DNA of 64,000 bases from Granulicella cerasi (lineage in GTDB: Bacteria > Acidobacteriota > Terriglobia > Terriglobales > Acidobacteriaceae): NCBI RefSeq assembly GCF_025685575.1, contig NZ_JAGSYD010000001.1, forward strand, positions 623,852 through 687,851, read 5' to 3'. The stretch's first letter is position 1; every line of letters begins with the position of its first letter. A program made the translations under genes and the position numbers. A model generated the notes under the pieces. It saw only the letters and a list, made by a program, of their open reading frames with translations, made no database searches and had not been told where the DNA came from. This document shows positions 1-64,000 of the stretch, piece after piece.

Positions 1-1
1 G

Positions 2-601
2 GTGGGCCTGGGCGAAGACGGCCCGACGCACCAGCCGGTGGAGCACCTCGGCGCGCTGCGCATCATCCCTGAGCTCACGGACTTCCGTCCGGCGGATGCG
101 AACGAGACCTCGGCAGCATGGGGCCTCGCAGTGGAGCGCGGCGGACCGGCATGGATGGCGCTCTCGCGTCAGGACCTGCCCACGCTGGACGCGGACAAGT
201 ACAAGGTGTTCGACGGCGTTCGCAAGGGTGCTTACAAGCTGGAGTCCTACGGTTCGGATGTCGTGCTCGTCTCGACCGGTTCCGAAGTGCAGCTCATCCT
301 GAAGGCTGGCGAAGAGCTGAAGGCTGCAGGCATCAACGCGACGGTTGTGTCGATGCCCAGCTTCAAGATCTTCGAAGAGCAGACGGCTGAGTACAAGGAC
401 TCGATCTTCCCGAAGAACGTGCCGGTGGTTTCGATCGAAGCCGCAGCCACGCAGCCCTGGTACAAGTACGTGGGCCGCGACGGCTACGCGATCGGCATCG
501 ATCGCTTCGGCGCCTCGGCTCCCGGCCCGCTGGTGCTGGAAAAGCTCGGCATCACCGCTGCTCATGTGGTGGAAGCTGCGAAGAAGGTCGTTAAGAAGTA
601 A
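2..601 (+). CDS. tkt: Transketolase, C-terminal part (5' end outside window)
   Basis: Thiamine-diphosphate enzyme of the non-oxidative pentose phosphate pathway, moving two-carbon units between sugar phosphates. The reading frame is open to the left edge and begins inside the conserved GLGEDGPTHQP stretch that precedes the pyrimidine-domain helices. The rest is the end of the pyrimidine domain and the whole C-terminal domain, including VLVSTGSEVQL near residue 88 and the FGASAPG stretch near residue 169 that is typical of the family end. The first in-frame GTG is internal and not a start. It lies upstream of rpiA, so two pentose phosphate enzymes are neighbours. A strong hairpin follows the stop, so it probably ends its own transcript. 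Confidence 0.96.
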   Translation: MGLGEDGPTHQPVEHLGALRIIPELTDFRPADANETSAAWGLAVERGGPAWMALSRQDLPTLDADKYKVFDGVRKGAYKLESYGSDVVLVSTGSEVQLILKAGEELKAAGINATVVSMPSFKIFEEQTAEYKDSIFPKNVPVVSIEAAATQPWYKYVGRDGYAIGIDRFGASAPGPLVLEKLGITAAHVVEAAKKVVKK

Positions 602-629
602 GCAAATAACAAGTAATATGTGCAGCAAC

Positions 630-663
630 GCACCAGGCTGAGACTACCGTCTCAGCCTGGTGC
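630..663. terminator. Perfect 15-bp hairpin after transketolase
   Basis: Arms 630-644 and 649-663 are perfectly complementary (GCACCAGGCTGAGAC) with a four-base TACC loop. It sits 28 bases after the transketolase stop. No clear T-run follows, so it may act as a terminator with help or as a 3' stabilising stem. Confidence 0.7.
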
Positions 664-696
664 CGTTAGAGGAGCCGCTTGCTGTAGGCTTTTGAT

Positions 697-918
697 GTGA
701 AGACTTGCAAAGAATGCGCTCAATTTTCTGAAGAGTCTTGGGACCTCTACGCCCTCAAGAAGGGCGTTGAAGACGAGCTCAAATTACTCAAGAAGAACGA
801 TCCTCTCTACTCGGTTCGTCAGGGTGAGCTGAAACACTTGAGCGGCTTGCAGAAGACACTTCGTGAGCATAGTTACGCCCATTCGCAAACGCACCAAGGA
901 CAAGAAGATACGTTATGA
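697..918 (+). CDS. Small hypothetical protein coupled to rpiA
   Basis: A 73-residue, charged, mostly helical protein with a CKEC pair at residues 4-7 and no recognised domain. The start is GTG at 697. A purine-rich AGAGGAG at 668-674 is rather far upstream, so the start is not certain. Its TGA stop overlaps the rpiA ATG as ATGA at 915-918, the usual sign of translational coupling, which favours a real gene. It follows the transketolase terminator, so it would head the rpiA transcript. The function is unknown; the CxxC pair could bind metal but no second pair exists. Confidence 0.6.
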   Translation: MKTCKECAQFSEESWDLYALKKGVEDELKLLKKNDPLYSVRQGELKHLSGLQKTLREHSYAHSQTHQGQEDTL

Positions 919-1595
919 CACAAGATGACGCAAAAGCACTGGTAGGCAAGCGGGCAGCGGCGATGGTTGAAGATGGCATGCGTGTGGGGCTCGGTACGGG
1001 CTCGACCTCGGTGCAGTTCATCAAGGCGCTGGGTGCGCGCGTGCAGCAGGGCTTGAAAATTCGCGCGGTCGCTTCGAGTGACTCGAGCGCGGAGCTTGGC
1101 CGCTCGCTGGGCATCGAGGTTGTCTCGCTCGAAGAGATGCCGGAGATTGATCTCTACATCGACGGCGCGGATGAAGTCGCGCCGGGGCTTGCGCTCATCA
1201 AGGGCGGCGGCGCGGCATTGCTGCGCGAGAAGATCGTTGCCAGCTCGTCGAAGCGCTTCGTCTGTGTGGTGGACGAGTCGAAGCTTGTGCCGCACCTGGG
1301 AAAATTTCCGCTGCCGATCGAGATCATCAAGATGGCGCGTCCGCTGGTCGAAGACAAGCTCTTCAAGCTCGGCCTGAACCCCATGCTGCGTATGCAGAAG
1401 GACGGCGCATCGCCGCTGCTCACCGATGAGCAGAACTACATCCTCGACTGCCATTGCGGCGTCATCGAAGACCCCGAGAAGACCGCTGCGGAGATTCGCG
1501 CGATCGTCGGCGTCGTGGAGCATGGCTTGTTCTTGCGCATGGCTGAGGTCGCGCTGGTCGCAGGCGGCAACGGCGTGACCGAGTACAACGGATAG
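915..1595 (+). CDS. rpiA: Ribose-5-phosphate isomerase A
   Basis: Interconverts ribulose 5-phosphate and ribose 5-phosphate in the cytosol. The 226 residues match the usual family length. The phosphate-binding GLGTGST is at 26-32, DGADEV at 83-88, and LIKGGGAALLREKI at 95-108 carries the catalytic Glu near 105. A KFPLP stretch follows. The ATG overlaps the stop of the preceding small ORF. Together with transketolase it marks a non-oxidative pentose phosphate neighbourhood. Confidence 0.97.
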   Translation: MTQDDAKALVGKRAAAMVEDGMRVGLGTGSTSVQFIKALGARVQQGLKIRAVASSDSSAELGRSLGIEVVSLEEMPEIDLYIDGADEVAPGLALIKGGGAALLREKIVASSSKRFVCVVDESKLVPHLGKFPLPIEIIKMARPLVEDKLFKLGLNPMLRMQKDGASPLLTDEQNYILDCHCGVIEDPEKTAAEIRAIVGVVEHGLFLRMAEVALVAGGNGVTEYNG

Positions 1596-1646
1596 ATTTC
1601 GCAAAGAGAGAAGACGCCGCGGCTGAGAAACGTCTAGAGTGGTGAA

Positions 1647-3080
1647 ATGTTGATCGGCCGTCAGTTACGCCTAGTGGCGTCGTTGTGTCTCGTTGCTTGC
1701 GGTGCCGGGATCTCCGGCGCGCGCGCTGCGGCGCAAACGCAGCCGGTGTTGATGCTCTCGGACGTACACTTCGATCCGTTCCGTGACCCCGCGAAGTTCG
1801 ACGCGCTGCAGAAGGCGCCCGCGAGCGAGTGGGCATCGGTCCTGAGCAAGCCTGCAGCGTCTGCGCAGATTGAAGAGTTCCAGAAGCTCGCGAAGGCTTG
1901 TCCATCGCGTGGAATCGACAGCGATTGGCCGCTCTTCAAGGCGTCGCTTGAGCAGTCGCGCAAACGCATCGCGTCGCCTGCGTTCATCACCGTTACCGGC
2001 GACATGATGGCCCATGAGTTCGAATGCCGGTACGCGGCGCTCGGTGGTAAGCCTGCAGAGTATCCTGCGTTCGCGGCGAAGACGGTCGCGTTTGTGGCGT
2101 TGCAAATCCGCGCGGCGTATCCGAAGACGCCGACGTATATCGCGCTCGGCAATAACGACTCCGGCTGCGGCGACTACCGCGAAGATCCTGACAGCGCCTT
2201 TCTACGCGCTGATGCTTTGGCGCTCTCACCCCTGGCGCAGAGCGACACCGATAAGATCGCGCACGAGGCCTCACGCCGCGGCGATTGGAGCGTGGATCTT
2301 CCTGCGCCGTTCAAGGACGCGCGCTTACTGGTGTTGCAGGACATCTTCGAGAGTACGCATTTCAAGTCTTGCGGCGGCAAGCCCGACCGCGACGGCGCGG
2401 CCGAACAGGTGGCGTGGTTGAAAGCGCAGTTGCAGCAGGCGCGCGAGCAGCATAAGCAGGTCTGGGTGATCGGCCACATCGCACCGAGCATTGATGCGTA
2501 CAACACCATCATTGGCGGCCATCAGGTGTGCAAGGGCGAGTCCGCGTCGATGTTGCTGGGCGACGATCATCTCGGCAGCACGCTCATCGCGTATGCCGAT
2601 GTGGTGCGCCTGGCGCTCTTCGCGCATACGCATATGGACGAGATGCTCGCGTTGCACGACGGCGATCGCAGCGTGGCCGTGAAGATCGTGCCATCGATCT
2701 CGCCGATCAACGGCAATCATCCTGCGTTCACCATGGCGGATGTAGAGACGTCATCGTTCATCTTGAAGGACTATGCAGTCTATGTGGCGCCGAACATCGC
2801 TGGTGCAGGCGAGTGGAGCGAGGAATATCGCTACTCGTCGACGTATCATCTGCCCGCGTATGACGCCGCCGCGGCGAACACGTTGACCGCTGGCTTCCTG
2901 CACGATCAGGCGAGCCAGACGGCTTCGTCGCAGGCATATGAGAAGTACTTTTTTCCGGGCGATGGCGGCAAGCGCGCGATGGTGATGAAGCTGTTGTGGC
3001 CGGCGTATGCGTGCGCCACGGCGACGTATACGTCTGAGGGATATCGTAAGTGTGCGTGCGATGCGGCAGCCGCTAAGTAG
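1647..3080 (+). CDS. Exported metallophosphoesterase, sphingomyelinase-like
   Basis: A 477-residue secreted calcineurin-type phosphoesterase. The metal-binding blocks appear in order: LSDVHFDP near residue 36, GDMMAHEF near 116, LGNNDSGCGDY near 167 (the GNxD variant), GHIAPSID near 275 and HTHMDE near 328. This order and the spacing resemble the acid sphingomyelinase-like branch, but the substrate cannot be read from sequence. The N-terminus is hydrophobic; LVAC at 15-18 fits a lipobox, while ARAAAQ just after would fit ordinary signal peptidase, so lipoprotein status is open. A C-terminal cluster of cysteines (CATATYTSEGYRKCACD) suggests a disulfide. The gene follows rpiA by 51 bases. Confidence 0.8.
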   Translation: MLIGRQLRLVASLCLVACGAGISGARAAAQTQPVLMLSDVHFDPFRDPAKFDALQKAPASEWASVLSKPAASAQIEEFQKLAKACPSRGIDSDWPLFKASLEQSRKRIASPAFITVTGDMMAHEFECRYAALGGKPAEYPAFAAKTVAFVALQIRAAYPKTPTYIALGNNDSGCGDYREDPDSAFLRADALALSPLAQSDTDKIAHEASRRGDWSVDLPAPFKDARLLVLQDIFESTHFKSCGGKPDRDGAAEQVAWLKAQLQQAREQHKQVWVIGHIAPSIDAYNTIIGGHQVCKGESASMLLGDDHLGSTLIAYADVVRLALFAHTHMDEMLALHDGDRSVAVKIVPSISPINGNHPAFTMADVETSSFILKDYAVYVAPNIAGAGEWSEEYRYSSTYHLPAYDAAAANTLTAGFLHDQASQTASSQAYEKYFFPGDGGKRAMVMKLLWPAYACATATYTSEGYRKCACDAAAAK

Positions 3081-3147
3081 CTGAACGCAAAGCGTCGAGA
3101 TTGGGGCACCACATTTCCTCGCGCGGGTTCTTTAGCATCGTGGGAGT

Positions 3148-5421
3148 ATGCCTGATGTAACCCCGCTCGAACCTCGCTTCGTTTCGCACATCGCCCAAAC
3201 CCTCAGCCTGCCCGATGCTGGCGTTCGCGCCGTCATGGCGTTGATTGATGAAGGCTCTACCGTGCCGTTCATTGCGCGCTATCGCAAGGAAGCCACTGGC
3301 AACCTCGATGAAGTGCAGATCCGCGATGTCGCGGAGAAGATTGAGTACTTCCGCGAGCTCGTGCAGCGCCGCGAGACGGTGCTCTCGTCGATTGCCGAGC
3401 AGGGCAAGCTGACCGATGAGTTGAAGGCGCGCATCGTCGCGACGATGGACCGCAGCGAGCTCGAAGATCTCTACCTGCCGTACAAGCCGAAGCGCCGCAC
3501 GAAGGCAACGATTGCGCGCGAGAAGGGCCTGGATCCGCTGGCGACGTACATGTGGGCGCAGACTCCGGCGGAGCTGGATCTTGTGGCGCTTGCGCAGTCG
3601 CTGGTCGATCCGGCGAAGGAAGTGAACACGATCGAGGAAGCGCTCGAGGGCGCGCGCCACATCGTCGCCGAGCAGATCAGCGAAGACGCTGAAGTGCGCA
3701 AGGCCGTGCGCCATGTGATGTTCGAGGAAGGCACGATCTCCGCGCGCAAGATGACCGACGCGAAAGACGAGCAGGAAAAGTTCAAGATGTACTACGAGTA
3801 TCGCGAGCCGGTGAAGAACATCCCGTCGCACCGTATGCTCGCGGTGCGTCGTGGTGAAGCCGAGAACGTGTTGTACTGGCTGATCGAAACCGATGAGCCG
3901 CGCATGTTCGCGTTGCTGCGCTCGCGCATTCTGCACACGGATGGCGATTGGACCGCGCACCTCAACCTTGCGATTGAAGACTGCTGGAAGCGTCTGCTGA
4001 ACTCGTCGATTCAGGGCGAGATTCGTCTGGAGTTGAAGCGTCGTTCGGACGCTGCGGCGATTGAAGTCTTCCGCGACAACCTCGAGCATCTGTTGCTCGC
4101 CGCGCCTGCGGGGCCCATCGGTGTGCTGGGCGTTGATCCTGGTTTGCGTACGGGCTGCAAGCTTGCAGTGGTCGATGAGACGGGCAAGTTCCTGGCGGAA
4201 GACGTGATCTATCCGCACACGGGCCGCACGAAGGAAGCCAACGACAAGCTTGCGGTGTTGATGGCGAAGCACAACATTCGCGCCATCGCGATTGGCAACG
4301 GCACGGCGTCGCGCGAGACAGATGCGTTCGTCAGCGACTTTCTCAAGGAGAAGAACCTGAGCGAGGTGTTCCGCGTGACGGTGTCGGAGGCGGGCGCCAG
4401 CGTGTACTCGGCGAGCGATGTGGCACGACAGGAGTTTCCGAACCTCGACCTTACGGTGCGTGGCGCGATCTCGATTGCGCGCCGCTTGCAGGACCCGCTG
4501 TCGGAGTTGGTGAAGGTCGATCCAAAGTCGATTGGCGTGGGGCAGTATCAGCACGACGTCGATCAGCGTCAGTTGCAGCAGCAGCTTGGAGCGACGATTG
4601 AAAGCTGCGTGAACCGTGTGGGTGTGGACCTCAACACCGCATCGTGGACGCTGCTGCGTTACGTCGCGGGCATCAGCGAGCGCATTGCGCTGAACATCGT
4701 GAGCTATCGCGATGCGAACGGCCGCTTCAACTCGCGTGCGCAGCTGCGCGAGGTGTCGGGCGTTGGGCCGAAGACCTTCGAGCAGGCTGCGGGCTTCTTG
4801 CGGATTCGCGATGGCGAGCAGCCGCTCGACAACACGGCGGTGCATCCGGAGTCGTATGGGTTGGTGGAAGAGATTGCGCGCTCGCTTTCGACGCCGGTGT
4901 CCGACCTGATTCGCAATCCGGCGCAGCTGGCGGGCGTGAAGAAGGATAGCTTCGCTGTGGGTTCGTTCACGCTGAACGACATCCTCGAAGAACTGAAGAA
5001 GCCGGGGCGTGATCCGCGCGATAAGTTCGTCGCGCCGAGCTTCAACGAGAGCGTACGCGAAATTTCGGATGTGAATCCCGGCATGGTGCTCGAAGGAGTG
5101 GTGACGAACGTGACGAAGTTCGGTGCGTTCGTCGACATCGGCGTGCATCAGGATGGTCTGGTGCATATCTCCGAGGTCTCGAACAAGTTCATCAAGGACC
5201 CGAGCGAGGTGCTGAAGGCGGGGCAGATCGTCAAGGTGAAGGTGCTGTCAGCAGACGCGAAGACGAAGCGCATTTCGCTTTCGATCAAGCAGCTGCTGGC
5301 GCCGTCGGCCCCGCAGGGCGGCGGAAAGAAGAAGGGCGATTTCAAGCCGAAGGCGGCCCCTCCGGCGTTGTCCATGGAAGACAAGCTCGCGAGCCTCGGC
5401 TCGAAGTGGAAGACGCGCTAG
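3148..5421 (+). CDS. tex: Tex family RNA-binding transcription accessory protein
   Basis: A 757-residue nucleic-acid-binding protein of the Tex/Spt6-like family. The order is standard: helical Tex N-terminal domain (about 1-200), YqgF/RNase H-like fold starting at GVLGVDPGLRTGCK near 325, helix-hairpin-helix motifs around 500-560 (RIALNIVSYRD, EVSGVGPKTFEQAAGF), and an S1 domain at about 645-715 (GMVLEGVVTNVTKFGAFVDIG, GLVHISEVS). A Lys/Pro-rich tail with a short conserved end (MEDKLASLGSKWK) closes it. The ATG at 3148 is preceded by GGGAG. A bidirectional terminator follows. Confidence 0.97.
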   Translation: MPDVTPLEPRFVSHIAQTLSLPDAGVRAVMALIDEGSTVPFIARYRKEATGNLDEVQIRDVAEKIEYFRELVQRRETVLSSIAEQGKLTDELKARIVATMDRSELEDLYLPYKPKRRTKATIAREKGLDPLATYMWAQTPAELDLVALAQSLVDPAKEVNTIEEALEGARHIVAEQISEDAEVRKAVRHVMFEEGTISARKMTDAKDEQEKFKMYYEYREPVKNIPSHRMLAVRRGEAENVLYWLIETDEPRMFALLRSRILHTDGDWTAHLNLAIEDCWKRLLNSSIQGEIRLELKRRSDAAAIEVFRDNLEHLLLAAPAGPIGVLGVDPGLRTGCKLAVVDETGKFLAEDVIYPHTGRTKEANDKLAVLMAKHNIRAIAIGNGTASRETDAFVSDFLKEKNLSEVFRVTVSEAGASVYSASDVARQEFPNLDLTVRGAISIARRLQDPLSELVKVDPKSIGVGQYQHDVDQRQLQQQLGATIESCVNRVGVDLNTASWTLLRYVAGISERIALNIVSYRDANGRFNSRAQLREVSGVGPKTFEQAAGFLRIRDGEQPLDNTAVHPESYGLVEEIARSLSTPVSDLIRNPAQLAGVKKDSFAVGSFTLNDILEELKKPGRDPRDKFVAPSFNESVREISDVNPGMVLEGVVTNVTKFGAFVDIGVHQDGLVHISEVSNKFIKDPSEVLKAGQIVKVKVLSADAKTKRISLSIKQLLAPSAPQGGGKKKGDFKPKAAPPALSMEDKLASLGSKWKTR

Positions 5422-5436
5422 ATCTGAAGCGCAAAT

Positions 5437-5469
5437 AGAACGGCCGCCTCGCGTAGAGGCGGCCGTTCT
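5437..5469. terminator. Bidirectional terminator, tex / NHL lipoprotein
   Basis: Arms 5437-5450 and 5456-5469 form a perfect 14-bp GC-rich stem (AGAACGGCCGCCTC) with a five-base loop, between two convergent genes. T-rich bases follow on the plus side (GTTTGT) and ATTTG on the minus side. Confidence 0.85.
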
Positions 5470-5487
5470 GTTTGTAGGCGTCGCGCT

Positions 5488-7353
5488 TTAGGGGACGGCA
5501 GGGAACGCCGTCATCGGCGTCCTGGTGGGCGCCGCCAGGCCGAAGAACATGACGATCTTGTTCGCTCCTCGGTCGGTCATCCAGACATTGCCGCTTGCAT
5601 CGACCGCTGTGGCGAAGGGCTGGATCAGCGAGAGGTCTCGCCCATAGCCGGGTGCGGGCGAGATGGCGGATGCGGGAGTCTTCGCGCCAAGGCTGCCTGC
5701 GATCACGGAAAGCGATGCCCCGTGGTAATTGGGAACGAAGAGGTTGCCGTTGGCGTCAATCACGAGTGCCGACGGACTGGCGAGACCTCCACCGCTGGCT
5801 TGATTGATCAGCACCGTATTGGCGGGCGAGATTTCGCTCACGGAGCTGCTGCCGTAATTGGAAACCCAGAGGTTGCCCGCGGGGTCAGAGGCGATGGCGT
5901 TGCCGTTGTCGCAGCAGCTGATCTGCGTCGGAGTGACGGAACTGTTCAGCGGCGCGTGCGTGGTCATGGTGCTGGAGTTCAGGGCGAACCACACCCCGTG
6001 ATTGGCGTCGGGAACAACCCCCTGAACAAGCGGCGCGTAGCCCAGCCCGACGTTCGTGTAGAGCACGTTCATGCTCAGGTCGAGGATGGTGGCGTTGCCG
6101 CCCGCGCTGCCACCGTAGTAATTGCCGACGATCATGGTTCCATTCGTGTCCCAGGCAATGGACTCGGGGAAGCTGAAGGTGGTGTCACCGATGGTGTTGA
6201 CGAGGGATCCCGGGGAGGATGATGAGGCCGCAGCCCACTCGAAGACAGAGCCTTTGCTGATGGAGCTGCGTACGGGAGTTTCTTCCGACGTGGCCCAGAC
6301 GTTGTCGTTACCGTCGATCGCGACACCGAAGGTCTCCGCGAAACTCTGGTGGGAGTAGGGCGAGCCGGCGAGCGATGCGCCCTGCGCGGTAAAGCCGGCG
6401 ATGCTGGCGTTGGCGCTGCCAGCCCAGACATTGCCCAGGCTATCGACAGCGACCGCCGTGGGTAATGTGAAGTTGGCGTTCGAGGTGCTGAAGGTCATCG
6501 TCCAATCGCTGGGGGCGCTGGTCAACGTCGGCATAAAGGGCACCTGCGCTGGCAGCGTGTTGTAGACCTCGGTGACGTTGTGTCCGGGGTTGCGCACGAT
6601 GTCCAGCGCCGCGCTCCAGACGTCCGTCGGCGCGGAGCCGCCCGCTGGGGTGGCGGCGGTGAAGAGCGGTTGGCAGCCCGAGCCGCCGTCGGAGTTCACA
6701 CAGCTCGCCAACGCGTCGGCGAAGGTGTAGAGCTTGGTTGTTTCTGTGCTCTGCGTGCTGGGCAGTACAGGCGCAATGCCGGTAGAAGTCGAGGCGATCA
6801 ACTGCGCGTCGAGCATGGCGTTGCGGATGCCCGTAAGGTTCGTCGCGGAGGAGCCGATGTGAGCGTAGTCGCCCGAGAACGCCTGCAGGGCATAGGCCGC
6901 TGCGGCTGTCGTCACCTCCGTAACATTCAGGATCGTGCTGCTGCCCAGTGTGCTGCAATCGCCGATCACGACCATCTCGACCAGCGCGGGGTTGGTGCCG
7001 CTGGGCAGGCCGGGGTTGCCACCGACGGCGGCGAGGTACATCTGGTCCGTGGCGGAGCCGCAGGTGTACAGACCGGTGAGGTTGAACATGCCGAACTGGT
7101 CGGTGGTCACCGTCTGGGTGAGCAGGTCAGTGGCGGCGGAGGCGTAGCCCGTTTTGCCGGCGGCGTAGAGGTGGATCGTCGCGCCTGCGACAGGCTGGTT
7201 GCCGCCCATGATAGTGCCGTGGACCTGCAGCGCTTGTGCGCTGCTGGAAGAGTTGATGGCGCCAACGCCGCAGCCGGTCAACGGAGCGACAGCAGCGAGC
7301 GCGCACACGAAGAGGGAGAGCCGGCCAAGGCGGGAAAGAGAGAGAGCGTCCAT
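5488..7353 (-). CDS. NHL-repeat lipoprotein
   Basis: About 621 residues from the preferred ATG at 7353. That start gives a clean lipoprotein signal (MDALSLSRLGRLSLFVCALA, then LTGC as lipobox); an in-frame extension to 7395 adds 14 residues without signal character. After the Cys comes an Ig/carboxypeptidase-regulatory-like segment (VHGTIMGGNQPVAGATIHLYA), then a Ser/Thr-rich helical middle. A beta-propeller follows in the C-terminal half with repeated GNVWA / GNLWVSNYGSSSVSEI / GNLFVPNYHGASLSVI / GNVWMTDRGANKIV units, the NHL or Vgb-like signature. It is probably anchored on the cell surface or in the periplasm. The ligand is unknown. Such proteins are abundant in Acidobacteriota. Confidence 0.8.
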   Translation of the reverse strand: MDALSLSRLGRLSLFVCALAAVAPLTGCGVGAINSSSSAQALQVHGTIMGGNQPVAGATIHLYAAGKTGYASAATDLLTQTVTTDQFGMFNLTGLYTCGSATDQMYLAAVGGNPGLPSGTNPALVEMVVIGDCSTLGSSTILNVTEVTTAAAAYALQAFSGDYAHIGSSATNLTGIRNAMLDAQLIASTSTGIAPVLPSTQSTETTKLYTFADALASCVNSDGGSGCQPLFTAATPAGGSAPTDVWSAALDIVRNPGHNVTEVYNTLPAQVPFMPTLTSAPSDWTMTFSTSNANFTLPTAVAVDSLGNVWAGSANASIAGFTAQGASLAGSPYSHQSFAETFGVAIDGNDNVWATSEETPVRSSISKGSVFEWAAASSSSPGSLVNTIGDTTFSFPESIAWDTNGTMIVGNYYGGSAGGNATILDLSMNVLYTNVGLGYAPLVQGVVPDANHGVWFALNSSTMTTHAPLNSSVTPTQISCCDNGNAIASDPAGNLWVSNYGSSSVSEISPANTVLINQASGGGLASPSALVIDANGNLFVPNYHGASLSVIAGSLGAKTPASAISPAPGYGRDLSLIQPFATAVDASGNVWMTDRGANKIVMFFGLAAPTRTPMTAFPAVP

Positions 7354-7483
7354 AGTAGCCCCAGCATACGCCAATGATTTTGTTGTCGAAACCACAAAAG
7401 CCGCACAAAATCAGGTCTTTGGATACCACGAAAGATACCGGGCATGTACCACTGCGGGGCGGACTTATGGACTGGGATGAAGT

Positions 7484-7912
7484 GTGCAGGTGGCCCGTAA
7501 GCCGAATTTTGTTCTAGGCGATCATTCCTCTAGGCCAGCCATTACTGACTGGCTCCAGCAACCTACCCGCAGGTTCCGGCGTGTCCGAAGACACCTCTTC
7601 GCCTGGACGTGACGGGCCGCCACGCGATCGCGCCTTGAAGAGCGGCGTTCGATCTCCCTGCCTATTTGGTCTTGCTCCGTGTGGGGTTTACCGTGCCGTA
7701 CGCATTGCTGCGGACGCGGTGGGCTCTTACCCCACCCTTTCACCCTTACCTCCGTTGCCGAAGGCGGTTTGCTTTCTGTTGCACTGGCCGTATCGCGAGC
7801 CTTGACGCTCGGACCCCGGACGTTATCCGGCACACTGCCCTGCGGAGTTCGGACTTTCCTCCCCTCCCCGACGCCGAAACGCGGGGAGCAGCGATCACCC
7901 GACCACCTGCAC
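7484..7912 (-). ncRNA. rnpB: RNase P RNA (type A)
   Basis: Catalytic RNA of RNase P, which matures tRNA 5' ends. Read on the minus strand, the 5' part carries the hallmark GAGGAAAGTCCG near 7856, followed by the GCAGGGCAGTGTGCCGGATAACGTCCGG block and CAGTGCAACAGAAAGCAAACCGCC, the P4/CR core of bacterial RNase P RNA. The 3' part ends with ATTCGGCTTACGGGCC, the P4 partner strand. The ends pair as helix P1: GTGCAGGTGG at the 5' end (7912-7903) with CCACCTGCAC at the 3' end (7493-7484), which fixes both boundaries within a few bases. The length of about 429 nt fits type A. Apparent ORFs through it are spurious. Confidence 0.96.
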
Positions 7913-8014
7913 AGCCTCTATTGTACCGGCGCAGGGAACCAACTGCGCGGGAATCGCGTATGGCATCGGGACGACACCTGCAGAACGGTTAGACTGGTCA
8001 GGCCCCTTCAACCC

Positions 8015-9241
<1,227 letters not shown>

Positions 9242-9246
9242 CGTCA

Positions 9247-9278
9247 GTCGTCAGTGAAGAGTGGAAAGTCATAAGTGA
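9247..9278. repeat. Left imperfect inverted repeat around the four-helix-bundle gene
   Basis: GTCGTCAGTGAAGAGT and then AAGTCATAAGTGA. The reverse complement of the right flank (9671-9701) reads GTCGTAAGTGAAAAGT and AAGTCGTAAGTGA, so the two flanks match at most positions in inverted orientation. It lies between two ABC permease genes. Confidence 0.55.
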
Positions 9279-9669
9279 TGATGAGAGCTTCGACATTACG
9301 AGATTCCGTTGCGTGGCAGAAGTCGATGGCTTTGGCAAAGGCCGTGTATGTTGCCACGCGGGATTTCCGGTGGATGAGCGATTCGGTTTGACGAACCAAC
9401 TGCGCCGCGCGGCCGTCTCTGTGCCGAGCAATATTGCGGAAGGCCGCGGTAGGCTCTCCGCAGGAGAGTTTGTTCATTTCCTGGGCATCGCCAGAGGCTC
9501 GGTATTAGAGGTCGAGACGCAACTTGAACTCGCACTCTCGTTCGGCTTTGGCGACCCTGAGACGCTACTCGATACCCAGGCACTGGCAACGGAACTTGGA
9601 GTGATTCTGAATGCATCGATTGCAACTCTTCGCGAACAGAAACATATCAAGCGAACCGCGAACTCATAA
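9278..9669 (+). pseudogene. Four-helix-bundle protein (S23 type), frameshifted
   Basis: The C-terminal part ([33 protein letters not shown]) is unmistakably the small four-helix-bundle family known from 23S rRNA intervening sequences. The expected N-terminus is in another frame: from ATG ATG at 9278 one reads [20 protein letters not shown] and then [10 protein letters not shown], ending where PVDERFGL should continue. One base seems lost at TTTCCGG (9364-9370); the family pattern DFPVDE would need TTCCCGG. As written, the longer frame starts only from a weak TTG at 9238 with an unrelated N-terminus. It may be a pseudogene, a sequencing error at a short C run, or rescued by frameshifting. It sits inside inverted repeats between two permeases. 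Confidence 0.75.
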
Positions 9670-9670
9670 A

Positions 9671-9701
9671 CTTTTCACTTACGACTTTTCACTTACGACT
9701 T
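9671..9701. repeat. Right repeat: tandem CTTTTCACTTACGA unit
   Basis: CTTTTCACTTACGA occurs once at 9671 and again, shifted by 14 bases, at 9685, ending just before the next ATG at 9706. In reverse complement it resembles the sequence at 9247-9278. A weaker cousin, CCACTTACGACTAACTAC, occurs near 11012, after the second permease. Confidence 0.6.
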
Positions 9702-9705
9702 CCCT

Positions 9706-10953
9706 ATGAAAGCCACCGATCAACGCGAATCCGTACGCATGGCGCTCGACACGCTGCGCGCCAACAAGCTGCGCTCGAGCCTCACCATCCTCGGCATCGT
9801 TATCGGTGTGATGACGGTGATCGCGATTTCGTCGGTGATCAACGGGCTGAACTCGTCGGTGAGCAGCATGGTGGAGTCGCTGGGCAGCAACGTGCTGTGG
9901 GTCTTCCGCTTTCAGTTCGGCATGGGCCGGCCGACCGCCGAAGAACTCGCACGCAAACAGTTCACCTACGACGACATGACGGCGCTGAGCGAGCTTCCGC
10001 ATGTGACGGCGGCCTCGGCCTCCCTGCGGTATCAGAACTTCCAGTTCAACGCGGGCTCGACGATCGGCAAATACAAGGGCCACAAGGTGGAGAACCTGTC
10101 GCTGGAGGGGGACACCGTCAGCGTGCAGCAGGTGTACGACTGGAACCTGAAGGACGGGCGCTACTTCACGCAGAATGAGCAGGAGCGCGCAGCAGATGTC
10201 GTCGTGCTGGGTCACGACGCGGCTGAAGATCTCTTCCAGGGCGAAGAGCCGATCGGCAAAGAGGTCGATATCGCTGGTCGTTACTTCACGGTGATCGGCG
10301 TCGTGGACAAGCAGAAGCAGGCCTTTGGCGGCGGCAAGAACCCTGACGACAGCTTCGCGTACTTTCCGATTACGACCTTTCACAAGCTGCATCCCGAGGT
10401 GCTGGACTACTGGATTTCGGTGAAGTTCGATGACCAGAAAAACCGCCCGCTGGTGGAGGACGAGATGCGCGAGCTGCTGCGTCGTCGCCGCAAGGTGCGC
10501 AACGAGCAGAACGACAATTTCGCGATCTTCGGCGCGGACTCCATCACGCGCTTGTGGAACCAGGTGACCGCATCGCTCTTTCTGCTGATGTTCGGCTTGA
10601 GCTCGATGGGCTTGATGGTGGGCGGAGTCGGCGTGATGAACATCATGCTCGTGTCCGTGACCGAACGCACGCGTGAGATCGGCGTGCGAAAGGCCATCGG
10701 TGCGACGAAGAAGATCATCCTGCTGCAGTTCACGCTGGAGGCGATTGTGCTCTGCGCGATCGGCGGTGTCATCGGCATTACGATGGGTGCGCTGATCGCG
10801 TTGGTGCTGAAGATCTTCCTGCCGAGCGAGATCTCGCTGCTTTGGGTGACCTTTGCGTTCTTCGCTTCGTGCCTGATCGGCTTGGTCTTTGGCGTCTATC
10901 CCGCGTGGAAAGCCGCGAATCTGGATCCAATCGAAGCCCTGCGGTACGAGTGA
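9706..10953 (+). CDS. MacB/FtsX-like ABC transporter permease
   Basis: A 415-residue paralogue of the permease at 8015: N-terminal helix SLTILGIVIGVMTVIAISSV near 21-40, periplasmic MacB_PCD region to about 285, then three FtsX helices with MNIMLVSVTERTREIGVRKA near 313 and YPAWKAANLDPIEALRYE at the end. Two such subunits could form a heterodimer, but no ATP-binding subunit is present in the window. The start ATG follows directly after the repeat. The pair was probably contiguous before the four-helix-bundle insert arrived. Confidence 0.92.
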   Translation: MKATDQRESVRMALDTLRANKLRSSLTILGIVIGVMTVIAISSVINGLNSSVSSMVESLGSNVLWVFRFQFGMGRPTAEELARKQFTYDDMTALSELPHVTAASASLRYQNFQFNAGSTIGKYKGHKVENLSLEGDTVSVQQVYDWNLKDGRYFTQNEQERAADVVVLGHDAAEDLFQGEEPIGKEVDIAGRYFTVIGVVDKQKQAFGGGKNPDDSFAYFPITTFHKLHPEVLDYWISVKFDDQKNRPLVEDEMRELLRRRRKVRNEQNDNFAIFGADSITRLWNQVTASLFLLMFGLSSMGLMVGGVGVMNIMLVSVTERTREIGVRKAIGATKKIILLQFTLEAIVLCAIGGVIGITMGALIALVLKIFLPSEISLLWVTFAFFASCLIGLVFGVYPAWKAANLDPIEALRYE

Positions 10954-11026
10954 GCGGGCGAGTCGTTCGTGGAAGGCATGAGAAGCACTTGCGCTTGCGG
11001 CGAACCCGCTAACCACTTACGACTAA

Positions 11027-12211
11027 CTACTTCGCCTCTTCTGCCACCCGCTCCAACTTGCCTTGATGCAGGCGAAACTTCTCACCACGCCACACGATGA
11101 CATCGCTGCTGTAGCTCCACCCCCAGATGAAGAGGCCGGAGAAGTCGCGCAGGGGCAGCAGCCACAGGTCGCGGATCACCTGCACATCCTTCAGCAGGCC
11201 TACGCCGATCGTGAGCGCGACGGTGACGCGCACGAAGAGTGCAAAGCTGAGCAGTGCGATGCTCCACAGTGCCGCGCCGCTGGCCACGACCGCGAGCACC
11301 GCCCACGGCAGCACGTAAGTGATGCCCAGGCCGATGTACCCGGCGCGCCGTGAGTCGCGCGTGGAGCGTGCCCAGCGCAGTTGATGGTCGAGGTATCCGC
11401 GCAGCGTATACGCAGGCACATCGGTCTCGACAACCTCGGGTGCGAGCTCCACACGATAGCCCTGGGCTGCGAGGCGAGCGCCAAGTTCGTAGTCGTCGGC
11501 AAGCTGGTCAACGAGGGACTCGAAGCCGCCAATGGTGGCGAGCGCAGTCTTCGTCGTCGCAAGTGTAGACCCGAGACCGAAGCGGATGCTGCCTTCGAGT
11601 TTGCGCGCGGTGAGCACGCCGGGCATAAAGTCCGTAGAGATGCCGAGCGCTTCGAGCTTGCTCCACGTGGTGCGTGTGGAGAGGCCGATGTACGGCGCGG
11701 TGACGAGGCCGACCTTCGCGTCTGCGAACGGGCGCATGATTTCGGTGAGGTACTGCGGACCGACGAGGATGTCGCCATCGTTGACGACGATGTGCTCGAA
11801 CTGCGCGGCAGGCAGCATCTGGATGAGGTTCGAGACCTTGCCGCTGGTGCCCATTCGCTGCGCGCACTCGATGAGCTGAATCGCGACGTTGGGGAACTCT
11901 TCGCGCAGGCGAACGATCTCAGCGACCGCCGGATCGTCGAGCGAGCTGACGCCAAAGACGATTTCGAACTCGCCGCCATACTGCTGCTGGCAATGGCTGA
12001 CAAAGCCCGCATACATGCGCGGGTCAATGCCTTTGACGGGCTTCAGGATGCTGACAGAAGGCAGGAATGGCGCGGCTTTGCGCGCCGTGCGGGTGTCGCG
12101 CACGAAGGCACGTGCACCCAACAGCGCAAGCGCGTTGTAGGCGATGCCGGAGATCGTGATGAGCCCGGCGAAGAGCTCGGCTCCCGTCGAGAAAGTTGCG
12201 GCGACATCCAT
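11027..12211 (-). CDS. hpnI: HpnI-like glycosyltransferase (GT2/GT21)
   Basis: A 394-residue membrane glycosyltransferase of the ceramide glucosyltransferase-like family. HpnI is known to add N-acetylglucosamine to bacteriohopanetetrol. An N-terminal helix (ELFAGLITISGIAYNALALL) is followed by VSILKPVKGIDP, the VVNDGDILVGP metal-binding Asp region near 142, and QLADDYELGARL. The QxxRW-type motif appears as HQLRWARS near 280, and C-terminal membrane helices follow. Hopanoid-specific assignment rests on overall resemblance; no other hpn gene is beside it, so another lipid acceptor is possible. Confidence 0.75.
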   Translation of the reverse strand: MDVAATFSTGAELFAGLITISGIAYNALALLGARAFVRDTRTARKAAPFLPSVSILKPVKGIDPRMYAGFVSHCQQQYGGEFEIVFGVSSLDDPAVAEIVRLREEFPNVAIQLIECAQRMGTSGKVSNLIQMLPAAQFEHIVVNDGDILVGPQYLTEIMRPFADAKVGLVTAPYIGLSTRTTWSKLEALGISTDFMPGVLTARKLEGSIRFGLGSTLATTKTALATIGGFESLVDQLADDYELGARLAAQGYRVELAPEVVETDVPAYTLRGYLDHQLRWARSTRDSRRAGYIGLGITYVLPWAVLAVVASGAALWSIALLSFALFVRVTVALTIGVGLLKDVQVIRDLWLLPLRDFSGLFIWGWSYSSDVIVWRGEKFRLHQGKLERVAEEAK

Positions 12212-12235
12212 CGGCTCTAGTGTATCGAGGTTCGT

Positions 12236-13078
12236 TTAGCGCTGCGGTTTGGCGTCTGTGCGCGTGCGCTCTTCGAGGTCGCTCATCTGCTCGCTCAGGA
12301 AGTTGAGACGGCGGCCAAGCTCCTGCACTTCGCGTTCTGCGCGGCGATTCACTTCGAAGTCGAGCTCCGAGCGCACGCGGTCCTTCGTGTCCTGGCGGTT
12401 CTGGCTCATCATGATCACCGGCGCTTGAATCGCGGCGAGCATGGAGAGGAAGAGGTTGAGCAGGATGAATGGGTACGGGTCCCACGCGCGTCCGCGAAGG
12501 ATGATGTTGACGAGCGTGTAGACCGTGAGCGTGACGATGAAGATGATGATGAAGGTCCACGAACCGCCGAAGCGGGCAACGCGATCGGCAATGCGCGCGC
12601 CTACGGTCTCTTCCTCGTCGATAAGTTCGTTGGGGCTCTTCGCGGAGCGCGAACGAACGATGGCCTGCGTCTGGTGGATCTCACGCGCCAGCACGGTGAG
12701 CATGTCGATGCCCGACTGCGGCTTGGCCGCGAGAAGCGCAGAGAGATCATTGCGATCGACCTCGATGCAGCGGCTGCTGTCGACCGCGTAGGCCGTCGTC
12801 TTGTGCTCGGTGTGGTCGAGCATGGAAGCGAAGCCGAAGATGTCGCCGTGGTGTGGCTCGGAGAAGGTGACCTCTTGGCCATCTTCGTCGAGCAGGGTAA
12901 CGCGGACGGCGCCTTCGAGCATGACGTAGGCGCGCTCGCTGAGCTCGCCGGTCTTATAGATGCGTTGCTTGGGCGCAAATTCGCGCATCTCCACCTGTGC
13001 GGCGAGTACGGCCAGCTCTTCGTCGTCGAGTAGCGAGAAGAGGGGAACGTGCTTCAGTTCTTCTTTGTTGCAGGCCAT
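12236..13078 (-). CDS. Cyclic-nucleotide-binding-like and DUF1003 membrane protein
   Basis: 280 residues. The first 130 form a cNMP-binding-type beta-roll (LFSLLDDEELAVLA, YKTGELSERAYVMLEGAVRV, HGDIFGFASML). The phosphate-binding cassette lacks the usual canonical Arg arrangement, so ligand binding is unproven. Residues from about 145 form DUF1003: RIADRVARFGGSWTFIIIF, two membrane helices, NLFLSMLAAIQAPVIMMSQNR and a helical tail (RAEREVQELGRRLNFLSEQM). It is probably an inner-membrane protein with a cytoplasmic sensor domain. It lies just upstream of hpnI on the same strand, 24 bases apart. The function is unknown. Confidence 0.85.
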   Translation of the reverse strand: MACNKEELKHVPLFSLLDDEELAVLAAQVEMREFAPKQRIYKTGELSERAYVMLEGAVRVTLLDEDGQEVTFSEPHHGDIFGFASMLDHTEHKTTAYAVDSSRCIEVDRNDLSALLAAKPQSGIDMLTVLAREIHQTQAIVRSRSAKSPNELIDEEETVGARIADRVARFGGSWTFIIIFIVTLTVYTLVNIILRGRAWDPYPFILLNLFLSMLAAIQAPVIMMSQNRQDTKDRVRSELDFEVNRRAEREVQELGRRLNFLSEQMSDLEERTRTDAKPQR

Positions 13079-13138
13079 GCGTGGAGTTCTCCTATGCAGC
13101 TTGGATGCGCGAAGAACAGTCTACCGTCGCGATAGGAA

Positions 13139-15064
13139 TCAACGTTGATTGCTGACGATCTCTTTGCCACCGCTGATGGCGAGTACATAGACGTGGCCGG
13201 GGAGCGCGGGAAGCTGGTTCGGCGGATCGGTGAGGCTCTGCCAAAGGAAGATGCGCTGCGAGCCGGGCCATTTTTCCGCGAGTGTTGAGGGTGACTCAAA
13301 GATGCGCGGCGCGTCGGGGAAGAAGCTGCCGTACCAGAGGTTCGAGCTGCGGCCCTCAAGGATGTGGAGGTCGTTGCGCTGCAGGTAGAAGCCGAGCGTG
13401 GAGCCGGCTTCGTACTCGCCGTGCAAGACGATGAGGTCGTTCGGCTGCACGAGCGGCGCGATGCGTTCGGCGAGTTGCGCTGAGGTGAGCACCGGCGCGA
13501 AGGTCTGCAGGCCAAGGTGTGCGGCGATGAGGAAAAGCAGTGCGCCGCTCGCGAGTGCGAGGTTGGAGGCGTGCGTTTGAGCGCGGCGACGAAGGAGAAG
13601 CGCGGCCATCGGCGCTGCGAAGAGCGCGAGGATCGCGAGCATCAGCGGCGTGCGGAACATGCCCATCGCGCGTGTGTCGAGGTCGAGCACGTGGCCCATG
13701 CTCAGGGCGTAGTCGCCGGGATTCTGGCTGAGGAGCGTAGCGAGGTCCGTGCCTGCGGGTGGGGCTTTTGCGACGAAGAGCAGCGCAATGGCCGCGATGG
13801 CGAAGAGGCTTCCTAGAGCCACAACGACGACGAGGCAACGCGTCGTGGCGCGGCGTTCGCGGCTGGCGGGAGCGGAGGCTTCTTCGCGCACAAGCCAGCC
13901 AGCGATGAGGATGCCGATGGCCGGCAGCGCGGGCAGGATGTAGTACTCCTGCCGCGTGGAGAGCGTGAAGAAGAGCAGCACGAAGCCTGCCCAGGTGACG
14001 ACGAGCAGCGTGCCGCGCTCCTGCAGGCTGAGCGTGTGCGTGCGGAAGCGTGCACGCCACGCGGCGTTGCGGAAGGGCAGCGCGTTTGTGATGGATTTGA
14101 AGAAGAACGCCGACCACGGCATCAGCCACACAAAGCACAATCCCCAAAAGAGATACAGCGGCGAGGTGTCGTAGTCATGCGGCACGCGCAGATTGAGGTA
14201 GCGCAGCAGGTGCTCGTTCATGAAGTAGAACCAGAACCAGCCGCGCACGTTGCCGTCAGTGGGCAGCGGCACATGCCAGTGGCCGTTCATGAAGAGGAAG
14301 GGTGCGGGGTGGCCTGCGCCGGGGTTGGCAAGGCCGATGAGCACATGCCACGGCGTCGCGATGGCGAAGAACGCGAGCAACGCAACGGCCCACGGTAGCT
14401 TGTTCGCGCGCGTGAAGGCTCCGCGGATGCCGTAGGCGAGCAGCAGATAGAGCACCACGATCGCCAACGGAAAGACGAGACCGATGAGGCCCTTCGACAG
14501 CACGCCGAGCGCGCAGGCGAGGCCGAAGAGCAGGCCGTTGCAAGGCGTTTCGTTGCCGTCTTCTTCGCAGCGCAGCAGAGCGTACATCGCCAGCGCAAGC
14601 CACAGGCAGACGAAGCCGTCGGGCAGCGTGATGCGCGTGAAGAGGAAGATGCCCGCGCTCGAAAGCGTGATGAGCGCGGCGTACACGCCAGCGCGTGCGT
14701 TGCTGTAGAGGCGGCGTGCGAAGGCTTCGACGGCAAAGGTCAATCCGAGCACGCCGAGCGCGATGGGGATGCGCGCGGCGATGGCGAAGGCTCGTGCCGA
14801 TACGAAGCCGAAGAGGCTCGCGAGCTTCATCGATGCGGCCATCGACCAGTACATGAGCGGCGCTTTTTCGAGGTAGCGGATGCCGTTGGCGTAGAGCGTC
14901 ACCCAGTCGTGGCGCACGAGCATTTCGCGCGCGACCTCGGCGTGTACGGAGTCGGCGTCGTCCAGCAGCGCGGGACGCACGAGCGCGAAGCTGGCATAGA
15001 CGGCGAGCCACACGAGCAGAAGCGCGAGCGTGGTGGAGCGGGTGCGTTGTGGAGCGGCGGGCAT
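13139..15064 (-). CDS. GT39/ArnT-like membrane glycosyltransferase
   Basis: About 641 residues from the ATG at 15064 (MPAAPQRTRS, then a first membrane helix LALLLVWLAVYASFALV). A longer in-frame version would add 41 residues without membrane or signal character and would cross the start of the divergent Rieske gene. The family signature follows the first helix: LLDDADSVHAEVAREML with acidic residues, then ANGIRYLEKAPLMYW, as in ArnT and PMT_2 enzymes that transfer sugars from polyprenyl phosphate. Ten or so helices follow and a soluble C-terminal domain ends at NQR. The acceptor could be lipid A, hopanoid or protein. Confidence 0.85.
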   Translation of the reverse strand: MPAAPQRTRSTTLALLLVWLAVYASFALVRPALLDDADSVHAEVAREMLVRHDWVTLYANGIRYLEKAPLMYWSMAASMKLASLFGFVSARAFAIAARIPIALGVLGLTFAVEAFARRLYSNARAGVYAALITLSSAGIFLFTRITLPDGFVCLWLALAMYALLRCEEDGNETPCNGLLFGLACALGVLSKGLIGLVFPLAIVVLYLLLAYGIRGAFTRANKLPWAVALLAFFAIATPWHVLIGLANPGAGHPAPFLFMNGHWHVPLPTDGNVRGWFWFYFMNEHLLRYLNLRVPHDYDTSPLYLFWGLCFVWLMPWSAFFFKSITNALPFRNAAWRARFRTHTLSLQERGTLLVVTWAGFVLLFFTLSTRQEYYILPALPAIGILIAGWLVREEASAPASRERRATTRCLVVVVALGSLFAIAAIALLFVAKAPPAGTDLATLLSQNPGDYALSMGHVLDLDTRAMGMFRTPLMLAILALFAAPMAALLLRRRAQTHASNLALASGALLFLIAAHLGLQTFAPVLTSAQLAERIAPLVQPNDLIVLHGEYEAGSTLGFYLQRNDLHILEGRSSNLWYGSFFPDAPRIFESPSTLAEKWPGSQRIFLWQSLTDPPNQLPALPGHVYVLAISGGKEIVSNQR

Positions 15065-15150
15065 TGGCTCCCAGTGTAGATGCGGAGTCGTGTGCGCGCG
15101 GTCACTTCCCGGGTTCGCCGATTCGTCGTACGCTTCTTCTAGTGGATTCC

Positions 15151-16272
15151 ATGCGCCCCATTCGACCGGCCGACCACACCAGCCCATTGGTGGAGATCAC
15201 CGCTGCCGCCAAGCCCGGCCCGCCTGCGGAGATGATCTTCGGGGAGTGGTATCCGGCGCTGCGCTCGAGCGGCATTAAGCGCGGTGGCACGGCGCTGACC
15301 ACGCTGCTCGGCATCCCCATGCTGCTTGGCCGCAAGAACGATGGCACGATCTTTGCGATGCGCGATATGTGTCCGCATCGCGGCATTCCGCTTTCGGCCG
15401 GTTGGTATGACGGCGAGACGGTGCAGTGCAAATATCATGGCTGGCGCTTTGAGCCCTGCAGCGGTCGCTGCGAGGAGATTCCATCGCTGACGAGCCATGA
15501 CTCGCTGGAGCCGACGAAGATTTTTGCGAACAGCTTTCCGGTGGTCGAGCGCGATGGCTATGCGTGGGTGTATGTGCCGGAGGCGGGTGCGGGGCGCTTG
15601 AGCGCGCAGGACGCGTTGCCGCCGGTGCCGGAGCTGCCGAAGTTTTCTACGCGCTATCGCTCGGCGCATCTTGTGGCCGACCTTCCTTGCAACGTCGATC
15701 ACGGCATCATTGGCCTGATGGATCCTGCGCATGGGCCATTCGTGCATCGCGCCTGGTGGTGGCGCAGTGCGGCGAGCATTCACGAGAAGACGAAGAAGTT
15801 TGAACCGATCCCTGATGGTTTCAGGATGAGTCCGCACACGCCGAGCTCGAACTCCGCGCCGTACAAGCTGCTCGGTAAGCCGACGACGACCATCGATTTT
15901 GTGTTGCCGAATCGCCGTTACGAGACGATAGTGGCGGAGAAGAACGGCAAGCTGCGTTGGTTCTCTTCGCTGACGACCGTGACTCCGGTGACCGCGAGCA
16001 CCTGCCGCATCGACGTGCTGGCCGCGTGGGACATCGCATATCACGTGCCGTTCATCACGCCGATTGCGAAGCTCTTCGGCGCGCGCTTCGTCGACCAGGA
16101 CCGGCAGACGATGGTGGAGCAGGCGCAGGGCTTGCGCTCGAACCCCGCGCTCATGCTGATCGACGACGCCGACAAGCCTGCGAAGTGGTACTTCGCGCTG
16201 AAGCAGCGACGGTTGAAGGGCGTTGGCGAACATCCGCTGCAGGGGCCGGTGGAGCTCCACTGGCGCAGCTGA
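15151..16272 (+). CDS. Rieske [2Fe-2S] non-heme iron oxygenase
   Basis: 373 residues from ATG 15151; an upstream in-frame extension overlaps the divergent gene and is unlikely. Rieske ligands are visible as CPH (Cys74, His76) and CKYHGW (Cys93, His96). The catalytic domain has NVDHGIIGLMDPAHGPFVH near 187-205, giving the Asp/His/His pattern for mononuclear iron. The layout is that of VanA/aromatic-ring or sterol-type Rieske oxygenases. No reductase or ferredoxin gene lies beside it. The substrate is not evident; nearby envelope-lipid genes make a lipid substrate possible but unproven. Confidence 0.88.
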   Translation: MRPIRPADHTSPLVEITAAAKPGPPAEMIFGEWYPALRSSGIKRGGTALTTLLGIPMLLGRKNDGTIFAMRDMCPHRGIPLSAGWYDGETVQCKYHGWRFEPCSGRCEEIPSLTSHDSLEPTKIFANSFPVVERDGYAWVYVPEAGAGRLSAQDALPPVPELPKFSTRYRSAHLVADLPCNVDHGIIGLMDPAHGPFVHRAWWWRSAASIHEKTKKFEPIPDGFRMSPHTPSSNSAPYKLLGKPTTTIDFVLPNRRYETIVAEKNGKLRWFSSLTTVTPVTASTCRIDVLAAWDIAYHVPFITPIAKLFGARFVDQDRQTMVEQAQGLRSNPALMLIDDADKPAKWYFALKQRRLKGVGEHPLQGPVELHWRS

Positions 16273-16275
16273 AGG

Positions 16276-16986
16276 CTACTTGCCGGGGCGCGTTTCCGCC
16301 GCAGCGATCGCTGCGAGCAACGCTTTGTTGCCGCCTTCGACGATGCGGCCGTGGCCTGCGGCGATGCGGGCGATCGGAAATTCGTTCAGCTTGCGGACGC
16401 TGGCCAGCGCAGTCGGCGTGTGCCATGTCGCGCGCACCGGAAACCACCACGGAGCCCAGCCGCTGACGGTCGTCGTGCCGCGCAACGTGCCGACGGCATC
16501 TCCCGCGTAGAGCGTGCCGTCGCGCTCATCGAGAAACGCGAAGTGCCCGGGCGTGTGGCCGGGCGTGGCGATGCAGCGCAGCGAGCCGAAGAGCTCGCCG
16601 TCGCCGACGAAGTGCGTGGGCGGAGTGTTGCAGCCGGGCGTGCCGCCGCGGATAGGCGTTTGCGGCTCTCCGGGGTCGAGCGAAAGGTCCTGCGCGGGCG
16701 GCTTGGGCAGCCAGCGGGCATCGCGTGCGCTGATCACGACGGACACCTCGCCGAGAGCGGCCTTGAGTTCATCGACTGAGCCAATGTGGTCGACGTGCGC
16801 GTGCGTCAGCAGGATGCGGCGAATCGGCGCACCCGCTTCCTGCGCGGCTTTCAGGATCGTTGGCCCTTCACCGGCTACGCCGGTGTCGATCAACGTGAAG
16901 CCGTCCTGCTCGCGCAGGAGATAGCAGTTCACCAGCCCAAACTTCGTGATTTGCGTGCCGTACGTGCCGATCTGCGTGATCTTCAT
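16276..16986 (-). CDS. MBL-fold metallo-hydrolase
   Basis: 236 residues starting at MKITQIG (ATG 16986). The upstream in-frame extension is Arg-rich and non-conserved. Metal ligands: THAHVDHIGS (His62, His64, Asp66, His67), TPGHTPGH near 160, GDAVG near 180 and AAGHGRIV near 215. This is the glyoxalase II-like/lactonase-like metallo-beta-lactamase fold. It converges with the Rieske gene, with three bases between them. The substrate cannot be stated. Confidence 0.88.
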   Translation of the reverse strand: MKITQIGTYGTQITKFGLVNCYLLREQDGFTLIDTGVAGEGPTILKAAQEAGAPIRRILLTHAHVDHIGSVDELKAALGEVSVVISARDARWLPKPPAQDLSLDPGEPQTPIRGGTPGCNTPPTHFVGDGELFGSLRCIATPGHTPGHFAFLDERDGTLYAGDAVGTLRGTTTVSGWAPWWFPVRATWHTPTALASVRKLNEFPIARIAAGHGRIVEGGNKALLAAIAAAETRPGK

Positions 16987-17046
16987 GGACACCCTCCGCC
17001 GCTTCATTCGATGCGCTATGGCGTGCCCGAGGCGTAAACTGATCGT

Positions 17047-18036
17047 ATGGCTTCTTCGCCGCAAGCCGCGCCTTCTGCCGTGCAGCGCATCCTGAAGTTT
17101 TCGCTCGCGCTCACGCTCCTCTACATTCTCGCCACGCTGTACTACGGCCTGCGTTCGTACTCGCTCGCGCTGATTTCTGAGGCCGGGCACAACGTTTCGG
17201 ACTTCCTCGCGCTGGCGCTGAGTTTCGTGGCCGTGTGGCTGCAGACACGTCCGCCGAGCGATGCGCGCACCTTTGGCTATCAGCGCGCGGGTGTGCTCGC
17301 GGGCTTTGTGAATGCGCTCACGCTGCTGCTGCTCTCGCTTTGGATCGCGGTGGAAGCGGTGATCCGCTTCTGGTCGCCGGTGTCGGTGCAGGCGAACGTG
17401 ATGATGGTCGTCGCGGCGGCGGGTGTGCTGATGAACGGCGCGATTGCCGGGCTGCTCTGGAAGTTTTCAGGGGACATCAACATTCGATCGGTCTTCCTGC
17501 ACATGCTGGGCGACACGATTTCGACCGCGGCGGTGATCGTCGGCGGTTCCGTGATTCGCTTCACGGGTTGGCAGTGGATTGATCCGGTGCTGTCGCTGGT
17601 GATCGCAGGTATGATCGCGTTGAGCTCGTGGGGCATCGTGCGCGAGTCGCTGCATATTCTGCTGGAAGGCACGCCGCGTTCGGTGGACCTCGACGCGGTA
17701 CGCACGGCGATGAAGAAGGTGCCGGGCGTGGTGAGCGTGCACGATTTGCATGTGTGGAGCCTCACGTCGAAGAGCCACGCACTCGCGGCGCATGTGCAGG
17801 TGATCGAGATGCCGCTGGCAGACACGAAGACGATTGTCGAGCGCCTGAATCATGAGCTGCGCGATCATCAAGGCATTCATCACACGACGATTCAGCTTGA
17901 AGTGACCAACTGCACGGCAGAGCACTTTGAGAACTGCTGCCAGCCGCCGGAGCTCGAAGTCGTCGACGGCCACTCGCACCATCATCACGGGCCGGGCGGG
18001 CATCATCACGATCATGACCATGCGCACGCGCATTGA
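17047..18036 (+). CDS. Cation diffusion facilitator family metal transporter
   Basis: 329 residues, six predicted helices; proton-driven export of Zn2+ or a related divalent metal from the cytoplasm. The signature SEAGHNVSDFLALALSF near 47 supplies the metal-site residues of helix 2 (usually HxxxD; here H-N-V-S-D), and HMLGDTISTAAVIVGG near 155 gives the second HxxxD. The cytoplasmic ZT-dimer domain follows (VHDLHVWSLTSKSHALAAHV). The tail is very His-rich (HSHHHHGPGGHHHDHDHAHAH read in pieces), typical of zinc-binding CzcD/ZitB members. Confidence 0.94.
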   Translation: MASSPQAAPSAVQRILKFSLALTLLYILATLYYGLRSYSLALISEAGHNVSDFLALALSFVAVWLQTRPPSDARTFGYQRAGVLAGFVNALTLLLLSLWIAVEAVIRFWSPVSVQANVMMVVAAAGVLMNGAIAGLLWKFSGDINIRSVFLHMLGDTISTAAVIVGGSVIRFTGWQWIDPVLSLVIAGMIALSSWGIVRESLHILLEGTPRSVDLDAVRTAMKKVPGVVSVHDLHVWSLTSKSHALAAHVQVIEMPLADTKTIVERLNHELRDHQGIHHTTIQLEVTNCTAEHFENCCQPPELEVVDGHSHHHHGPGGHHHDHDHAHAH

Positions 18037-18069
18037 GTGCGTGTCTGGCGAGCCTGCATCTAACGAAGT

Positions 18070-18750
18070 ATGAGTACAAAGCCGATCAGCGTTATCGTGA
18101 CAGGCACCACCGGCATGGTGGGAGAGGGCGTGTTGCTCGAATGCCTCGCCAGCCCCAGCGTCAGCCGCGTGTTGAGCGTCGCGCGCAAGCCGTGCGGATA
18201 CACGCATCCCAAGCTTGATGAAGTGATCGTGCCGAGCTTTCTTTCGCTGGCGGATGTGGAAGAGCAGTTCGTGGGTTACGACGCTTGCTTCTTCTGCGCG
18301 GGTGTGTCGTCACTCGGCAAGGACGAGGCCGAGTACACGCGCATTACGTATGACACGACGCTGCACTTTGCGGAGACGCTCGCGCGGTTGAATCCGCTGA
18401 TGGTATTTGAGTACATCTCTGGCGCGGGCACGGACTCCACCGAGCAGGGCAAGAGCATGTGGGCGCGCGTGAAGGGCCGCACGGAGAATGCGTTGGCGCG
18501 GTTGCCGTTTCGCGCTGTCTACAACCTGCGCCCCGGCATGATGCGACCGAGTGAGCATCAGCGTCATGTGCCGGGAATGATGAAGGCGATAGGCGCGTTG
18601 TATCCGGTGATGCGCGTGGTCTTGCCCAAGCACGTGAGCACACTTTCGCAGATCGGTCGCGCGATGATTCGCATAGCTATCGACGGAAGCTCGAAGCGCG
18701 TGCTTGAAGTGTCGGATCTCAATGCGCTGGCGTCTAGCCGTGACGAGTAG
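18070..18750 (+). CDS. NAD(P)-binding SDR-like protein (HTATIP2/YbjT type)
   Basis: 226 residues with an N-terminal Rossmann fold: VIVTGTTGMVGEGVLLECL near 8, a TGxxGxxG dinucleotide-binding motif. FEYISGAGTDSTEQG near 117 and ARVKGRTENAL near 134 supply the S and K of the atypical SDR pattern, while the classical YxxxK Tyr is absent. The NLRPGMMRP stretch near 155 is typical of this branch. The substrate is unknown. It is 33 bases downstream of the metal transporter and may be co-transcribed. Confidence 0.8.
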   Translation: MSTKPISVIVTGTTGMVGEGVLLECLASPSVSRVLSVARKPCGYTHPKLDEVIVPSFLSLADVEEQFVGYDACFFCAGVSSLGKDEAEYTRITYDTTLHFAETLARLNPLMVFEYISGAGTDSTEQGKSMWARVKGRTENALARLPFRAVYNLRPGMMRPSEHQRHVPGMMKAIGALYPVMRVVLPKHVSTLSQIGRAMIRIAIDGSSKRVLEVSDLNALASSRDE

Positions 18751-18845
18751 CTCGAACGGTCGTCTCAGGTCTCGCCTCTGAGATCCGGATTTTCAGAGAG
18801 ATTCGCAAGGGCCGAAGAGTTGAGCACGGCGCAGATTCTCGCTCT

Positions 18846-18880
18846 CCCACGTCTCAAGAATCGAGACGTGGGGCACCCGG
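18846..18880. repeat. Interspersed palindrome with GGGTGCCCCAC core
   Basis: CCCACGTCTC at 18846-18855 pairs with GAGACGTGGG at 18863-18872, followed by GCACCC. In reverse complement the element begins GGGTGCCCCACGTCTC. A second element at 22756 begins GGGTGCCCCACCTCTG. Both lie between genes. Confidence 0.65.
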
Positions 18881-18901
18881 CGTACAAGGGCACGCGCAAC
18901 A

Positions 18902-18926
18902 AAGGCCGCTCGCGGTGAGCGGCCTT
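18902..18926. terminator. Bidirectional terminator before osmC
   Basis: AAGGCCGCTC (18902-18911) and GAGCGGCCTT (18917-18926) form a 10-bp stem with a five-base loop, between convergent genes; TTTGTTG follows on the minus strand. Confidence 0.85.
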
Positions 18927-18952
18927 CGTTCTAAATTCTAAATTATGTGGGG

Positions 18953-19378
18953 TTAGACGAGCGTTGCGTCGAGCGTGATTTCAGCGGCCTTCAGCAGGCG
19001 CGAGATCGGGCAGCCTTCCTTGGCCTTCTTCGCCAGCTCGTCAAACTTTTCCTTGTCGATGCCGGGCACCTTGGCCTTGGTGACGAGGTGAATCTTCGTC
19101 ACGGTCGGTCCTTCTTCGGTGGTTTCCATGGTCACGGTCGCTTCGGTGGCGAGATCTTCGGGCGTGTGCTCAGCCGAGGTGAGCTGCGCGCTGAGCGCCA
19201 TGGTGAAGCAGCCCGCGTGCGCAGCAGCGATCAGCTCTTCGGGGTTGGTGCCAACGCCGTTTTCAAAGCGCGTCTTGAAGCTGTATTGCGTGTCCTTGAG
19301 CGTGCCGCTCTGGGTGCTGATCTTGCCTTCGCCCTCTTTCAGGCTGCCGTGCCAAACTGCGGATGCTGTGCGGTCCAT
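18953..19378 (-). CDS. osmC: OsmC family peroxiredoxin
   Basis: 141 residues; thiol peroxidase that reduces organic hydroperoxides in the cytoplasm. The peroxidatic Cys lies in AAHAGCFTMALS (Cys57) and the resolving Cys in KEGCPISRLL (Cys123), the two conserved cysteines of the family. NPEELIAAAHA precedes the first. The start ATG at 19378 has a strong AAGGAGA ribosome site. The length is standard. Ends at a shared terminator. Confidence 0.93.
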   Translation of the reverse strand: MDRTASAVWHGSLKEGEGKISTQSGTLKDTQYSFKTRFENGVGTNPEELIAAAHAGCFTMALSAQLTSAEHTPEDLATEATVTMETTEEGPTVTKIHLVTKAKVPGIDKEKFDELAKKAKEGCPISRLLKAAEITLDATLV

Positions 19379-19429
19379 CGTGAGTCTCCTTGCAGAAGTC
19401 TGCTGTGAATGAGATGCCAGTATGCCAGC

Positions 19430-20734
19430 TTAGGTGTGCATCCACACGAAACGTGCGATGAATAATGCGGCGAGCAGGTAGAGCATCCAGTGTTGGCGGC
19501 GTGCGCGGCCGGTGGCGATCTCCAGCGCAGCAAAGCTGATGATGCCGAAGCTCAGGCCGGTGGCGATGGAGTACGTCAGCGGCACCATGATGAGCGTGAG
19601 GAAGGCCGGGATTGCGACGCGCGGCTCGTTCCACTCGATGCGCGCAGCTCCGGCGACCATGAGCGCGCCGACGAGGATCAGCGCGGGTGCGGTGGCGAAC
19701 TCCGGCAGCGCGCCGACGATCGGTGCGACGAAGAGTGCGATGAAGAAGAGGATGCCGGTGACGATGGCCGTCACGCCGGTGCGTCCGCCAGCGGCCACGC
19801 CCGAGGAGCTTTCGATGTAGCTGGTGACGGTCGAGGTACCGGCGAGTGAGCCGACGACGGTGGCCGAGGCGTCAGCGAAGAAGATCTTATCGAGGCGCGG
19901 GATGGTGTGGTCTTCGGAGATAAGCCCGGCGCGTTCGGTCACGGCGACGAGTGTGCCGATGTTGTCGAAGAGATCGACGAAGAGGAAGACGAAGATGATC
20001 TCGAGCGCGTGCATGTGCAGCGCGCCGCGAACATCCAGGTGAAAGGCCGTGTCGCGGATCGCGAGCGGATTCAGCGTGCTGGGGTGCCAGTGCATCTGTC
20101 CGCAACAGATGCCGACGAGCATGGTGCCGAGCACGCCGATGAGCATCGACGCCTTCACGTGATACGCCTGCAGCACCGCCGTGAGCGCGATGCCGAAGAG
20201 TGCCAGCAGCACCGTGGGCGAGTGCATGTTGCCGAGCGTAACGGTGGTCGCGGCGCTGGGCACGATGATGCCGGATTCGCGCAGACCGATGAAGGCGATG
20301 AAGAGGCCGATGCCTCCGGCGACCGCAGAGTGAAGCTGATAGGGAATCGCCGCGACCAGCTTCTGACGAATGCCGCCGAAGGTCAGCAGCAGGAAGATCA
20401 CGCCGGAGAGAAACACCGCGCCGAGCGCCGTTTGCCACGGCACGCCCATGCCCTTCACCACGGTGTAGGTGAAGTACGCGTTGAGCCCCATGCCCGGCGC
20501 GAGCGCCAGCGGGTAGTTCGCCAGCGCGCCCATCAGAATGGAGCCGAAGGCCGCGCAGAGACACGTTGCCGTAGTGACCGCTGCGAGCGGCATCCCGGTC
20601 TCCGACAGGATGGTCGGGTTGACGAAGATGATGTACGCCATGGTGACGAAGGTCGTCACACCGGCGAGAATCTCCGTGCGCCAGGTGGTTTCGTGCTCGG
20701 CAAAGCGGAAGTAGCGTTCAAGACGGCTGCGCAT
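19430..20734 (-). CDS. AzgA/NCS2-type purine permease
   Basis: 434 residues with about 12-14 membrane helices. The N-terminus RTEILAGVTTFVTMAYIIFV, followed by NPTILSETGMP, is the family signature of AzgA/PbuG guanine-hypoxanthine and adenine transporters. MGLNAYFTYTVVKGMGVPWQ near 81 and FVDLFDNIGTLVAVTERAGL near 255 also match. It imports purine bases with protons. It is not next to the nucleoside locus at 36-52 kb, but could take up bases released in the periplasm. Confidence 0.9.
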   Translation of the reverse strand: MRSRLERYFRFAEHETTWRTEILAGVTTFVTMAYIIFVNPTILSETGMPLAAVTTATCLCAAFGSILMGALANYPLALAPGMGLNAYFTYTVVKGMGVPWQTALGAVFLSGVIFLLLTFGGIRQKLVAAIPYQLHSAVAGGIGLFIAFIGLRESGIIVPSAATTVTLGNMHSPTVLLALFGIALTAVLQAYHVKASMLIGVLGTMLVGICCGQMHWHPSTLNPLAIRDTAFHLDVRGALHMHALEIIFVFLFVDLFDNIGTLVAVTERAGLISEDHTIPRLDKIFFADASATVVGSLAGTSTVTSYIESSSGVAAGGRTGVTAIVTGILFFIALFVAPIVGALPEFATAPALILVGALMVAGAARIEWNEPRVAIPAFLTLIMVPLTYSIATGLSFGIISFAALEIATGRARRQHWMLYLLAALFIARFVWMHT

Positions 20735-20874
20735 CAGCGGACGGAGACTCCTTCACGTTGGTGGTGCGGGTCGAAACGGATATTGGCTTCAGCATACGTG
20801 AACGCAGGGTGACTGCGGAGTTCTTCCGCGCGAGAAGTGACAGGAGCACCGCAGCGCGCGTCTAAGCTTAGGGT

Positions 20875-21579
20875 ATGCAGCGAGCGGTTCTTCTCATGGC
20901 GGCGATGGGGTTAGGTGCATGCGCGTACGCGCAGACGAAGCATCCACGGCCGTTTGTGATCCGTACGCACCGCATGGATGTGGACGTGGACGGCTCGCCC
21001 CGCGCGTATGGGCCGGACGGTTTCAAGACGCTCGATGTGCCGCAGGATGCGCACTCGCAGCGCCGACCAAACGCGCCGATCGTGGGCTATATGACCGACC
21101 ACGGAAAGCCCGTGGTGCAGGGGCCCAGCGATCCTGCCCCGGGATACTATGTGTCGCAGACGACCTTCGAGGATGACTCGCTGCCGGAACGCGATCCGCG
21201 GCGGTATGTGGATGCGACGAAGATCAACTACGTTGTGCTGGGCGATGAAGCGCGTCGTCGCGGTGCGCGCATTGGGGATTTCGTCGCGGTGTACTCCAAG
21301 CTGCATCGCGCATGCGTGTTCGGCATCGTGGCGGATGCGGGCAATCCTTCAGGCGATGAAGGCTCGCTGCATCTGTTGCAATCGCTGGGTTACGGGTTCC
21401 ATGATGGCCGCAATGAGTCTGTCGAAGAATCCGACATCTTTGTGCGTTTTTATCCGCGATCGAACCCGGATGATGTATTTTTTCGGCAGCAGTCGAAGCT
21501 CGATGCGTTTGCGAGAAAGCAAGGCATAAGCTGCGACTTCTCTGACGTAGCGGCATCGAAGAAGACATTGAAGCGATAG
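20875..21579 (+). CDS. Exported GH75 (chitosanase)-like protein
   Basis: 234 residues with an N-terminal signal (MQRAVLLMAAMGLGACAYAQ); the LGAC could also be a lipobox. The body resembles the GH75/fungal chitosanase fold: MDVDVDGSPRAYGPDG, an INYVVLGDEARRRGARIGDF block, VAVYSKLHRACVFGIVADAG and PSGDEGSLHLLQSLG. In this family an Asp in the DxG region and a Glu in the GEgS-like segment are catalytic; here DAGNPSGDEGS carries both candidates. Hydrolysis of a chitosan-like polymer is inferred, not certain. Confidence 0.7.
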   Translation: MQRAVLLMAAMGLGACAYAQTKHPRPFVIRTHRMDVDVDGSPRAYGPDGFKTLDVPQDAHSQRRPNAPIVGYMTDHGKPVVQGPSDPAPGYYVSQTTFEDDSLPERDPRRYVDATKINYVVLGDEARRRGARIGDFVAVYSKLHRACVFGIVADAGNPSGDEGSLHLLQSLGYGFHDGRNESVEESDIFVRFYPRSNPDDVFFRQQSKLDAFARKQGISCDFSDVAASKKTLKR

Positions 21580-21686
21580 CGCGCTGTGTGTGCCGCGTGC
21601 GGAATGCGCTTCCTCTAACAAGCAACGTGCTGCGCATGGGCCCTTGATGTTTGCTGCGTGGCCGAAACCTGCAAGGAGATATACGC

Positions 21687-22736
<1,050 letters not shown>

Positions 22737-22755
22737 CAGGTCAACCGCACACGCT

Positions 22756-22795
22756 GGGTGCCCCACCTCTGCGCGGCTTCCTGTGCAGATGGGGG
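22756..22795. repeat. Second GGGTGCCCCAC palindromic element
   Basis: GGGTGCCCCACCTCTG at 22756, with an imperfect complement GCAGATGGGGG at 22785-22795. The first 14 positions match the element at 18846-18880 except for one base. Confidence 0.6.
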
Positions 22796-22879
22796 AGGAC
22801 GAGCATGTTGGTGGCCTCGAGGCCTGCAAATCCAGGCCGCAGTCTCGAGACCTGGGGTACTGGTTCTTGGCTGCAATGG

Positions 22880-22906
22880 AAAGGCCCGGCATGGCGCCGG
22901 GCCTTT
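22880..22906. terminator. Bidirectional terminator, AKR / MFS
   Basis: AAAGGCCCGGC (22880-22890) pairs with GCCGGGCCTTT (22896-22906) around a five-base loop, between convergent genes. Confidence 0.88.
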
Positions 22907-22921
22907 GTCCTTGGTGATCCA

Positions 22922-24163
22922 CTACATCGCTTCGTGAAAATCGCGACTGTGGTTCTCGGGGCCGAAAATCATCAGCAGAAACAGCACCGAGATCGTGACG
23001 AGCTCGAAAGATGCCAGCGCCCACGAATAGCCGAAGTGTTCCCGCAGGAAATTCTGCAGCGGGGAAACCGGTGATGTCAGCAGCACGCCGAGTTGATAGG
23101 TGAAACCCGCGAAGAGGCCGCGAATCGCGGAAGGCGAAAGCTCGTTGAGATGTGCGGGGATCACGCCGAACGCGCCCTGCGTGCCGGCCTGCATCAGCAT
23201 CGCACCGAGCGTGATCGCCATGACGCTCGCGCCGAAGGCCCACCAGTGCATCGAGATCAGGCAGAGGCACAGCGCGGCCATCACACCATAGCGGCGGCCG
23301 ATGCGCTGTGAAAGCTGGCCAAAGATGAGTGCGCCTACGATCGCCGCGAGGTTATAGAGCACCGCGATGCCGAGCGAGGCCTTCATCCCCAGCACCGTGA
23401 CGCCCTGCATGAACGGCAGCGTGCGCAGGAAGTCAGGGTAGAGGTCCTGCGTGCCGTGCGAGAGCGAAGTCATTCCCGCCATCAGGATCAGAAGGTAGAG
23501 GAAGCGTGTGCGGTAGCTGACGAGCGCGCGGAAGATATGGCCCATCGACGGCATCTTCGTCTGCTCCCACGCGTCGGACTCCGGCGCGAAGAGCGTGAGC
23601 GCGATGATCACCGCGGCCAACACGGTGCCGCAGTAGAACATGGCATGCCAGCCGAAGCGCGGCGTAATGAACTGCATCGCCAGCGCCGCCAGCAGGTAGC
23701 CGAGCGGATAGCCAGCCTGCATCAGGCCGCTCAACATGCCTCGTTTCGCGCGCGGGGCAGACTCCATTGCATACGACGCGCCGATGCCCCAGTAGCCACC
23801 CATGCCGATGCCGTAGAGGCAGCGGCAGAGCATAAAGAGGCCATACGTCGGCGCGAGGCCGGAGCAAACGGTCACCGTAGAGAAGTAAGCCACGCAGACG
23901 ATCAGCGGCCATTTGCGGCCGAGTTTGTCGGCGACGGCGCCGAAGATGAGCGCTCCGACAGGCCGCATGGCGAGCGTCATCGTCATCGTCCAAAGAATGG
24001 CGCCCTTGCTGACGCCATAGCGCGCCATGAGCTCGGGGAAGAGGAAGACGAGGATGAAAAAGTCGAATGCGTCTAGAATCCAGCCTAAAATTCCGGAGGC
24101 CACCGCAAAGGGCCAGCCCGGCGTATCGGCTTGGGGAGCGCGCGAATCATCGGCGAGGTGCAT
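22922..24163 (-). CDS. Major facilitator superfamily transporter (sialate/SHS type)
   Basis: 413 residues, 12 predicted helices. The first helix reads GILGWILDAFDFFILVFLFP and the loop 2-3 motif is GAVADKLGRKWPLIV, the MFS signature. The D-A-F-D pair in helix 1 and AYFSTVTVCSGLAPTYGLFM resemble the NanT/sialate:H+ and related carboxylate/sugar-acid symporters. The substrate cannot be fixed. It stands alone, ending at a terminator shared with the aldo/keto reductase. Confidence 0.85.
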   Translation of the reverse strand: MHLADDSRAPQADTPGWPFAVASGILGWILDAFDFFILVFLFPELMARYGVSKGAILWTMTMTLAMRPVGALIFGAVADKLGRKWPLIVCVAYFSTVTVCSGLAPTYGLFMLCRCLYGIGMGGYWGIGASYAMESAPRAKRGMLSGLMQAGYPLGYLLAALAMQFITPRFGWHAMFYCGTVLAAVIIALTLFAPESDAWEQTKMPSMGHIFRALVSYRTRFLYLLILMAGMTSLSHGTQDLYPDFLRTLPFMQGVTVLGMKASLGIAVLYNLAAIVGALIFGQLSQRIGRRYGVMAALCLCLISMHWWAFGASVMAITLGAMLMQAGTQGAFGVIPAHLNELSPSAIRGLFAGFTYQLGVLLTSPVSPLQNFLREHFGYSWALASFELVTISVLFLLMIFGPENHSRDFHEAM

Positions 24164-24402
24164 GTGCGGAAGAGTATCGCATTCATCACGCGCCTGGCTT
24201 TACAAACGGAGGCGGCGCATCTGCATCCTAGTACTCATCGAGTTGTCGGCGATGACGTTTAGGATGTTTGCAACACGATAATCCTGTTGGTTTGGCTCTG
24301 TAGCTCGGTTGCTGCGGCAGCACACGAAATTTCTGCAAAGCACCGTTCCTCGCAAGGCGCGCGCGGGCGGTCTCACTCACGACAAAGACGCCGAGGCTTG
24401 CG

Positions 24403-27400
24403 ATGGAATTCCACATTCGCCGCGATCTGCGCGACAAACTTGAGCTCGACGATCTGCTCTTCAGCTACACCGGCAACGTGGTTTTTGCGAACGTTGCTGC
24501 CAGCCGCAAGCTCGCGCAACAGCTCAACAAGGTACGCGACGCGGAGAACGATCCGTCGAAGATCGTGAACGCCGGCGCTCTGTTTGCCATGGGGTTGATC
24601 GACGAGCTGAACCACGCGCTCATCGCCAAATATCGCCAGGAGCGCGACCCGCGCCTGCTTACGGAAGGTCTTGCGTGGTTCGCGCAGCAGGTGGAGACGC
24701 AGCAGCCCGGCGCGCTGAAGCATCTGCTGCTGAAGTTCACCGACATCTTCCCGAACATGGACGTCTATCGCGGCAAGGAGTCTGCCGCGCAGTGGCTCGA
24801 CAAGGCGACCGAAGGGATGCCAAACCGCGAGGCGGCGCTCGAAGAGCTGCTGTTGCTGTGGCTCGCCAACCAGAACCCCGCGTTGAAGAGTTTTCAGGAG
24901 ATGTTCGCGGACAAGGAGCTGCGCGAGGGAACCGCTTATCCGAAGGTCGCGGAAGGCTTCCCGGAGTACTTCAAAACGCGTCCGCCGGTGGCGCCGGAGC
25001 TAGGCTCGCTGCTGGATGTGCTGCGCGCGCCGATGCTGGCTTCTCCGGATTCGCTTGCAGGTCAGCTCGAGTACATTCGTGTGCACTGGGAGCCGATCAT
25101 CGGCGGTGAGATGAAGCGTGTGCTGCTCGCCGTGGACACGCTGCGTGAAGAAGACATCGCGATCTGGATGCGCTTCAATCCTCCTGCGCCTGACTGGTAT
25201 CGGCACGGAGCGCCGACGCGCGGCGATGAGGGTTTCGAAGGCGACGAGTACATGGGCTTTGAGGACGAGTGGGTGACCGACGCCCACGGTCGTCGTGTGC
25301 GCAAGTACTCGTACGACTACCAGGCGCCGCTCGACGAGTATGAGGCGTTCTCGGCGGACCAGGCATGGATGCCCAACGTCGTGATGATGGCGAAGAGCAC
25401 CTATGTGTGGCTCGAGCAGCTCTCGAAGAAGTATGGTCGCCACATTCACCGGCTCGACCAGGTTCCGGATGAAGAGATTGCGCTGCTGGCCGACCGCGGC
25501 ATCACCGCATTGTGGCTCATCGGTCTGTGGGAGCGTTCGACGGCCTCGCGCACCATCAAGCATCTGCGCGGACATGGCGATGCCGTGGCTTCGGCATATT
25601 CGCTGAAGGATTACTCGATCGCCGCGGACCTTGGCGGCTATGAAGCGTATGAGCATCTGAAGCGTGCGGCAGCGCGGCACGGTCTGCGTCTCGCGAGCGA
25701 CATGGTGCCGAACCACATGGGCATCGACTCGTCGTGGGTGATCGAGAACCCTGAGGCGTTCCTCTATCGCTGGGAGTCGCCGTACCCGAGCTACTCGTTC
25801 AACGGCCCGGACCTCTCGACGGACTCGCGCGTGGAGATCAAGCTCGAAGACCACTACTACGATCAGAGCGATGCGGCCGTGGTCTTCCGGCTGCGTCATT
25901 ACGCGGACAACACGACGCGCTACATGTACCACGGCAACGATGGAACGACCTTCGCGTGGAACGACACTGCGCAGCTCGACTACACGAAAGCGTGGGTGCG
26001 CGAGCAGGTGATGCAGACGATTCTGCACGTAGCGCGCATGTTCCCCATCATCCGCTTCGACGCGGCGATGGTGCTGGCCAAGCGCCATGTGCAGCGACTG
26101 TGGTTCCCGCTGCCGGGGGCCGGCGGATCGATTCCTTCGCGTGCGGAGAGTGCGATCAGTCAGGAAGAGTTCGATGCGCTGATGCCGCATGAGTTCTGGC
26201 GCGAAGTCGTGGACCGCGTCGCCGTGGAAGTGCCCGGCACGCTGTTGCTCGCTGAGGCCTTTTGGATGCTTGAAGGGTACTTCGTGCGCACGCTCGGTAT
26301 GCACCGCGTGTACAACTCCGCGTTCATGAACATGCTGCGCGATGAAGAGAACGCCAAGTACCGCAGCTATCTGAAGAAGACGATCGAGTTCGATCCCGAC
26401 ATCCTGAAGCGCTATGTGAACTTCATGTCGAACCCCGATGAGCGCACGGCGATCGACCAGTTTGGCTCGGGCGATAAGGCGTTTGGCGTAGCGGTGTTGA
26501 TGTCCACGCTGCCTGGCTTGCCCATGTTTGGCCACGGTCAGATCGAAGGCTACACAGAACGCTACGGCATGGAGTTCAAGCAGGCGAAGATGGACGAGCG
26601 TCCGAATGACTACCTCGTTCAACGCCATCAGACCGAGATCGCGCCGCTGCTGAAGAAGCGCTACATCTTCGCGGAGAGCGCAGACTTTGTGCTCTACGAC
26701 TTCTGGACGCAGCACGGTACGGTGGACGAAAACGTCTTTGCGTACTCGAACAACTTCCAGGGCGAGCGCTCGCTCATCTTCTACAACAACAGCTACAACT
26801 CGACCTACGGCACGATCCATCATTCGGCTGCTTCAATGGACAAGGGCAGCGGACAGTTGCGCCAGCGCTCGCTTGCCGATGGGCTTTCGTTGCCCTGGGA
26901 TGATGGCTTGTTCTTCGCCTATCGCGATCGCACCACGAACCTCGAGTTCATCCGTCGTGCGAACGACTTCCATCACAACGGCCTCACGCTGCCGCTGCGT
27001 GGCTATCAATACGCGGTGCTGCTCGACTGGCGTGAGCTGCGTGCAAGCGCAGAGCATCCGTGGAACGAGCTGTGTGATTCGTTGAATGGCGCTGGCGTTT
27101 ACTCGTTGGAGGAGGCGCTGCGCAAGTTACGTCTGCGTCCGCTGCACGATGCATTGCGCGGCTTGTTGCAGCAGGGCCCGATTGCTGAGCTGGTGGCGAA
27201 GTCTGCGCAGCTTTGCGCTGCAGAAGGCACTGCCACCGCGAAGGTCGAAGCGCAGGATGAAGTGCTGAAGAACTACGCCGCACGCGTCGCCGAGCTCGTG
27301 GTGTTGGCGAAGAGCTTCCTGCCTGCGAGCACGTCGAAGACGCTTCCGACTGCGAAGGCGATTGAGCAGCAACTTGAAGCGCTCTTGCAGCTTCCGAAGT

Positions 27401-28038
27401 GGGAGCGCGGCTTCTCAACACTCTGGCCAAGCGCGGTACGCCAGGTGCTTCCGACCGACGATAGCGGTCCGCTGCAATGGCTGCCCGCACTGGCGTGGCT
27501 CATCGTGAAGCAGCTTGCGACCGTTGGCGTGGCTGTGGAGGCGTTTGACGCACTCGCATTGCGTGAAGTGATCGCTGAGACTGCGGCGGCTGTGGGGCTT
27601 GAAGGCGAACGCGCGTGGCAGGCTGCAGCAATCGTCCGCGCGCAACTCGTGTGGACGTTGGAGTCTGTCACGAAGCCTGCGTTCTGGCAGGATGGCGATG
27701 TGCGCTGGCTTATCGGCGTCAACGAGCACGAAGGCAAGCAGTACGGCAACAAGGAGCGCTTCGAGCAGCTGCTCTGCGCGCTGACGTTGCCGGAGTTGTC
27801 TGCGGCGACGGCAAAGCCGGAGGCTCTGGAGAAGCTGGTAGTGAAGCTCTGCCGCGCGATGGAGAGCGCGGGCTACGAGATCGGTGCGTTCCTGCAACCC
27901 GTCACGCCGAAGCGCGAACTTGCCGAGGTAGACAATGCCAGCACCGAAGTGGCCGTTGTCCCCGAAGCTGCTACGGCCGAGCCGAAAGTGAAGGCGAAGG
28001 TCGCGACGAAGCCTCCGGCGAAGAAGCCCAAGAAGTAG
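24403..28038 (+). CDS. Very large alpha-amylase (GH13)-like protein
   Basis: 1211 residues. A helical N-terminal region (1-330) precedes a GH13-like barrel: region I DMVPNHMG near 432, region II IRFDAAMVLA near 550 (nucleophile Asp expected in FDA), region III LLAEAFW near 614 (acid/base Glu), and region IV NFMSNPDERT near 672, where the usual NHD is NPD. A long helical C-terminal part (about 850-1190) and an Ala/Lys/Pro tail (KVATKPPAKKPKK) follow. There is no signal peptide, so it is probably cytosolic and acts on glycogen- or maltosyl-type substrates. The missing region IV His and the length set it apart from standard amylases; GlgE-type enzymes also have N-x-PD there. Activity is inferred. 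Confidence 0.75.
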   Translation: MEFHIRRDLRDKLELDDLLFSYTGNVVFANVAASRKLAQQLNKVRDAENDPSKIVNAGALFAMGLIDELNHALIAKYRQERDPRLLTEGLAWFAQQVETQQPGALKHLLLKFTDIFPNMDVYRGKESAAQWLDKATEGMPNREAALEELLLLWLANQNPALKSFQEMFADKELREGTAYPKVAEGFPEYFKTRPPVAPELGSLLDVLRAPMLASPDSLAGQLEYIRVHWEPIIGGEMKRVLLAVDTLREEDIAIWMRFNPPAPDWYRHGAPTRGDEGFEGDEYMGFEDEWVTDAHGRRVRKYSYDYQAPLDEYEAFSADQAWMPNVVMMAKSTYVWLEQLSKKYGRHIHRLDQVPDEEIALLADRGITALWLIGLWERSTASRTIKHLRGHGDAVASAYSLKDYSIAADLGGYEAYEHLKRAAARHGLRLASDMVPNHMGIDSSWVIENPEAFLYRWESPYPSYSFNGPDLSTDSRVEIKLEDHYYDQSDAAVVFRLRHYADNTTRYMYHGNDGTTFAWNDTAQLDYTKAWVREQVMQTILHVARMFPIIRFDAAMVLAKRHVQRLWFPLPGAGGSIPSRAESAISQEEFDALMPHEFWREVVDRVAVEVPGTLLLAEAFWMLEGYFVRTLGMHRVYNSAFMNMLRDEENAKYRSYLKKTIEFDPDILKRYVNFMSNPDERTAIDQFGSGDKAFGVAVLMSTLPGLPMFGHGQIEGYTERYGMEFKQAKMDERPNDYLVQRHQTEIAPLLKKRYIFAESADFVLYDFWTQHGTVDENVFAYSNNFQGERSLIFYNNSYNSTYGTIHHSAASMDKGSGQLRQRSLADGLSLPWDDGLFFAYRDRTTNLEFIRRANDFHHNGLTLPLRGYQYAVLLDWRELRASAEHPWNELCDSLNGAGVYSLEEALRKLRLRPLHDALRGLLQQGPIAELVAKSAQLCAAEGTATAKVEAQDEVLKNYAARVAELVVLAKSFLPASTSKTLPTAKAIEQQLEALLQLPKWERGFSTLWPSAVRQVLPTDDSGPLQWLPALAWLIVKQLATVGVAVEAFDALALREVIAETAAAVGLEGERAWQAAAIVRAQLVWTLESVTKPAFWQDGDVRWLIGVNEHEGKQYGNKERFEQLLCALTLPELSAATAKPEALEKLVVKLCRAMESAGYEIGAFLQPVTPKRELAEVDNASTEVAVVPEAATAEPKVKAKVATKPPAKKPKK

Positions 28039-28050
28039 TTACAAGGCAGA

Positions 28051-28080
28051 AGGCCGGAGAGCAGTCTCTCCGGCCCTTTT
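28051..28080 (+). terminator. Rho-independent terminator after the GH13-like gene
   Basis: GGCCGGAGA (28052-28060) pairs with TCTCCGGCC (28067-28075) around a six-base loop, followed by CTTTT. It lies between convergent genes. Confidence 0.88.
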
Positions 28081-28090
28081 GCGTGTGCGG

Positions 28091-28822
28091 CTAGTTGATT
28101 TCAAAAACTGCGGTGACCATCGCGGTCGTTTCGATCTGCCTTGCATTGATCGCGAGTGGGACTGGAGCGTTGGCCATCTTTGCCATAAGCCGCATCGCCT
28201 GTGGCTCGGGCCTCACGGGCTGCGACTCTACAGAGTTGTTCGCATAAAGCAACACGCCGAGCTTCACGTTCAGGCCGGAGGCCATCGCATCTGCCTGCGC
28301 GCGCGCCTGCTGCATGGCCTTCGTCGCGGCCGCGGCCTGCGCGGCGTTCGAATCATGCAGCGACCAGTCGATCTCGCCGCTCTGGTTGGCTCCTGCCTTC
28401 GTCGCTACGTCGAGCACCTTCGCGCCATCGGCGGCATTCGCGCGCACCGTCCACGACTGCGTCACCTGCCATGCGTGCTGCTGCTTGTCAGTCGGCGAGA
28501 GCTTCTCGAGTTGATACTCCGGCGTAGCGACGACCTGTTGGTTCACGCTCTCGATCGCGTCTGCGGGCACGCCAGTCTTCTTCAGCGTATCGATGATGGC
28601 GTTCGACACGCGCGAGCCGTTCGCATAAGCGGCATCTTTGTCCGGCCCATAGGCGATGAAGCCGATGTGCACGCTCGCGACGTCCGCCAGGTTCGTCACC
28701 TTCGCCGTGGAGGTGATGCTGATGGAGCGCGTCGTTCGGTCGAGCTTGAACTCCGGCTGCTGCGCGAGCGCGGGCAGGGCAAAGGTTGCGACCGTGGCGA
28801 TGAGGGTGAGGTGTTTGTGCAT
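28091..28822 (-). CDS. Exported SIMPL-domain (DUF541) protein
   Basis: 243 residues with a signal peptide (MHKHLTLIATVATFALPALA, then Q). The SIMPL/DUF541 body shows ITSTAKVTNLADVASVHIGF, VSNAIIDTLKKTGVPADAIE, SVNQQVVATPEYQ and AATKAMQQARAQADAMASGL, all typical. It is probably periplasmic; the family role is not settled and includes oxidative-stress-associated members. The start lies four bases after the stop of the small gene at 28827-29012, so the two are likely one transcript. Confidence 0.85.
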   Translation of the reverse strand: MHKHLTLIATVATFALPALAQQPEFKLDRTTRSISITSTAKVTNLADVASVHIGFIAYGPDKDAAYANGSRVSNAIIDTLKKTGVPADAIESVNQQVVATPEYQLEKLSPTDKQQHAWQVTQSWTVRANAADGAKVLDVATKAGANQSGEIDWSLHDSNAAQAAAATKAMQQARAQADAMASGLNVKLGVLLYANNSVESQPVRPEPQAMRLMAKMANAPVPLAINARQIETTAMVTAVFEIN

Positions 28823-28826
28823 GGGC

Positions 28827-29012
28827 TTAGTCCTCTCGGCTCGCCTTATCGAGAATCGTGGCGAGCGTCTCTTTGTGCTTCTTTCGCTTAGACGCCTTCT
28901 CGTGCGAATGGGGAATCACGCGCTCGCTGGGAGGCATGCCGATGCGTTCGCGAGCCAGTGCCTTGACGGCTTTGGTCGCGGTAAAAGTGGCAGGTCGTTT
29001 GCGCTTTGCCAT
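28827..29012 (-). CDS. Small basic hypothetical protein
   Basis: 61 residues from ATG 29012 (MAKRKRPATFTATKAVKALA), rich in Lys and Arg, with MPPSERVIPHSHEKASKRKK in the middle. A longer in-frame start at 29069 adds 19 unconvincing residues. It is immediately upstream of the SIMPL gene with a four-base gap. The composition suggests a nucleic-acid- or ribosome-associated protein, but nothing identifies it. Confidence 0.55.
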   Translation of the reverse strand: MAKRKRPATFTATKAVKALARERIGMPPSERVIPHSHEKASKRKKHKETLATILDKASRED

Positions 29013-29078
29013 GGCGTTCAAGCGTAGCGCGATTTGCAGGCGAAGGATAGGCGTATTCTGGTTCTGCACGGAGGTCGC

Positions 29079-29426
29079 ATGGACGAGCGGGGATTTTTTG
29101 ACGAGAAACTAATGCCGAAGAACCACGTGCTCATGTGTCCGCACTGCCAGCAGCAGGAGGAGTACCAACTCACGTGGATGGTGCGGCGCAAACGCCAGCA
29201 ACCGCCGCCGGGCTGTGACTCGGAGACGCTGGCAAAGTTCAGGAAGGCACAGAGCTACATGGTGCGTCGCGATGACATGATCGCGTGCAAGAATGTGCGC
29301 TGCCGCAAGCGCTTCGAGGTGGAAGGCGTGCAGTCCGTGGCGTACATGCAGGAGGCCGCGAGCGGATCTGTCGAAGATCGCGCGGCGCGCCTGAAGGCCG
29401 CTTTTGGTCGTCGCTCAGCCGGTTAG
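29079..29426 (+). CDS. Zinc-ribbon-like hypothetical protein
   Basis: 115 residues from ATG 29079, chosen because GGAGG lies four bases upstream; an upstream ATG at 29034 lacks one. Two cysteine pairs (CPHCQQQ near 20, CKNVRCRKRF near 71) look like a small zinc ribbon. Between them is a basic segment (MVRRKRQQPPPGC), and the tail is helical and basic. It is read divergently from the small basic gene. A regulatory or nucleic-acid role is possible; no family name can be given. Confidence 0.6.
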   Translation: MDERGFFDEKLMPKNHVLMCPHCQQQEEYQLTWMVRRKRQQPPPGCDSETLAKFRKAQSYMVRRDDMIACKNVRCRKRFEVEGVQSVAYMQEAASGSVEDRAARLKAAFGRRSAG

Positions 29427-29505
29427 CTGAGTCGCCAAACCGTTACCAGGCATCACTACAATGAAAGAGTCGAAGCGCACGGAGCCGCTTCGCGGTGGAG
29501 TGCGT

Positions 29506-30540
29506 ATGAAGCAACAGTTTGCGAGCGACAACTATGCGGGTATTTGTCCTGAAGCCTGGGCAGGCATGACGCAGGCCAACGTGGGCCACGCACCCGCATA
29601 TGGCAACGACCAGTGGACGCACGATGCGGCTGACGCGTTTCGCAAGCTCTTCGATACCAACTGCGAAGTCTTCTTCGCGTTCAACGGAACGGCCGCGAAC
29701 TCGCTGGCACTCTCGTCGCTTTGCCAGAGCTATCACAGCGTCATCTGCTCGAGCACAGCGCACATCGAGACCGACGAGTGCGGCGCGCCGGAGTTCTTCT
29801 CGAACGGCTCGAAGCTGCTCGTGGCGCAGGGCGAAGACGGCAAGATTACGCCGGAGGCGATTCGCCACTTCGCGACCTTCCGTAAGGACATCCACTTCCC
29901 GAAGCCGCGCGTCGTGACGATCACGCAGCCAACGGAAACGGGCTTGCTCTACTCGATCGATGAGATCAAGGAGATCTCCGCCGAGTGCCGCGAGCATGGT
30001 TTGGCGCTGCACATGGATGGTGCGCGTTTCTCAAACGCTTGCGCTGCACTGGGCTGCACACCTGCGGAGATGACGTGGAAGGCTGGCGTCGATGTGCTCT
30101 GCTTCGGTGGTACGAAGAACGGCATGGCGGTGAGCGAGGCCGTGATCTTCTTCCGTCGTGAACTCGCGCTGGACTTCGACTATCGCTGCAAGCAGTCCGG
30201 CCAGCTGGCTTCGAAGATGCGCTTCATGTCCGCGCCGTGGATCAACATGCTGGAGAGCGGCGCGTGGCTGCGCAATGCGAAGCACGCGAATGATTGCGCG
30301 AAGATCTTCAGCGAAGCTGCGGCGGAGATTCCTGGCGTGGAGTTGATGTTCCCGGTGCAGGGCAATGCAGTATTTCTACGCTTGAGCGAGGAGTTCGCGG
30401 CGGCGCTGCGCGAGCGTGACTGGACCTTCTACACGTTCATCGGTGGCGGAGCACGCTTCATGTTCGCGTGGGACTCTGATCCCGCGCGCATCGCAGAACT
30501 GCTCGAAGACATGCGCGCATGTGCAGCCGTCGCGGCGTAA
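29506..30540 (+). CDS. Low-specificity L-threonine aldolase (beta-eliminating lyase family)
   Basis: 344 residues from ATG 29506, preceded by GGTGGAG; this gives the family-typical N-terminus MKQQFASDNYAGICPEA. An ATG at 29461 would add 15 poorly matching residues. PLP-binding features: FAFNGTAANSLALSSLC, ALHMDGARFSNA with the ring-stacking/aspartate region, and Lys204 in CFGGTKNG as the Schiff-base lysine. It cleaves L-threonine or L-allo-threonine to glycine and acetaldehyde. No operon partner; the palindrome cluster follows. Confidence 0.9.
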   Translation: MKQQFASDNYAGICPEAWAGMTQANVGHAPAYGNDQWTHDAADAFRKLFDTNCEVFFAFNGTAANSLALSSLCQSYHSVICSSTAHIETDECGAPEFFSNGSKLLVAQGEDGKITPEAIRHFATFRKDIHFPKPRVVTITQPTETGLLYSIDEIKEISAECREHGLALHMDGARFSNACAALGCTPAEMTWKAGVDVLCFGGTKNGMAVSEAVIFFRRELALDFDYRCKQSGQLASKMRFMSAPWINMLESGAWLRNAKHANDCAKIFSEAAAEIPGVELMFPVQGNAVFLRLSEEFAAALRERDWTFYTFIGGGARFMFAWDSDPARIAELLEDMRACAAVAA

Positions 30541-30593
30541 TAGTCTGCTTCGCCGTTAACGATCCATTTGGGCTAGGCAACAAGTGAGGCACG

Positions 30594-30750
30594 AACGGTA
30601 GGGCAGGGCTTAGCCCTGCCGTTTGCGTTTTAGAGAACAGGGTCTTTAGGCCCTCAGGTTGTGGCGGTTGATCGGACCATCGCCTCAGCGGCTGAAGCCG
30701 CGAAGAAGCTGGGCGACACCATGTCGGGGCTGAAGCCCCGACCTACCGTT
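30594..30750. repeat. Cluster of REP-like palindromes enclosed by an inverted repeat
   Basis: Outer arms AACGGTAGG (30594-30602) and CCTACCGTT (30742-30750). Inside are GGCAGGGC-TTA-GCCCTGCC (30602-30620), an imperfect AGGGTC/GGCCCT hairpin near 30640, GCGGC-TGAA-GCCGC (30688-30701) and GTCGGGGC-TGAA-GCCCCGAC (30723-30742). Two stems share the TGAA loop. Further on, TGCAGAGCTCTGCA at 30778-30791 is a perfect palindrome. The space 30541-30828 holds no gene. GGGCTGAAGCCC-type elements are, to my recollection, frequent in Acidobacteriaceae genomes. Confidence 0.7.
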
Positions 30751-30828
30751 TTTTGTGCCTTACCGAGTCATGAATCCTGCAGAGCTCTGCATGGAGTTGC
30801 GCCTTGATCGGTCAAGCGGCGACACAAG

Positions 30829-31737
30829 CTAGCGAAGGAATGATGCAACGGCGGCAAGAAATTCCTTCGGCTTTTCGAGCGACGGAGCGTGGCCGCACTC
30901 GGGAACGATCACAAGCTTCGCGCCGGGGATCTTCGCGGCATAGTCTTTGCCGTCCTCGAGCGGCACGACGGCGTCGTTGCCACCCCAGACGATGAGCGTC
31001 GGGATGTTGATCGCCTGCACGCGGTCGCCGACGGTTTCCTCGTCCAGCTTCATGTTCGTGCGCAGCGAGCGCTGCGTATTGCCATCGTTTGCGGTCAGCT
31101 TGATCATGAAGTTCTGGCGCACGAGGTCCGGCGTTACGAGCGATTTGTCGTAGAAAATGAAGCCGATGCCTGCGGCCTCTGCAAGCGTGCCGGGCACTTG
31201 CGGCGCGCCTTTGGAGCGAATCGCTCGATGCCCCGCAGCATCTTCGAGGATGAGTTGCGAAGGCTTCGGGAAGCCTTGCTGATAGACGTCCTTCGGTTGC
31301 AGCGCTTCGATCGTGTAGAGGCTGACGATCCAGCCGCCGAGCGACTCGCCGGCGAGCGCGAAGTGGTCAATGTGCTTCACGCGCAGGAACTCGCCGAGGA
31401 AGTCGGCGAAGGTTTGAATGCTGTAGTCGATGGCAGGCTTGTCGGAACCGCCCCAACCGATCTCGTCGATCGCAACGACATGATGATGCAGCGCGAGCGG
31501 CTTGATGACACGGCCCCAGTCAAACAACGCCTGACTACCGAAACCATGCACGAGCACCAGCGTGGAGCCGGTGCCCGCTTCGTAGTAACGAATGTTCTCG
31601 CCGAAAACCTTCGCGAACCTGGCGGGCGGAAGGTCTGTTGGCTTTGGCAGGATCGACTGCGCGGACGCAGCCGTGCAGAGAGTGGCAAACAAGAGTGAGG
31701 CAAGCAAGGTACGCAACGATTTGCGACAAAGCAACAC
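30829..31737 (-). CDS. Exported alpha/beta hydrolase
   Basis: 302 residues starting with GTG at 31737, with TAGGAG seven bases upstream. A signal peptide (LRTLLASLLFATLCTAASAQ) is followed by an alpha/beta-hydrolase fold: LVLVHGFGSQALFDWG, nucleophile Ser in LAGESLGGWIVSLY near 130, Asp in IVWGGNDAVVPLEDG near 247, and His in VPECGHAPSLEKP near 283. The substrate is unknown. It is the last gene of an operon with the DUF1501 and PSD1 genes, nine bases after the DUF1501 stop. Confidence 0.88.
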   Translation of the reverse strand: MLLCRKSLRTLLASLLFATLCTAASAQSILPKPTDLPPARFAKVFGENIRYYEAGTGSTLVLVHGFGSQALFDWGRVIKPLALHHHVVAIDEIGWGGSDKPAIDYSIQTFADFLGEFLRVKHIDHFALAGESLGGWIVSLYTIEALQPKDVYQQGFPKPSQLILEDAAGHRAIRSKGAPQVPGTLAEAAGIGFIFYDKSLVTPDLVRQNFMIKLTANDGNTQRSLRTNMKLDEETVGDRVQAINIPTLIVWGGNDAVVPLEDGKDYAAKIPGAKLVIVPECGHAPSLEKPKEFLAAVASFLR

Positions 31738-31746
31738 AGCGAACTC

Positions 31747-33135
31747 CTACGTGATGATGTCGTGCACGACGTTGCCGGAAACATCGGTGAGTCGATAGTC
31801 GCGGCCTGCATGGCGGAAGGTGAGCTTCTTGTGGTCGAGACCCATCTGATTGAGCAGCGTGGCGTGGAAGTCGTGAATATCCACGGGCTTGTCGACGACC
31901 TCGTAGCCGTAGTCGTCCGTGGTGCCGTAGGTCATGCCGCCCTTGAAGCCGCCGCCAGCGACCCACGAGGAGTAGCTCTTCGACCAGTGTGTCCGGCCCT
32001 GTTCGTCCGGCGAAGCATCGCCGGGCTTTCGGCCGAACTCGGTCGTCCACACGACGAGCGTGTCGTCCAACATGCCGCGCGACTTGAGGTCCTGCAGCAT
32101 GCCGGCGATGGCCTTATCGACTTTGCGTGCCTGCGTCGCATGCATCTTGATGTCGAGGTGCGAGTCCCAGTTGTTGTACTTGTCGCTGCCGGTGTCGATG
32201 AGTTCGACGAAGCGCACACCGCGCTCGGCGAGTCGGCGAGCGACGAGGCACTGCCAGCCGAAGCCCTTCTTCGTGTCGCGCGTGATGCCGTACATCTTCA
32301 GCGTCGCGTCGCTTTCCTTGGTGATGTCGAAGGCGTCGGGGGCTTCCTGCTGCATGCCTGCGGCGGTCTCGAAGGTCTTGATGCGCGAGGCGAGGGTCTT
32401 ATCGCCATCATGCTCGGCGAGGTTGCGCTGATTGAAGAAGTTGATGAGGCCGAGGTCCATCTCCTGAATGTCGAGACGGTTGGCGCGGCTGATGTTCGGG
32501 ATCGCCTCCTGGCCGGGGACGACGCGAATGCCCTGGTGACACGCGGGCAGGAAGCCAGAGTCCCAACACTGCGCACCGCCGTAGGGGATCTCCGGCGCGA
32601 GCACCATGTAGCTCGGTAGCTCCTGGTTCTCGGTGCCGAGTGCATAGCTCGCCCACGAGCCGATGCTCGGACGCGGCTCGACGGTGGAGCCGCCGTGGAT
32701 CTGCAGCACCGCCTGCGAGTGGTTGGGGATGTCGTTCTTCATCGAGCGAATGACGCAGATGTCGTCCATCATCGCGCCGACGTGCGGGAAGAGCTCGCTG
32801 ACCTCGGTGTCGCACTTGGCATAGCGCTTGAACGCCCACGGCGAGGCGTGGAGGAAGTCGCCGTTGTGCAGCTTGCCGGTGTCGCGCGTCAGCAACGGCT
32901 TGGGGTCGAAGGTGTCGACGTGCGAAACGCCGCCGCTCATGTAGAGGAAGATGACGCGCTTGGCCTTGGCCGGGAACATCGGCGCGTGCGGTGCGAGCGG
33001 GTTCGCGAGCGTGGGGTTCGATGCAGGCTTGATCGTCTCGGCCATCATCTCGTGCAACATGCCGGGCAGGAGGAAGGACGTACTGGCGAGCGACTGCAGG
33101 AAGACGCGGCGGTTGAGCGGTTTGCGAAGCGACAT
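31747..33135 (-). CDS. DUF1501 domain protein
   Basis: 462 residues, sulfatase/alkaline-phosphatase-like fold family DUF1501. The N-terminus MSLRKPLNRRVFLQSLASTS has a twin-arginine-like RRVFLQ motif, so Tat export is likely. Family marks: PKAKRVIFLYMSGGVSHVDTF, CDTEVSELFPHVG, IPNHSQAVLQIHGGS, LVVWTTEFGRKPG and DFHATLLNQMGLDH. It is usually paired with a PSD1 cytochrome protein, as here (15 bases apart). The function is unknown; a link to polysaccharide or sulfated substrate processing is often proposed. AAGGAG precedes the start. Confidence 0.93.
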   Translation of the reverse strand: MSLRKPLNRRVFLQSLASTSFLLPGMLHEMMAETIKPASNPTLANPLAPHAPMFPAKAKRVIFLYMSGGVSHVDTFDPKPLLTRDTGKLHNGDFLHASPWAFKRYAKCDTEVSELFPHVGAMMDDICVIRSMKNDIPNHSQAVLQIHGGSTVEPRPSIGSWASYALGTENQELPSYMVLAPEIPYGGAQCWDSGFLPACHQGIRVVPGQEAIPNISRANRLDIQEMDLGLINFFNQRNLAEHDGDKTLASRIKTFETAAGMQQEAPDAFDITKESDATLKMYGITRDTKKGFGWQCLVARRLAERGVRFVELIDTGSDKYNNWDSHLDIKMHATQARKVDKAIAGMLQDLKSRGMLDDTLVVWTTEFGRKPGDASPDEQGRTHWSKSYSSWVAGGGFKGGMTYGTTDDYGYEVVDKPVDIHDFHATLLNQMGLDHKKLTFRHAGRDYRLTDVSGNVVHDIIT

Positions 33136-33150
33136 CGTGTGGCTCCTTCG

Positions 33151-35952
33151 TTAGGGAACAAACATGAATTCGTTGCTGGAGAACATGGCCTGCAGCAGGT
33201 GTGCGAACGCCTTCTGTTGCGCGGCCTCCGGTGTGCTGCCTGTAGCGATGAGCTTGCTGCTCATCGTGCTGAGAAACTCTTCGCTGTGCTTGCGCTCTTC
33301 AGCGGCAGGGGCGCGGTTGTAGATGATCTCGAAGGCGGCGTCGAGACGCGCTTCGGGCTTTTTGTGCTCGTCATCGAGTGACTTGGCGAGCGCGTCCGAG
33401 CATTGCTTCGGGAACTTCGAGTTCATGAAGTAGAGCGCCTGCAGCGGCGTGAGGCTCTGCGAACGCATCTCCGTGCTGACGGCCGGGTCGGCGCCGTCGA
33501 AGAGCGTCATGTAGGGATGCTTCACCGTGCGCTGAATCATCATGTACACGGTGCGCTTGTTGTTCTCGTACTTCGGCAGGTCAGGCACGAAGGGGTTCTG
33601 CTCTTCCCAGTTCCACTCGCTCTGCGGTGGGAAAGGGAACGTGCTGCCAGGGGTGCGATCAAGCTGACCGGAGTCCGCGAGCAGCGTGTCGCGAATCTCT
33701 TCCGCATCGAGGCGCACCATCGTGTGCTTCCAGATGTATGCGTTGTCGGGATCGACCTCGTTGTTCGCGGAGTTCGCTTCGCCGGACAAGCGATAGGCGT
33801 GTGACAGCACCATCATGCGCTGCATCCGCTTTACCTGCCAGCCATTGCTCGTAAGCTGCGTTGCGAGGTAATCAAGCAGCGCCTGATTGCTGGGGGCAAC
33901 ACCGCGCGTGCCGAAGTTATTGGGTGTCGCGACGATGCCGCGGCCGAAGTGGCCTTGCCACAGACGGTTCACGAATACGCGCGCCGTCGTGGGGTTCTGG
34001 GCGCTCGCCACCCAGGCGGCGAGTTCGAGACGACCGCTGTCCTTGGTGGTTGCGGGCAGCGCGCCACCACCGAGTACCTGCAACTCGCCGCGCGGCACTT
34101 CATCGCCAAGCTGCAGCGGATCGCCATGCAGCATGATCTGCGCCTTCGCCGGTGCGGGCATATCGCTCACGGCGTAGGCCATCTCCGGGAACTGCGGCGC
34201 GCGCGCATAAAGGTTCATGCGACGACGCTGCAGTTGCGGCATCAGGTCGTCGTAGGTGCCGGGGAGGCGATTCACAGCAGCGATCGCGTCGGCGATGGGC
34301 TTGAGTTGCGCCTGGAACGCGACCTGCTCAGGCGCAGCTGCGTCCTGCGGATGGCGCAGCACCAGCTCCGACTGATAGCGCTTGCCATCGTTGCCCGCCT
34401 TGGGGAAGTGCGTGCTCTTGAAGATGCCAGCGAGCGCGTAGTAGTCCGAGGTGGGGATGGGGTCGAACTTGTGGTTGTGGCAGCGGGCGCAGCTCACGGT
34501 CATGCCGAGCATCGCGGAGCCAAGGTTGTCGACCGCATCGTAGATCTGCGCGTTGTCTGCAATGTTCGCGCCAGCGAGATAGCCGGTGGCGATCGTCTGC
34601 TTCCAGTGCTCATCGTCGTTGGCGGCGGGCATCAGGTCGCCAGCGAGCTGCTCCTTCAGGAAGCGATCGTAGGGCATGTCTTCGTTGAACGAAGCGATGA
34701 CCCAGTCGCGATACTTCACCGCCTGCGGGATGGGGAAGTCCCCAAGCGCGCCGGTGGTGTCAGCGTAGCGCACCACGTCGAGCCAGATGCGGCCCCAGCG
34801 CTCGCCATAGGCCGGCGACGCAAGCAGGCGATCGACTACATGCTCGTAGGCTTGCGGCGACTTGTCGGCGAGGAACGCCTTCATCTCTGCGGTCGTTGGC
34901 GGCAGGCCGGTAAGGTCGTAGGTGACGCGGCGCAGCAGCGTGCGCTTGTCGGCATCGCCGTTCGGCTTCAGGTGCTTTTCTTCGAGCTTCGCCAGTACGA
35001 AGCGGTCGATGTCGTTGTACGCCCACTTTGACGTCACATCGGGAACGGCAGGAGCCACGACTGGCATGAACGACCAGAACTTGCGGTCCTCCGCGCTCAC
35101 TGTCGTAACGGCGGGCTTGTCCGCGCTCGCGGGCCAGGGCAGGCCGTCTTTGATCCACTGATCGAGTGCGGCAACTTCCTCGGGCTTAAGCGGCGCGCGT
35201 GGCGGCATCTGCAAGCGCGGATCGGCGTAATGTACCGCGCTTGAAAGCGTGCTCAGCTCGGGGTGTCCCGGCACAACGACCGCACCATCTTTGCCGCCTT
35301 GCAGCAGCGCCTTACGCGAATCGAGGCGAAGGCCGCCTTTCTCCGCGCTGGCATGGCACATGTAGCACTTGTTCACCAGCACCGGGCGAACTTTGGCTTC
35401 AAAAAAAGCTTCCTGCTCAGCAGAAAGCGATGGGGAAGCGGATGGCGAGACAGGCTGTACGGGCGTGGCGGAAGCGATCTGCGCCGGTGTCGGCTTGCTG
35501 GCCGTTGCGCTTGCGGTCGTTGGAGCATCCGCAGGGGCGATCGGAGCGGCGCTCTCCTTGATCCAGCGATCGACGGCTGCAATGTCCTCGTCGCTCAGCT
35601 TGCCCTTCGGCGGCATCTGCAGGGTGTCGTCGGAGTAGTGGATCGCCTTGGAGAGAATGCTCTTCTCGGGGCTGCCAAAAACCACGGGCGATCCGCTATC
35701 GCCACCGGCAAGAATCTGCGGCACAGTGTCCATGCGGAATCCGCCAGCGTGCCCACCGTTCATATGACAACCGGAACAAGCGCGATCGAAGACAGGCTTC
35801 GCGGTCTGCTTGTAGAGGTCATCGGTCTGGGCAGCAGCGCTGTCGGCCGCAAGGCCGCAGGCAACAAGCAGTAAAGCCGCGCTCACATAGCGCGGAAGGA
35901 TAACTCTGGATACACGTCGGCTGCTCGCTGCCAAGGTAAGGCTCTCCTTCAT
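33151..35952 (-). CDS. PSD1/planctomycete cytochrome c protein (DUF1549/DUF1553)
   Basis: 933 residues, exported (VSAALLLVACGLAADSAAAQ). Two haem c motifs: CSGCH (Cys59, Cys62, His63) and CYMCH near 196; each is followed by a GG(H/L) and LxMPPxxxL segment that may supply the Met ligand (TLQMPPKGKLS, RLQMPPRAPLK). Then come DUF1549 (DIDRFVLAKLEEKHL, VDRLLASPAYGERWGR) and DUF1553 (RLELAAWVASAQNPTTARVF, LWQGHFGRGIVATPNNFG). A third possible CxxCH, CARCH near 495, lies between them. It heads the operon with DUF1501 and the hydrolase. The start codon is uncertain by a few residues. The role is unknown. Confidence 0.92.
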   Translation of the reverse strand: MKESLTLAASSRRVSRVILPRYVSAALLLVACGLAADSAAAQTDDLYKQTAKPVFDRACSGCHMNGGHAGGFRMDTVPQILAGGDSGSPVVFGSPEKSILSKAIHYSDDTLQMPPKGKLSDEDIAAVDRWIKESAAPIAPADAPTTASATASKPTPAQIASATPVQPVSPSASPSLSAEQEAFFEAKVRPVLVNKCYMCHASAEKGGLRLDSRKALLQGGKDGAVVVPGHPELSTLSSAVHYADPRLQMPPRAPLKPEEVAALDQWIKDGLPWPASADKPAVTTVSAEDRKFWSFMPVVAPAVPDVTSKWAYNDIDRFVLAKLEEKHLKPNGDADKRTLLRRVTYDLTGLPPTTAEMKAFLADKSPQAYEHVVDRLLASPAYGERWGRIWLDVVRYADTTGALGDFPIPQAVKYRDWVIASFNEDMPYDRFLKEQLAGDLMPAANDDEHWKQTIATGYLAGANIADNAQIYDAVDNLGSAMLGMTVSCARCHNHKFDPIPTSDYYALAGIFKSTHFPKAGNDGKRYQSELVLRHPQDAAAPEQVAFQAQLKPIADAIAAVNRLPGTYDDLMPQLQRRRMNLYARAPQFPEMAYAVSDMPAPAKAQIMLHGDPLQLGDEVPRGELQVLGGGALPATTKDSGRLELAAWVASAQNPTTARVFVNRLWQGHFGRGIVATPNNFGTRGVAPSNQALLDYLATQLTSNGWQVKRMQRMMVLSHAYRLSGEANSANNEVDPDNAYIWKHTMVRLDAEEIRDTLLADSGQLDRTPGSTFPFPPQSEWNWEEQNPFVPDLPKYENNKRTVYMMIQRTVKHPYMTLFDGADPAVSTEMRSQSLTPLQALYFMNSKFPKQCSDALAKSLDDEHKKPEARLDAAFEIIYNRAPAAEERKHSEEFLSTMSSKLIATGSTPEAAQQKAFAHLLQAMFSSNEFMFVP

Positions 35953-36264
35953 CGGGGAAGCGGAACTTGCTTGCGTCTGTGCCGGAGCCGACCGCGCTGG
36001 TTAGCGCGAGGCTCATAGCTGAGTTGTAGGCTGAAATGTCTCTGGATGACCCATCTTTAGAATGACCGAACTTTCATGTCCAGTCCAATCATTTGTCATA
36101 AAGGCGTGATTGCGAGAAGTGATGCGACGTGCGGCGCGGCGGACGTTATGATCGCTGTAAGAACCACGGTTTGCCCCTCGCTCTTCATCGCTGCTGTGCC
36201 GAGAAGCTGACAGCGGTCGTACGCCAACCCACTCACCGCCGAAGGGCAGTAGGGACGTACCTCG
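35953..36264. promoter_or_regulatory. Divergent intergenic region between PSD1 operon and binding-protein operon
   Basis: 312 bases with no supported gene; it must hold promoters for both directions. GTCCAATCATTT at 36083-36094 recurs in inverted orientation (AAATGATTGGAC) upstream of the TonB receptor at 48139-48150. A shared 12-mer alone is within chance expectation for a window this size. No convincing -35/-10 pair was identified. Confidence 0.4.
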
Positions 36265-37302
36265 TTGAATCGACGTGCTTTTCTGAAGTTGTCGGCTGCG
36301 TCCGCGCTCTGCGCCGGGCCGCTGGCTGGTTGCCGTCGTCAACAGGTGAACCACATCGTCTGGGCGTTGGGGTGGATCCCCGACGTGGAATACGGCAACC
36401 TCTGGACCGCGCTCGATCGTGGGTTCTTTACGCAATCCGGCGCGCGTGTTGATTATTTTCCCGGTGGCCCGAACGCCCCGCAGCCGGTTGTGATGGTAGC
36501 GGCCGGGGAAGCCACACTCGGCGATGCTGAGTGGTTGCCGCTTACCGATGCCGTGCTGCAGGGCAATGACTTCGTCGTCATCGCCGCGCAGTTTCCCATT
36601 CTGCCGACGGGTCTGATCACGCTGCCGAAGCGCCCGATCCGCAAACCGAAGGACATGGTCGGCGCGACGTTTCTCGTGCAGGGCCCGAGCGAACGCGCTG
36701 AACTTGCTGCGACCTTCAGCCTGAACAAACTGCCGATGAATTACAAGATGGTGCCCGTCGGCTTCTCGCCCGAGGCGCTGCTCGAAGGCCAGGGTGACGC
36801 GTATTTCTGCTACATCACCAACCAGCCGCGCACGCTGGAGAAGATGGGGCTGGTGAAGGACAAGGACTTTTTCGTCACGCCCATCTATGACCTCGGCTAC
36901 CGCGTGCCGTCCTCGCTTCTCTTTGTGGAGCGGCGCATGATCCGCGATCATCGCGAGCAGCTCGTCGGCTTCCTCGAAGGCTTGTTGCTCGCACGCCAGG
37001 CGAACTTCGCCGACGTCACACTCGCGCCACGCCTTGCTGCAGAGCACTATGGCGGCGACCTCGGGCTCGACTACGAGCAGCAGCTTTCGTTGAACAAGGG
37101 CCAGTTGTTGCTCGAGCGCGAAGCCGGTCGTGAAGTGCCGTTCAGCTTCGGCGACGATGCGATCAAGACGCTTTATGCGGCGGCAGCTGCAACCGGGCGT
37201 ACGCATTTGCCGACACCCAACAAGCTCTTCGACCTCTCCATGCTCGAAGACGCGTACACCCGACTCAAGCAAAAGGGAGCTTTGCATGTCGCAAGTAGCT
37301 AG
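36265..37302 (+). CDS. Thi5/NMT1-like ABC substrate-binding lipoprotein
   Basis: 345 residues from TTG 36265. The N-terminus MNRRAFLKLSAASALCAGPL followed by AGC combines a twin-arginine-like start with a lipobox. The body is the Thi5/NMT1/SsuA-type periplasmic-binding fold: VWALGWIPDVEYGNLWTALD, MVAAGEATLGDAE, KPKDMVGATFLVQGPSERA and VPSSLLFVERRMIRDHREQL. Family members bind thiamine-pyrimidine precursors, riboflavin, sulfonates or other heterocycles. The 3' end overlaps the amidohydrolase start by 17 bases, so an operon with the ABC genes at 38697-40992 is clear. The ligand is probably the amidohydrolase substrate or product. Confidence 0.88.
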   Translation: MNRRAFLKLSAASALCAGPLAGCRRQQVNHIVWALGWIPDVEYGNLWTALDRGFFTQSGARVDYFPGGPNAPQPVVMVAAGEATLGDAEWLPLTDAVLQGNDFVVIAAQFPILPTGLITLPKRPIRKPKDMVGATFLVQGPSERAELAATFSLNKLPMNYKMVPVGFSPEALLEGQGDAYFCYITNQPRTLEKMGLVKDKDFFVTPIYDLGYRVPSSLLFVERRMIRDHREQLVGFLEGLLLARQANFADVTLAPRLAAEHYGGDLGLDYEQQLSLNKGQLLLEREAGREVPFSFGDDAIKTLYAAAAATGRTHLPTPNKLFDLSMLEDAYTRLKQKGALHVASS

Positions 37303-38677
37303 TCAGGTCAGGCAGAGCATCAGCCTGCTGATCCTCAACGCCGATGTTGTCTGTTTTGACGATGCAGACCGAGTCGAGCGTCGCGGCGCGATCGCTGTGG
37401 ATGGCAACACGATCATCTGGATCGGCAGTGCAGAAGAGGCGGCGACTCTCTACACGGCGGAGCAGACGATCGATGCCAGCAGCATGATTGCGATGCCCGG
37501 CTTCATCGATTGCCACGTGCACACGGCGCAGCAATTTCTGCATGGCAAGCTGCCAAGCGTTCGCCGCAAAGGTGAACTGCGCGCGCCAATGTGGCAGCGC
37601 TATCTCATTCCGTTCGAGAGCGGGCTCGAGCCGGAAGACGTCTACGCGAGCGGGCTTGCAGCGTACTCGGCGATGATCTCCAGCGGGACCACGTGCTTCC
37701 TCGAAGCCGGCGGCCCGTTCCCCGATGAGATGGGCCGCGCGGCGAATGACATTGGCATCCGCGGGCGCATCGCGATGGCGACCGTCGATGTTGAGGATGA
37801 CATTCCACCGCAGTCGCGCATGACTACCGCAGAAGCTCTGCGTCGCAGTGAAGAACTCGTGCTGCGCTGGAAGGAGCACCCGCGCGTGAACGCGTGGCTC
37901 TCCTTGCGGCAGTTGATGGTGAATACCGAAGAGCTTCGCTTCGGCATTCGCGATCTCTCGCACGCGCTCGATACGCCGATCCACACGCATCTTGCGGAGG
38001 GCACGTATGAGGTGGACTTCAGCATTCGCAAGTGGAACATGCGCTCGACCGAGTATCTCGAGAGCATCGGCTGCCTCGACCACTACGTCCACGCTGCGCA
38101 CTCGGTGTTGCTCAGCTTGAATGAGATGGACCTCTATGCGAAGCGCAATGTCTCTGCGTGTCACTGTTCGCTGAACAACTACACCATGGGTCGCCCACGT
38201 GTGCTGGAGATGATGCGTCGCGGCATCGCGATGGGCCTCGGCACTGATGGAGCAGCCACGCGCACGAGCCTTGATATGTTTCAAGTAGTGCACGGCGCAG
38301 TGCTCGGCCAGCAAGCGGTGAACGGCACGCCGTACCACGTTGATCCGCCGGTGACGTGCGAGCAGATGCTGAAGCAGGCCTTCCGCGGCGGTGCACGCGC
38401 GGCGCGTTTGGAGCGTGAGATCGGTACGCTCGAGGTTGGCAAGAAGGCGGACATCGTACTCGTTTCGACGAGCGACTACGACCAGTTCCCGGCGCTCGAT
38501 CCGGTGATCACTTTGGCGGAAAGCAGCGTAGGCCGCGACGTGCATACGGTCGTTGTCGACGGCCGCATCGTGATGCAGAACCGCAAGCTGCTCACGATGG
38601 ATCTCGAGCCGATGCGAGAGCGTGTCGCCGTGCAATACAAGACCATCATGGAGCGCTTCGATCGGGCGATCGCCTAA
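37286..38677 (+). CDS. Amidohydrolase/deaminase (TrzA/AtzB/SAH deaminase type), cytoplasmic
   Basis: 463 residues from ATG 37286, preceded by AAGGGAG. Metal-dependent amidohydrolase: PGFIDCHVHTAQQ (His77, His79), HTHLAEGTYEVD near 235, VHAAHSVLL near 272 and GLGTDGAATRTS near 317 with the catalytic Asp; composite-domain ends (DVVCFDDADRVERRGAIAV, GRIVMQNRKLL). There is no signal peptide. It is one of three related genes here; all share FESGL..EDVY, ISSGTTCFLEAGGP and DEMGRAA. Likely deaminates or hydrolyses a purine, pyrimidine or triazine-like ring imported by the neighbouring ABC system. Confidence 0.88.
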   Translation: MSQVASQVRQSISLLILNADVVCFDDADRVERRGAIAVDGNTIIWIGSAEEAATLYTAEQTIDASSMIAMPGFIDCHVHTAQQFLHGKLPSVRRKGELRAPMWQRYLIPFESGLEPEDVYASGLAAYSAMISSGTTCFLEAGGPFPDEMGRAANDIGIRGRIAMATVDVEDDIPPQSRMTTAEALRRSEELVLRWKEHPRVNAWLSLRQLMVNTEELRFGIRDLSHALDTPIHTHLAEGTYEVDFSIRKWNMRSTEYLESIGCLDHYVHAAHSVLLSLNEMDLYAKRNVSACHCSLNNYTMGRPRVLEMMRRGIAMGLGTDGAATRTSLDMFQVVHGAVLGQQAVNGTPYHVDPPVTCEQMLKQAFRGGARAARLEREIGTLEVGKKADIVLVSTSDYDQFPALDPVITLAESSVGRDVHTVVVDGRIVMQNRKLLTMDLEPMRERVAVQYKTIMERFDRAIA

Positions 38678-38696
38678 GCGCACGTAAGGGAGAACT

Positions 38697-39458
38697 GTGG
38701 CCGCTATTGAACTGCAACACGTCAGCAAGACCTTCAGCCTTTCGCGCGGCAAAAACGTGCGTGCGCTCGAAGCGCTTGATCTGCAGATCGCCGACGGCGA
38801 GTTCATCGCGCTGCTCGGTCCTTCGGGCTGCGGCAAGAGTACGCTGCTGCACATGATCGCGGGCCTCGATGCTGCGAGCGAAGGCCAGGTGCTGGTTGGT
38901 GGTGAATCCCCCGCCGCACTGCAGCGCAAGCACGAGCTTGGCATCGCGTTTCAAGAGCACGCGCTGCTGCCGTGGCGCAGCGTGCAGAGCAATCTTGAGC
39001 TTCCATTTCAGATCGCAGGGCAAAAACCTGACAGCGCGCGCATCGCATCGCTCATCCAGCTCGTCGGCCTCAGCGGCTTTGAATCGGCTCGGCCTTCGCA
39101 GCTTTCCGGTGGCATGAAGCAGCGTGTCTCCATCGCCCGCGCGTTGTGCCTGCAGCCACGCGTGCTGCTGCTCGATGAGCCCTTCGGCGCGCTCGACCCC
39201 GTCACGCGACGCAGCATGAACCTCGAGCTACAACGCATCTGGAGCGAGCAGCGCATCACCACCGTGCTCGTGACGCACACGGTGGAGGAGGCGCTCTTCC
39301 TTGCTGACCGCGTGCTTGTGATGAGCGGCCGTCCGGGCCGTGTGCTGCGCGATGTGCGCGTACCCTTCGCGCGGCCTCGCTCTGCAGAGACGATGCGCGA
39401 TCCCGCATTCCACGCGCTTGCCGACGAACTCACACACCTGCTGGAGCCTGTGCAATGA
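38697..39458 (+). CDS. ABC transporter ATP-binding protein (SsuB/TauB/ThiZ type)
   Basis: 253 residues, GTG start with AAGGGAG upstream. Walker A GPSGCGKST near 42, Q-loop IAFQEHALLPW near 84, signature LSGGMKQRVSIARAL near 140, Walker B VLLLDEPFGALD near 160 and the H-loop VTHTVEEA near 194. It drives import through the two following permeases. Its stop overlaps the next ATG as ATGA. Confidence 0.95.
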   Translation: MAAIELQHVSKTFSLSRGKNVRALEALDLQIADGEFIALLGPSGCGKSTLLHMIAGLDAASEGQVLVGGESPAALQRKHELGIAFQEHALLPWRSVQSNLELPFQIAGQKPDSARIASLIQLVGLSGFESARPSQLSGGMKQRVSIARALCLQPRVLLLDEPFGALDPVTRRSMNLELQRIWSEQRITTVLVTHTVEEALFLADRVLVMSGRPGRVLRDVRVPFARPRSAETMRDPAFHALADELTHLLEPVQ

Positions 39459-40249
39459 AGACCTCGTCGTCTGCAAGCATCGACGTCGGCCGCCTGTGGC
39501 CACGCGAGAGCATGAACATGCTTGCGGCGCAGATCGTTGGCGTAGTGGTGCTGCTCCTGGCTTGGCAGTTCGCCGGCACACACGCCCTCGCGGGCAAGAC
39601 GCTGCCGCCGCTCACGGATGTGCTGCATATCTTCACGATCAGTTGGCGACGCGCGCTGTTGCTGCGCTCGGCTGCGTCGACGTTAGGCTCTGCGTTGATC
39701 GGTCTTGCGGCAGGATCGCTGCTCGGCATTGCGACAGCCATGTTGACGCGCCTGCTGCCGATGCTCGAACCCGGGCTTGATCGCCTCTCTGTCGTCGTCA
39801 ACGCGATGCCCGTCATCGCCCTTGGTCCGGTGCTCATCATCACCGCAGGTCGCGAGGCCACACCACCGCTCCTCGCCGCGGTGCCGGTGTTCTTCCAGAT
39901 GTATGTCGCGACGACTGCAGGCATCGCCGGTGCAGAAAAGACGACGCTGCAGTATCTCCGCGCGACCGGCGCATCGCATTGGACAACGTTGCTGCGCCTT
40001 GAGCTTCCTTCAGCATTGCCGACGCTCATCAGCGGCCTGAAGGTCTGCGTGACCACCGCGATGCTCGGCGCGATCGTGGGCGAATGGTTCGGTGCTGCAC
40101 GCGGCCTCGGCATCGTCATCCTCAACACGATGCAGAACTTCCAGATCCCGCTGCTGTGGGCGGCGGTGCTGATCACGGCGTCAATCGCGCTGCTCGGCTA
40201 TGTGCTGATGTCGATGGCCGAACGCTTCGTTTCGCGGAGGATGGCATGA
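39455..40249 (+). CDS. ABC transporter permease, first subunit
   Basis: 264 residues, BPD_transp_1 fold with about six helices, as in SsuC/TauC. The EAA-type loop is YLRATGASHWTTLLRLELPS near 166-185, which contacts the ATPase. ATGA overlap on both sides shows tight coupling. With the gene at 40246 it forms a heterodimeric channel, a less common arrangement for this family, which usually uses one permease. Confidence 0.93.
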   Translation: MKTSSSASIDVGRLWPRESMNMLAAQIVGVVVLLLAWQFAGTHALAGKTLPPLTDVLHIFTISWRRALLLRSAASTLGSALIGLAAGSLLGIATAMLTRLLPMLEPGLDRLSVVVNAMPVIALGPVLIITAGREATPPLLAAVPVFFQMYVATTAGIAGAEKTTLQYLRATGASHWTTLLRLELPSALPTLISGLKVCVTTAMLGAIVGEWFGAARGLGIVILNTMQNFQIPLLWAAVLITASIALLGYVLMSMAERFVSRRMA

Positions 40250-40992
40250 GGAAGCTCCGCCAACTCCTGAAGCAAAGCTGGGCGGTCGTGCTGTTGCTCG
40301 CGTTGTGGCAGCTTTGGGTTTCACTGTCGAACTACAACAGCATCGTCGTGGTTGCGCCGTTGCAGGTCGTGCACGATATCGTCACACATCCTCGCCTTTA
40401 TCTCTTGCCCACGTTATGGACGCTAGGATTCTCGCTGGGTGGCCTGGCCATCGGCATGACCGCAGGAGTGATGCTCGCCGTGTTCAGCTGGCGCTCGCGC
40501 TTGCTTGGCGGTGCATTGCAGGCTGGTTCGTTAGTGCTGCTTGCGACACCGGTGGTCTGCCTCATCCCGATCCTCGCGCGCATGTTCGGCTACACCAGCC
40601 GCACGGAGCTACTCACTGTCGCGCTGATGACCTTCTTCCCCGGCTTCGTTTACGGCGCGGCAGGCTTGCGTCGTTTGCCGCGCCGCACGGGTGAGTTCTT
40701 CCAAACACTCGCAGCGTCGTCGAACAAGCGGCTCCTGTTGCTCGCATTGCCATCGGCGATGCCCGACCTTGCAGTCGCGCTACGCGTCGGCACGGCGAGT
40801 TCTGTGCTCGTCACCGTCACTGCAGAGTACCTTATGCAAACCGGGGGCCTCGGCAATCTCTTCGCGGTGACCATGCAGGAGTTCAACCTGCGCCGCGCGC
40901 TCGGCGCGAGTATCGTTGCCATGGTGCTGTCGACAATCCTGTACGAACTCGCCAGCCACGCGGAGAAGCACATTCGCCTTCGCTTCCGATAG
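40246..40992 (+). CDS. ABC transporter permease, second subunit
   Basis: 248 residues from ATG 40246, preceded by CGGAGG and overlapping the previous stop by four bases. BPD_transp_1 helices with FFQTLAASSNKRLLLLALPS as EAA loop near 145-165 and GGLGNLFAVTMQEFNLRRA near 200. An in-frame extension to 40084 overlaps the first permease and is rejected. Last gene of the plus-strand operon; a terminator follows. Confidence 0.93.
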   Translation: MRKLRQLLKQSWAVVLLLALWQLWVSLSNYNSIVVVAPLQVVHDIVTHPRLYLLPTLWTLGFSLGGLAIGMTAGVMLAVFSWRSRLLGGALQAGSLVLLATPVVCLIPILARMFGYTSRTELLTVALMTFFPGFVYGAAGLRRLPRRTGEFFQTLAASSNKRLLLLALPSAMPDLAVALRVGTASSVLVTVTAEYLMQTGGLGNLFAVTMQEFNLRRALGASIVAMVLSTILYELASHAEKHIRLRFR

Positions 40993-41004
40993 CCTCGCGC
41001 AAAC

Positions 41005-41038
41005 AACAACGCCCGCCATCAGCCTGGCGGGCGTTGTT
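41005..41038. terminator. Bidirectional terminator between the convergent transport and hydrolase operons
   Basis: AACAACGCCCGCC (41005-41017) pairs with GGCGGGCGTTGTT (41026-41038) around an eight-base loop. It separates the plus-strand ABC operon and the minus-strand nucleoside-hydrolase operon. Confidence 0.9.
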
Positions 41039-41059
41039 CTGTTCTACCTCATGCGATGA

Positions 41060-41656
41060 CTACTCTCCATGCAGTTTCGCGCCGGCAAGCTTGCGCATGT
41101 AGTCACCCCACTTCGGGTCATAGCCTGCGATGCGGTTCTCGAGCTTCGCGCCGTTATCCCACCAGTGGTCGGGCGTGCGGCCCATCTCCACACCACGACG
41201 CGTGTGAATGTCGACCATGAAGTCCTTCACATCGACAGCACGCTCGCCGCGCTCTACGACTTCGCGCGTCCAGTTGGAAAGCTCCATCGACATGTTGTCC
41301 TTCGGCGCGGTCGCGAGCAGGCGCACCGCATGCGCGCAGTAGATCCAACGATCGCCGGGGTCCGCCATGCGACCTGCCTGCTGGTAGAGCGCATTGATCA
41401 CCGCAGGAGCCGTGGGCATGCCGAGGCCAACATCTTCCGTTGCGATGATTTCCAGGCGGCGCCACAACACTTCCTCCGCATCCGGGCCGGAAGAGAAGAA
41501 CTCAAACGCTGCGATCGCGGCGTCTTCCACCCAACCGCGACGAATGCTCTTCTGCAGCACGCTGCGCAGCTCGTCGATGGGAAATCCGCGAAGGCTGGTC
41601 GTGCGGCTCCATGTGTCTTCGCTCTGATAGTTGCGGGGCTTGGGTTGCTGGTCCAT
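41060..41656 (-). CDS. Stand-alone RarA/MgsA C-terminal-domain protein
   Basis: 198 residues from ATG 41656 (MDQQPKPRNYQSEDTW). The core resembles the C-terminal helical region of the clamp-loader-like ATPase RarA/MgsA: LRSVLQKSIRRGWVEDAAIA, then a variable helix, RLEIIATEDVGLGMPTAP, YCAHAVRLLATAPKDN. In RarA these correspond to ALhKSiRGsDpDAAlYwl, RLvriASEDVGLaDP and AviYLA.APKSN. No AAA+ ATPase domain is present. The tail (GRTPDHWWDNGAKLENRIAG) is unlike RarA's. It is the last gene after two nucleoside hydrolases, 17 bases downstream. A role there is unexplained; it may bind another protein or a nucleic acid. Confidence 0.72.
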   Translation of the reverse strand: MDQQPKPRNYQSEDTWSRTTSLRGFPIDELRSVLQKSIRRGWVEDAAIAAFEFFSSGPDAEEVLWRRLEIIATEDVGLGMPTAPAVINALYQQAGRMADPGDRWIYCAHAVRLLATAPKDNMSMELSNWTREVVERGERAVDVKDFMVDIHTRRGVEMGRTPDHWWDNGAKLENRIAGYDPKWGDYMRKLAGAKLHGE

Positions 41657-41673
41657 GTTTGACTTCTGCCTTT

Positions 41674-42843
41674 CTACTTTCGTGGTTCGTGATGTGCTGC
41701 CATCGGCATGGTCATCAGGTTGAGAAACATTTGCGTGAAGCGGGCGGTGTCGAAGTCCCACGCCACGTCTGCGACGCGAGCCTCCGGCGGCGGAATGGGC
41801 TTCTGCCGCTTGGGCTCAGGCTTGTCCGGCCATGCAATGCCGGCGTAGCCCTTGGGCACTTCATCCCAATACCAACTCGCGCCGTAGCTCATGCCCGGCA
41901 TCGTGTCGATATCGACATAGAAGCGCTTCCAACTGGTGATGATCGACGGATCGATCAAGTAGGCCGCGAGCAACTCATCGGGCATGCGAAACCACTGCTG
42001 TGGTTTGCCTTCGCGATGCGGTTTCATCACGAGTTGCTCGTAGAGTTCGGCCTCGGCCTTGTTCTGGCCTTTAGAAATTGTCTCAGCCATCTCGGGTGTC
42101 TTATGTAATTTCTCGGCGACATCGACGGTGATGAGCGTGAGCTTCGGCCACGGCGCATGCAGCACAAGCTGGGCGCTCTCGGGGTCGTAGACGACGTTGA
42201 CTGTCTTCGGCTGCATGCCCGGGCTTGTGCCCATGAAGACGATCTCTTTCGTCAACGCAACGATGCTCGGATCAAGGCTGATGGCGAGCGCGACGTTGGT
42301 CAGCGCGCCGCCGCAGTAGAGCGTTACCTCATGCGGATACTTGTGTACCTGCTCGATGATGAACTCTGCTGCATGGCCTGCGTGAGGCTGTAGCTTCGGC
42401 ATGCCACCATACGGTGGTGTGACCACATCGGGCCCGGGACTGTACTCGCCGTAGGCTCCGAGAAACGGATCGGTGCGCGTGCCTCCGTAGAGATGCGTCA
42501 GCCGCACCGGCGTGTAGCGCGACTGCACCAGCGGAAACTCTGCACCCATGTACACCGGCACGTCAGGGCGATGCAGATCTTCCAACAGCTTCAGCACATC
42601 GGCTGTCTCCTGCTTCAACCATCCATTGCCGGTCACCACCGTTACGCCGAGCACATCAATGTTCGGCGCGTTGAGCAGCATCACCAGCGGGTCTTCGTTG
42701 TCGCCAATGATGCCGTCAGTGTCCTGGTCGAAGATCACCTTGCGCGCAGGGCCTTGCGCGTGCGCGGTAGAAGAAAGAAGCATCGTGAGCGCAAGCGTGC
42801 CTGCGCTCACGATGTGGAGACAACGTTGTGCGACGCGCATCAC
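41674..42843 (-). CDS. Exported nucleoside hydrolase (IUNH family), copy 1
   Basis: 389 residues with signal peptide (IVSAGTLALTMLLSSTAHAQ). The IUNH fold hydrolyses the N-glycosidic bond of nucleosides using Ca2+. The N-terminal acidic cluster is FDQDTDGIIGDNED (Asp39, 41, 43, 48, 51), an expanded form of the usual DxDxGxDD. VTVVTGNGW, LYCGGALTNVALAI and EIVFMGTS match the fold. The C-terminal HDP motif is replaced by PDELLAAYLIDP (Asp289 kept, His lost). Its start overlaps the stop of copy 2. Likely periplasmic and acting on a nucleoside-like ribosyl compound. Confidence 0.85.
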   Translation of the reverse strand: MMRVAQRCLHIVSAGTLALTMLLSSTAHAQGPARKVIFDQDTDGIIGDNEDPLVMLLNAPNIDVLGVTVVTGNGWLKQETADVLKLLEDLHRPDVPVYMGAEFPLVQSRYTPVRLTHLYGGTRTDPFLGAYGEYSPGPDVVTPPYGGMPKLQPHAGHAAEFIIEQVHKYPHEVTLYCGGALTNVALAISLDPSIVALTKEIVFMGTSPGMQPKTVNVVYDPESAQLVLHAPWPKLTLITVDVAEKLHKTPEMAETISKGQNKAEAELYEQLVMKPHREGKPQQWFRMPDELLAAYLIDPSIITSWKRFYVDIDTMPGMSYGASWYWDEVPKGYAGIAWPDKPEPKRQKPIPPPEARVADVAWDFDTARFTQMFLNLMTMPMAAHHEPRK

Positions 42844-43931
42844 TTGGTCAACGCCTCGATGTAGGGTTTCGGTGCAGGCTTTGAAAGCAGATCAATGAGG
42901 AAGTTCTGCAGGCGCGGCAGATCGACATCCATCTGCGCGTGCACCTTGTTCAGGAAATACGCAGGCTTGGCCTCTTCGCTGTACGTCAGCGTGTCGCCGT
43001 AGTTGGGGCCAGCCATCGTGTCGACGTCCATGTACGTCACCTGCTCGCGCGTTACGACCGCAGGATCGAGCATCCACACCGCAGGCAGTTCGTCCCACAG
43101 ATAGTTGATCGTCACAGGACGGCGGAAGTACTTCGTGATGTATTCGGCTGCGGGGCTGTGCGCTTTGGCGAGCCCATCGAGCACCTCGGGGTCAGGACGC
43201 GTCTTCAGAGAAATATCAATGGTCGTATCGGTGATCTTCTTCCACGGCGCGCGCAGCACCATGCTGGCTGCCTCGGCGTCGAACCAGAAGTTGAACTCGT
43301 GGCGCGGCGCGTTCGCCCACTCGGGCTTATCGGTGATCGGCGCAAGACTGCCGCCCATGATGACGAGTTCCTGCGCAAGCTCCGCAAAGTGCGGATCGAG
43401 ACGGCAAGCGATGGCGATGTTCGTCAGCGGACCTGCGCCGTAGATCGTCACCTGGTGCGGATACTTGTGCACCATGCGAATCATGAAGTGCGCGGCATCT
43501 TCCTCCGCAGGCTTCGCGGTGGGGGCGCCTTCGCGCAGCGCCGGAACGAAGTCCCACGGCTTCTCCGTGTTGTGCTCAGAGAACGCGCCTTCAAAATGTG
43601 CCTTGCCGTAGAGCTTCGCCTGCAGGCGCGTGCTTTCTACGGTGCGTAGCAGCGGGAACGCGGCGCCGGGATAGACCTTCACATCCGTGCGCCCGGTCAC
43701 TTCAGTGAGTCTCAGCGCGTGCTGCACTTCCTGGTCGCGCCAATTGTCGCCCGTGACGACGGTGATGCCGAGCAGATGCACCTGCGGCGACTGCAGAAAC
43801 ACGAGCAGGCTCATCATGTCGGAGCCTCCCGGCCCTGACGCATCCTGATCGGCAATGACGTAGCGCTGCGCGTGAGCGGCAACACTCACGCACAACGCTG
43901 CGCAGGCAAACAACTTCTGGAACATCTTCAT
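42840..43931 (-). CDS. Exported nucleoside hydrolase (IUNH family), copy 2
   Basis: 363 residues from ATG 43931 (AGAGGT six bases upstream) with signal peptide MKMFQKLFACAALCVSVAAH. The acidic cluster is IADQDASGPGGSDMM (Asp28, 30, 38), again expanded. TIYGAGPLTNIAIACRLDP and ELVIMGGS are family marks. The C-terminal motif reads LWDELPAVWMLDP (Asp280), without the usual His. Divergent from copy 1 but with the same odd DEL pattern, so the pair forms a distinct subgroup and could work on one substrate or as a heteromer. Four-base overlap with copy 1. Confidence 0.85.
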   Translation of the reverse strand: MKMFQKLFACAALCVSVAAHAQRYVIADQDASGPGGSDMMSLLVFLQSPQVHLLGITVVTGDNWRDQEVQHALRLTEVTGRTDVKVYPGAAFPLLRTVESTRLQAKLYGKAHFEGAFSEHNTEKPWDFVPALREGAPTAKPAEEDAAHFMIRMVHKYPHQVTIYGAGPLTNIAIACRLDPHFAELAQELVIMGGSLAPITDKPEWANAPRHEFNFWFDAEAASMVLRAPWKKITDTTIDISLKTRPDPEVLDGLAKAHSPAAEYITKYFRRPVTINYLWDELPAVWMLDPAVVTREQVTYMDVDTMAGPNYGDTLTYSEEAKPAYFLNKVHAQMDVDLPRLQNFLIDLLSKPAPKPYIEALTK

Positions 43932-43941
43932 GTGCGACCTC

Positions 43942-45441
43942 TTAGCCACCCTGCGTTACCGCGATGGCCTTCTCGTAGTTCGAGATGATGCGGGGATAGC
44001 GTTCCTTCACGCTCGCGCGCATCTTCGCTACATCCAGCGTAAGGAATTCGCGGTTCTTCATCACGATCTTTCCGTCCACGATCGTGTGGCGCACGTGGTG
44101 GCCGACGCAGTTCTGGCCGAGCGTGATCTGCGGATCCATGCTAGTGAACTGATCGTAGTCGTCATGGCCGACGAGCACGATGTCGGCGAGCTTGCCAAGC
44201 TCGAGCGAACCGGTCTTCGTGCCGAGATGCGAGGCTGCTGCGCCACCACGGCACGCCTGCTTCAGCATCGCCGCATAGCTGATCGGGCTGCTGGCGTGGA
44301 AGGGCATGCCGTAGCCGATCGTCTGGCCCATCACTGCGTAGTGTGAGACCTGGAAGAGGTCGAGCGTGCCACGCGAACCGGGGCCGTCGGAGCCAAGGCC
44401 GACGCGGATGCCCTGACGCATCATGTCCAACATGCGATGCGGCGCGAGGTAGTAGTTGTGGAACGCGCAGTGCGCCACCGACGCGTCATGCTTGGCGTAG
44501 AGGTCGACGTCGCTCGGCGTGAGCAGCACCGAGTGCGCGCAGTGCATGCGCTTGTTGAAGATGCCGATCTTCGCGAAATATTCGGGCGGGCGGCAGTTAT
44601 AGTTTTCGACGGTGTAGTCGACCTCGTACGTGCCTTCGGAGAGATGCGTATGAATCGTCACATCAAGCTCTTCAGCGAGGTGCGACATGTTGATGCGCAA
44701 CTCCTCGGTGTTCACCACGATCTGTCGCAGCGAGAGCCAGGCGCTGACGCGATCGTTGTTCTTCCAACGCTTGACCAGCGCTTCGTTTTCCTTCAGCGCC
44801 TGCGAGGTCGTCATGATGTGCGACTTCGGCAACGCGCCGCCTTCGCCGTCCATGTCGCAGGTGTTCAGCGAAATGCGTCCGCGGATGCCGACCTCCATCG
44901 CGGCCCGCCCCATCTCATCAGGATGCGGTCCACCAGCTTCAAGGAAGCAGGTCGTACCGCTGGAGATCATCGACGTGTAGCCGACAAGCCCGCTGTTGTA
45001 AACGTCTTCGGCCTGCAGCCCGCTCTCGAACGGGATGAGAGTCTTCTTCCAGCCCGGCCCTTTGCGTCGTGTCGTGCGGTGCACGCCGCGCAGGAACTGC
45101 TGCGCCGTGTGATAGTGCGTGTCTGTCATGCCGGGCATCGCAATCAGACCGTCAGCCTTCAGCGTCTCCTTCGCGGAGTACATCGTGGCCGCGTCGCTTG
45201 CTTTGCCGAGCCAAACGATCTGGTTGCCCTTCACCGCAATCGCGCCGTCTGCAATCACGGTGTCCTTGTCATCGAAGGTCACGATGTCGCAACCCATGAT
45301 GAGCAGATCGCAGTTGGTCGGAGGAGCGAGCGCACCGAGAACTTCAGCACGGCTAACAGCAGGGGCGACGGCCACCGCAGCGAGTGCGCTGGCGGTGAGA
45401 AAGTCGCGACGAGTAAGGCCCGAGTTCTTTGGTGCGGTCAT
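43942..45441 (-). CDS. Tat-exported amidohydrolase/deaminase
   Basis: 499 residues; strong GGAGG before ATG 45441. Twin-arginine signal: LTRRDFLTASALAAVAVAPA. Metal motifs: PGMTDTHYHTAQQ near 104, IHTHLSEGTYEVD near 270, MHCAHSVLLTPSD near 305 and GLGSDGPGSRGT near 350. It resembles the cytoplasmic copies at 37286 and 45531 but carries an export signal, so it should act in the periplasm beside the nucleoside hydrolases. Tat export implies that it folds with its metal before export. Ten bases separate it from nucleoside hydrolase copy 2. Confidence 0.9.
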   Translation of the reverse strand: MTAPKNSGLTRRDFLTASALAAVAVAPAVSRAEVLGALAPPTNCDLLIMGCDIVTFDDKDTVIADGAIAVKGNQIVWLGKASDAATMYSAKETLKADGLIAMPGMTDTHYHTAQQFLRGVHRTTRRKGPGWKKTLIPFESGLQAEDVYNSGLVGYTSMISSGTTCFLEAGGPHPDEMGRAAMEVGIRGRISLNTCDMDGEGGALPKSHIMTTSQALKENEALVKRWKNNDRVSAWLSLRQIVVNTEELRINMSHLAEELDVTIHTHLSEGTYEVDYTVENYNCRPPEYFAKIGIFNKRMHCAHSVLLTPSDVDLYAKHDASVAHCAFHNYYLAPHRMLDMMRQGIRVGLGSDGPGSRGTLDLFQVSHYAVMGQTIGYGMPFHASSPISYAAMLKQACRGGAAASHLGTKTGSLELGKLADIVLVGHDDYDQFTSMDPQITLGQNCVGHHVRHTIVDGKIVMKNREFLTLDVAKMRASVKERYPRIISNYEKAIAVTQGG

Positions 45442-45530
45442 GCGTTTCCTCCATCAAGAGCAAAGTATGAAAGCGAAAGTGTTGGAGCGGAAATAAGCCG
45501 ATGATTACTGGAGCGTGAGGGCGCAGAGAG

Positions 45531-46931
45531 TTAGTGCGGCGTATGGTTCTTGTCGAGCGCGACGTCGTAGCGCTGCATGATCGAGGTGTACTGCTCCTGC
45601 ACATGGCGGCGCATTGGAGCGAGGTCGAAGCTGATGAACTCACGGTTCTTCATCACCACGCGGCCGTCGATGACGACCGTGCGCACATCGCGTCCATTGC
45701 AGTTTTGCGAGAGCGTGATGACGGGATCGACCACAGGGAACTGGTCGAAGTCCGTCTTCGCGACGAGCACGACGTCGGCAAGTTTGTTCACTTCGAGCGA
45801 GCCGATCTTGTCGGCCATGCGCGCAGCGCGAGCGCCGTTGCGGCAGGCGAGCTTCAACATCTTGTCGTAGCCGATCGGCGCGCCGGAGTGGAAGAGCGTG
45901 CCGTACTCGATCGTCTGGCCGAGCACCGCAAAGTGCGCGACCTCAAACATATCGAGCGTGCATCGGCCACCAGGGCCGTCTGTGCCGAGGCCGCACGCGA
46001 TGTCGCGGCGGATCATCTCGTAGAAGCGCTGCGGGCCAACGCCGTAGTTGCCGAAGGAACAATGACACGCAGAGACCTTGCGCGCGGCATAGAGATCGAG
46101 TTCTTCATTCGTCAGCAACACCGAGTGCGCAGCGTGAATGTGCTCATGCAGCGAGCCGATCGAGTCCATGTACGCCGGTGGTCGCTTGCCGTACTCGTTC
46201 ACGGTGAAGTCGACTTCGTACGTGCCTTCGGAGAGATGTGTGTGAATCGGCACGTTCAGCTCTTTCGCAAGGTGCGTCATGCCGATGCGAAGCTCTTCGG
46301 TGTTCACGATGATCTGCCGCAGCGAAAGCCATGCGCCCACGCGATCGTTGTCCTTCCAACGCTTCACCAGCGCTTCGTTTTCCTTGAGCGCCTGCGCGGT
46401 GGTCATGCGGTAGTTGGACGGCAAGGTGTCGTCCATGTCCATCGTGTTCAGCGAGACGAAGCCGCGGATGCCCACGTCCATCGCCGCGCGGCCCATCTCA
46501 TCGGGATGAGGTCCGCCGGCTTCAAGGAAGCACGTTGTGCCGACCGAGATCATCGACGTGTAGCCCGCAATCGCGCTGCAATACACGTCTTCCGGCGTCA
46601 GCCCGCTCTCGAAGGGAACGTAGTAGTTTTTCCAGTGCGGGGCCTTCGATGCATGTTTGCGATGGATCGAGGCGAGCTTGCCGCGTAGCAGCTGCTGGCC
46701 TGTGTGATAGTGGGCGTCGATCAGACCGGGCATCGCGATCATGCCGCTGCCGTTGATCGTTTCCTTCGCGTTGTAGAGAGCGGCGGCCTCGCTTGCTTTT
46801 CCGATCCACGCGATCTTCTTGCCCTGCACGGCGATGGCGCCATCGAGCAGTACGGTGTCGTGATCGTCGAAGGTAACGACATCACAGCCGGTGATCAGAA
46901 GGTCTATGGGCGTAGGGGCAAACGCATGCAT
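45531..46931 (-). CDS. Amidohydrolase/deaminase, cytoplasmic copy
   Basis: 466 residues, ATG 46931 with GAGGATC upstream, no signal peptide. Motifs: PGLIDAHYHTGQQ near 75, IHTHLSEGTYEVD near 238, HAAHSVLLTNEE near 273 and GLGTDGPGGRCT near 318. It is closest in text to the Tat-exported copy (FDDHDTVLLDGAIAVQGKKI, KRWKDNDRVGAWLSLRQIIV). Leading gene of the minus-strand operon; about 90 bases lie between it and the exported copy. Substrate as uncertain as for the others; a nucleobase-like ring is the best guess. Confidence 0.88.
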   Translation of the reverse strand: MHAFAPTPIDLLITGCDVVTFDDHDTVLLDGAIAVQGKKIAWIGKASEAAALYNAKETINGSGMIAMPGLIDAHYHTGQQLLRGKLASIHRKHASKAPHWKNYYVPFESGLTPEDVYCSAIAGYTSMISVGTTCFLEAGGPHPDEMGRAAMDVGIRGFVSLNTMDMDDTLPSNYRMTTAQALKENEALVKRWKDNDRVGAWLSLRQIIVNTEELRIGMTHLAKELNVPIHTHLSEGTYEVDFTVNEYGKRPPAYMDSIGSLHEHIHAAHSVLLTNEELDLYAARKVSACHCSFGNYGVGPQRFYEMIRRDIACGLGTDGPGGRCTLDMFEVAHFAVLGQTIEYGTLFHSGAPIGYDKMLKLACRNGARAARMADKIGSLEVNKLADVVLVAKTDFDQFPVVDPVITLSQNCNGRDVRTVVIDGRVVMKNREFISFDLAPMRRHVQEQYTSIMQRYDVALDKNHTPH

Positions 46932-47030
46932 CGCGAAAAGATCCTCACAGTGAAAGTGGTGGATGTCTCATCGGCGGCGATGCTTGCCTATTGCTCGGCG
47001 GGAAGCTGTCCGCAACGTTGTGTTGTTTGG

Positions 47031-47091
47031 GCTGATTGAAACACAACTGCGCACAAACAACCAATCGAAGTTTGAAAATGGCTGATCGAAG
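47031..47091. promoter_or_regulatory. Repeated GATTGAA/GATCGAA motifs upstream of the amidohydrolase operon
   Basis: GCTGATTGAA at 47031, CAATCGAAG at 47062 and GCTGATCGAAG at 47081. ATCGAAG occurs twice, 21 bases apart, two helical turns. They lie between the LysR gene and the amidohydrolase start, where an activator site would be expected. Operator function is inferred only. Confidence 0.35.
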
Positions 47092-47114
47092 AACCTGATA
47101 CAGAGAGGCGGAGC

Positions 47115-48008
47115 TTAGAACGAATACTGATTGCAGACTTCGCGTGCGATGGCGACGGCGGCGCGGATGATCGGGGAATCATCCTCTGTGCGTGTGGCGA
47201 TGCCGATCTCCGAACAGATATCGTCTTCCAGCAGCTCGCGTACGGCAACGCCTTCGACGGCGGAGTTAACGACCATGCTGGGAAGAATCGCGATGCCTTC
47301 GCCGGCCGCGACCAGCGCGGGGCCAAGGTACATCTCATCGATCGTGTTCGACACCATCGGCTGAAAACCCGCCTTGATACATCGCTCGATGATGCGGTCG
47401 TGAAAGCCGGGCGCCCACTTGCGGCCGTAGAGAATGAAGCGTTCCTCCTGCAGATCGGAGAAGCGGATCTTCTCCTGCGCGGCGAGTGGATGCGACTCGG
47501 GCAGACAGATGACCAGCGGCTCATGATGCGCGGGGATGATGCGCAGGCCCTTGGCTTCCACCGGCAAACGCACGAAGCCGATATCGAGCGCAGAGAGTTG
47601 CAACTCTTCCACGGTGACGCTTGTGTGCAACGAGAAGAGATCGAGCTTCACATGCGGGCATGTGCGGTGGAAGCGCGTCGTGATGTTTGGCACGATCTCG
47701 CGCGAGGCCGAAGGTGGAAAGCCAAAGCGCAGGCGCACGGTTTGTTCGTTGGCCGCGCGTTTCGCGGCGAGCGCGGCTTCCTGCGCCGTGGCGAGCGTGT
47801 TCTTTGCGCCATCGAGGAAGGCTTCTCCTGCGCGCGTCAGCGCCACGGTGCGGCGGCTGCGATCAAAAAGCAAAACGCCTAGCTCTTGCTCCAGGCGTTG
47901 AATCTGTGCGGTGATGGCTGGCTGAGACAAATGCAGCGTACTCGCCGCCTGGACGAAGCTTCGCTTCTCCGCGACGGTGACAAACGCGTTGAGCGTTCTC
48001 AGTTCCAA
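47115..48008 (-). CDS. LysR-type transcriptional regulator
   Basis: 297 residues, TTG start at 48008 with GGGAGG upstream. Winged helix-turn-helix at about 1-60 (LRTLNAFVTVAEKRSFVQAA, LHLSQPAITAQIQRLEQELG, VLLFDRSRRTV), then the linker helix and an effector-binding domain (LRFGFPPSASREIVPNITTR, LDIGFVRLPV, ERFILYGRKWAPG). It is of the CynR/CatR/BenM-like branch, which bind small carboxylates or aromatics. Divergent from the TonB receptor and directly upstream of the minus-strand hydrolase operon, so it probably controls one or both. Confidence 0.93.
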   Translation of the reverse strand: MELRTLNAFVTVAEKRSFVQAASTLHLSQPAITAQIQRLEQELGVLLFDRSRRTVALTRAGEAFLDGAKNTLATAQEAALAAKRAANEQTVRLRFGFPPSASREIVPNITTRFHRTCPHVKLDLFSLHTSVTVEELQLSALDIGFVRLPVEAKGLRIIPAHHEPLVICLPESHPLAAQEKIRFSDLQEERFILYGRKWAPGFHDRIIERCIKAGFQPMVSNTIDEMYLGPALVAAGEGIAILPSMVVNSAVEGVAVRELLEDDICSEIGIATRTEDDSPIIRAAVAIAREVCNQYSF

Positions 48009-48460
48009 ACTAACCTCCCGGGGCTAGGGGCAGTCCATTGGCGCAAATATCTATCAACTGTGGCAAGAAGTCAATGGACAGTCGTACCACCACATCGCGC
48101 GACGACCGGATAACGCCCATGTATTTCAGATTTGTAAAAAATGATTGGACGCGATCCGGGGTGCATGTTTGAATCGAAATCAACTTGCAATAGTTACCCC
48201 TTTCATCAGGTCGCCTTCGAGCCGGTTTCTTGAGCCACTCAACCGGGACGCGGGATTGGTGTAGGCAAAACCAAGTCCACGAACTCGGTTCAACCTGACG
48301 GTGTTTTCGCTGTATCGCAGCATTTTTTCTGTTGTCTCTTGCTTTTGTCTGCCTGACTTATGAGTGGATCGCGAGACTCATAGGCTGGTGCGTCCTCCAC
48401 CGTTATTCGCCGGACTATTTCTGCTATCGCCGGCTCGCTAAGTTTGATGGAGAACTGCTT
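48009..48460. promoter_or_regulatory. Intergenic region upstream of the TonB receptor
   Basis: 452 bases between the divergent LysR gene and the receptor. An open frame extends the receptor upstream to 48332 but reads as non-coding. No terminator or aptamer was recognised. AAATGATTGGAC at 48139 recurs, inverted, at 36083. A long leader for the receptor mRNA seems likely. Confidence 0.4.
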
Positions 48461-51400
48461 ATGTCTTCGCCCGTACGCGATCTCACGGCTGCGTTTTGTC
48501 GCCGTATTCCTTACCTTGCCGGTGGTCTTGCACTTTCCGTTGCGATGACCGCATCGGGCCAGTCACTGGCCGGCCTTGGTGCTTTGAATGGTGTTGTGCG
48601 TGATCCTTCCGGCGCTGTGGTTCCCGGCGCTGACGTGGAACTCGTCAACAAGAACCTGGGCGTCGATCGTCACCTGAAGTCGACCTCCGACGGTCTTTAT
48701 CTCTTCCCTTCGCTGAACCCTGCCAACGGCTACGTCATCATCGTGACCGCCCCGGGCTTCGGCACCGCCAAGACCCTGCCGCTCTCTGTGCACGTGGGTG
48801 AACAGCTTGCCGTGCCGATGACGCTCTCCGTCAGCAGCAGCGAGAGCGTGACCGTGTCGGACGCCACCGCGCCGGTCGTCGACACCGCTAAGACCGAAAA
48901 CTCCGCGCTGATCAACCAGGAGCAGATCACGAACCTGCCGATCAACGGCCGCCGCGTGGACCAGTTCGCGCTGCTTTCGCCGGGTGTCGTGCAGGACGGT
49001 ACCTCGGGTGAAATCTCCTTCCACGGCATTCCGTCGGGTAACGCCTTCCTCCAGGACGGTGTAGACGTCACCAACCAGTGGTTCGTGCAGAACGCCGGCG
49101 GCAGCGCTGTGCTGTCCAACATCTCGCAGGACGCCGTGCAGGAGTTCCGTACGGAAATCTCCGGTTACTCGGCTGAGTTCGGTCGCGGCGCCGGCGGCGT
49201 GGTCAACACGATCACCAAGAGCGGAACGAACATGTTCCATGGTGGCGCGTTCTGGTTCTTCCGCAATCGCACGCTGAACGCCACCGACCTCTTCTCCAAG
49301 CGCACGGTGAACGGTGTTTCCACGGCCTTCAATCCGCCGGAGTATCGTCACCAGTACGGCGGCACGGTAGGTGGTCCGATCATCAAGGACAAGCTCTTCT
49401 TCTTTGCCAGCTACGAAGGCACGAAGCGTAACTTCCCCATCCAGTCGACGATTCTCAGCTCGACCGTGCTGGACGCCAACGGCCAGTTGATCACCGGCGC
49501 GGCGCAGGGTTGCGATACGACCGTTGCCACTGCGGCACAGTGCGCTGCGGTGCAGACTTACCTCAACCGCTTCCACAACGCCACCGTACCGCGCAGCCTG
49601 CAGCAGAACGGCGGCTTCGGTCGTTTCGACTGGCGCCAGAGCGAGAAGAGCACATGGACCTTCACGGGCAACGTGCTGAATTATTCGGGTAACCACGTCG
49701 GCGTCTCGTCGGCCGCGGTCACCGACGGCAGCGGCACCTCAGCCGCCGATTACAACGTCAGCACGCACATCCGTAACGGCCACATCTCGAACACCTACCT
49801 GGTGAACACCCGCATGGTGAACGAGTTCCGCCTCGGCATCAATAAGGACCGCCGCTTCCAGGGCCTGCCGAACGATCTGCTGCCCCCGGGCACGCTGCGC
49901 TCCGCGCTCTCGGTCGGTCCGGTCAGCAACCTGGGCGTGTCGGTGAATGCTCTGCCGAACGTACAGCCGAGCGAAACCCGTTACACCTTCGACGACAACT
50001 TCTCGATCACCAAGGGCAAGCACCTCATCAAGGTCGGCACCAGCCTTGCTTACCTGCGCAGCTACGAGAACGGTATCTACAAGGGACCGGGCCAGTACAC
50101 CTATAACAACTTCACCACCTGGGCACAGGATCTGACGCCGCTCGCGACCGATCCCCTGGCCGGCCGTCACTACGCTGGCTTCACGCAGTCCATCGGCCAT
50201 CCCATCACCCGAATCACCATCCGCGATTACGACTTCTTCGCGCAGGACCAGTGGCAGATTACGCAGAAGCTGCTGCTGAACCTCGGCGTACGTTACGACT
50301 ACGCGACCTACACGCAGCCGCCGACCCCGGCATTTGCCGCCACGGACAGCCGCGTCGGTCCTATCAACCAGCCGAAGCTGAACTTCTCGCCGCGTATCGG
50401 TTTCTCGTGGTCGGAGTTCGGTGGCAAGACGGTGGTCCGCGGCAACTACGGCATCTTCTTCAACCGCCTGCCCGGTGCGTCGATCACGCGTCTGCAGCAG
50501 CTCGGTGGAACGGTGCGTAAGTCGCTTCCGACGATCACGCCGTCCGTCAGCTACGCACCCACCTACCCGGCCGTACTCACCGATGCCGCTCTCTCGACGA
50601 TTCCTTCCTCGAGCGTGAACACGGGCTTCACCAAGCCCGGCCTCTCCACTCCGTATGTGCAGGAAGCTCAGCTCGGCATCGAGCAGGAGCTCACCCGGAA
50701 CACCAGCTTCAGCGTGGGCTATCTCTGGGCCCGCGGTCTGAAGTTCCTGCAGCGTTCGGACCTCAACATCGGAGCACCGACCGGCAGCGAGACCTACACG
50801 GTCACCGAGCTGAACGGTTCCACGCACCAGCTCGTTCTGCCGACCTACCTTGCCACCGGCAAGCGGTACTCGCAGTACGCGCAGGTGCTGCAGATCGATA
50901 ACTCGGGCCGCATCTGGTACGACGGCCTGCTCATGGAACTGAAGCACCGCGCCAGCCGCTTCCTGGAAGGTTCGATCAACTACACGTGGTCGAAGGCACA
51001 GGATCTGACGCAGGGCGCTGCCAGCAGCAACTACTACTTCAGCGATACGACCGATACGCTCTTCAATGGCGCGTTCCCGGTCAACGGCCGCAGCGGCTAC
51101 TCGTATGAAAAGGGTATTTCTGCGGAAGACGTTCGCCACCGCGTGGTGATCGCCGGCATCGCTCAGCTTCCGACGGATATGTTCCACGGAGACCTGAAGA
51201 AGCAGGCCTTCGGTGGATGGCAGTTGTCTCCGATCTTCGTCTGGGCGACTCCGCAGCACGTGAACTCGGTGCTGACGATCTCGTCTTCCAACAGCGCCTG
51301 GTATCAGTCGGGCAGCATCACCGGCCTCGGTGGTGAATCGCCTGCTTACAACCGCGTTCCGTTCCTGCCGGTCAGCAACCTTCCGCTCGGCACCACGGCG

Positions 51401-51664
51401 CAGCTCGATGCCCGCCTCACCAAGAAGTTCCCGATCAAGGCAGCACAGACGGTCGAGCTGAGCTTCGAGGCGATCAACGCGCTCAACCACATCCGCTACA
51501 CCTCCGTGAACCAGACGGGTTACACCGCCAACGGTGCCGCGGGTACGATCACCGCTGCTTCCAACGCATGGCCCTCGGGTTATACGCGCGGCACGGCGTC
51601 GGGCGGCTTCCCGGACGGCACGAACGCTCGCCGTGCGCAGGCCTCGGTGCGCTACACCTTCTAA
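48461..51664 (+). CDS. TonB-dependent receptor with carboxypeptidase-regulatory domain
   Basis: 1067 residues from ATG 48461 (GGAG eight bases upstream). Signal region RRIPYLAGGLALSVAMTASG, then a CarboxypepD_reg/Cna-like domain (LGALNGVVRDPSGAVVPGAD, VIIVTAPGFG). The plug domain shows NLPINGRRVDQFALLSPGV, FLQDGVDVTNQW, FRTEISGYSAEFGRGAGGVV. A long outer-membrane beta-barrel closes with aromatic-ended VRYTF. This architecture is the typical Acidobacteriota form. It imports large or scarce solutes across the outer membrane using TonB energy. Its place beside the LysR gene and the hydrolase cluster suggests it brings in their substrate; no SusD partner is present. Confidence 0.94.
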   Translation: MSSPVRDLTAAFCRRIPYLAGGLALSVAMTASGQSLAGLGALNGVVRDPSGAVVPGADVELVNKNLGVDRHLKSTSDGLYLFPSLNPANGYVIIVTAPGFGTAKTLPLSVHVGEQLAVPMTLSVSSSESVTVSDATAPVVDTAKTENSALINQEQITNLPINGRRVDQFALLSPGVVQDGTSGEISFHGIPSGNAFLQDGVDVTNQWFVQNAGGSAVLSNISQDAVQEFRTEISGYSAEFGRGAGGVVNTITKSGTNMFHGGAFWFFRNRTLNATDLFSKRTVNGVSTAFNPPEYRHQYGGTVGGPIIKDKLFFFASYEGTKRNFPIQSTILSSTVLDANGQLITGAAQGCDTTVATAAQCAAVQTYLNRFHNATVPRSLQQNGGFGRFDWRQSEKSTWTFTGNVLNYSGNHVGVSSAAVTDGSGTSAADYNVSTHIRNGHISNTYLVNTRMVNEFRLGINKDRRFQGLPNDLLPPGTLRSALSVGPVSNLGVSVNALPNVQPSETRYTFDDNFSITKGKHLIKVGTSLAYLRSYENGIYKGPGQYTYNNFTTWAQDLTPLATDPLAGRHYAGFTQSIGHPITRITIRDYDFFAQDQWQITQKLLLNLGVRYDYATYTQPPTPAFAATDSRVGPINQPKLNFSPRIGFSWSEFGGKTVVRGNYGIFFNRLPGASITRLQQLGGTVRKSLPTITPSVSYAPTYPAVLTDAALSTIPSSSVNTGFTKPGLSTPYVQEAQLGIEQELTRNTSFSVGYLWARGLKFLQRSDLNIGAPTGSETYTVTELNGSTHQLVLPTYLATGKRYSQYAQVLQIDNSGRIWYDGLLMELKHRASRFLEGSINYTWSKAQDLTQGAASSNYYFSDTTDTLFNGAFPVNGRSGYSYEKGISAEDVRHRVVIAGIAQLPTDMFHGDLKKQAFGGWQLSPIFVWATPQHVNSVLTISSSNSAWYQSGSITGLGGESPAYNRVPFLPVSNLPLGTTAQLDARLTKKFPIKAAQTVELSFEAINALNHIRYTSVNQTGYTANGAAGTITAASNAWPSGYTRGTASGGFPDGTNARRAQASVRYTF

Positions 51665-51690
51665 CTCCTGGCAGGAAACTGCCTTTACCC

Positions 51691-51723
51691 GACGCCCCGG
51701 CTGCTCCTCGCAGCCGGGGCGTC
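51691..51723 (+). terminator. Terminator after TonB receptor
   Basis: GACGCCCCGGCTGC (51691-51704) pairs with GCAGCCGGGGCGTC (51710-51723) around a five-base loop, then GTCTTG. Confidence 0.85.
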
Positions 51724-51870
51724 GTCTTGTGCGGCTATCGAAAGATAAGCGCGCCGTCCGCGGCGGGCGTTACGACGCCGAGGCGCGGAAACCACTATGA
51801 TGAACACAACGTTTCTCACCGAAGGAGGCGTCCGCGCTGCAATCTTCCTCAGCCGCGACGCAACGCTGAT

Positions 51871-52356
51871 ATGACCCCGATTTCGACCCTACGCCGCCTG
51901 GTTTTGCCGACTCTCTTCATCGCCGCATCCTGCACCGCCATGGCGCAGGCCGGGGTTCCAGGCACAGGCGGAGCGGGGCAGGGCCGCAGCATGGGCCGGC
52001 TTTCGCTGGGCGGCTCCTCGGGCGACCCGCACACGCCACATCGCACCATCGTCGGCCAGGTGATCGGCGCGGATGGCAAGCCGGTGCTTGACGCACAGGT
52101 TTACCTGAAGAACCTGCGCGACAACTCTGTCCGCATCCTCGCCGTCGACGACGAAGGCAAGTACAACTTCAGCCCGCTGCCCCTTACGCTCGACTTTGAG
52201 CTTTGGGCGCAGGAAGGCAACAAGCGCACGATCATCAAGCCGGTCAGTTCGTTCTCCCCGACCGAGTTTCTGAGCATCTCGCTGCGCTTCCCCGAGAAGC
52301 CGATCTATGTCGATCCGGTGGTGAAGAAGCCCGCCGCGACCACGGCCAAGCAGTAA
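51871..52356 (+). CDS. Exported carboxypeptidase-regulatory-like domain protein
   Basis: 161 residues from ATG 51871. Signal peptide MTPISTLRRLVLPTLFIAAS followed by CTAMAQ. A Gly-rich stretch (GVPGTGGAGQGRSMGRLSLG) leads to a small beta-sandwich domain: HRTIVGQVIGADGKPVLDAQ, VYLKNLRDNSVRILAVDDEG, KYNFSPLPLTLDFELWAQ. The same fold occurs at the N-terminus of the receptor upstream. Probably periplasmic. An in-frame upstream extension crosses the receptor gene and its terminator and is rejected. Function unknown. Confidence 0.85.
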   Translation: MTPISTLRRLVLPTLFIAASCTAMAQAGVPGTGGAGQGRSMGRLSLGGSSGDPHTPHRTIVGQVIGADGKPVLDAQVYLKNLRDNSVRILAVDDEGKYNFSPLPLTLDFELWAQEGNKRTIIKPVSSFSPTEFLSISLRFPEKPIYVDPVVKKPAATTAKQ

Positions 52357-52361
52357 CCTGC

Positions 52362-52395
52362 GAAGACCTCAGCCGATAGTGCGGCTGAGGTCTTC
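52362..52395. terminator. Bidirectional terminator built into a gene end
   Basis: GAAGACCTCAGCCG (52362-52375) pairs with CGGCTGAGGTCTTC (52382-52395) around a six-base loop. It overlaps the last codons and stop of the minus-strand PLP gene that ends at 52369. Confidence 0.82.
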
Positions 52396-53502
52396 CAGCA
52401 GATCGTCTACATCTTCTACGCCAATCGACAAACGCACCAGGTCCAGCGGCAGGCCACGCTGCTCGCGCAGCGCAGCAGGTACGCTCGCGTGCGACATGGA
52501 GTGCGGCACGCTGATGGTGGAGTGCGTGCTACCGAAGCTCACGGCAATCGCGAACAACTGCGCGTCCTTCGCAATGCGGTTTGCCTCTTCAGGTGAGCTT
52601 GCACGGAAGCTGATCACACTGCCGCCACCGCGCGCCTGTTGCGCATGGAGCTCGTGGCGCGCATGAGTTGCAAGCCCCGGAAAGAACACCTGCTGCACCT
52701 TCGCGTTTTGCGTCAGTGCCTCGGCGATCTTCATCGCGTTGGTCTGCTGCGCATCCATGCGGAGCTTCAGCGTCTTCAGCCCGCGCAGCAGCAGGAAGCA
52801 GTCCAACGGCCCGAGCGCCGTACCTTCGGAGTTCTGCACGAAGCGCAGTTCCTTCGCGATCGCCTCATCGTTGGCGACAAGAATGCCGCCGGTCGTGTCG
52901 CTATGTCCGCCGAGAAACTTTGTCGCCGAGTGCATCACCACGTGCGCGCCCAGCTCCAGCGGGTTCTGCAGATACGGCGACATCGTGCTGTTGTCCACGG
53001 CGAAGAGCAGCCCCGCTTCTTTCGCGATCGTGCCCAGCCCGCGCAGGTCGAGAATGCGCAGCAGCGGGTTCGTCGGCGACTCCGCAAAGATCAGCTTCGT
53101 GGCAGGGTTGATCGCATCGCGCACCTGCTGCAGATCGGTTGCATCGAGATAGCGCACACGAATGTTCGCGCGCTCCAGAATGCTGCCGAAGAGTCGGCTT
53201 GTGCCGCCGTACACATCCCAGTCGGCGAGAATCTCATCGCCGGGACGCAGCAGCCGCGTGATCGCCGTCGTCGCGGCCATGCCGCTGGCGAAAGCGAAGC
53301 CGTAGGCACCGCCTTCCAGCGCAGCGACCTGGTCCTCCAGCACTTTGCGCGTCGGGTTACCGCTGCGAGAGTAATCGAAAGCGCCATGCATATCGGCGCT
53401 TTCCTGCTCAAAGGTGGCGGTCTGGTAAATCGGCGTGGCCATCGCGCCGTACTGGTCGACCACCTCGCTCGCTAGCTGTTGCAGACGCGTGGCGAACTTC
53501 AT
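52369..53502 (-). CDS. Trans-sulfuration PLP enzyme (cystathionine synthase/lyase family), second gene
   Basis: 377 residues of the Cys/Met-metabolism PLP family. QTATFEQESADMHGAFDYSR, SGNPTRKVLEDQVAALEGG, FASGMAATTAI, VDNSTMSPYLQNPLELGA and the PLP lysine in HSATKFLGGHSD near 203. Could be cystathionine gamma-synthase, beta-lyase, gamma-lyase or O-acetylhomoserine sulfhydrylase; sequence alone does not decide. Its ATG overlaps the stop of the upstream family member by four bases, so the two are translated together, suggesting sequential steps of methionine or cysteine synthesis. Confidence 0.92.
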   Translation of the reverse strand: MKFATRLQQLASEVVDQYGAMATPIYQTATFEQESADMHGAFDYSRSGNPTRKVLEDQVAALEGGAYGFAFASGMAATTAITRLLRPGDEILADWDVYGGTSRLFGSILERANIRVRYLDATDLQQVRDAINPATKLIFAESPTNPLLRILDLRGLGTIAKEAGLLFAVDNSTMSPYLQNPLELGAHVVMHSATKFLGGHSDTTGGILVANDEAIAKELRFVQNSEGTALGPLDCFLLLRGLKTLKLRMDAQQTNAMKIAEALTQNAKVQQVFFPGLATHARHELHAQQARGGGSVISFRASSPEEANRIAKDAQLFAIAVSFGSTHSTISVPHSMSHASVPAALREQRGLPLDLVRLSIGVEDVDDLLEDLSRTIG

Positions 53503-54680
53503 GCCTTCGCTCCGAAGATCGCTGCAAACGCCTGCTCGAAGTCCGCGATGAGGTCCTTCGGATCTTCGAGGCCCACAGAAAGGCGAATGAGCCCGGAGCT
53601 AATGCCCAGACGGTCGCGCGTCTCGTCCGAGAGGTCGCAGTGCGAAGCCGTCGCAGGATTCGTGATCAGGGTTTCCACGCTGCCGAGGCTCTCGGCACAG
53701 GTGCAGAGCTTCAGCGCGTTCATGAACGCGAGCGCCTGCTCCGTGGTGGCCTTGAGCTCGAAGCTCATCATGCCGCCGAAGGCCTTCTGCTGCTTTTTCG
53801 CCAGCTCATGCTGCGAGAACGACTTGAGGCCGGGGTAGTTTACCTTCGCGACTAAAGGATGCGCTTCGAGCCACTCGGCGATGACGCCGGCGTTGCGGCA
53901 GTGCACCTCGAGGCGCGCAGGCAGCGTCTTGATGCCCTGCAGCGCGAGCCACGAATCGAATGGAGGCTGAATCGTGCCGATGGTCTTGCGCACCAGGCGC
54001 AGACGCTCAGTGATCGCTTCATCGTGCGTTGCCAGCGAGCCGCCGATCGTCGCATTGTGGCCGTCGATGTACTTGGTCGTCGAAAGCATCGAGATGTCCG
54101 CGCCGAGGTCGAGGCAGTTCTGCAGCACGGGCGTCATGAAGGTGTTGTCCACCGCGAGCAGCACGCCGGGCTGCTTGTGCGCTACTTCTGCAATGGCTGC
54201 AATATCCGTGAGGCGCATCGTCGGGTTCGCGGGCGTCTCCACGAAGATCAGCTTGGTGTTCGGCTTCATTGCCGTGGCCACCGCTTCGGGCTTCGCGGTG
54301 TCCACGTAGTCGAACTCGATGCCGAAGTTGCGGATGACCTGGTGGAAGAGGCGGATGGTGCCGCCGTAGATCACTTCCGAGAGGATGACGTGGTCGCCTG
54401 CCTTTAGCAGCGCGAAGCAAAGCGTGGAGATCGCCGCCATGCCTGAGCGGAAACAGAGCGCGTGCGCCGTGCCTTCAATCGCAGAGATCGCCTGCTCGAG
54501 TGCATTCACCGTGGGGTTCGCGCCGCGCGAGTAGCCGTAGCCCTTGGTGACGCCCACGCTCTCGTGGATGTACGTCGCCGTCTGGTGGATCGGGAAGAGG
54601 ATCGAGTTCGACTGCTTCTCGTAAGAGCGGTTCGAGTGGATGACCTTAGTGGAAGGCTGAAACGAAGGCTGATCGGACAA
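53499..54680 (-). CDS. Trans-sulfuration PLP enzyme, first gene
   Basis: 393 residues from TTG 54680, chosen for the GGGGAG seven bases upstream; the longer frame to 54758 has an Arg-rich leader unlike the family. Motifs: SILFPIHQTATYIHESVGVT, YGYSRGANPTVNALEQAI, CFRSGMAAISTL, VDNTFMTPVLQNCLDLGA and PLP lysine in STTKYIDGHNATIGG near 207. Together with the downstream gene it likely converts activated homoserine plus cysteine or sulfide to homocysteine. Exact specificity is open. A GCTCGG/CCGAGC hairpin (54732-54748) lies in the leader, but no SAM riboswitch core was found. Confidence 0.9.
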   Translation of the reverse strand: MSDQPSFQPSTKVIHSNRSYEKQSNSILFPIHQTATYIHESVGVTKGYGYSRGANPTVNALEQAISAIEGTAHALCFRSGMAAISTLCFALLKAGDHVILSEVIYGGTIRLFHQVIRNFGIEFDYVDTAKPEAVATAMKPNTKLIFVETPANPTMRLTDIAAIAEVAHKQPGVLLAVDNTFMTPVLQNCLDLGADISMLSTTKYIDGHNATIGGSLATHDEAITERLRLVRKTIGTIQPPFDSWLALQGIKTLPARLEVHCRNAGVIAEWLEAHPLVAKVNYPGLKSFSQHELAKKQQKAFGGMMSFELKATTEQALAFMNALKLCTCAESLGSVETLITNPATASHCDLSDETRDRLGISSGLIRLSVGLEDPKDLIADFEQAFAAIFGAKA

Positions 54681-54938
54681 GAGAAACTCCCCGGCGCACC
54701 GCGCCCTGCGGGTGAAGATGAGCGAAACGCGGCTCGGCGTCGCCGAGCGTGTCTCCATCGATCATCGTAATTACTTCAGAGCGGAGAGGCTAATTCGTTG
54801 CAGTCAATGGTGATCTTCGCGCATTCGATGGCGAAAAAGAGTGTTTGACTTTCCGGTGTGGGGCTGCGATGCTTCGGCTGTCACTCATTTCCATACTCGC
54901 GTACGTGCGCATTTGCGCAGCCGCACTCAGGAATCGCT

Positions 54939-55499
54939 ATGTCAACGCCTTATATCGGCTCCGTTATGGTTTTTGCGGGAAATTTTGCCCCGCGCGGCTG
55001 GGCTCTTTGCCAGGGCCAACTCATGAGCATCAGCCAATACACCGCTCTCTTCTCGCTTCTGGGTACTACATACGGGGGCAACGGTCAGACAACCTTCGGG
55101 TTGCCGAACCTGATGGGGCGTTCGATCGTAGGCGTTGGAGCCGGTCTTGGACTGAGCAATATGGTTTGGGGGCAGCTGGGAGGAGTGGAGAATGTGACTC
55201 TGCAGCCCGCGCAGATGCCGGCCCATAATCACGTGGTTTCCTTCGGCGCTTCTTCGGCGCTGGCGGACACCACTTCCCCAGTCGGTGCCTATCCAGCTCA
55301 GGTAAACTCTGTGGCCTCCGCGGGCCGCAGCGGGACCACGACAAGCGTAATGAACGCTTATACGGCAAGCCCGAATGGAAGTATGGGCGCGGCGACGGTG
55401 AGTATCAGTGGCGGCAGCCAACCTTTCGCTGTGCGCAATCCGTATCTCGCCATGAACTACTGCATCGCCCTCGTAGGCCTCTTCCCCTCGCGTAATTAG
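54939..55499 (+). CDS. Tail-collar domain protein (MdpB-like)
   Basis: 186 residues from ATG 54939 with AGGA upstream. The phage tail collar fold: YIGSVMVFAGNFAPRGWALC, QGQLMSISQYTALFSLLGTT, YGGNGQTTFGLPNLMGRSIV, then a Ser/Thr/Ala-rich variable part, and PYLAMNYCIALVGLFPSRN at the end. Non-phage copies are known as microcystin-dependent-protein-like and occur beside hydroxylase and sulfotransferase genes. No signal peptide is evident. Probably a surface or secreted trimeric structural protein; the modification genes just downstream make it a likely target. Confidence 0.88.
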   Translation: MSTPYIGSVMVFAGNFAPRGWALCQGQLMSISQYTALFSLLGTTYGGNGQTTFGLPNLMGRSIVGVGAGLGLSNMVWGQLGGVENVTLQPAQMPAHNHVVSFGASSALADTTSPVGAYPAQVNSVASAGRSGTTTSVMNAYTASPNGSMGAATVSISGGSQPFAVRNPYLAMNYCIALVGLFPSRN

Positions 55500-55517
55500 T
55501 CGGATTTGCCGTCAACG

Positions 55518-56315
55518 ATGCTTCGCTGGACCCGCTTGCCCTTTGATTTCGACGTTGCACCTCTGCAGGCAGAGGTGGGATCCATCGTTGAGGAGCAGTG
55601 GGTCCCGCACTTCAACACCCACGACTACGATGGTCAGTGGAGCAGCGTCTCGTTGCGCTCGGCTTCAGGTCGTGCGGAGGAGATCGTTCCGCAGAGCTCC
55701 AGCGGGGAGTATCTCGACACGCCGCTGATGGCCGCCATGCCTGCACTGGCAGCGGTTGTACGGCAGTTTCAGATGCCGCTGAAAGCGGTGCGCCTGCTGC
55801 GTCTTCATGCGGGCTCTCGCGTCAAAGAGCATCGTGACTACGACCTCGGCATGGACGCCGGCGAGCTGCGCTTCCATGTGCCCATCATCACCAGCGACGC
55901 CGTGGAGTTCATCGTGGCTGACCGTCAGTTGCCGTTGCGTGCTGGCGAGTCCTGGTATGTCGACTTCTCGCAGCCGCACCGCATCTTCAACGGCGGCACA
56001 GAGCATCGGGTGCATCTGGTGATCGACGGCCAGCTCAACGCATGGGCCGACGAGTTGCTGCAGACCGCTGTTCGCGAGATCGCCACCCCTACAAGCGTTC
56101 CGCGCGGCATCGAGGCCTTCCAGGCTTTCAGCGAGATGCTCCAGCAGGACAAGCCGCTACGCGCGGCCCTGATGCAACATCGCTCTCCGCCGGAGCTGGT
56201 CGCCGCCGTTGCTGCTGCCGCCGTAGAGCGCGGCTTTGCGCTGGACGAGGACGACGTCAACTCTGTGTTGCGTGCCCATCGCGCAGACTGGATCAGTCGG
56301 GTGGCCATCCTTTGA
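55518..56315 (+). CDS. Aspartyl/asparaginyl beta-hydroxylase with Nif11-like tail
   Basis: 265 residues from ATG 55518 (a TTG at 55506 is an alternative; neither has a good ribosome site). Fe(II)/2-oxoglutarate dioxygenase: AVRLLRLHAGSRVKEHRDYD places His105 and Asp107, and GTEHRVHLVIDG gives the distal His163 and the Arg for 2-oxoglutarate. The C-terminal 70 residues (FSEMLQQDKPLRAALMQHRS, then PPELVAAVAAAAVERGFALD) resemble a Nif11-like leader domain, which in peptide pathways guides substrate recognition. Stop overlaps the next gene's TTG start by four bases (TTGA). Confidence 0.82.
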   Translation: MLRWTRLPFDFDVAPLQAEVGSIVEEQWVPHFNTHDYDGQWSSVSLRSASGRAEEIVPQSSSGEYLDTPLMAAMPALAAVVRQFQMPLKAVRLLRLHAGSRVKEHRDYDLGMDAGELRFHVPIITSDAVEFIVADRQLPLRAGESWYVDFSQPHRIFNGGTEHRVHLVIDGQLNAWADELLQTAVREIATPTSVPRGIEAFQAFSEMLQQDKPLRAALMQHRSPPELVAAVAAAAVERGFALDEDDVNSVLRAHRADWISRVAIL

Positions 56316-57289
56316 ACTTCGAAGGCTTCCTTCCTGTACGCGTTCGCTGGACCGAAGAAGGGCCGCGCGTCCAGTGGACGGAGTTCGGAAATCAGCGACT
56401 CCTCGCCCCGTTCTTCGAGGACGATATCGGCACGCAGATGCGTGAGCCGTTCCATCAGCTTTTCCGCCGCGAAACCAGCATGGACGAGTTGCTGGCATGG
56501 GTGGAGAGCCGCCCTTCGCTACCGCTCGCGGGGAGCGTGCTGCACGTCTCGCGCTGCGGCTCCACGCTGATCTCGCAGATGCTCGCCGCCGTCCCGCACC
56601 ACGTGGTGGCTTCGGAGCCTGCGCCGTTAGACCAGATTCTGCGCGCTCGGTTTTACCTGCCAGACCTGCCGCGAGAGACGCATCTGCGCTGGATTCGCGG
56701 CATGATGGCGGCTTTGGCCCAGCCTCGCGTCGGTGGTGAAGATCGTTTCTTCCTGAAACCAGATTGCTGGCATCTGAACGAGCTCGATCTGCTGCGTGAC
56801 GCTTTCCCGGACATGCCGCTGCTGATGCTCTATCGCGAACCGCTGGAGGTGATGGTCTCGCACGATCGCGCTGCGGCCGCGTGGGCTGTGCCCGGGATGC
56901 TGCATCCGTCAGCGCTGCGGCTGGAGCAGGGCGCGTGGAAGCCCGACGCGCGTGAGGTGTACAGCGCTCGCGCGCTGGCAGGCTTCTACGAAGGCGGCCT
57001 GATTGCCGCACAGCAACACGGTGCGATGCTGGTGAACTTCAACGAACTTCCCGCAGCCATGTTCAGCCGCATCAGCCGACACTTCGATCTCCGTCTGGAA
57101 GACATGCCGGTGATGCTGGAGCAGTCGCTGCGCAATGCCAAGACGCCGGGAATGCCGTTTGTCGCTGACAGCGAAGAGAAGCGCAATAGCGCGCGTGATG
57201 CCGTGCGGGAAGCCACAGAGACGTACCTGCGCGACGTCTATCTGCGGCTGGAAGAGGCGCGGAACGCGCAGCTTGTTCGCGGCTTCTAG
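56312..57289 (+). CDS. PAPS-dependent sulfotransferase
   Basis: 325 residues from TTG 56312, which overlaps the hydroxylase stop; the longer upstream frame lies inside that gene. The 5'-phosphosulfate loop is LHVSRCGSTLISQMLAA near 77-93 and the 3'-phosphate-binding loop is LLMLYREPLEVMVSHDRA near 175. It moves sulfate from PAPS to a hydroxyl on protein or glycan. Translational coupling with the beta-hydroxylase suggests that one enzyme makes a hydroxyl and the other sulfates it. It shares a CTAG with the convergent APS kinase gene, which would supply PAPS. Confidence 0.87.
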   Translation: MNFEGFLPVRVRWTEEGPRVQWTEFGNQRLLAPFFEDDIGTQMREPFHQLFRRETSMDELLAWVESRPSLPLAGSVLHVSRCGSTLISQMLAAVPHHVVASEPAPLDQILRARFYLPDLPRETHLRWIRGMMAALAQPRVGGEDRFFLKPDCWHLNELDLLRDAFPDMPLLMLYREPLEVMVSHDRAAAAWAVPGMLHPSALRLEQGAWKPDAREVYSARALAGFYEGGLIAAQQHGAMLVNFNELPAAMFSRISRHFDLRLEDMPVMLEQSLRNAKTPGMPFVADSEEKRNSARDAVREATETYLRDVYLRLEEARNAQLVRGF

Positions 57290-57837
57290 CGGGCTGCGTT
57301 CTCGATCGCCTTCAGAATGCGTGCCGCGCTCGCATCGACCCTCTCCTCTGCCGTGAAGCAGTGCACGTCGGGTGCGGTCGGCGGCTCGTACGGATCGCTG
57401 ACCCCGGTAAATCGTGCGAGTTCGCCGCTCCGTGCGCGCTGATAGAGACCCTTGGGGTCCCGCTCTTCGCAGGTAGCCAGCGGCGCATCGACGAAAATCT
57501 CCAGAAAGCTCGCTTGGCTCTCGCGCCGTAGCTGCTCGCGCAGTTCGCGAAACGGGCTGATGATGGCGACGAGTACGATTTCGTCCTGGGCTGCGTGCTC
57601 TTGAGCGAGGGCCGCGAGCCGCCGCATGTTCGTTTCGCGATCTGCACGGGAAAAGCCGAGATCGCGTGACAGCGTCTGCCGCATCGCGTCGCCGTCCAGC
57701 ACCGTTGCCGCCTCGCCACGGGCACGGAGGGCCTTCGCCACCGCCTGGCTAAGGGTCGTTTTGCCGGACGCGCTGAGGCCCGTAAACCATAGGACCATGC
57801 CCCTGCGCGGTTTTCCGGGTTCAGATTGTGATTGCAA
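57286..57837 (-). CDS. cysC: Adenylyl-sulfate (APS) kinase
   Basis: 183 residues; phosphorylates APS to PAPS. P-loop LWFTGLSASGKTTLSQAV near 15-33, LDGDAMRQTLSRDLGFSRAD followed by RETNMRRLA near 48-73, ISPFRELREQLR near 97, and ERDPKGLYQRARSGELARF with GVSDPYEPP near 130-150. All are standard. No ATP sulfurylase lies in the window. It is convergent with the sulfotransferase, each stop being part of the same CTAG (57286-57289), so its product likely feeds that enzyme. Confidence 0.95.
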   Translation of the reverse strand: MQSQSEPGKPRRGMVLWFTGLSASGKTTLSQAVAKALRARGEAATVLDGDAMRQTLSRDLGFSRADRETNMRRLAALAQEHAAQDEIVLVAIISPFRELREQLRRESQASFLEIFVDAPLATCEERDPKGLYQRARSGELARFTGVSDPYEPPTAPDVHCFTAEERVDASAARILKAIENAAR

Positions 57838-57889
57838 GTCGGCTACTCTCCGGGAGTAAGATTAGTCCATTCTCATCTCAGGACCCCCG

Positions 57890-58420
57890 ATGCCCACCCG
57901 TCGTCATTTCCTCTCGCTCTCCGCAGCGGCCGCTACCGGCCTTGCCCTGCCGCGCTCCATACACGCTCTGGTGCCGCAGGAGCAGGTGTTTTCCAACGCG
58001 AACCTTGGCGCCTATACGCAGGGCACCATGACCGCTTCGCTCTTTCAGGGGATGATCAACGCAGAGTTTACGGTGGCGCTCGGCAACTATGAGTACTCCA
58101 AGATTCGCCTGCGCAAGGTGACGATGGTGAACCCGCCCACTTCAGAACAGGTCGCTGCGGCAAACCAGGGCAAGCGCATCTATCCTGTTGGCGCAGACCT
58201 GACGCAAAACCGCGCGCCGTTGCAGCCTTCGAGCTTCACGCTGAGCTTTGATGTCGAAGGGCAGGCCTTTCCAGACGGTACGTACGTCGTGGATAACGGC
58301 ACGCTCGGCAGCGTAGCGATCACGCTCGCCAGCGGCGGCCCCGGCAAGTGCCTCGCCAGCTTCTCCAGCTTCGTCACGCAGAAGGTCTCGCCGGTCCGTC
58401 GCACGCTCGCCACGTTCTAA
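57890..58420 (+). CDS. Tat-exported beta-rich protein
   Basis: 176 residues with a twin-arginine signal (TRRHFLSLSAAAATGLALP). The rest is beta-rich without cofactors: LFQGMINAEFTVALGNYEYS, PSSFTLSFDVEGQAFPDGTY and VVDNGTLGSVAITLASGG. The last 60 residues resemble the C-terminal domain of the convergent GNAT protein at 58417 and possibly the small DUF6916-type domain, but that match is tentative. It could be a scaffold or accessory for the tail-collar protein. Its stop overlaps the convergent gene's stop (TAA/TAG around 58417-58420). Confidence 0.7.
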   Translation: MPTRRHFLSLSAAAATGLALPRSIHALVPQEQVFSNANLGAYTQGTMTASLFQGMINAEFTVALGNYEYSKIRLRKVTMVNPPTSEQVAAANQGKRIYPVGADLTQNRAPLQPSSFTLSFDVEGQAFPDGTYVVDNGTLGSVAITLASGGPGKCLASFSSFVTQKVSPVRRTLATF

Positions 58421-59289
58421 ACAGCACCCATGCGGTTGAAGCTGATGTGATACTCGATGCCTTCTTCAACCTCGGCAATGGGTGAGAGGAAGAGCGCGAA
58501 GACATCGCCTTCCTCGCTGACAAACTCATGCGTGTCATTGGACAGAATGGGCTCGTGCGGCCCGTAAAGCTGCACGGTGAAGCTATCGCCCAGGGGGATG
58601 CCTGCGTTGCGGTAAGCGGAGCCTGATGCGAGTGGATCGACCGCAACGATGCGCAGCGGTACAGGCGCTGCGCCGGGCACCTGCGTTTGCAGCACCTGGC
58701 CGAGACGTCGGCGGAAGTAGCTGGAGCTGCTTCCGGTAACCTCTGGCTGCTCTTCCTGCGCCACCGTTTCAGCCGCTTTGCTAGAGCCTGCTCCTGCTCT
58801 GTCGGCGCTGTATTGCATCGGCAGATTGAGGCCGTCTCCCGGGCCGGTCTGCACGAAGCCGAACCGCTCGTACAGCCGTCGCGCCGGGTTGTCGAAGCGC
58901 ACCGTCAGCTGTACGGGCAATTTCACGCGCTCGGCTGTGGCGATCAGGTTTCGCAGTACGCGTGACCCGATGCCGCAACCGCGAAACTCCTCCCGCAGCG
59001 CGATGTCCACCAGCAGCATCCGCTCCGGCGTGCGATGCACATACGTGCGACCGATGCGCTCTTCGCCTGCCCACAAGATGGAGTGGATGGATTGAGGAAA
59101 CTGCGTGGTGTAGCCGACAACCTGCGCCTTGTGCTGCATGGCGAGCAGCTGTTCCAACGCTTCAGCAGGCAGTGCAAGCGCGGCGTACTGCGGTGCATTC
59201 ACCTCGCGGAAGAGAGCTGCGAGAAACTCCTCATCCTCGTCGGTGGCTGTCCGCAATTCAAAAGCGATCTCTGGAGCGTTCGACGTCAT
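58417..59289 (-). CDS. GNAT N-acetyltransferase fused to a beta-rich domain
   Basis: 290 residues from ATG 59289. The GNAT domain spans about 10-165: ELRTATDEDEEFLAALFREV, ERMLLVDIALREEFRGCGIG with the acetyl-CoA loop RGCGIGSRVLRNLI, and NPARRLYERFGFVQTG. After a Ser-rich linker (about 175-205) comes a small C-terminal domain: VPLRIVAVDPLASGSAYRNA, LGDSFTVQLYGPHEPILS and EGDVFALFLSPIAEVEEGIE, ending YHISFNRMGAV. The acceptor of the acetyl group is unknown. Its ATG overlaps the stop of the TPR gene by four bases. The N-terminal extension to 59439 is a shadow of that gene. Confidence 0.82.
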   Translation of the reverse strand: MTSNAPEIAFELRTATDEDEEFLAALFREVNAPQYAALALPAEALEQLLAMQHKAQVVGYTTQFPQSIHSILWAGEERIGRTYVHRTPERMLLVDIALREEFRGCGIGSRVLRNLIATAERVKLPVQLTVRFDNPARRLYERFGFVQTGPGDGLNLPMQYSADRAGAGSSKAAETVAQEEQPEVTGSSSSYFRRRLGQVLQTQVPGAAPVPLRIVAVDPLASGSAYRNAGIPLGDSFTVQLYGPHEPILSNDTHEFVSEEGDVFALFLSPIAEVEEGIEYHISFNRMGAV

Positions 59290-61589
59290 CGTGTTCCTTT
59301 GTTCTTCTCGGACTCTGCCCAGGCGAGGTTGTTTTTCGCGATCTGGAGCGCGGGGTTGATGGCCAGCGCGTGCTGCGCAGCGTTGATCGCGGCGTCCCAG
59401 TGCTTCATGCTGGCTTCTCCTGCGGCGATGTTGTTCCACGCCTCGGCCGAATGCGCGTCGAGGGCGAGGGCCCGCTTCGCTGCTGCGATGGAGCCTGCGA
59501 AGTCATTCGCTCGATAGAGTGCGAGTGATTTCTCGATCCAGGCTGCGGCCGTAGTCGGTGTGGTCGACGCGATCTTTTGCTGCTGCGTGTACCAGGCGAG
59601 ATTGTTCTTCGCGATCTGCAGTTTGGGGTCTGCGGCGAGAGCCTGCTGCTCATAGCGAATGGCCTCACTCCACTGCTGCATCGCTCCGTAAGCCGCGCCG
59701 ATGTTGTTCATCGCTTCGGCCGAGTGGGGGTTCAGCGCGAGCGCTTTCTGCGCGGAGTTCAGCGAGTCCGCATAGCGACCCGCGCGTGATTCGCCAAGCG
59801 AGCGGTTGATCCAGAAGGCCGCATCCAGCTGCACGGGATGCGCGAGTTCGTTCGCGGCTACGACGTCGCCGGGAACCGCCGTGAGCGTATCGACAGCGAG
59901 CGCGTGTGCTTTCGCTTCATCGCCCTGCGCGGCGTAGGCGCGGATGAGCAAGTCACGCGTGAAGCCGCGCGCGGCGTTCAACTGCATGGCATGTTGCAGC
60001 GCCGCGACCGCTTCACTCAGGCGGTTCTGCTCCAGGAGATAACGCCCGTAGAACGCGTAGGTAGTGTCGTCGTTGGGTGCGAGCGAGATGGCACGCTGAA
60101 AGTGTCGCTCGGCTTCGCCTGCGCGCGAGCTGTCTCCTGCCGCAGCCATCGCTCCGTTCACCACGCCCAGGTTGATCTCCAGCGTTGGATAGTTCGGCGT
60201 GTACAGCAGCGCGCGGTTGAAGTAATCCAGCGCTTCCGGATATCTCCCCGCGGCCATCAATGTCAGGCCGTAGGTCATCAGGCCGCGACCGTTGTGCGGA
60301 CTCTTCAGCACATCATCGCGCCACAGCGTTTCTTCGTTCAGCCACACCTGGTTGCGCAGGTGCGCGCCATAGGCGTAGCCGCTCAACGCGAGCAGCACCG
60401 CGGCGATCGTGGCCGTGCGCATGGCAGAGCTGCTGCGCAGTCCTTCCCATGCGCGCCACCCGCACCACACCACCGCGAGCATCAGCCCGGGGAAGGAGAA
60501 GAACATGCGGTGATCATTTTCCAGCTCGCTGAGTGCATAGAGCGATGTCGGCAACTGCGTCAGCACGAACCAGAGGAGACCAAAGGCGACCGGTCTCCAT
60601 GCGCGCTTTGTCCACGTCTTCACGAGGAGGAAGATCAGCACGGCGAGGAAGAGCAAGCCCGCGCATGCGGCGCCATCGAGGCCCTTCACCGCGCTCAGAT
60701 CTGTATCGGCGTTCAGGTGCAGCGGTAGAAACAGCGAACTCGTATAGCGCAGCCACACATAGGGCTGCGTAAGCCGATACATCGATGCCGGGATGTCGGA
60801 GGGGTGAAAGGTCTTCGGCGTCATCGCGCTCTGAAGCATCAGCAGCGCGACGGTGACGACAACGCTCGGCACGATGGCGAGGAGGCCGCGCTTCCAGCGC
60901 GCGGCTTCGAACTCGTCTTCTGCAGGGCGCTCGAAGAAGTACGTCCAGAAGAGCAGCAGCAGCGGGAAGATGGCAGCGGGCGCCTTCGAGAGCATGGCGA
61001 ATGCATACGGCAAAAGGTAGAGCCCGAATCGTCGCCACTGCGGCAGGCGCGACCAGATCACGATCGCGGCGACGCAGCCCAGCGCGCAGTACACGTCGCC
61101 GCGCTGGATCACGTAATCCACGGTCTCCGCCATCGCCGGATGCAGCCCGAACCAGGCCGCTGCGATCAGTGCAGGGAAGAAGTGGTTCGCTACGGGTTCC
61201 GTGCTGTCCATGGCGGCTTCGTGAAAGCGCACGAGCACGTAGACCATCAACAGGAAGAAGAGCAGCGTGCTGATGTGGAACCACACCGGGTTCAGCCCAT
61301 GCCCGAGCGCATAGTCGATGGCAAGCGTGGTCGAAACGAGGGGACGATACGTGCGGTTGAGCGGAAGCACGCTGAAGGTCGTAGTGTCGGTGAAGAAGCG
61401 CGGAATGTTACTCAGCGAGCGGATCGCACCGTTGTCGACCACCGTGTGAGAGTCGTCGAAGTGGAAGCCGTCGTGCAGCGAATTTGCATACACGGCGACG
61501 ACGGCGATCAGCAGGCATACCAACCAAAGCCAACGATGACGCGTGGAAACTGCCCGCACCGTGGCTACGGGACTCTGCATGGATGCCAT
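59286..61589 (-). CDS. TMTC-like membrane glycosyltransferase with TPR repeats
   Basis: 767 residues from ATG 61589 (GGAGAAG upstream). About ten membrane helices fill residues 20-420. The first loop after helix 1 holds HFDDSHTVVDNGAI, an acidic motif placed as in GT-C enzymes. The C-terminal 340 residues are TPRs; the last two units are near duplicates (HSAEAMNNIGAAYGAM / HSAEAWNNIAAGEASM, both ending LQIAKNNLAW). This membrane-plus-TPR layout is that of TMTC O-mannosyltransferases and other bacterial DUF1736-like proteins. It is divergent from a threonine-rich collagen-like gene, a possible substrate. Donor and acceptor are inferred. Confidence 0.8.
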   Translation of the reverse strand: MASMQSPVATVRAVSTRHRWLWLVCLLIAVVAVYANSLHDGFHFDDSHTVVDNGAIRSLSNIPRFFTDTTTFSVLPLNRTYRPLVSTTLAIDYALGHGLNPVWFHISTLLFFLLMVYVLVRFHEAAMDSTEPVANHFFPALIAAAWFGLHPAMAETVDYVIQRGDVYCALGCVAAIVIWSRLPQWRRFGLYLLPYAFAMLSKAPAAIFPLLLLFWTYFFERPAEDEFEAARWKRGLLAIVPSVVVTVALLMLQSAMTPKTFHPSDIPASMYRLTQPYVWLRYTSSLFLPLHLNADTDLSAVKGLDGAACAGLLFLAVLIFLLVKTWTKRAWRPVAFGLLWFVLTQLPTSLYALSELENDHRMFFSFPGLMLAVVWCGWRAWEGLRSSSAMRTATIAAVLLALSGYAYGAHLRNQVWLNEETLWRDDVLKSPHNGRGLMTYGLTLMAAGRYPEALDYFNRALLYTPNYPTLEINLGVVNGAMAAAGDSSRAGEAERHFQRAISLAPNDDTTYAFYGRYLLEQNRLSEAVAALQHAMQLNAARGFTRDLLIRAYAAQGDEAKAHALAVDTLTAVPGDVVAANELAHPVQLDAAFWINRSLGESRAGRYADSLNSAQKALALNPHSAEAMNNIGAAYGAMQQWSEAIRYEQQALAADPKLQIAKNNLAWYTQQQKIASTTPTTAAAWIEKSLALYRANDFAGSIAAAKRALALDAHSAEAWNNIAAGEASMKHWDAAINAAQHALAINPALQIAKNNLAWAESEKNKGTR

Positions 61590-61856
61590 CTGAATCTTCT
61601 TCTCCGAAAACTTAGGAATTATTTTGACAGACCTGAGGGGGTGGTTTACTGTTGGCACGAACCTAAAGGTGCAAGTGTCTCAGGATCAGCGTTTATGCGC
61701 TGATGCACGCGCGCCGTAGTGTCGCTTGGCGATGCTGCTGCGTCCATGTCTCGTTCCTGCGGGCAGACGCACCACGACGGTCCTTTGCTGAGCCCGACCC
61801 GTCACTTTGCGCCATTTTTTGAGACCGGCGTACGCTCGCAAAGCTGCAGGAGCTTT

Positions 61857-64000
<2,144 letters not shown>

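Follow-up and report, generated by a model that had tools for sequence, protein, structure and literature searches.

A stand-alone RarA C-terminal domain in bacterial solute-uptake loci and beside a glycosyltransferase gene in phages

What is known of RarA's C-terminal domain comes mainly from its place in a replication protein, and a gene in Granulicella cerasi raises the question of what this domain does when it is encoded on its own, among genes for the uptake of small molecules. Conservation of RarA/WRNIP1 extends from bacteria to humans, and its molecular role has been described as unsettled (PMC8735627). We analysed a stretch of 64,000 nucleotides of G. cerasi DNA (the window), in which the initial annotation had pointed out a RarA/MgsA C-terminal domain detached from its ATPase and placed in a catabolic operon. 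Both the stand-alone domain and its position in a catabolic or uptake locus were confirmed. The protein, here called SOLO, and its relatives provide a direct handle on what the domain can do by itself.

SOLO has the fold of the RarA C-terminal domain

SOLO is encoded on the minus strand (41060..41656, with an ATG start codon at 41656) and comprises 198 residues; inspection by eye showed no signal sequence. The KSIR, ATEDVGL and APKDN patterns that had suggested RarA are indeed there, at residues 36-39, 72-78 and 117-121. The initial annotation had proposed a profile search, a structure prediction and a search for a full-length rarA in the same genome, and all three gave positive results. The Pfam profile MgsA_C (PF12002) matched SOLO with an E-value of 6.7e-10 and 39.5 bits, above the cut-off of 27, which places it in this superfamily; it was the sole Pfam domain up to E 10, and no AAA+ ATPase was found, as had been claimed. 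The top six matches in a PDB sequence search were tails of RarA/MgsA-type AAA ATPases, the best being 2r9g (E 3.5e-6). An AlphaFold model built on 74 aligned sequences had a mean pLDDT of 92.3, and all 18 of its Foldseek matches at E <= 0.001 were RarA-type tails or whole MgsA, with 2r9g again the best (E 3.4e-6). VIA-align superposed the model on 2r9g over 122 residues (Z 17.3, rmsd 2.1); clamp-loader subunits, matched via their helical part, were the next structural group, at Z about 9. By both Foldseek and VIA-align, the modelled SOLO has the RarA C-terminal fold. The N-terminal AAA+ ATPase that characterizes RarA, MgsA and WRNIP1 is absent, and the gene upstream of SOLO encodes a nucleoside hydrolase. 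A second gene, a full-length rarA (442 aa), lies on another contig of the same genome (G000:C6).

SOLO is under purifying selection, with dN of 0.11-0.31 against dS of 0.77-2.34 in six pairwise comparisons. Its PHROG matches were phrog_33349, labelled 'ATPase' (residues 23-183, E 1.3e-8), and phrog_16866, labelled as unknown (residues 34-176, E 1.5e-7). The PADLOC anti-phage defence models gave zero families matching SOLO at E up to 1, and a defence-system identity was dropped on this ground.

Residues shared with RarA and residues switched from it

We compared 85 aligned SOLO rows with 30 RarA rows. Eight residues are common to both (S32, K36, R39, R67, E74, D75, K119 and T152), and the window protein has the KSxR, R, ED and K residues that are conserved in RarA. 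Because they are kept without the ATPase, these common residues appear to serve the domain itself. About ten positions differ sharply between SOLO and RarA. Four are switched with a conservation of at least 0.96 on both sides, namely R40 (N in RarA), E52 (R), D149 (N) and G155 (M), and at two more the RarA side is less uniform, W65 (A in RarA, 0.80) and H151 (P in RarA, 0.77). D149, H151 and G155 occur in all 85 SOLO rows, while the 30 RarA rows have N at 0.97, P at 0.77 and M at 0.97; the RarA motif NxPTxxM is thus missing from SOLO and replaced by DxHTxxG (DIHTRRG in the window). The window protein carries the family set Q35, K36, R39, R40, E52, R67, E74, D149, H151 and G155. Ten rows from the bacterial clade described below keep all the common and switched residues, save S32 in one row; at R121 and D124, two further residues widespread in the family, the Acidobacteria have N and M. 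The residues switched from RarA suggest a new site, and the conserved residues of SOLO may cluster in space to form one shared pocket.

SOLO therefore shares its fold and eight residues with the RarA/MgsA C-terminal domain (PF12002; 2r9g, 3pvs, 3bge, 3ctd and 8g28), but differs from RarA/MgsA in lacking the AAA+ ATPase, in its DxHTxxG motif, in the changes at R40, E52 and W65, and in forming a separate clade.

The SOLO locus of Granulicella cerasi

SOLO is the last of six minus-strand genes. They begin with a LysR-type regulator (47115..48008; PF00126/PF03466) and continue with two TRZ/ATZ-like amidohydrolases, AH1 (45531..46931; profile search) and AH2 (43942..45441; PF01979), the latter having a twin-arginine-like N-terminus by eye and, as its best NCBIfam profile, 5'-deoxyadenosine deaminase, under that profile's cut-off. 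Two IU_nuc_hydro nucleoside hydrolases follow, IUNH1 (42840..43949; PF01156, E 5.3e-54) and IUNH2 (41674..42843; PF01156, E 5e-51), each with a signal peptide by eye. The stop of IUNH2 is 17 nt from the start of SOLO, which accords with the claim that SOLO directly follows exported nucleoside hydrolase genes. Divergent from the LysR gene, the plus strand encodes an outer-membrane beta-barrel protein of the TonB-dependent-receptor type (48332..51664; PF25183, E 3.8e-103).

From the other side, a plus-strand operon converges on SOLO. It encodes an NMT1/THI5-like ABC substrate-binding protein (SBP, 36265..37302; PF09084, E 3.5e-19), another TRZ/ATZ-like amidohydrolase (AH3, 37286..38677; profile search), an ABC transporter ATPase (38697..39458), whose best NCBIfam profiles are SaoA and the nitrate type, both below cut-off, and two permeases, A (39455..40249; PF00528) and B (40240..40992; PF00528). 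A 13-bp perfect inverted repeat with a loop of 8 (41005..41038), read by eye and unlisted by the repeat scan, sits between the converging 3' ends of SOLO and permease B and is possibly a terminator shared by both operons. The host operon of SOLO in the window is thus of a known type, that of the NMT1/THI5-type ABC operons with TRZ/ATZ aminohydrolases and IUNH; it differs from others of this type in having a RarA-tail protein as its constant non-transport part. A large planctomycete-type cytochrome protein of the PSCyt1/PSCyt2/PSD1 architecture (33151..35952) adjoins the transporter operon, and a homologue of it was also seen near SOLO in two other loci (L005 and L109).

SOLO accompanies the importer in Acidobacteriaceae

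Among 300 genomes of the same family, Acidobacteriaceae, SOLO was found in eight. One of these (G503) holds a remote match (31-42%), with no other window gene nearby in the 8.8 kb read, and SBP is present in exactly the other seven. The linkage of SOLO is the same in these seven genomes, which belong to two genera; because the six Granulicella carriers are related, the seven-genome match between SOLO and SBP corresponds to fewer independent events. A phylum-wide search of 247 genomes at E 1e-8 detected SOLO in the window's own genome only.

Seven distinct loci were read (the window, L003, L004, L005, L105, L106 and L109; L104, L107 and L108 are repeats of L003, L004 and L005). The ATPase, both permeases and SBP lie close to SOLO in all of them but L105, whose contig ends and whose SBP gene was located on a different contig. 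No LysR gene was detected in L003 or L106. The nucleoside hydrolases are absent beside SOLO in two of the seven loci (L004 and L109), and the best IUNH2 match in those genomes is a 41-42% paralogue elsewhere in the genome; orthologues of IUNH2 (75-88%) occur in four of the six other carrier genomes. AH3 is likewise present in four of these six and went unmatched in G371 and G451 at E 1e-40, so neither IUNH2 nor AH3 is constant. Given their absence beside SOLO in L004 and L109, with a paralogue as the best IUNH2 match there, the nucleoside hydrolases were rejected as obligatory partners of SOLO. The specific tie to them in the initial annotation is not supported, and its question about a constant IUNH neighbour of the homologues has the answer no. 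The constant part of the locus is instead the importer: among the 13 window proteins tested, transport proteins aside, only SOLO tracks it in all seven genomes.

Relatives in other bacteria and on plasmids

Plasmids of Cetobacterium and Enterococcus carry a SOLO relative between an RpiR/SIS regulator and a PTS EIIC protein that an NCBIfam match above cut-off assigns to the lactose/cellobiose family. An insertion sequence separates the relative from EIIC in E. faecium DO, and in Cetobacterium a TRZ/ATZ-like amidohydrolase adjoins the regulator. The Subdoligranulum relative comes after genes for a histidine kinase and a response regulator and then for a solute-binding protein and two ABC permeases; on a faecal contig, genes for an ABC permease and a solute-binding protein precede the relative, and one for an AraC-type ligand-binding protein comes after it. 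No single substrate type is common to the bacterial loci, and few independent bacterial contexts were found, in searches whose genome sets did not extend to Bacillota or Fusobacteriota. The relatives from Acidobacteria and from the PTS and sugar-type ABC loci form one clade, with a support of 100/97 in the first tree and 100/99 in a later one. An IMG/VR scan with five members of this bacterial clade gave 48 pattern matches, none of which was confirmed.

Other plasmids hold further relatives. One on a Bradyrhizobium plasmid (L009, 8980..9534) belongs to a phage-like region with a TIR-domain gene nearby, and a remote one on a haloarchaeal plasmid (L094, 5875..6666) stands a few genes after those for a GDP-mannose dehydratase and a nucleotide-sugar dehydrogenase.

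Phage relatives are linked to a glycosyltransferase gene

The wider SOLO family was seen mostly in phages and viral contigs of IMG/VR. In an alignment-based scan, 184 of 224 pattern matches proved to be relatives; 80 were kept, a set chosen partly with patterns that cover some of the SOLO-conserved residues. These 80 ORFs are 177-322 aa long, all but two of them (78/80) at 255 aa or less. None matched the ATPase part of the G. cerasi genome's own RarA, which did match two separate ORFs near phage SOLO genes. In phage locus L019, an AAA+ gene (4153..5001; E 1e-4 to the RarA ATPase part) overlaps the start of SOLO (4998..5558), an arrangement that, on sequence, looks like a RarA split into two genes. 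Some phage members are remote, for instance the SOLO of L403, which had no Pfam match at E 0.001.

A TET-associated glycosyltransferase (TAGT, PF20691) is encoded near phage SOLO, usually upstream; the identity of the TAGT group was confirmed with Pfam for two members and later for two more. It was found in 30 phage loci by clustering, in 58 of the 80 kept loci with a local profile, and in 32 of 50 records with the Pfam profile, these 50 having been submitted out of the 80. As a control, 240 loci were fetched by three large-terminase groups, whose identity was confirmed by profile, and the dropping of 24 loci under 6 kb left 216. TAGT was present in 11 of the 13 terminase loci with SOLO (the contigs of 7 of these 13 were already in the first SOLO set) and in 0 of the 203 without it. 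In one of the two SOLO-positive loci lacking TAGT (L199), a TAGT gene lies just beyond the stretch read.

The reverse test gave a similar picture, with SOLO in 147 of 157 loci fetched by TAGT, although these sets include close relatives and first-set contigs under new names. For the first TAGT group, SOLO was present in all 79 newly named loci, 26-120 bp downstream of TAGT in 72 and 406-794 bp downstream in 7; for the second it was present in 68 of 78, and in 51 of 51 where at least 2.5 kb could be read downstream. Eight of the ten TAGT loci without SOLO have 0-336 bp of downstream sequence, and the other two have 2286 bp (L525) and 1851 bp (L526). The pairing is not universal, since Streptococcus phage Javan291 has a TAGT (24% identical) with no annotated SOLO-like neighbour.

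The phage gene groups typically run ParB-like, TAGT, SOLO, often ahead of terminase. Among the 203 terminase-matched loci that lack SOLO, 79 have a ParB-like gene as well, and a ParB-like protein was therefore rejected as a specific partner. Other neighbours, from simple longest-ORF calling that yields some false ORFs (e.g., in L055), include a UDP-glucose dehydrogenase, an NAD-epimerase, a PIG-L deacetylase and WbqC. With the TAGT, ParB and terminase groups excluded, 130 neighbour representatives were chosen and 127 scanned; Mom and a DNA methylase each appeared once, and AAA was matched by 3 of the 127. A TET/JBP dioxygenase was detected in none of the 50 phage records, and the control genomes likewise gave zero. 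In T-even-like phages a TAGT has been described as likely to add a second glucose to glucosylated cytosine (PMC13390438). No TAGT was found among the window ORFs or in the bacterial-clade loci examined.

Origin of the bacterial clade

SOLO and RarA are separated with a support of 100/100 (12 RarA and 40 SOLO rows), and, as judged from their sequences, the members of the SOLO family are stand-alone RarA-tail domains distinct from RarA. In the first tree RarA joined one viral row with weak support (82/39). In the maximum-likelihood tree the bacterial clade is nested within viral rows, and a branch with 98/91 support joins it with 19 of them. An alternative with bacterial SOLO next to RarA was not rejected (p-AU 0.317). 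A transfer from phage to bacterium is the likely origin of the bacterial clade; because the maximum-likelihood tree nests this clade in viral rows but the p-AU is 0.317, a phage origin is favoured, short of proof.

What SOLO may do

Our preferred reading, to which we give a probability of roughly 45%, is that SOLO has put the fold of the RarA tail to a new use, the processing or, less likely, the sensing of a sugar- or nucleoside-like solute taken up by the cell. In the bacterial clade SOLO would be the cytosolic working part of a solute-uptake locus. An ABC or PTS importer would bring the compound into the cell, where SOLO would bind it through the residues kept from RarA (K36, R39, R67, E74, D75 and K119) in a pocket completed by residues changed from RarA (R40, E52, W65, D149 and H151). 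SOLO would then process the compound or, less probably, sense it. In phages, the same domain would work with TAGT, a predicted sugar-adding enzyme. We favour this reading because SOLO sits in same-strand groups of transport and regulation genes in Enterococcus and Subdoligranulum, because it co-occurs with the importer in Acidobacteriaceae, because most loci already have regulators, and because sugar chemistry surrounds the phage relatives. Together these observations suggest that a replication-derived domain was reused for sugar or nucleoside chemistry. We infer both the type of ligand and that SOLO is an enzyme and not a binding protein. A nucleoside or N-glycoside as the substrate in Acidobacteria is a guess, made because nucleoside hydrolases and deaminase-like amidohydrolases are nearby, and the TAGT link reaches bacterial SOLO by homology only, since the bacterial-clade loci have no TAGT. 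A bolder and rather unlikely version holds that a helical domain of the clamp-loader-collar type became a small all-alpha enzyme of glycosyl or nucleoside chemistry that was used twice: once with the glycosyltransferase, in phage gene groups that probably sugar-modify DNA bases, and once at the core of bacterial uptake operons, as their catabolic enzyme. In that case the pocket residues that SOLO has in common with RarA would hint at an unrecognised ligand site in the RarA tail.

The initial annotation had offered a new ligand or a regulator, and while the first is retained as a plausible role, the second stays as a rival. SOLO could be a non-catalytic regulator or adaptor that binds a ligand, the transporter or a regulator, and so tunes uptake or transcription; we regard this as the most serious alternative, though a tentative one. 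No enzymatic activity is known for the C-terminal domain of RarA, and the clamp-loader subunits, as the next structural group, also fit such a role, as does the description of RarA as a DnaX-like protein acting as a tetramer (PMC8735627). Most loci, however, already carry a LysR, an RpiR, a response regulator or an AraC-type ligand-binding protein, and the D, H, E, R and K residues that stay invariant from phages to bacteria are more in keeping with a chemical site than with a protein interface that shifts.

It is improbable that SOLO keeps a DNA-linked role, binding DNA ends, SSB or the host RarA or clamp loader to modulate replication, and is a chance resident of the operon. Homology to RarA would agree with it, as would the many phage relatives a few genes upstream of terminase genes and the overlapping AAA+ gene of L019, but the low frequency of AAA among the remaining phage neighbours speaks against it, and it leaves unexplained both the co-occurrence with SBP and the PTS and ABC loci of other phyla. 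That most relatives are in viral contigs, and that the maximum-likelihood tree places the bacterial clade among viral rows, might also suggest that SOLO is left over from a phage, or a mere passenger, with no function in the bacterial cell. This is hardly credible and already disfavoured: dN is well under dS, the core residues are kept, the linkage is the same across seven genomes and two genera, and the IMG/VR scan with bacterial-clade members confirmed no match.

Relation to known families and annotations

The domain family is already known through Pfam and the PHROGs. Among the literature matches listed, none dealt with an MgsA_C protein that stands alone, with its clade in uptake operons or with a TAGT-SOLO pair; the pair may have been noticed earlier, in older work on phage TET/TAGT systems. 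phrog_33349 and phrog_16866 are phage families whose phage relatives are usually linked to TAGT, whereas the window gene is not. The phage TAGT (PF20691) groups have the same domain as SOLO in a nearby gene, and SOLO marks the partner gene of many phage TAGT genes; the bacterial-clade loci and the window differ in being without TAGT.

Phage genes named 'AAA-ATPase' can be without an ATPase domain. Relatives of about 206 aa in Microbacterium phages are annotated in this way (L010, 5028..5648, and other records). Along its whole length the L010 protein can be aligned with SOLO, and it has no match to the RarA ATPase part, and the label on proteins of this type looks carried over from RarA. In the BFVD, proteins of the giant viruses Pithovirus, Pandoravirus, Orpheovirus and Cedratvirus match the SOLO model, one of them labelled DUF4326 and the weaker ones named glycosyltransferase.
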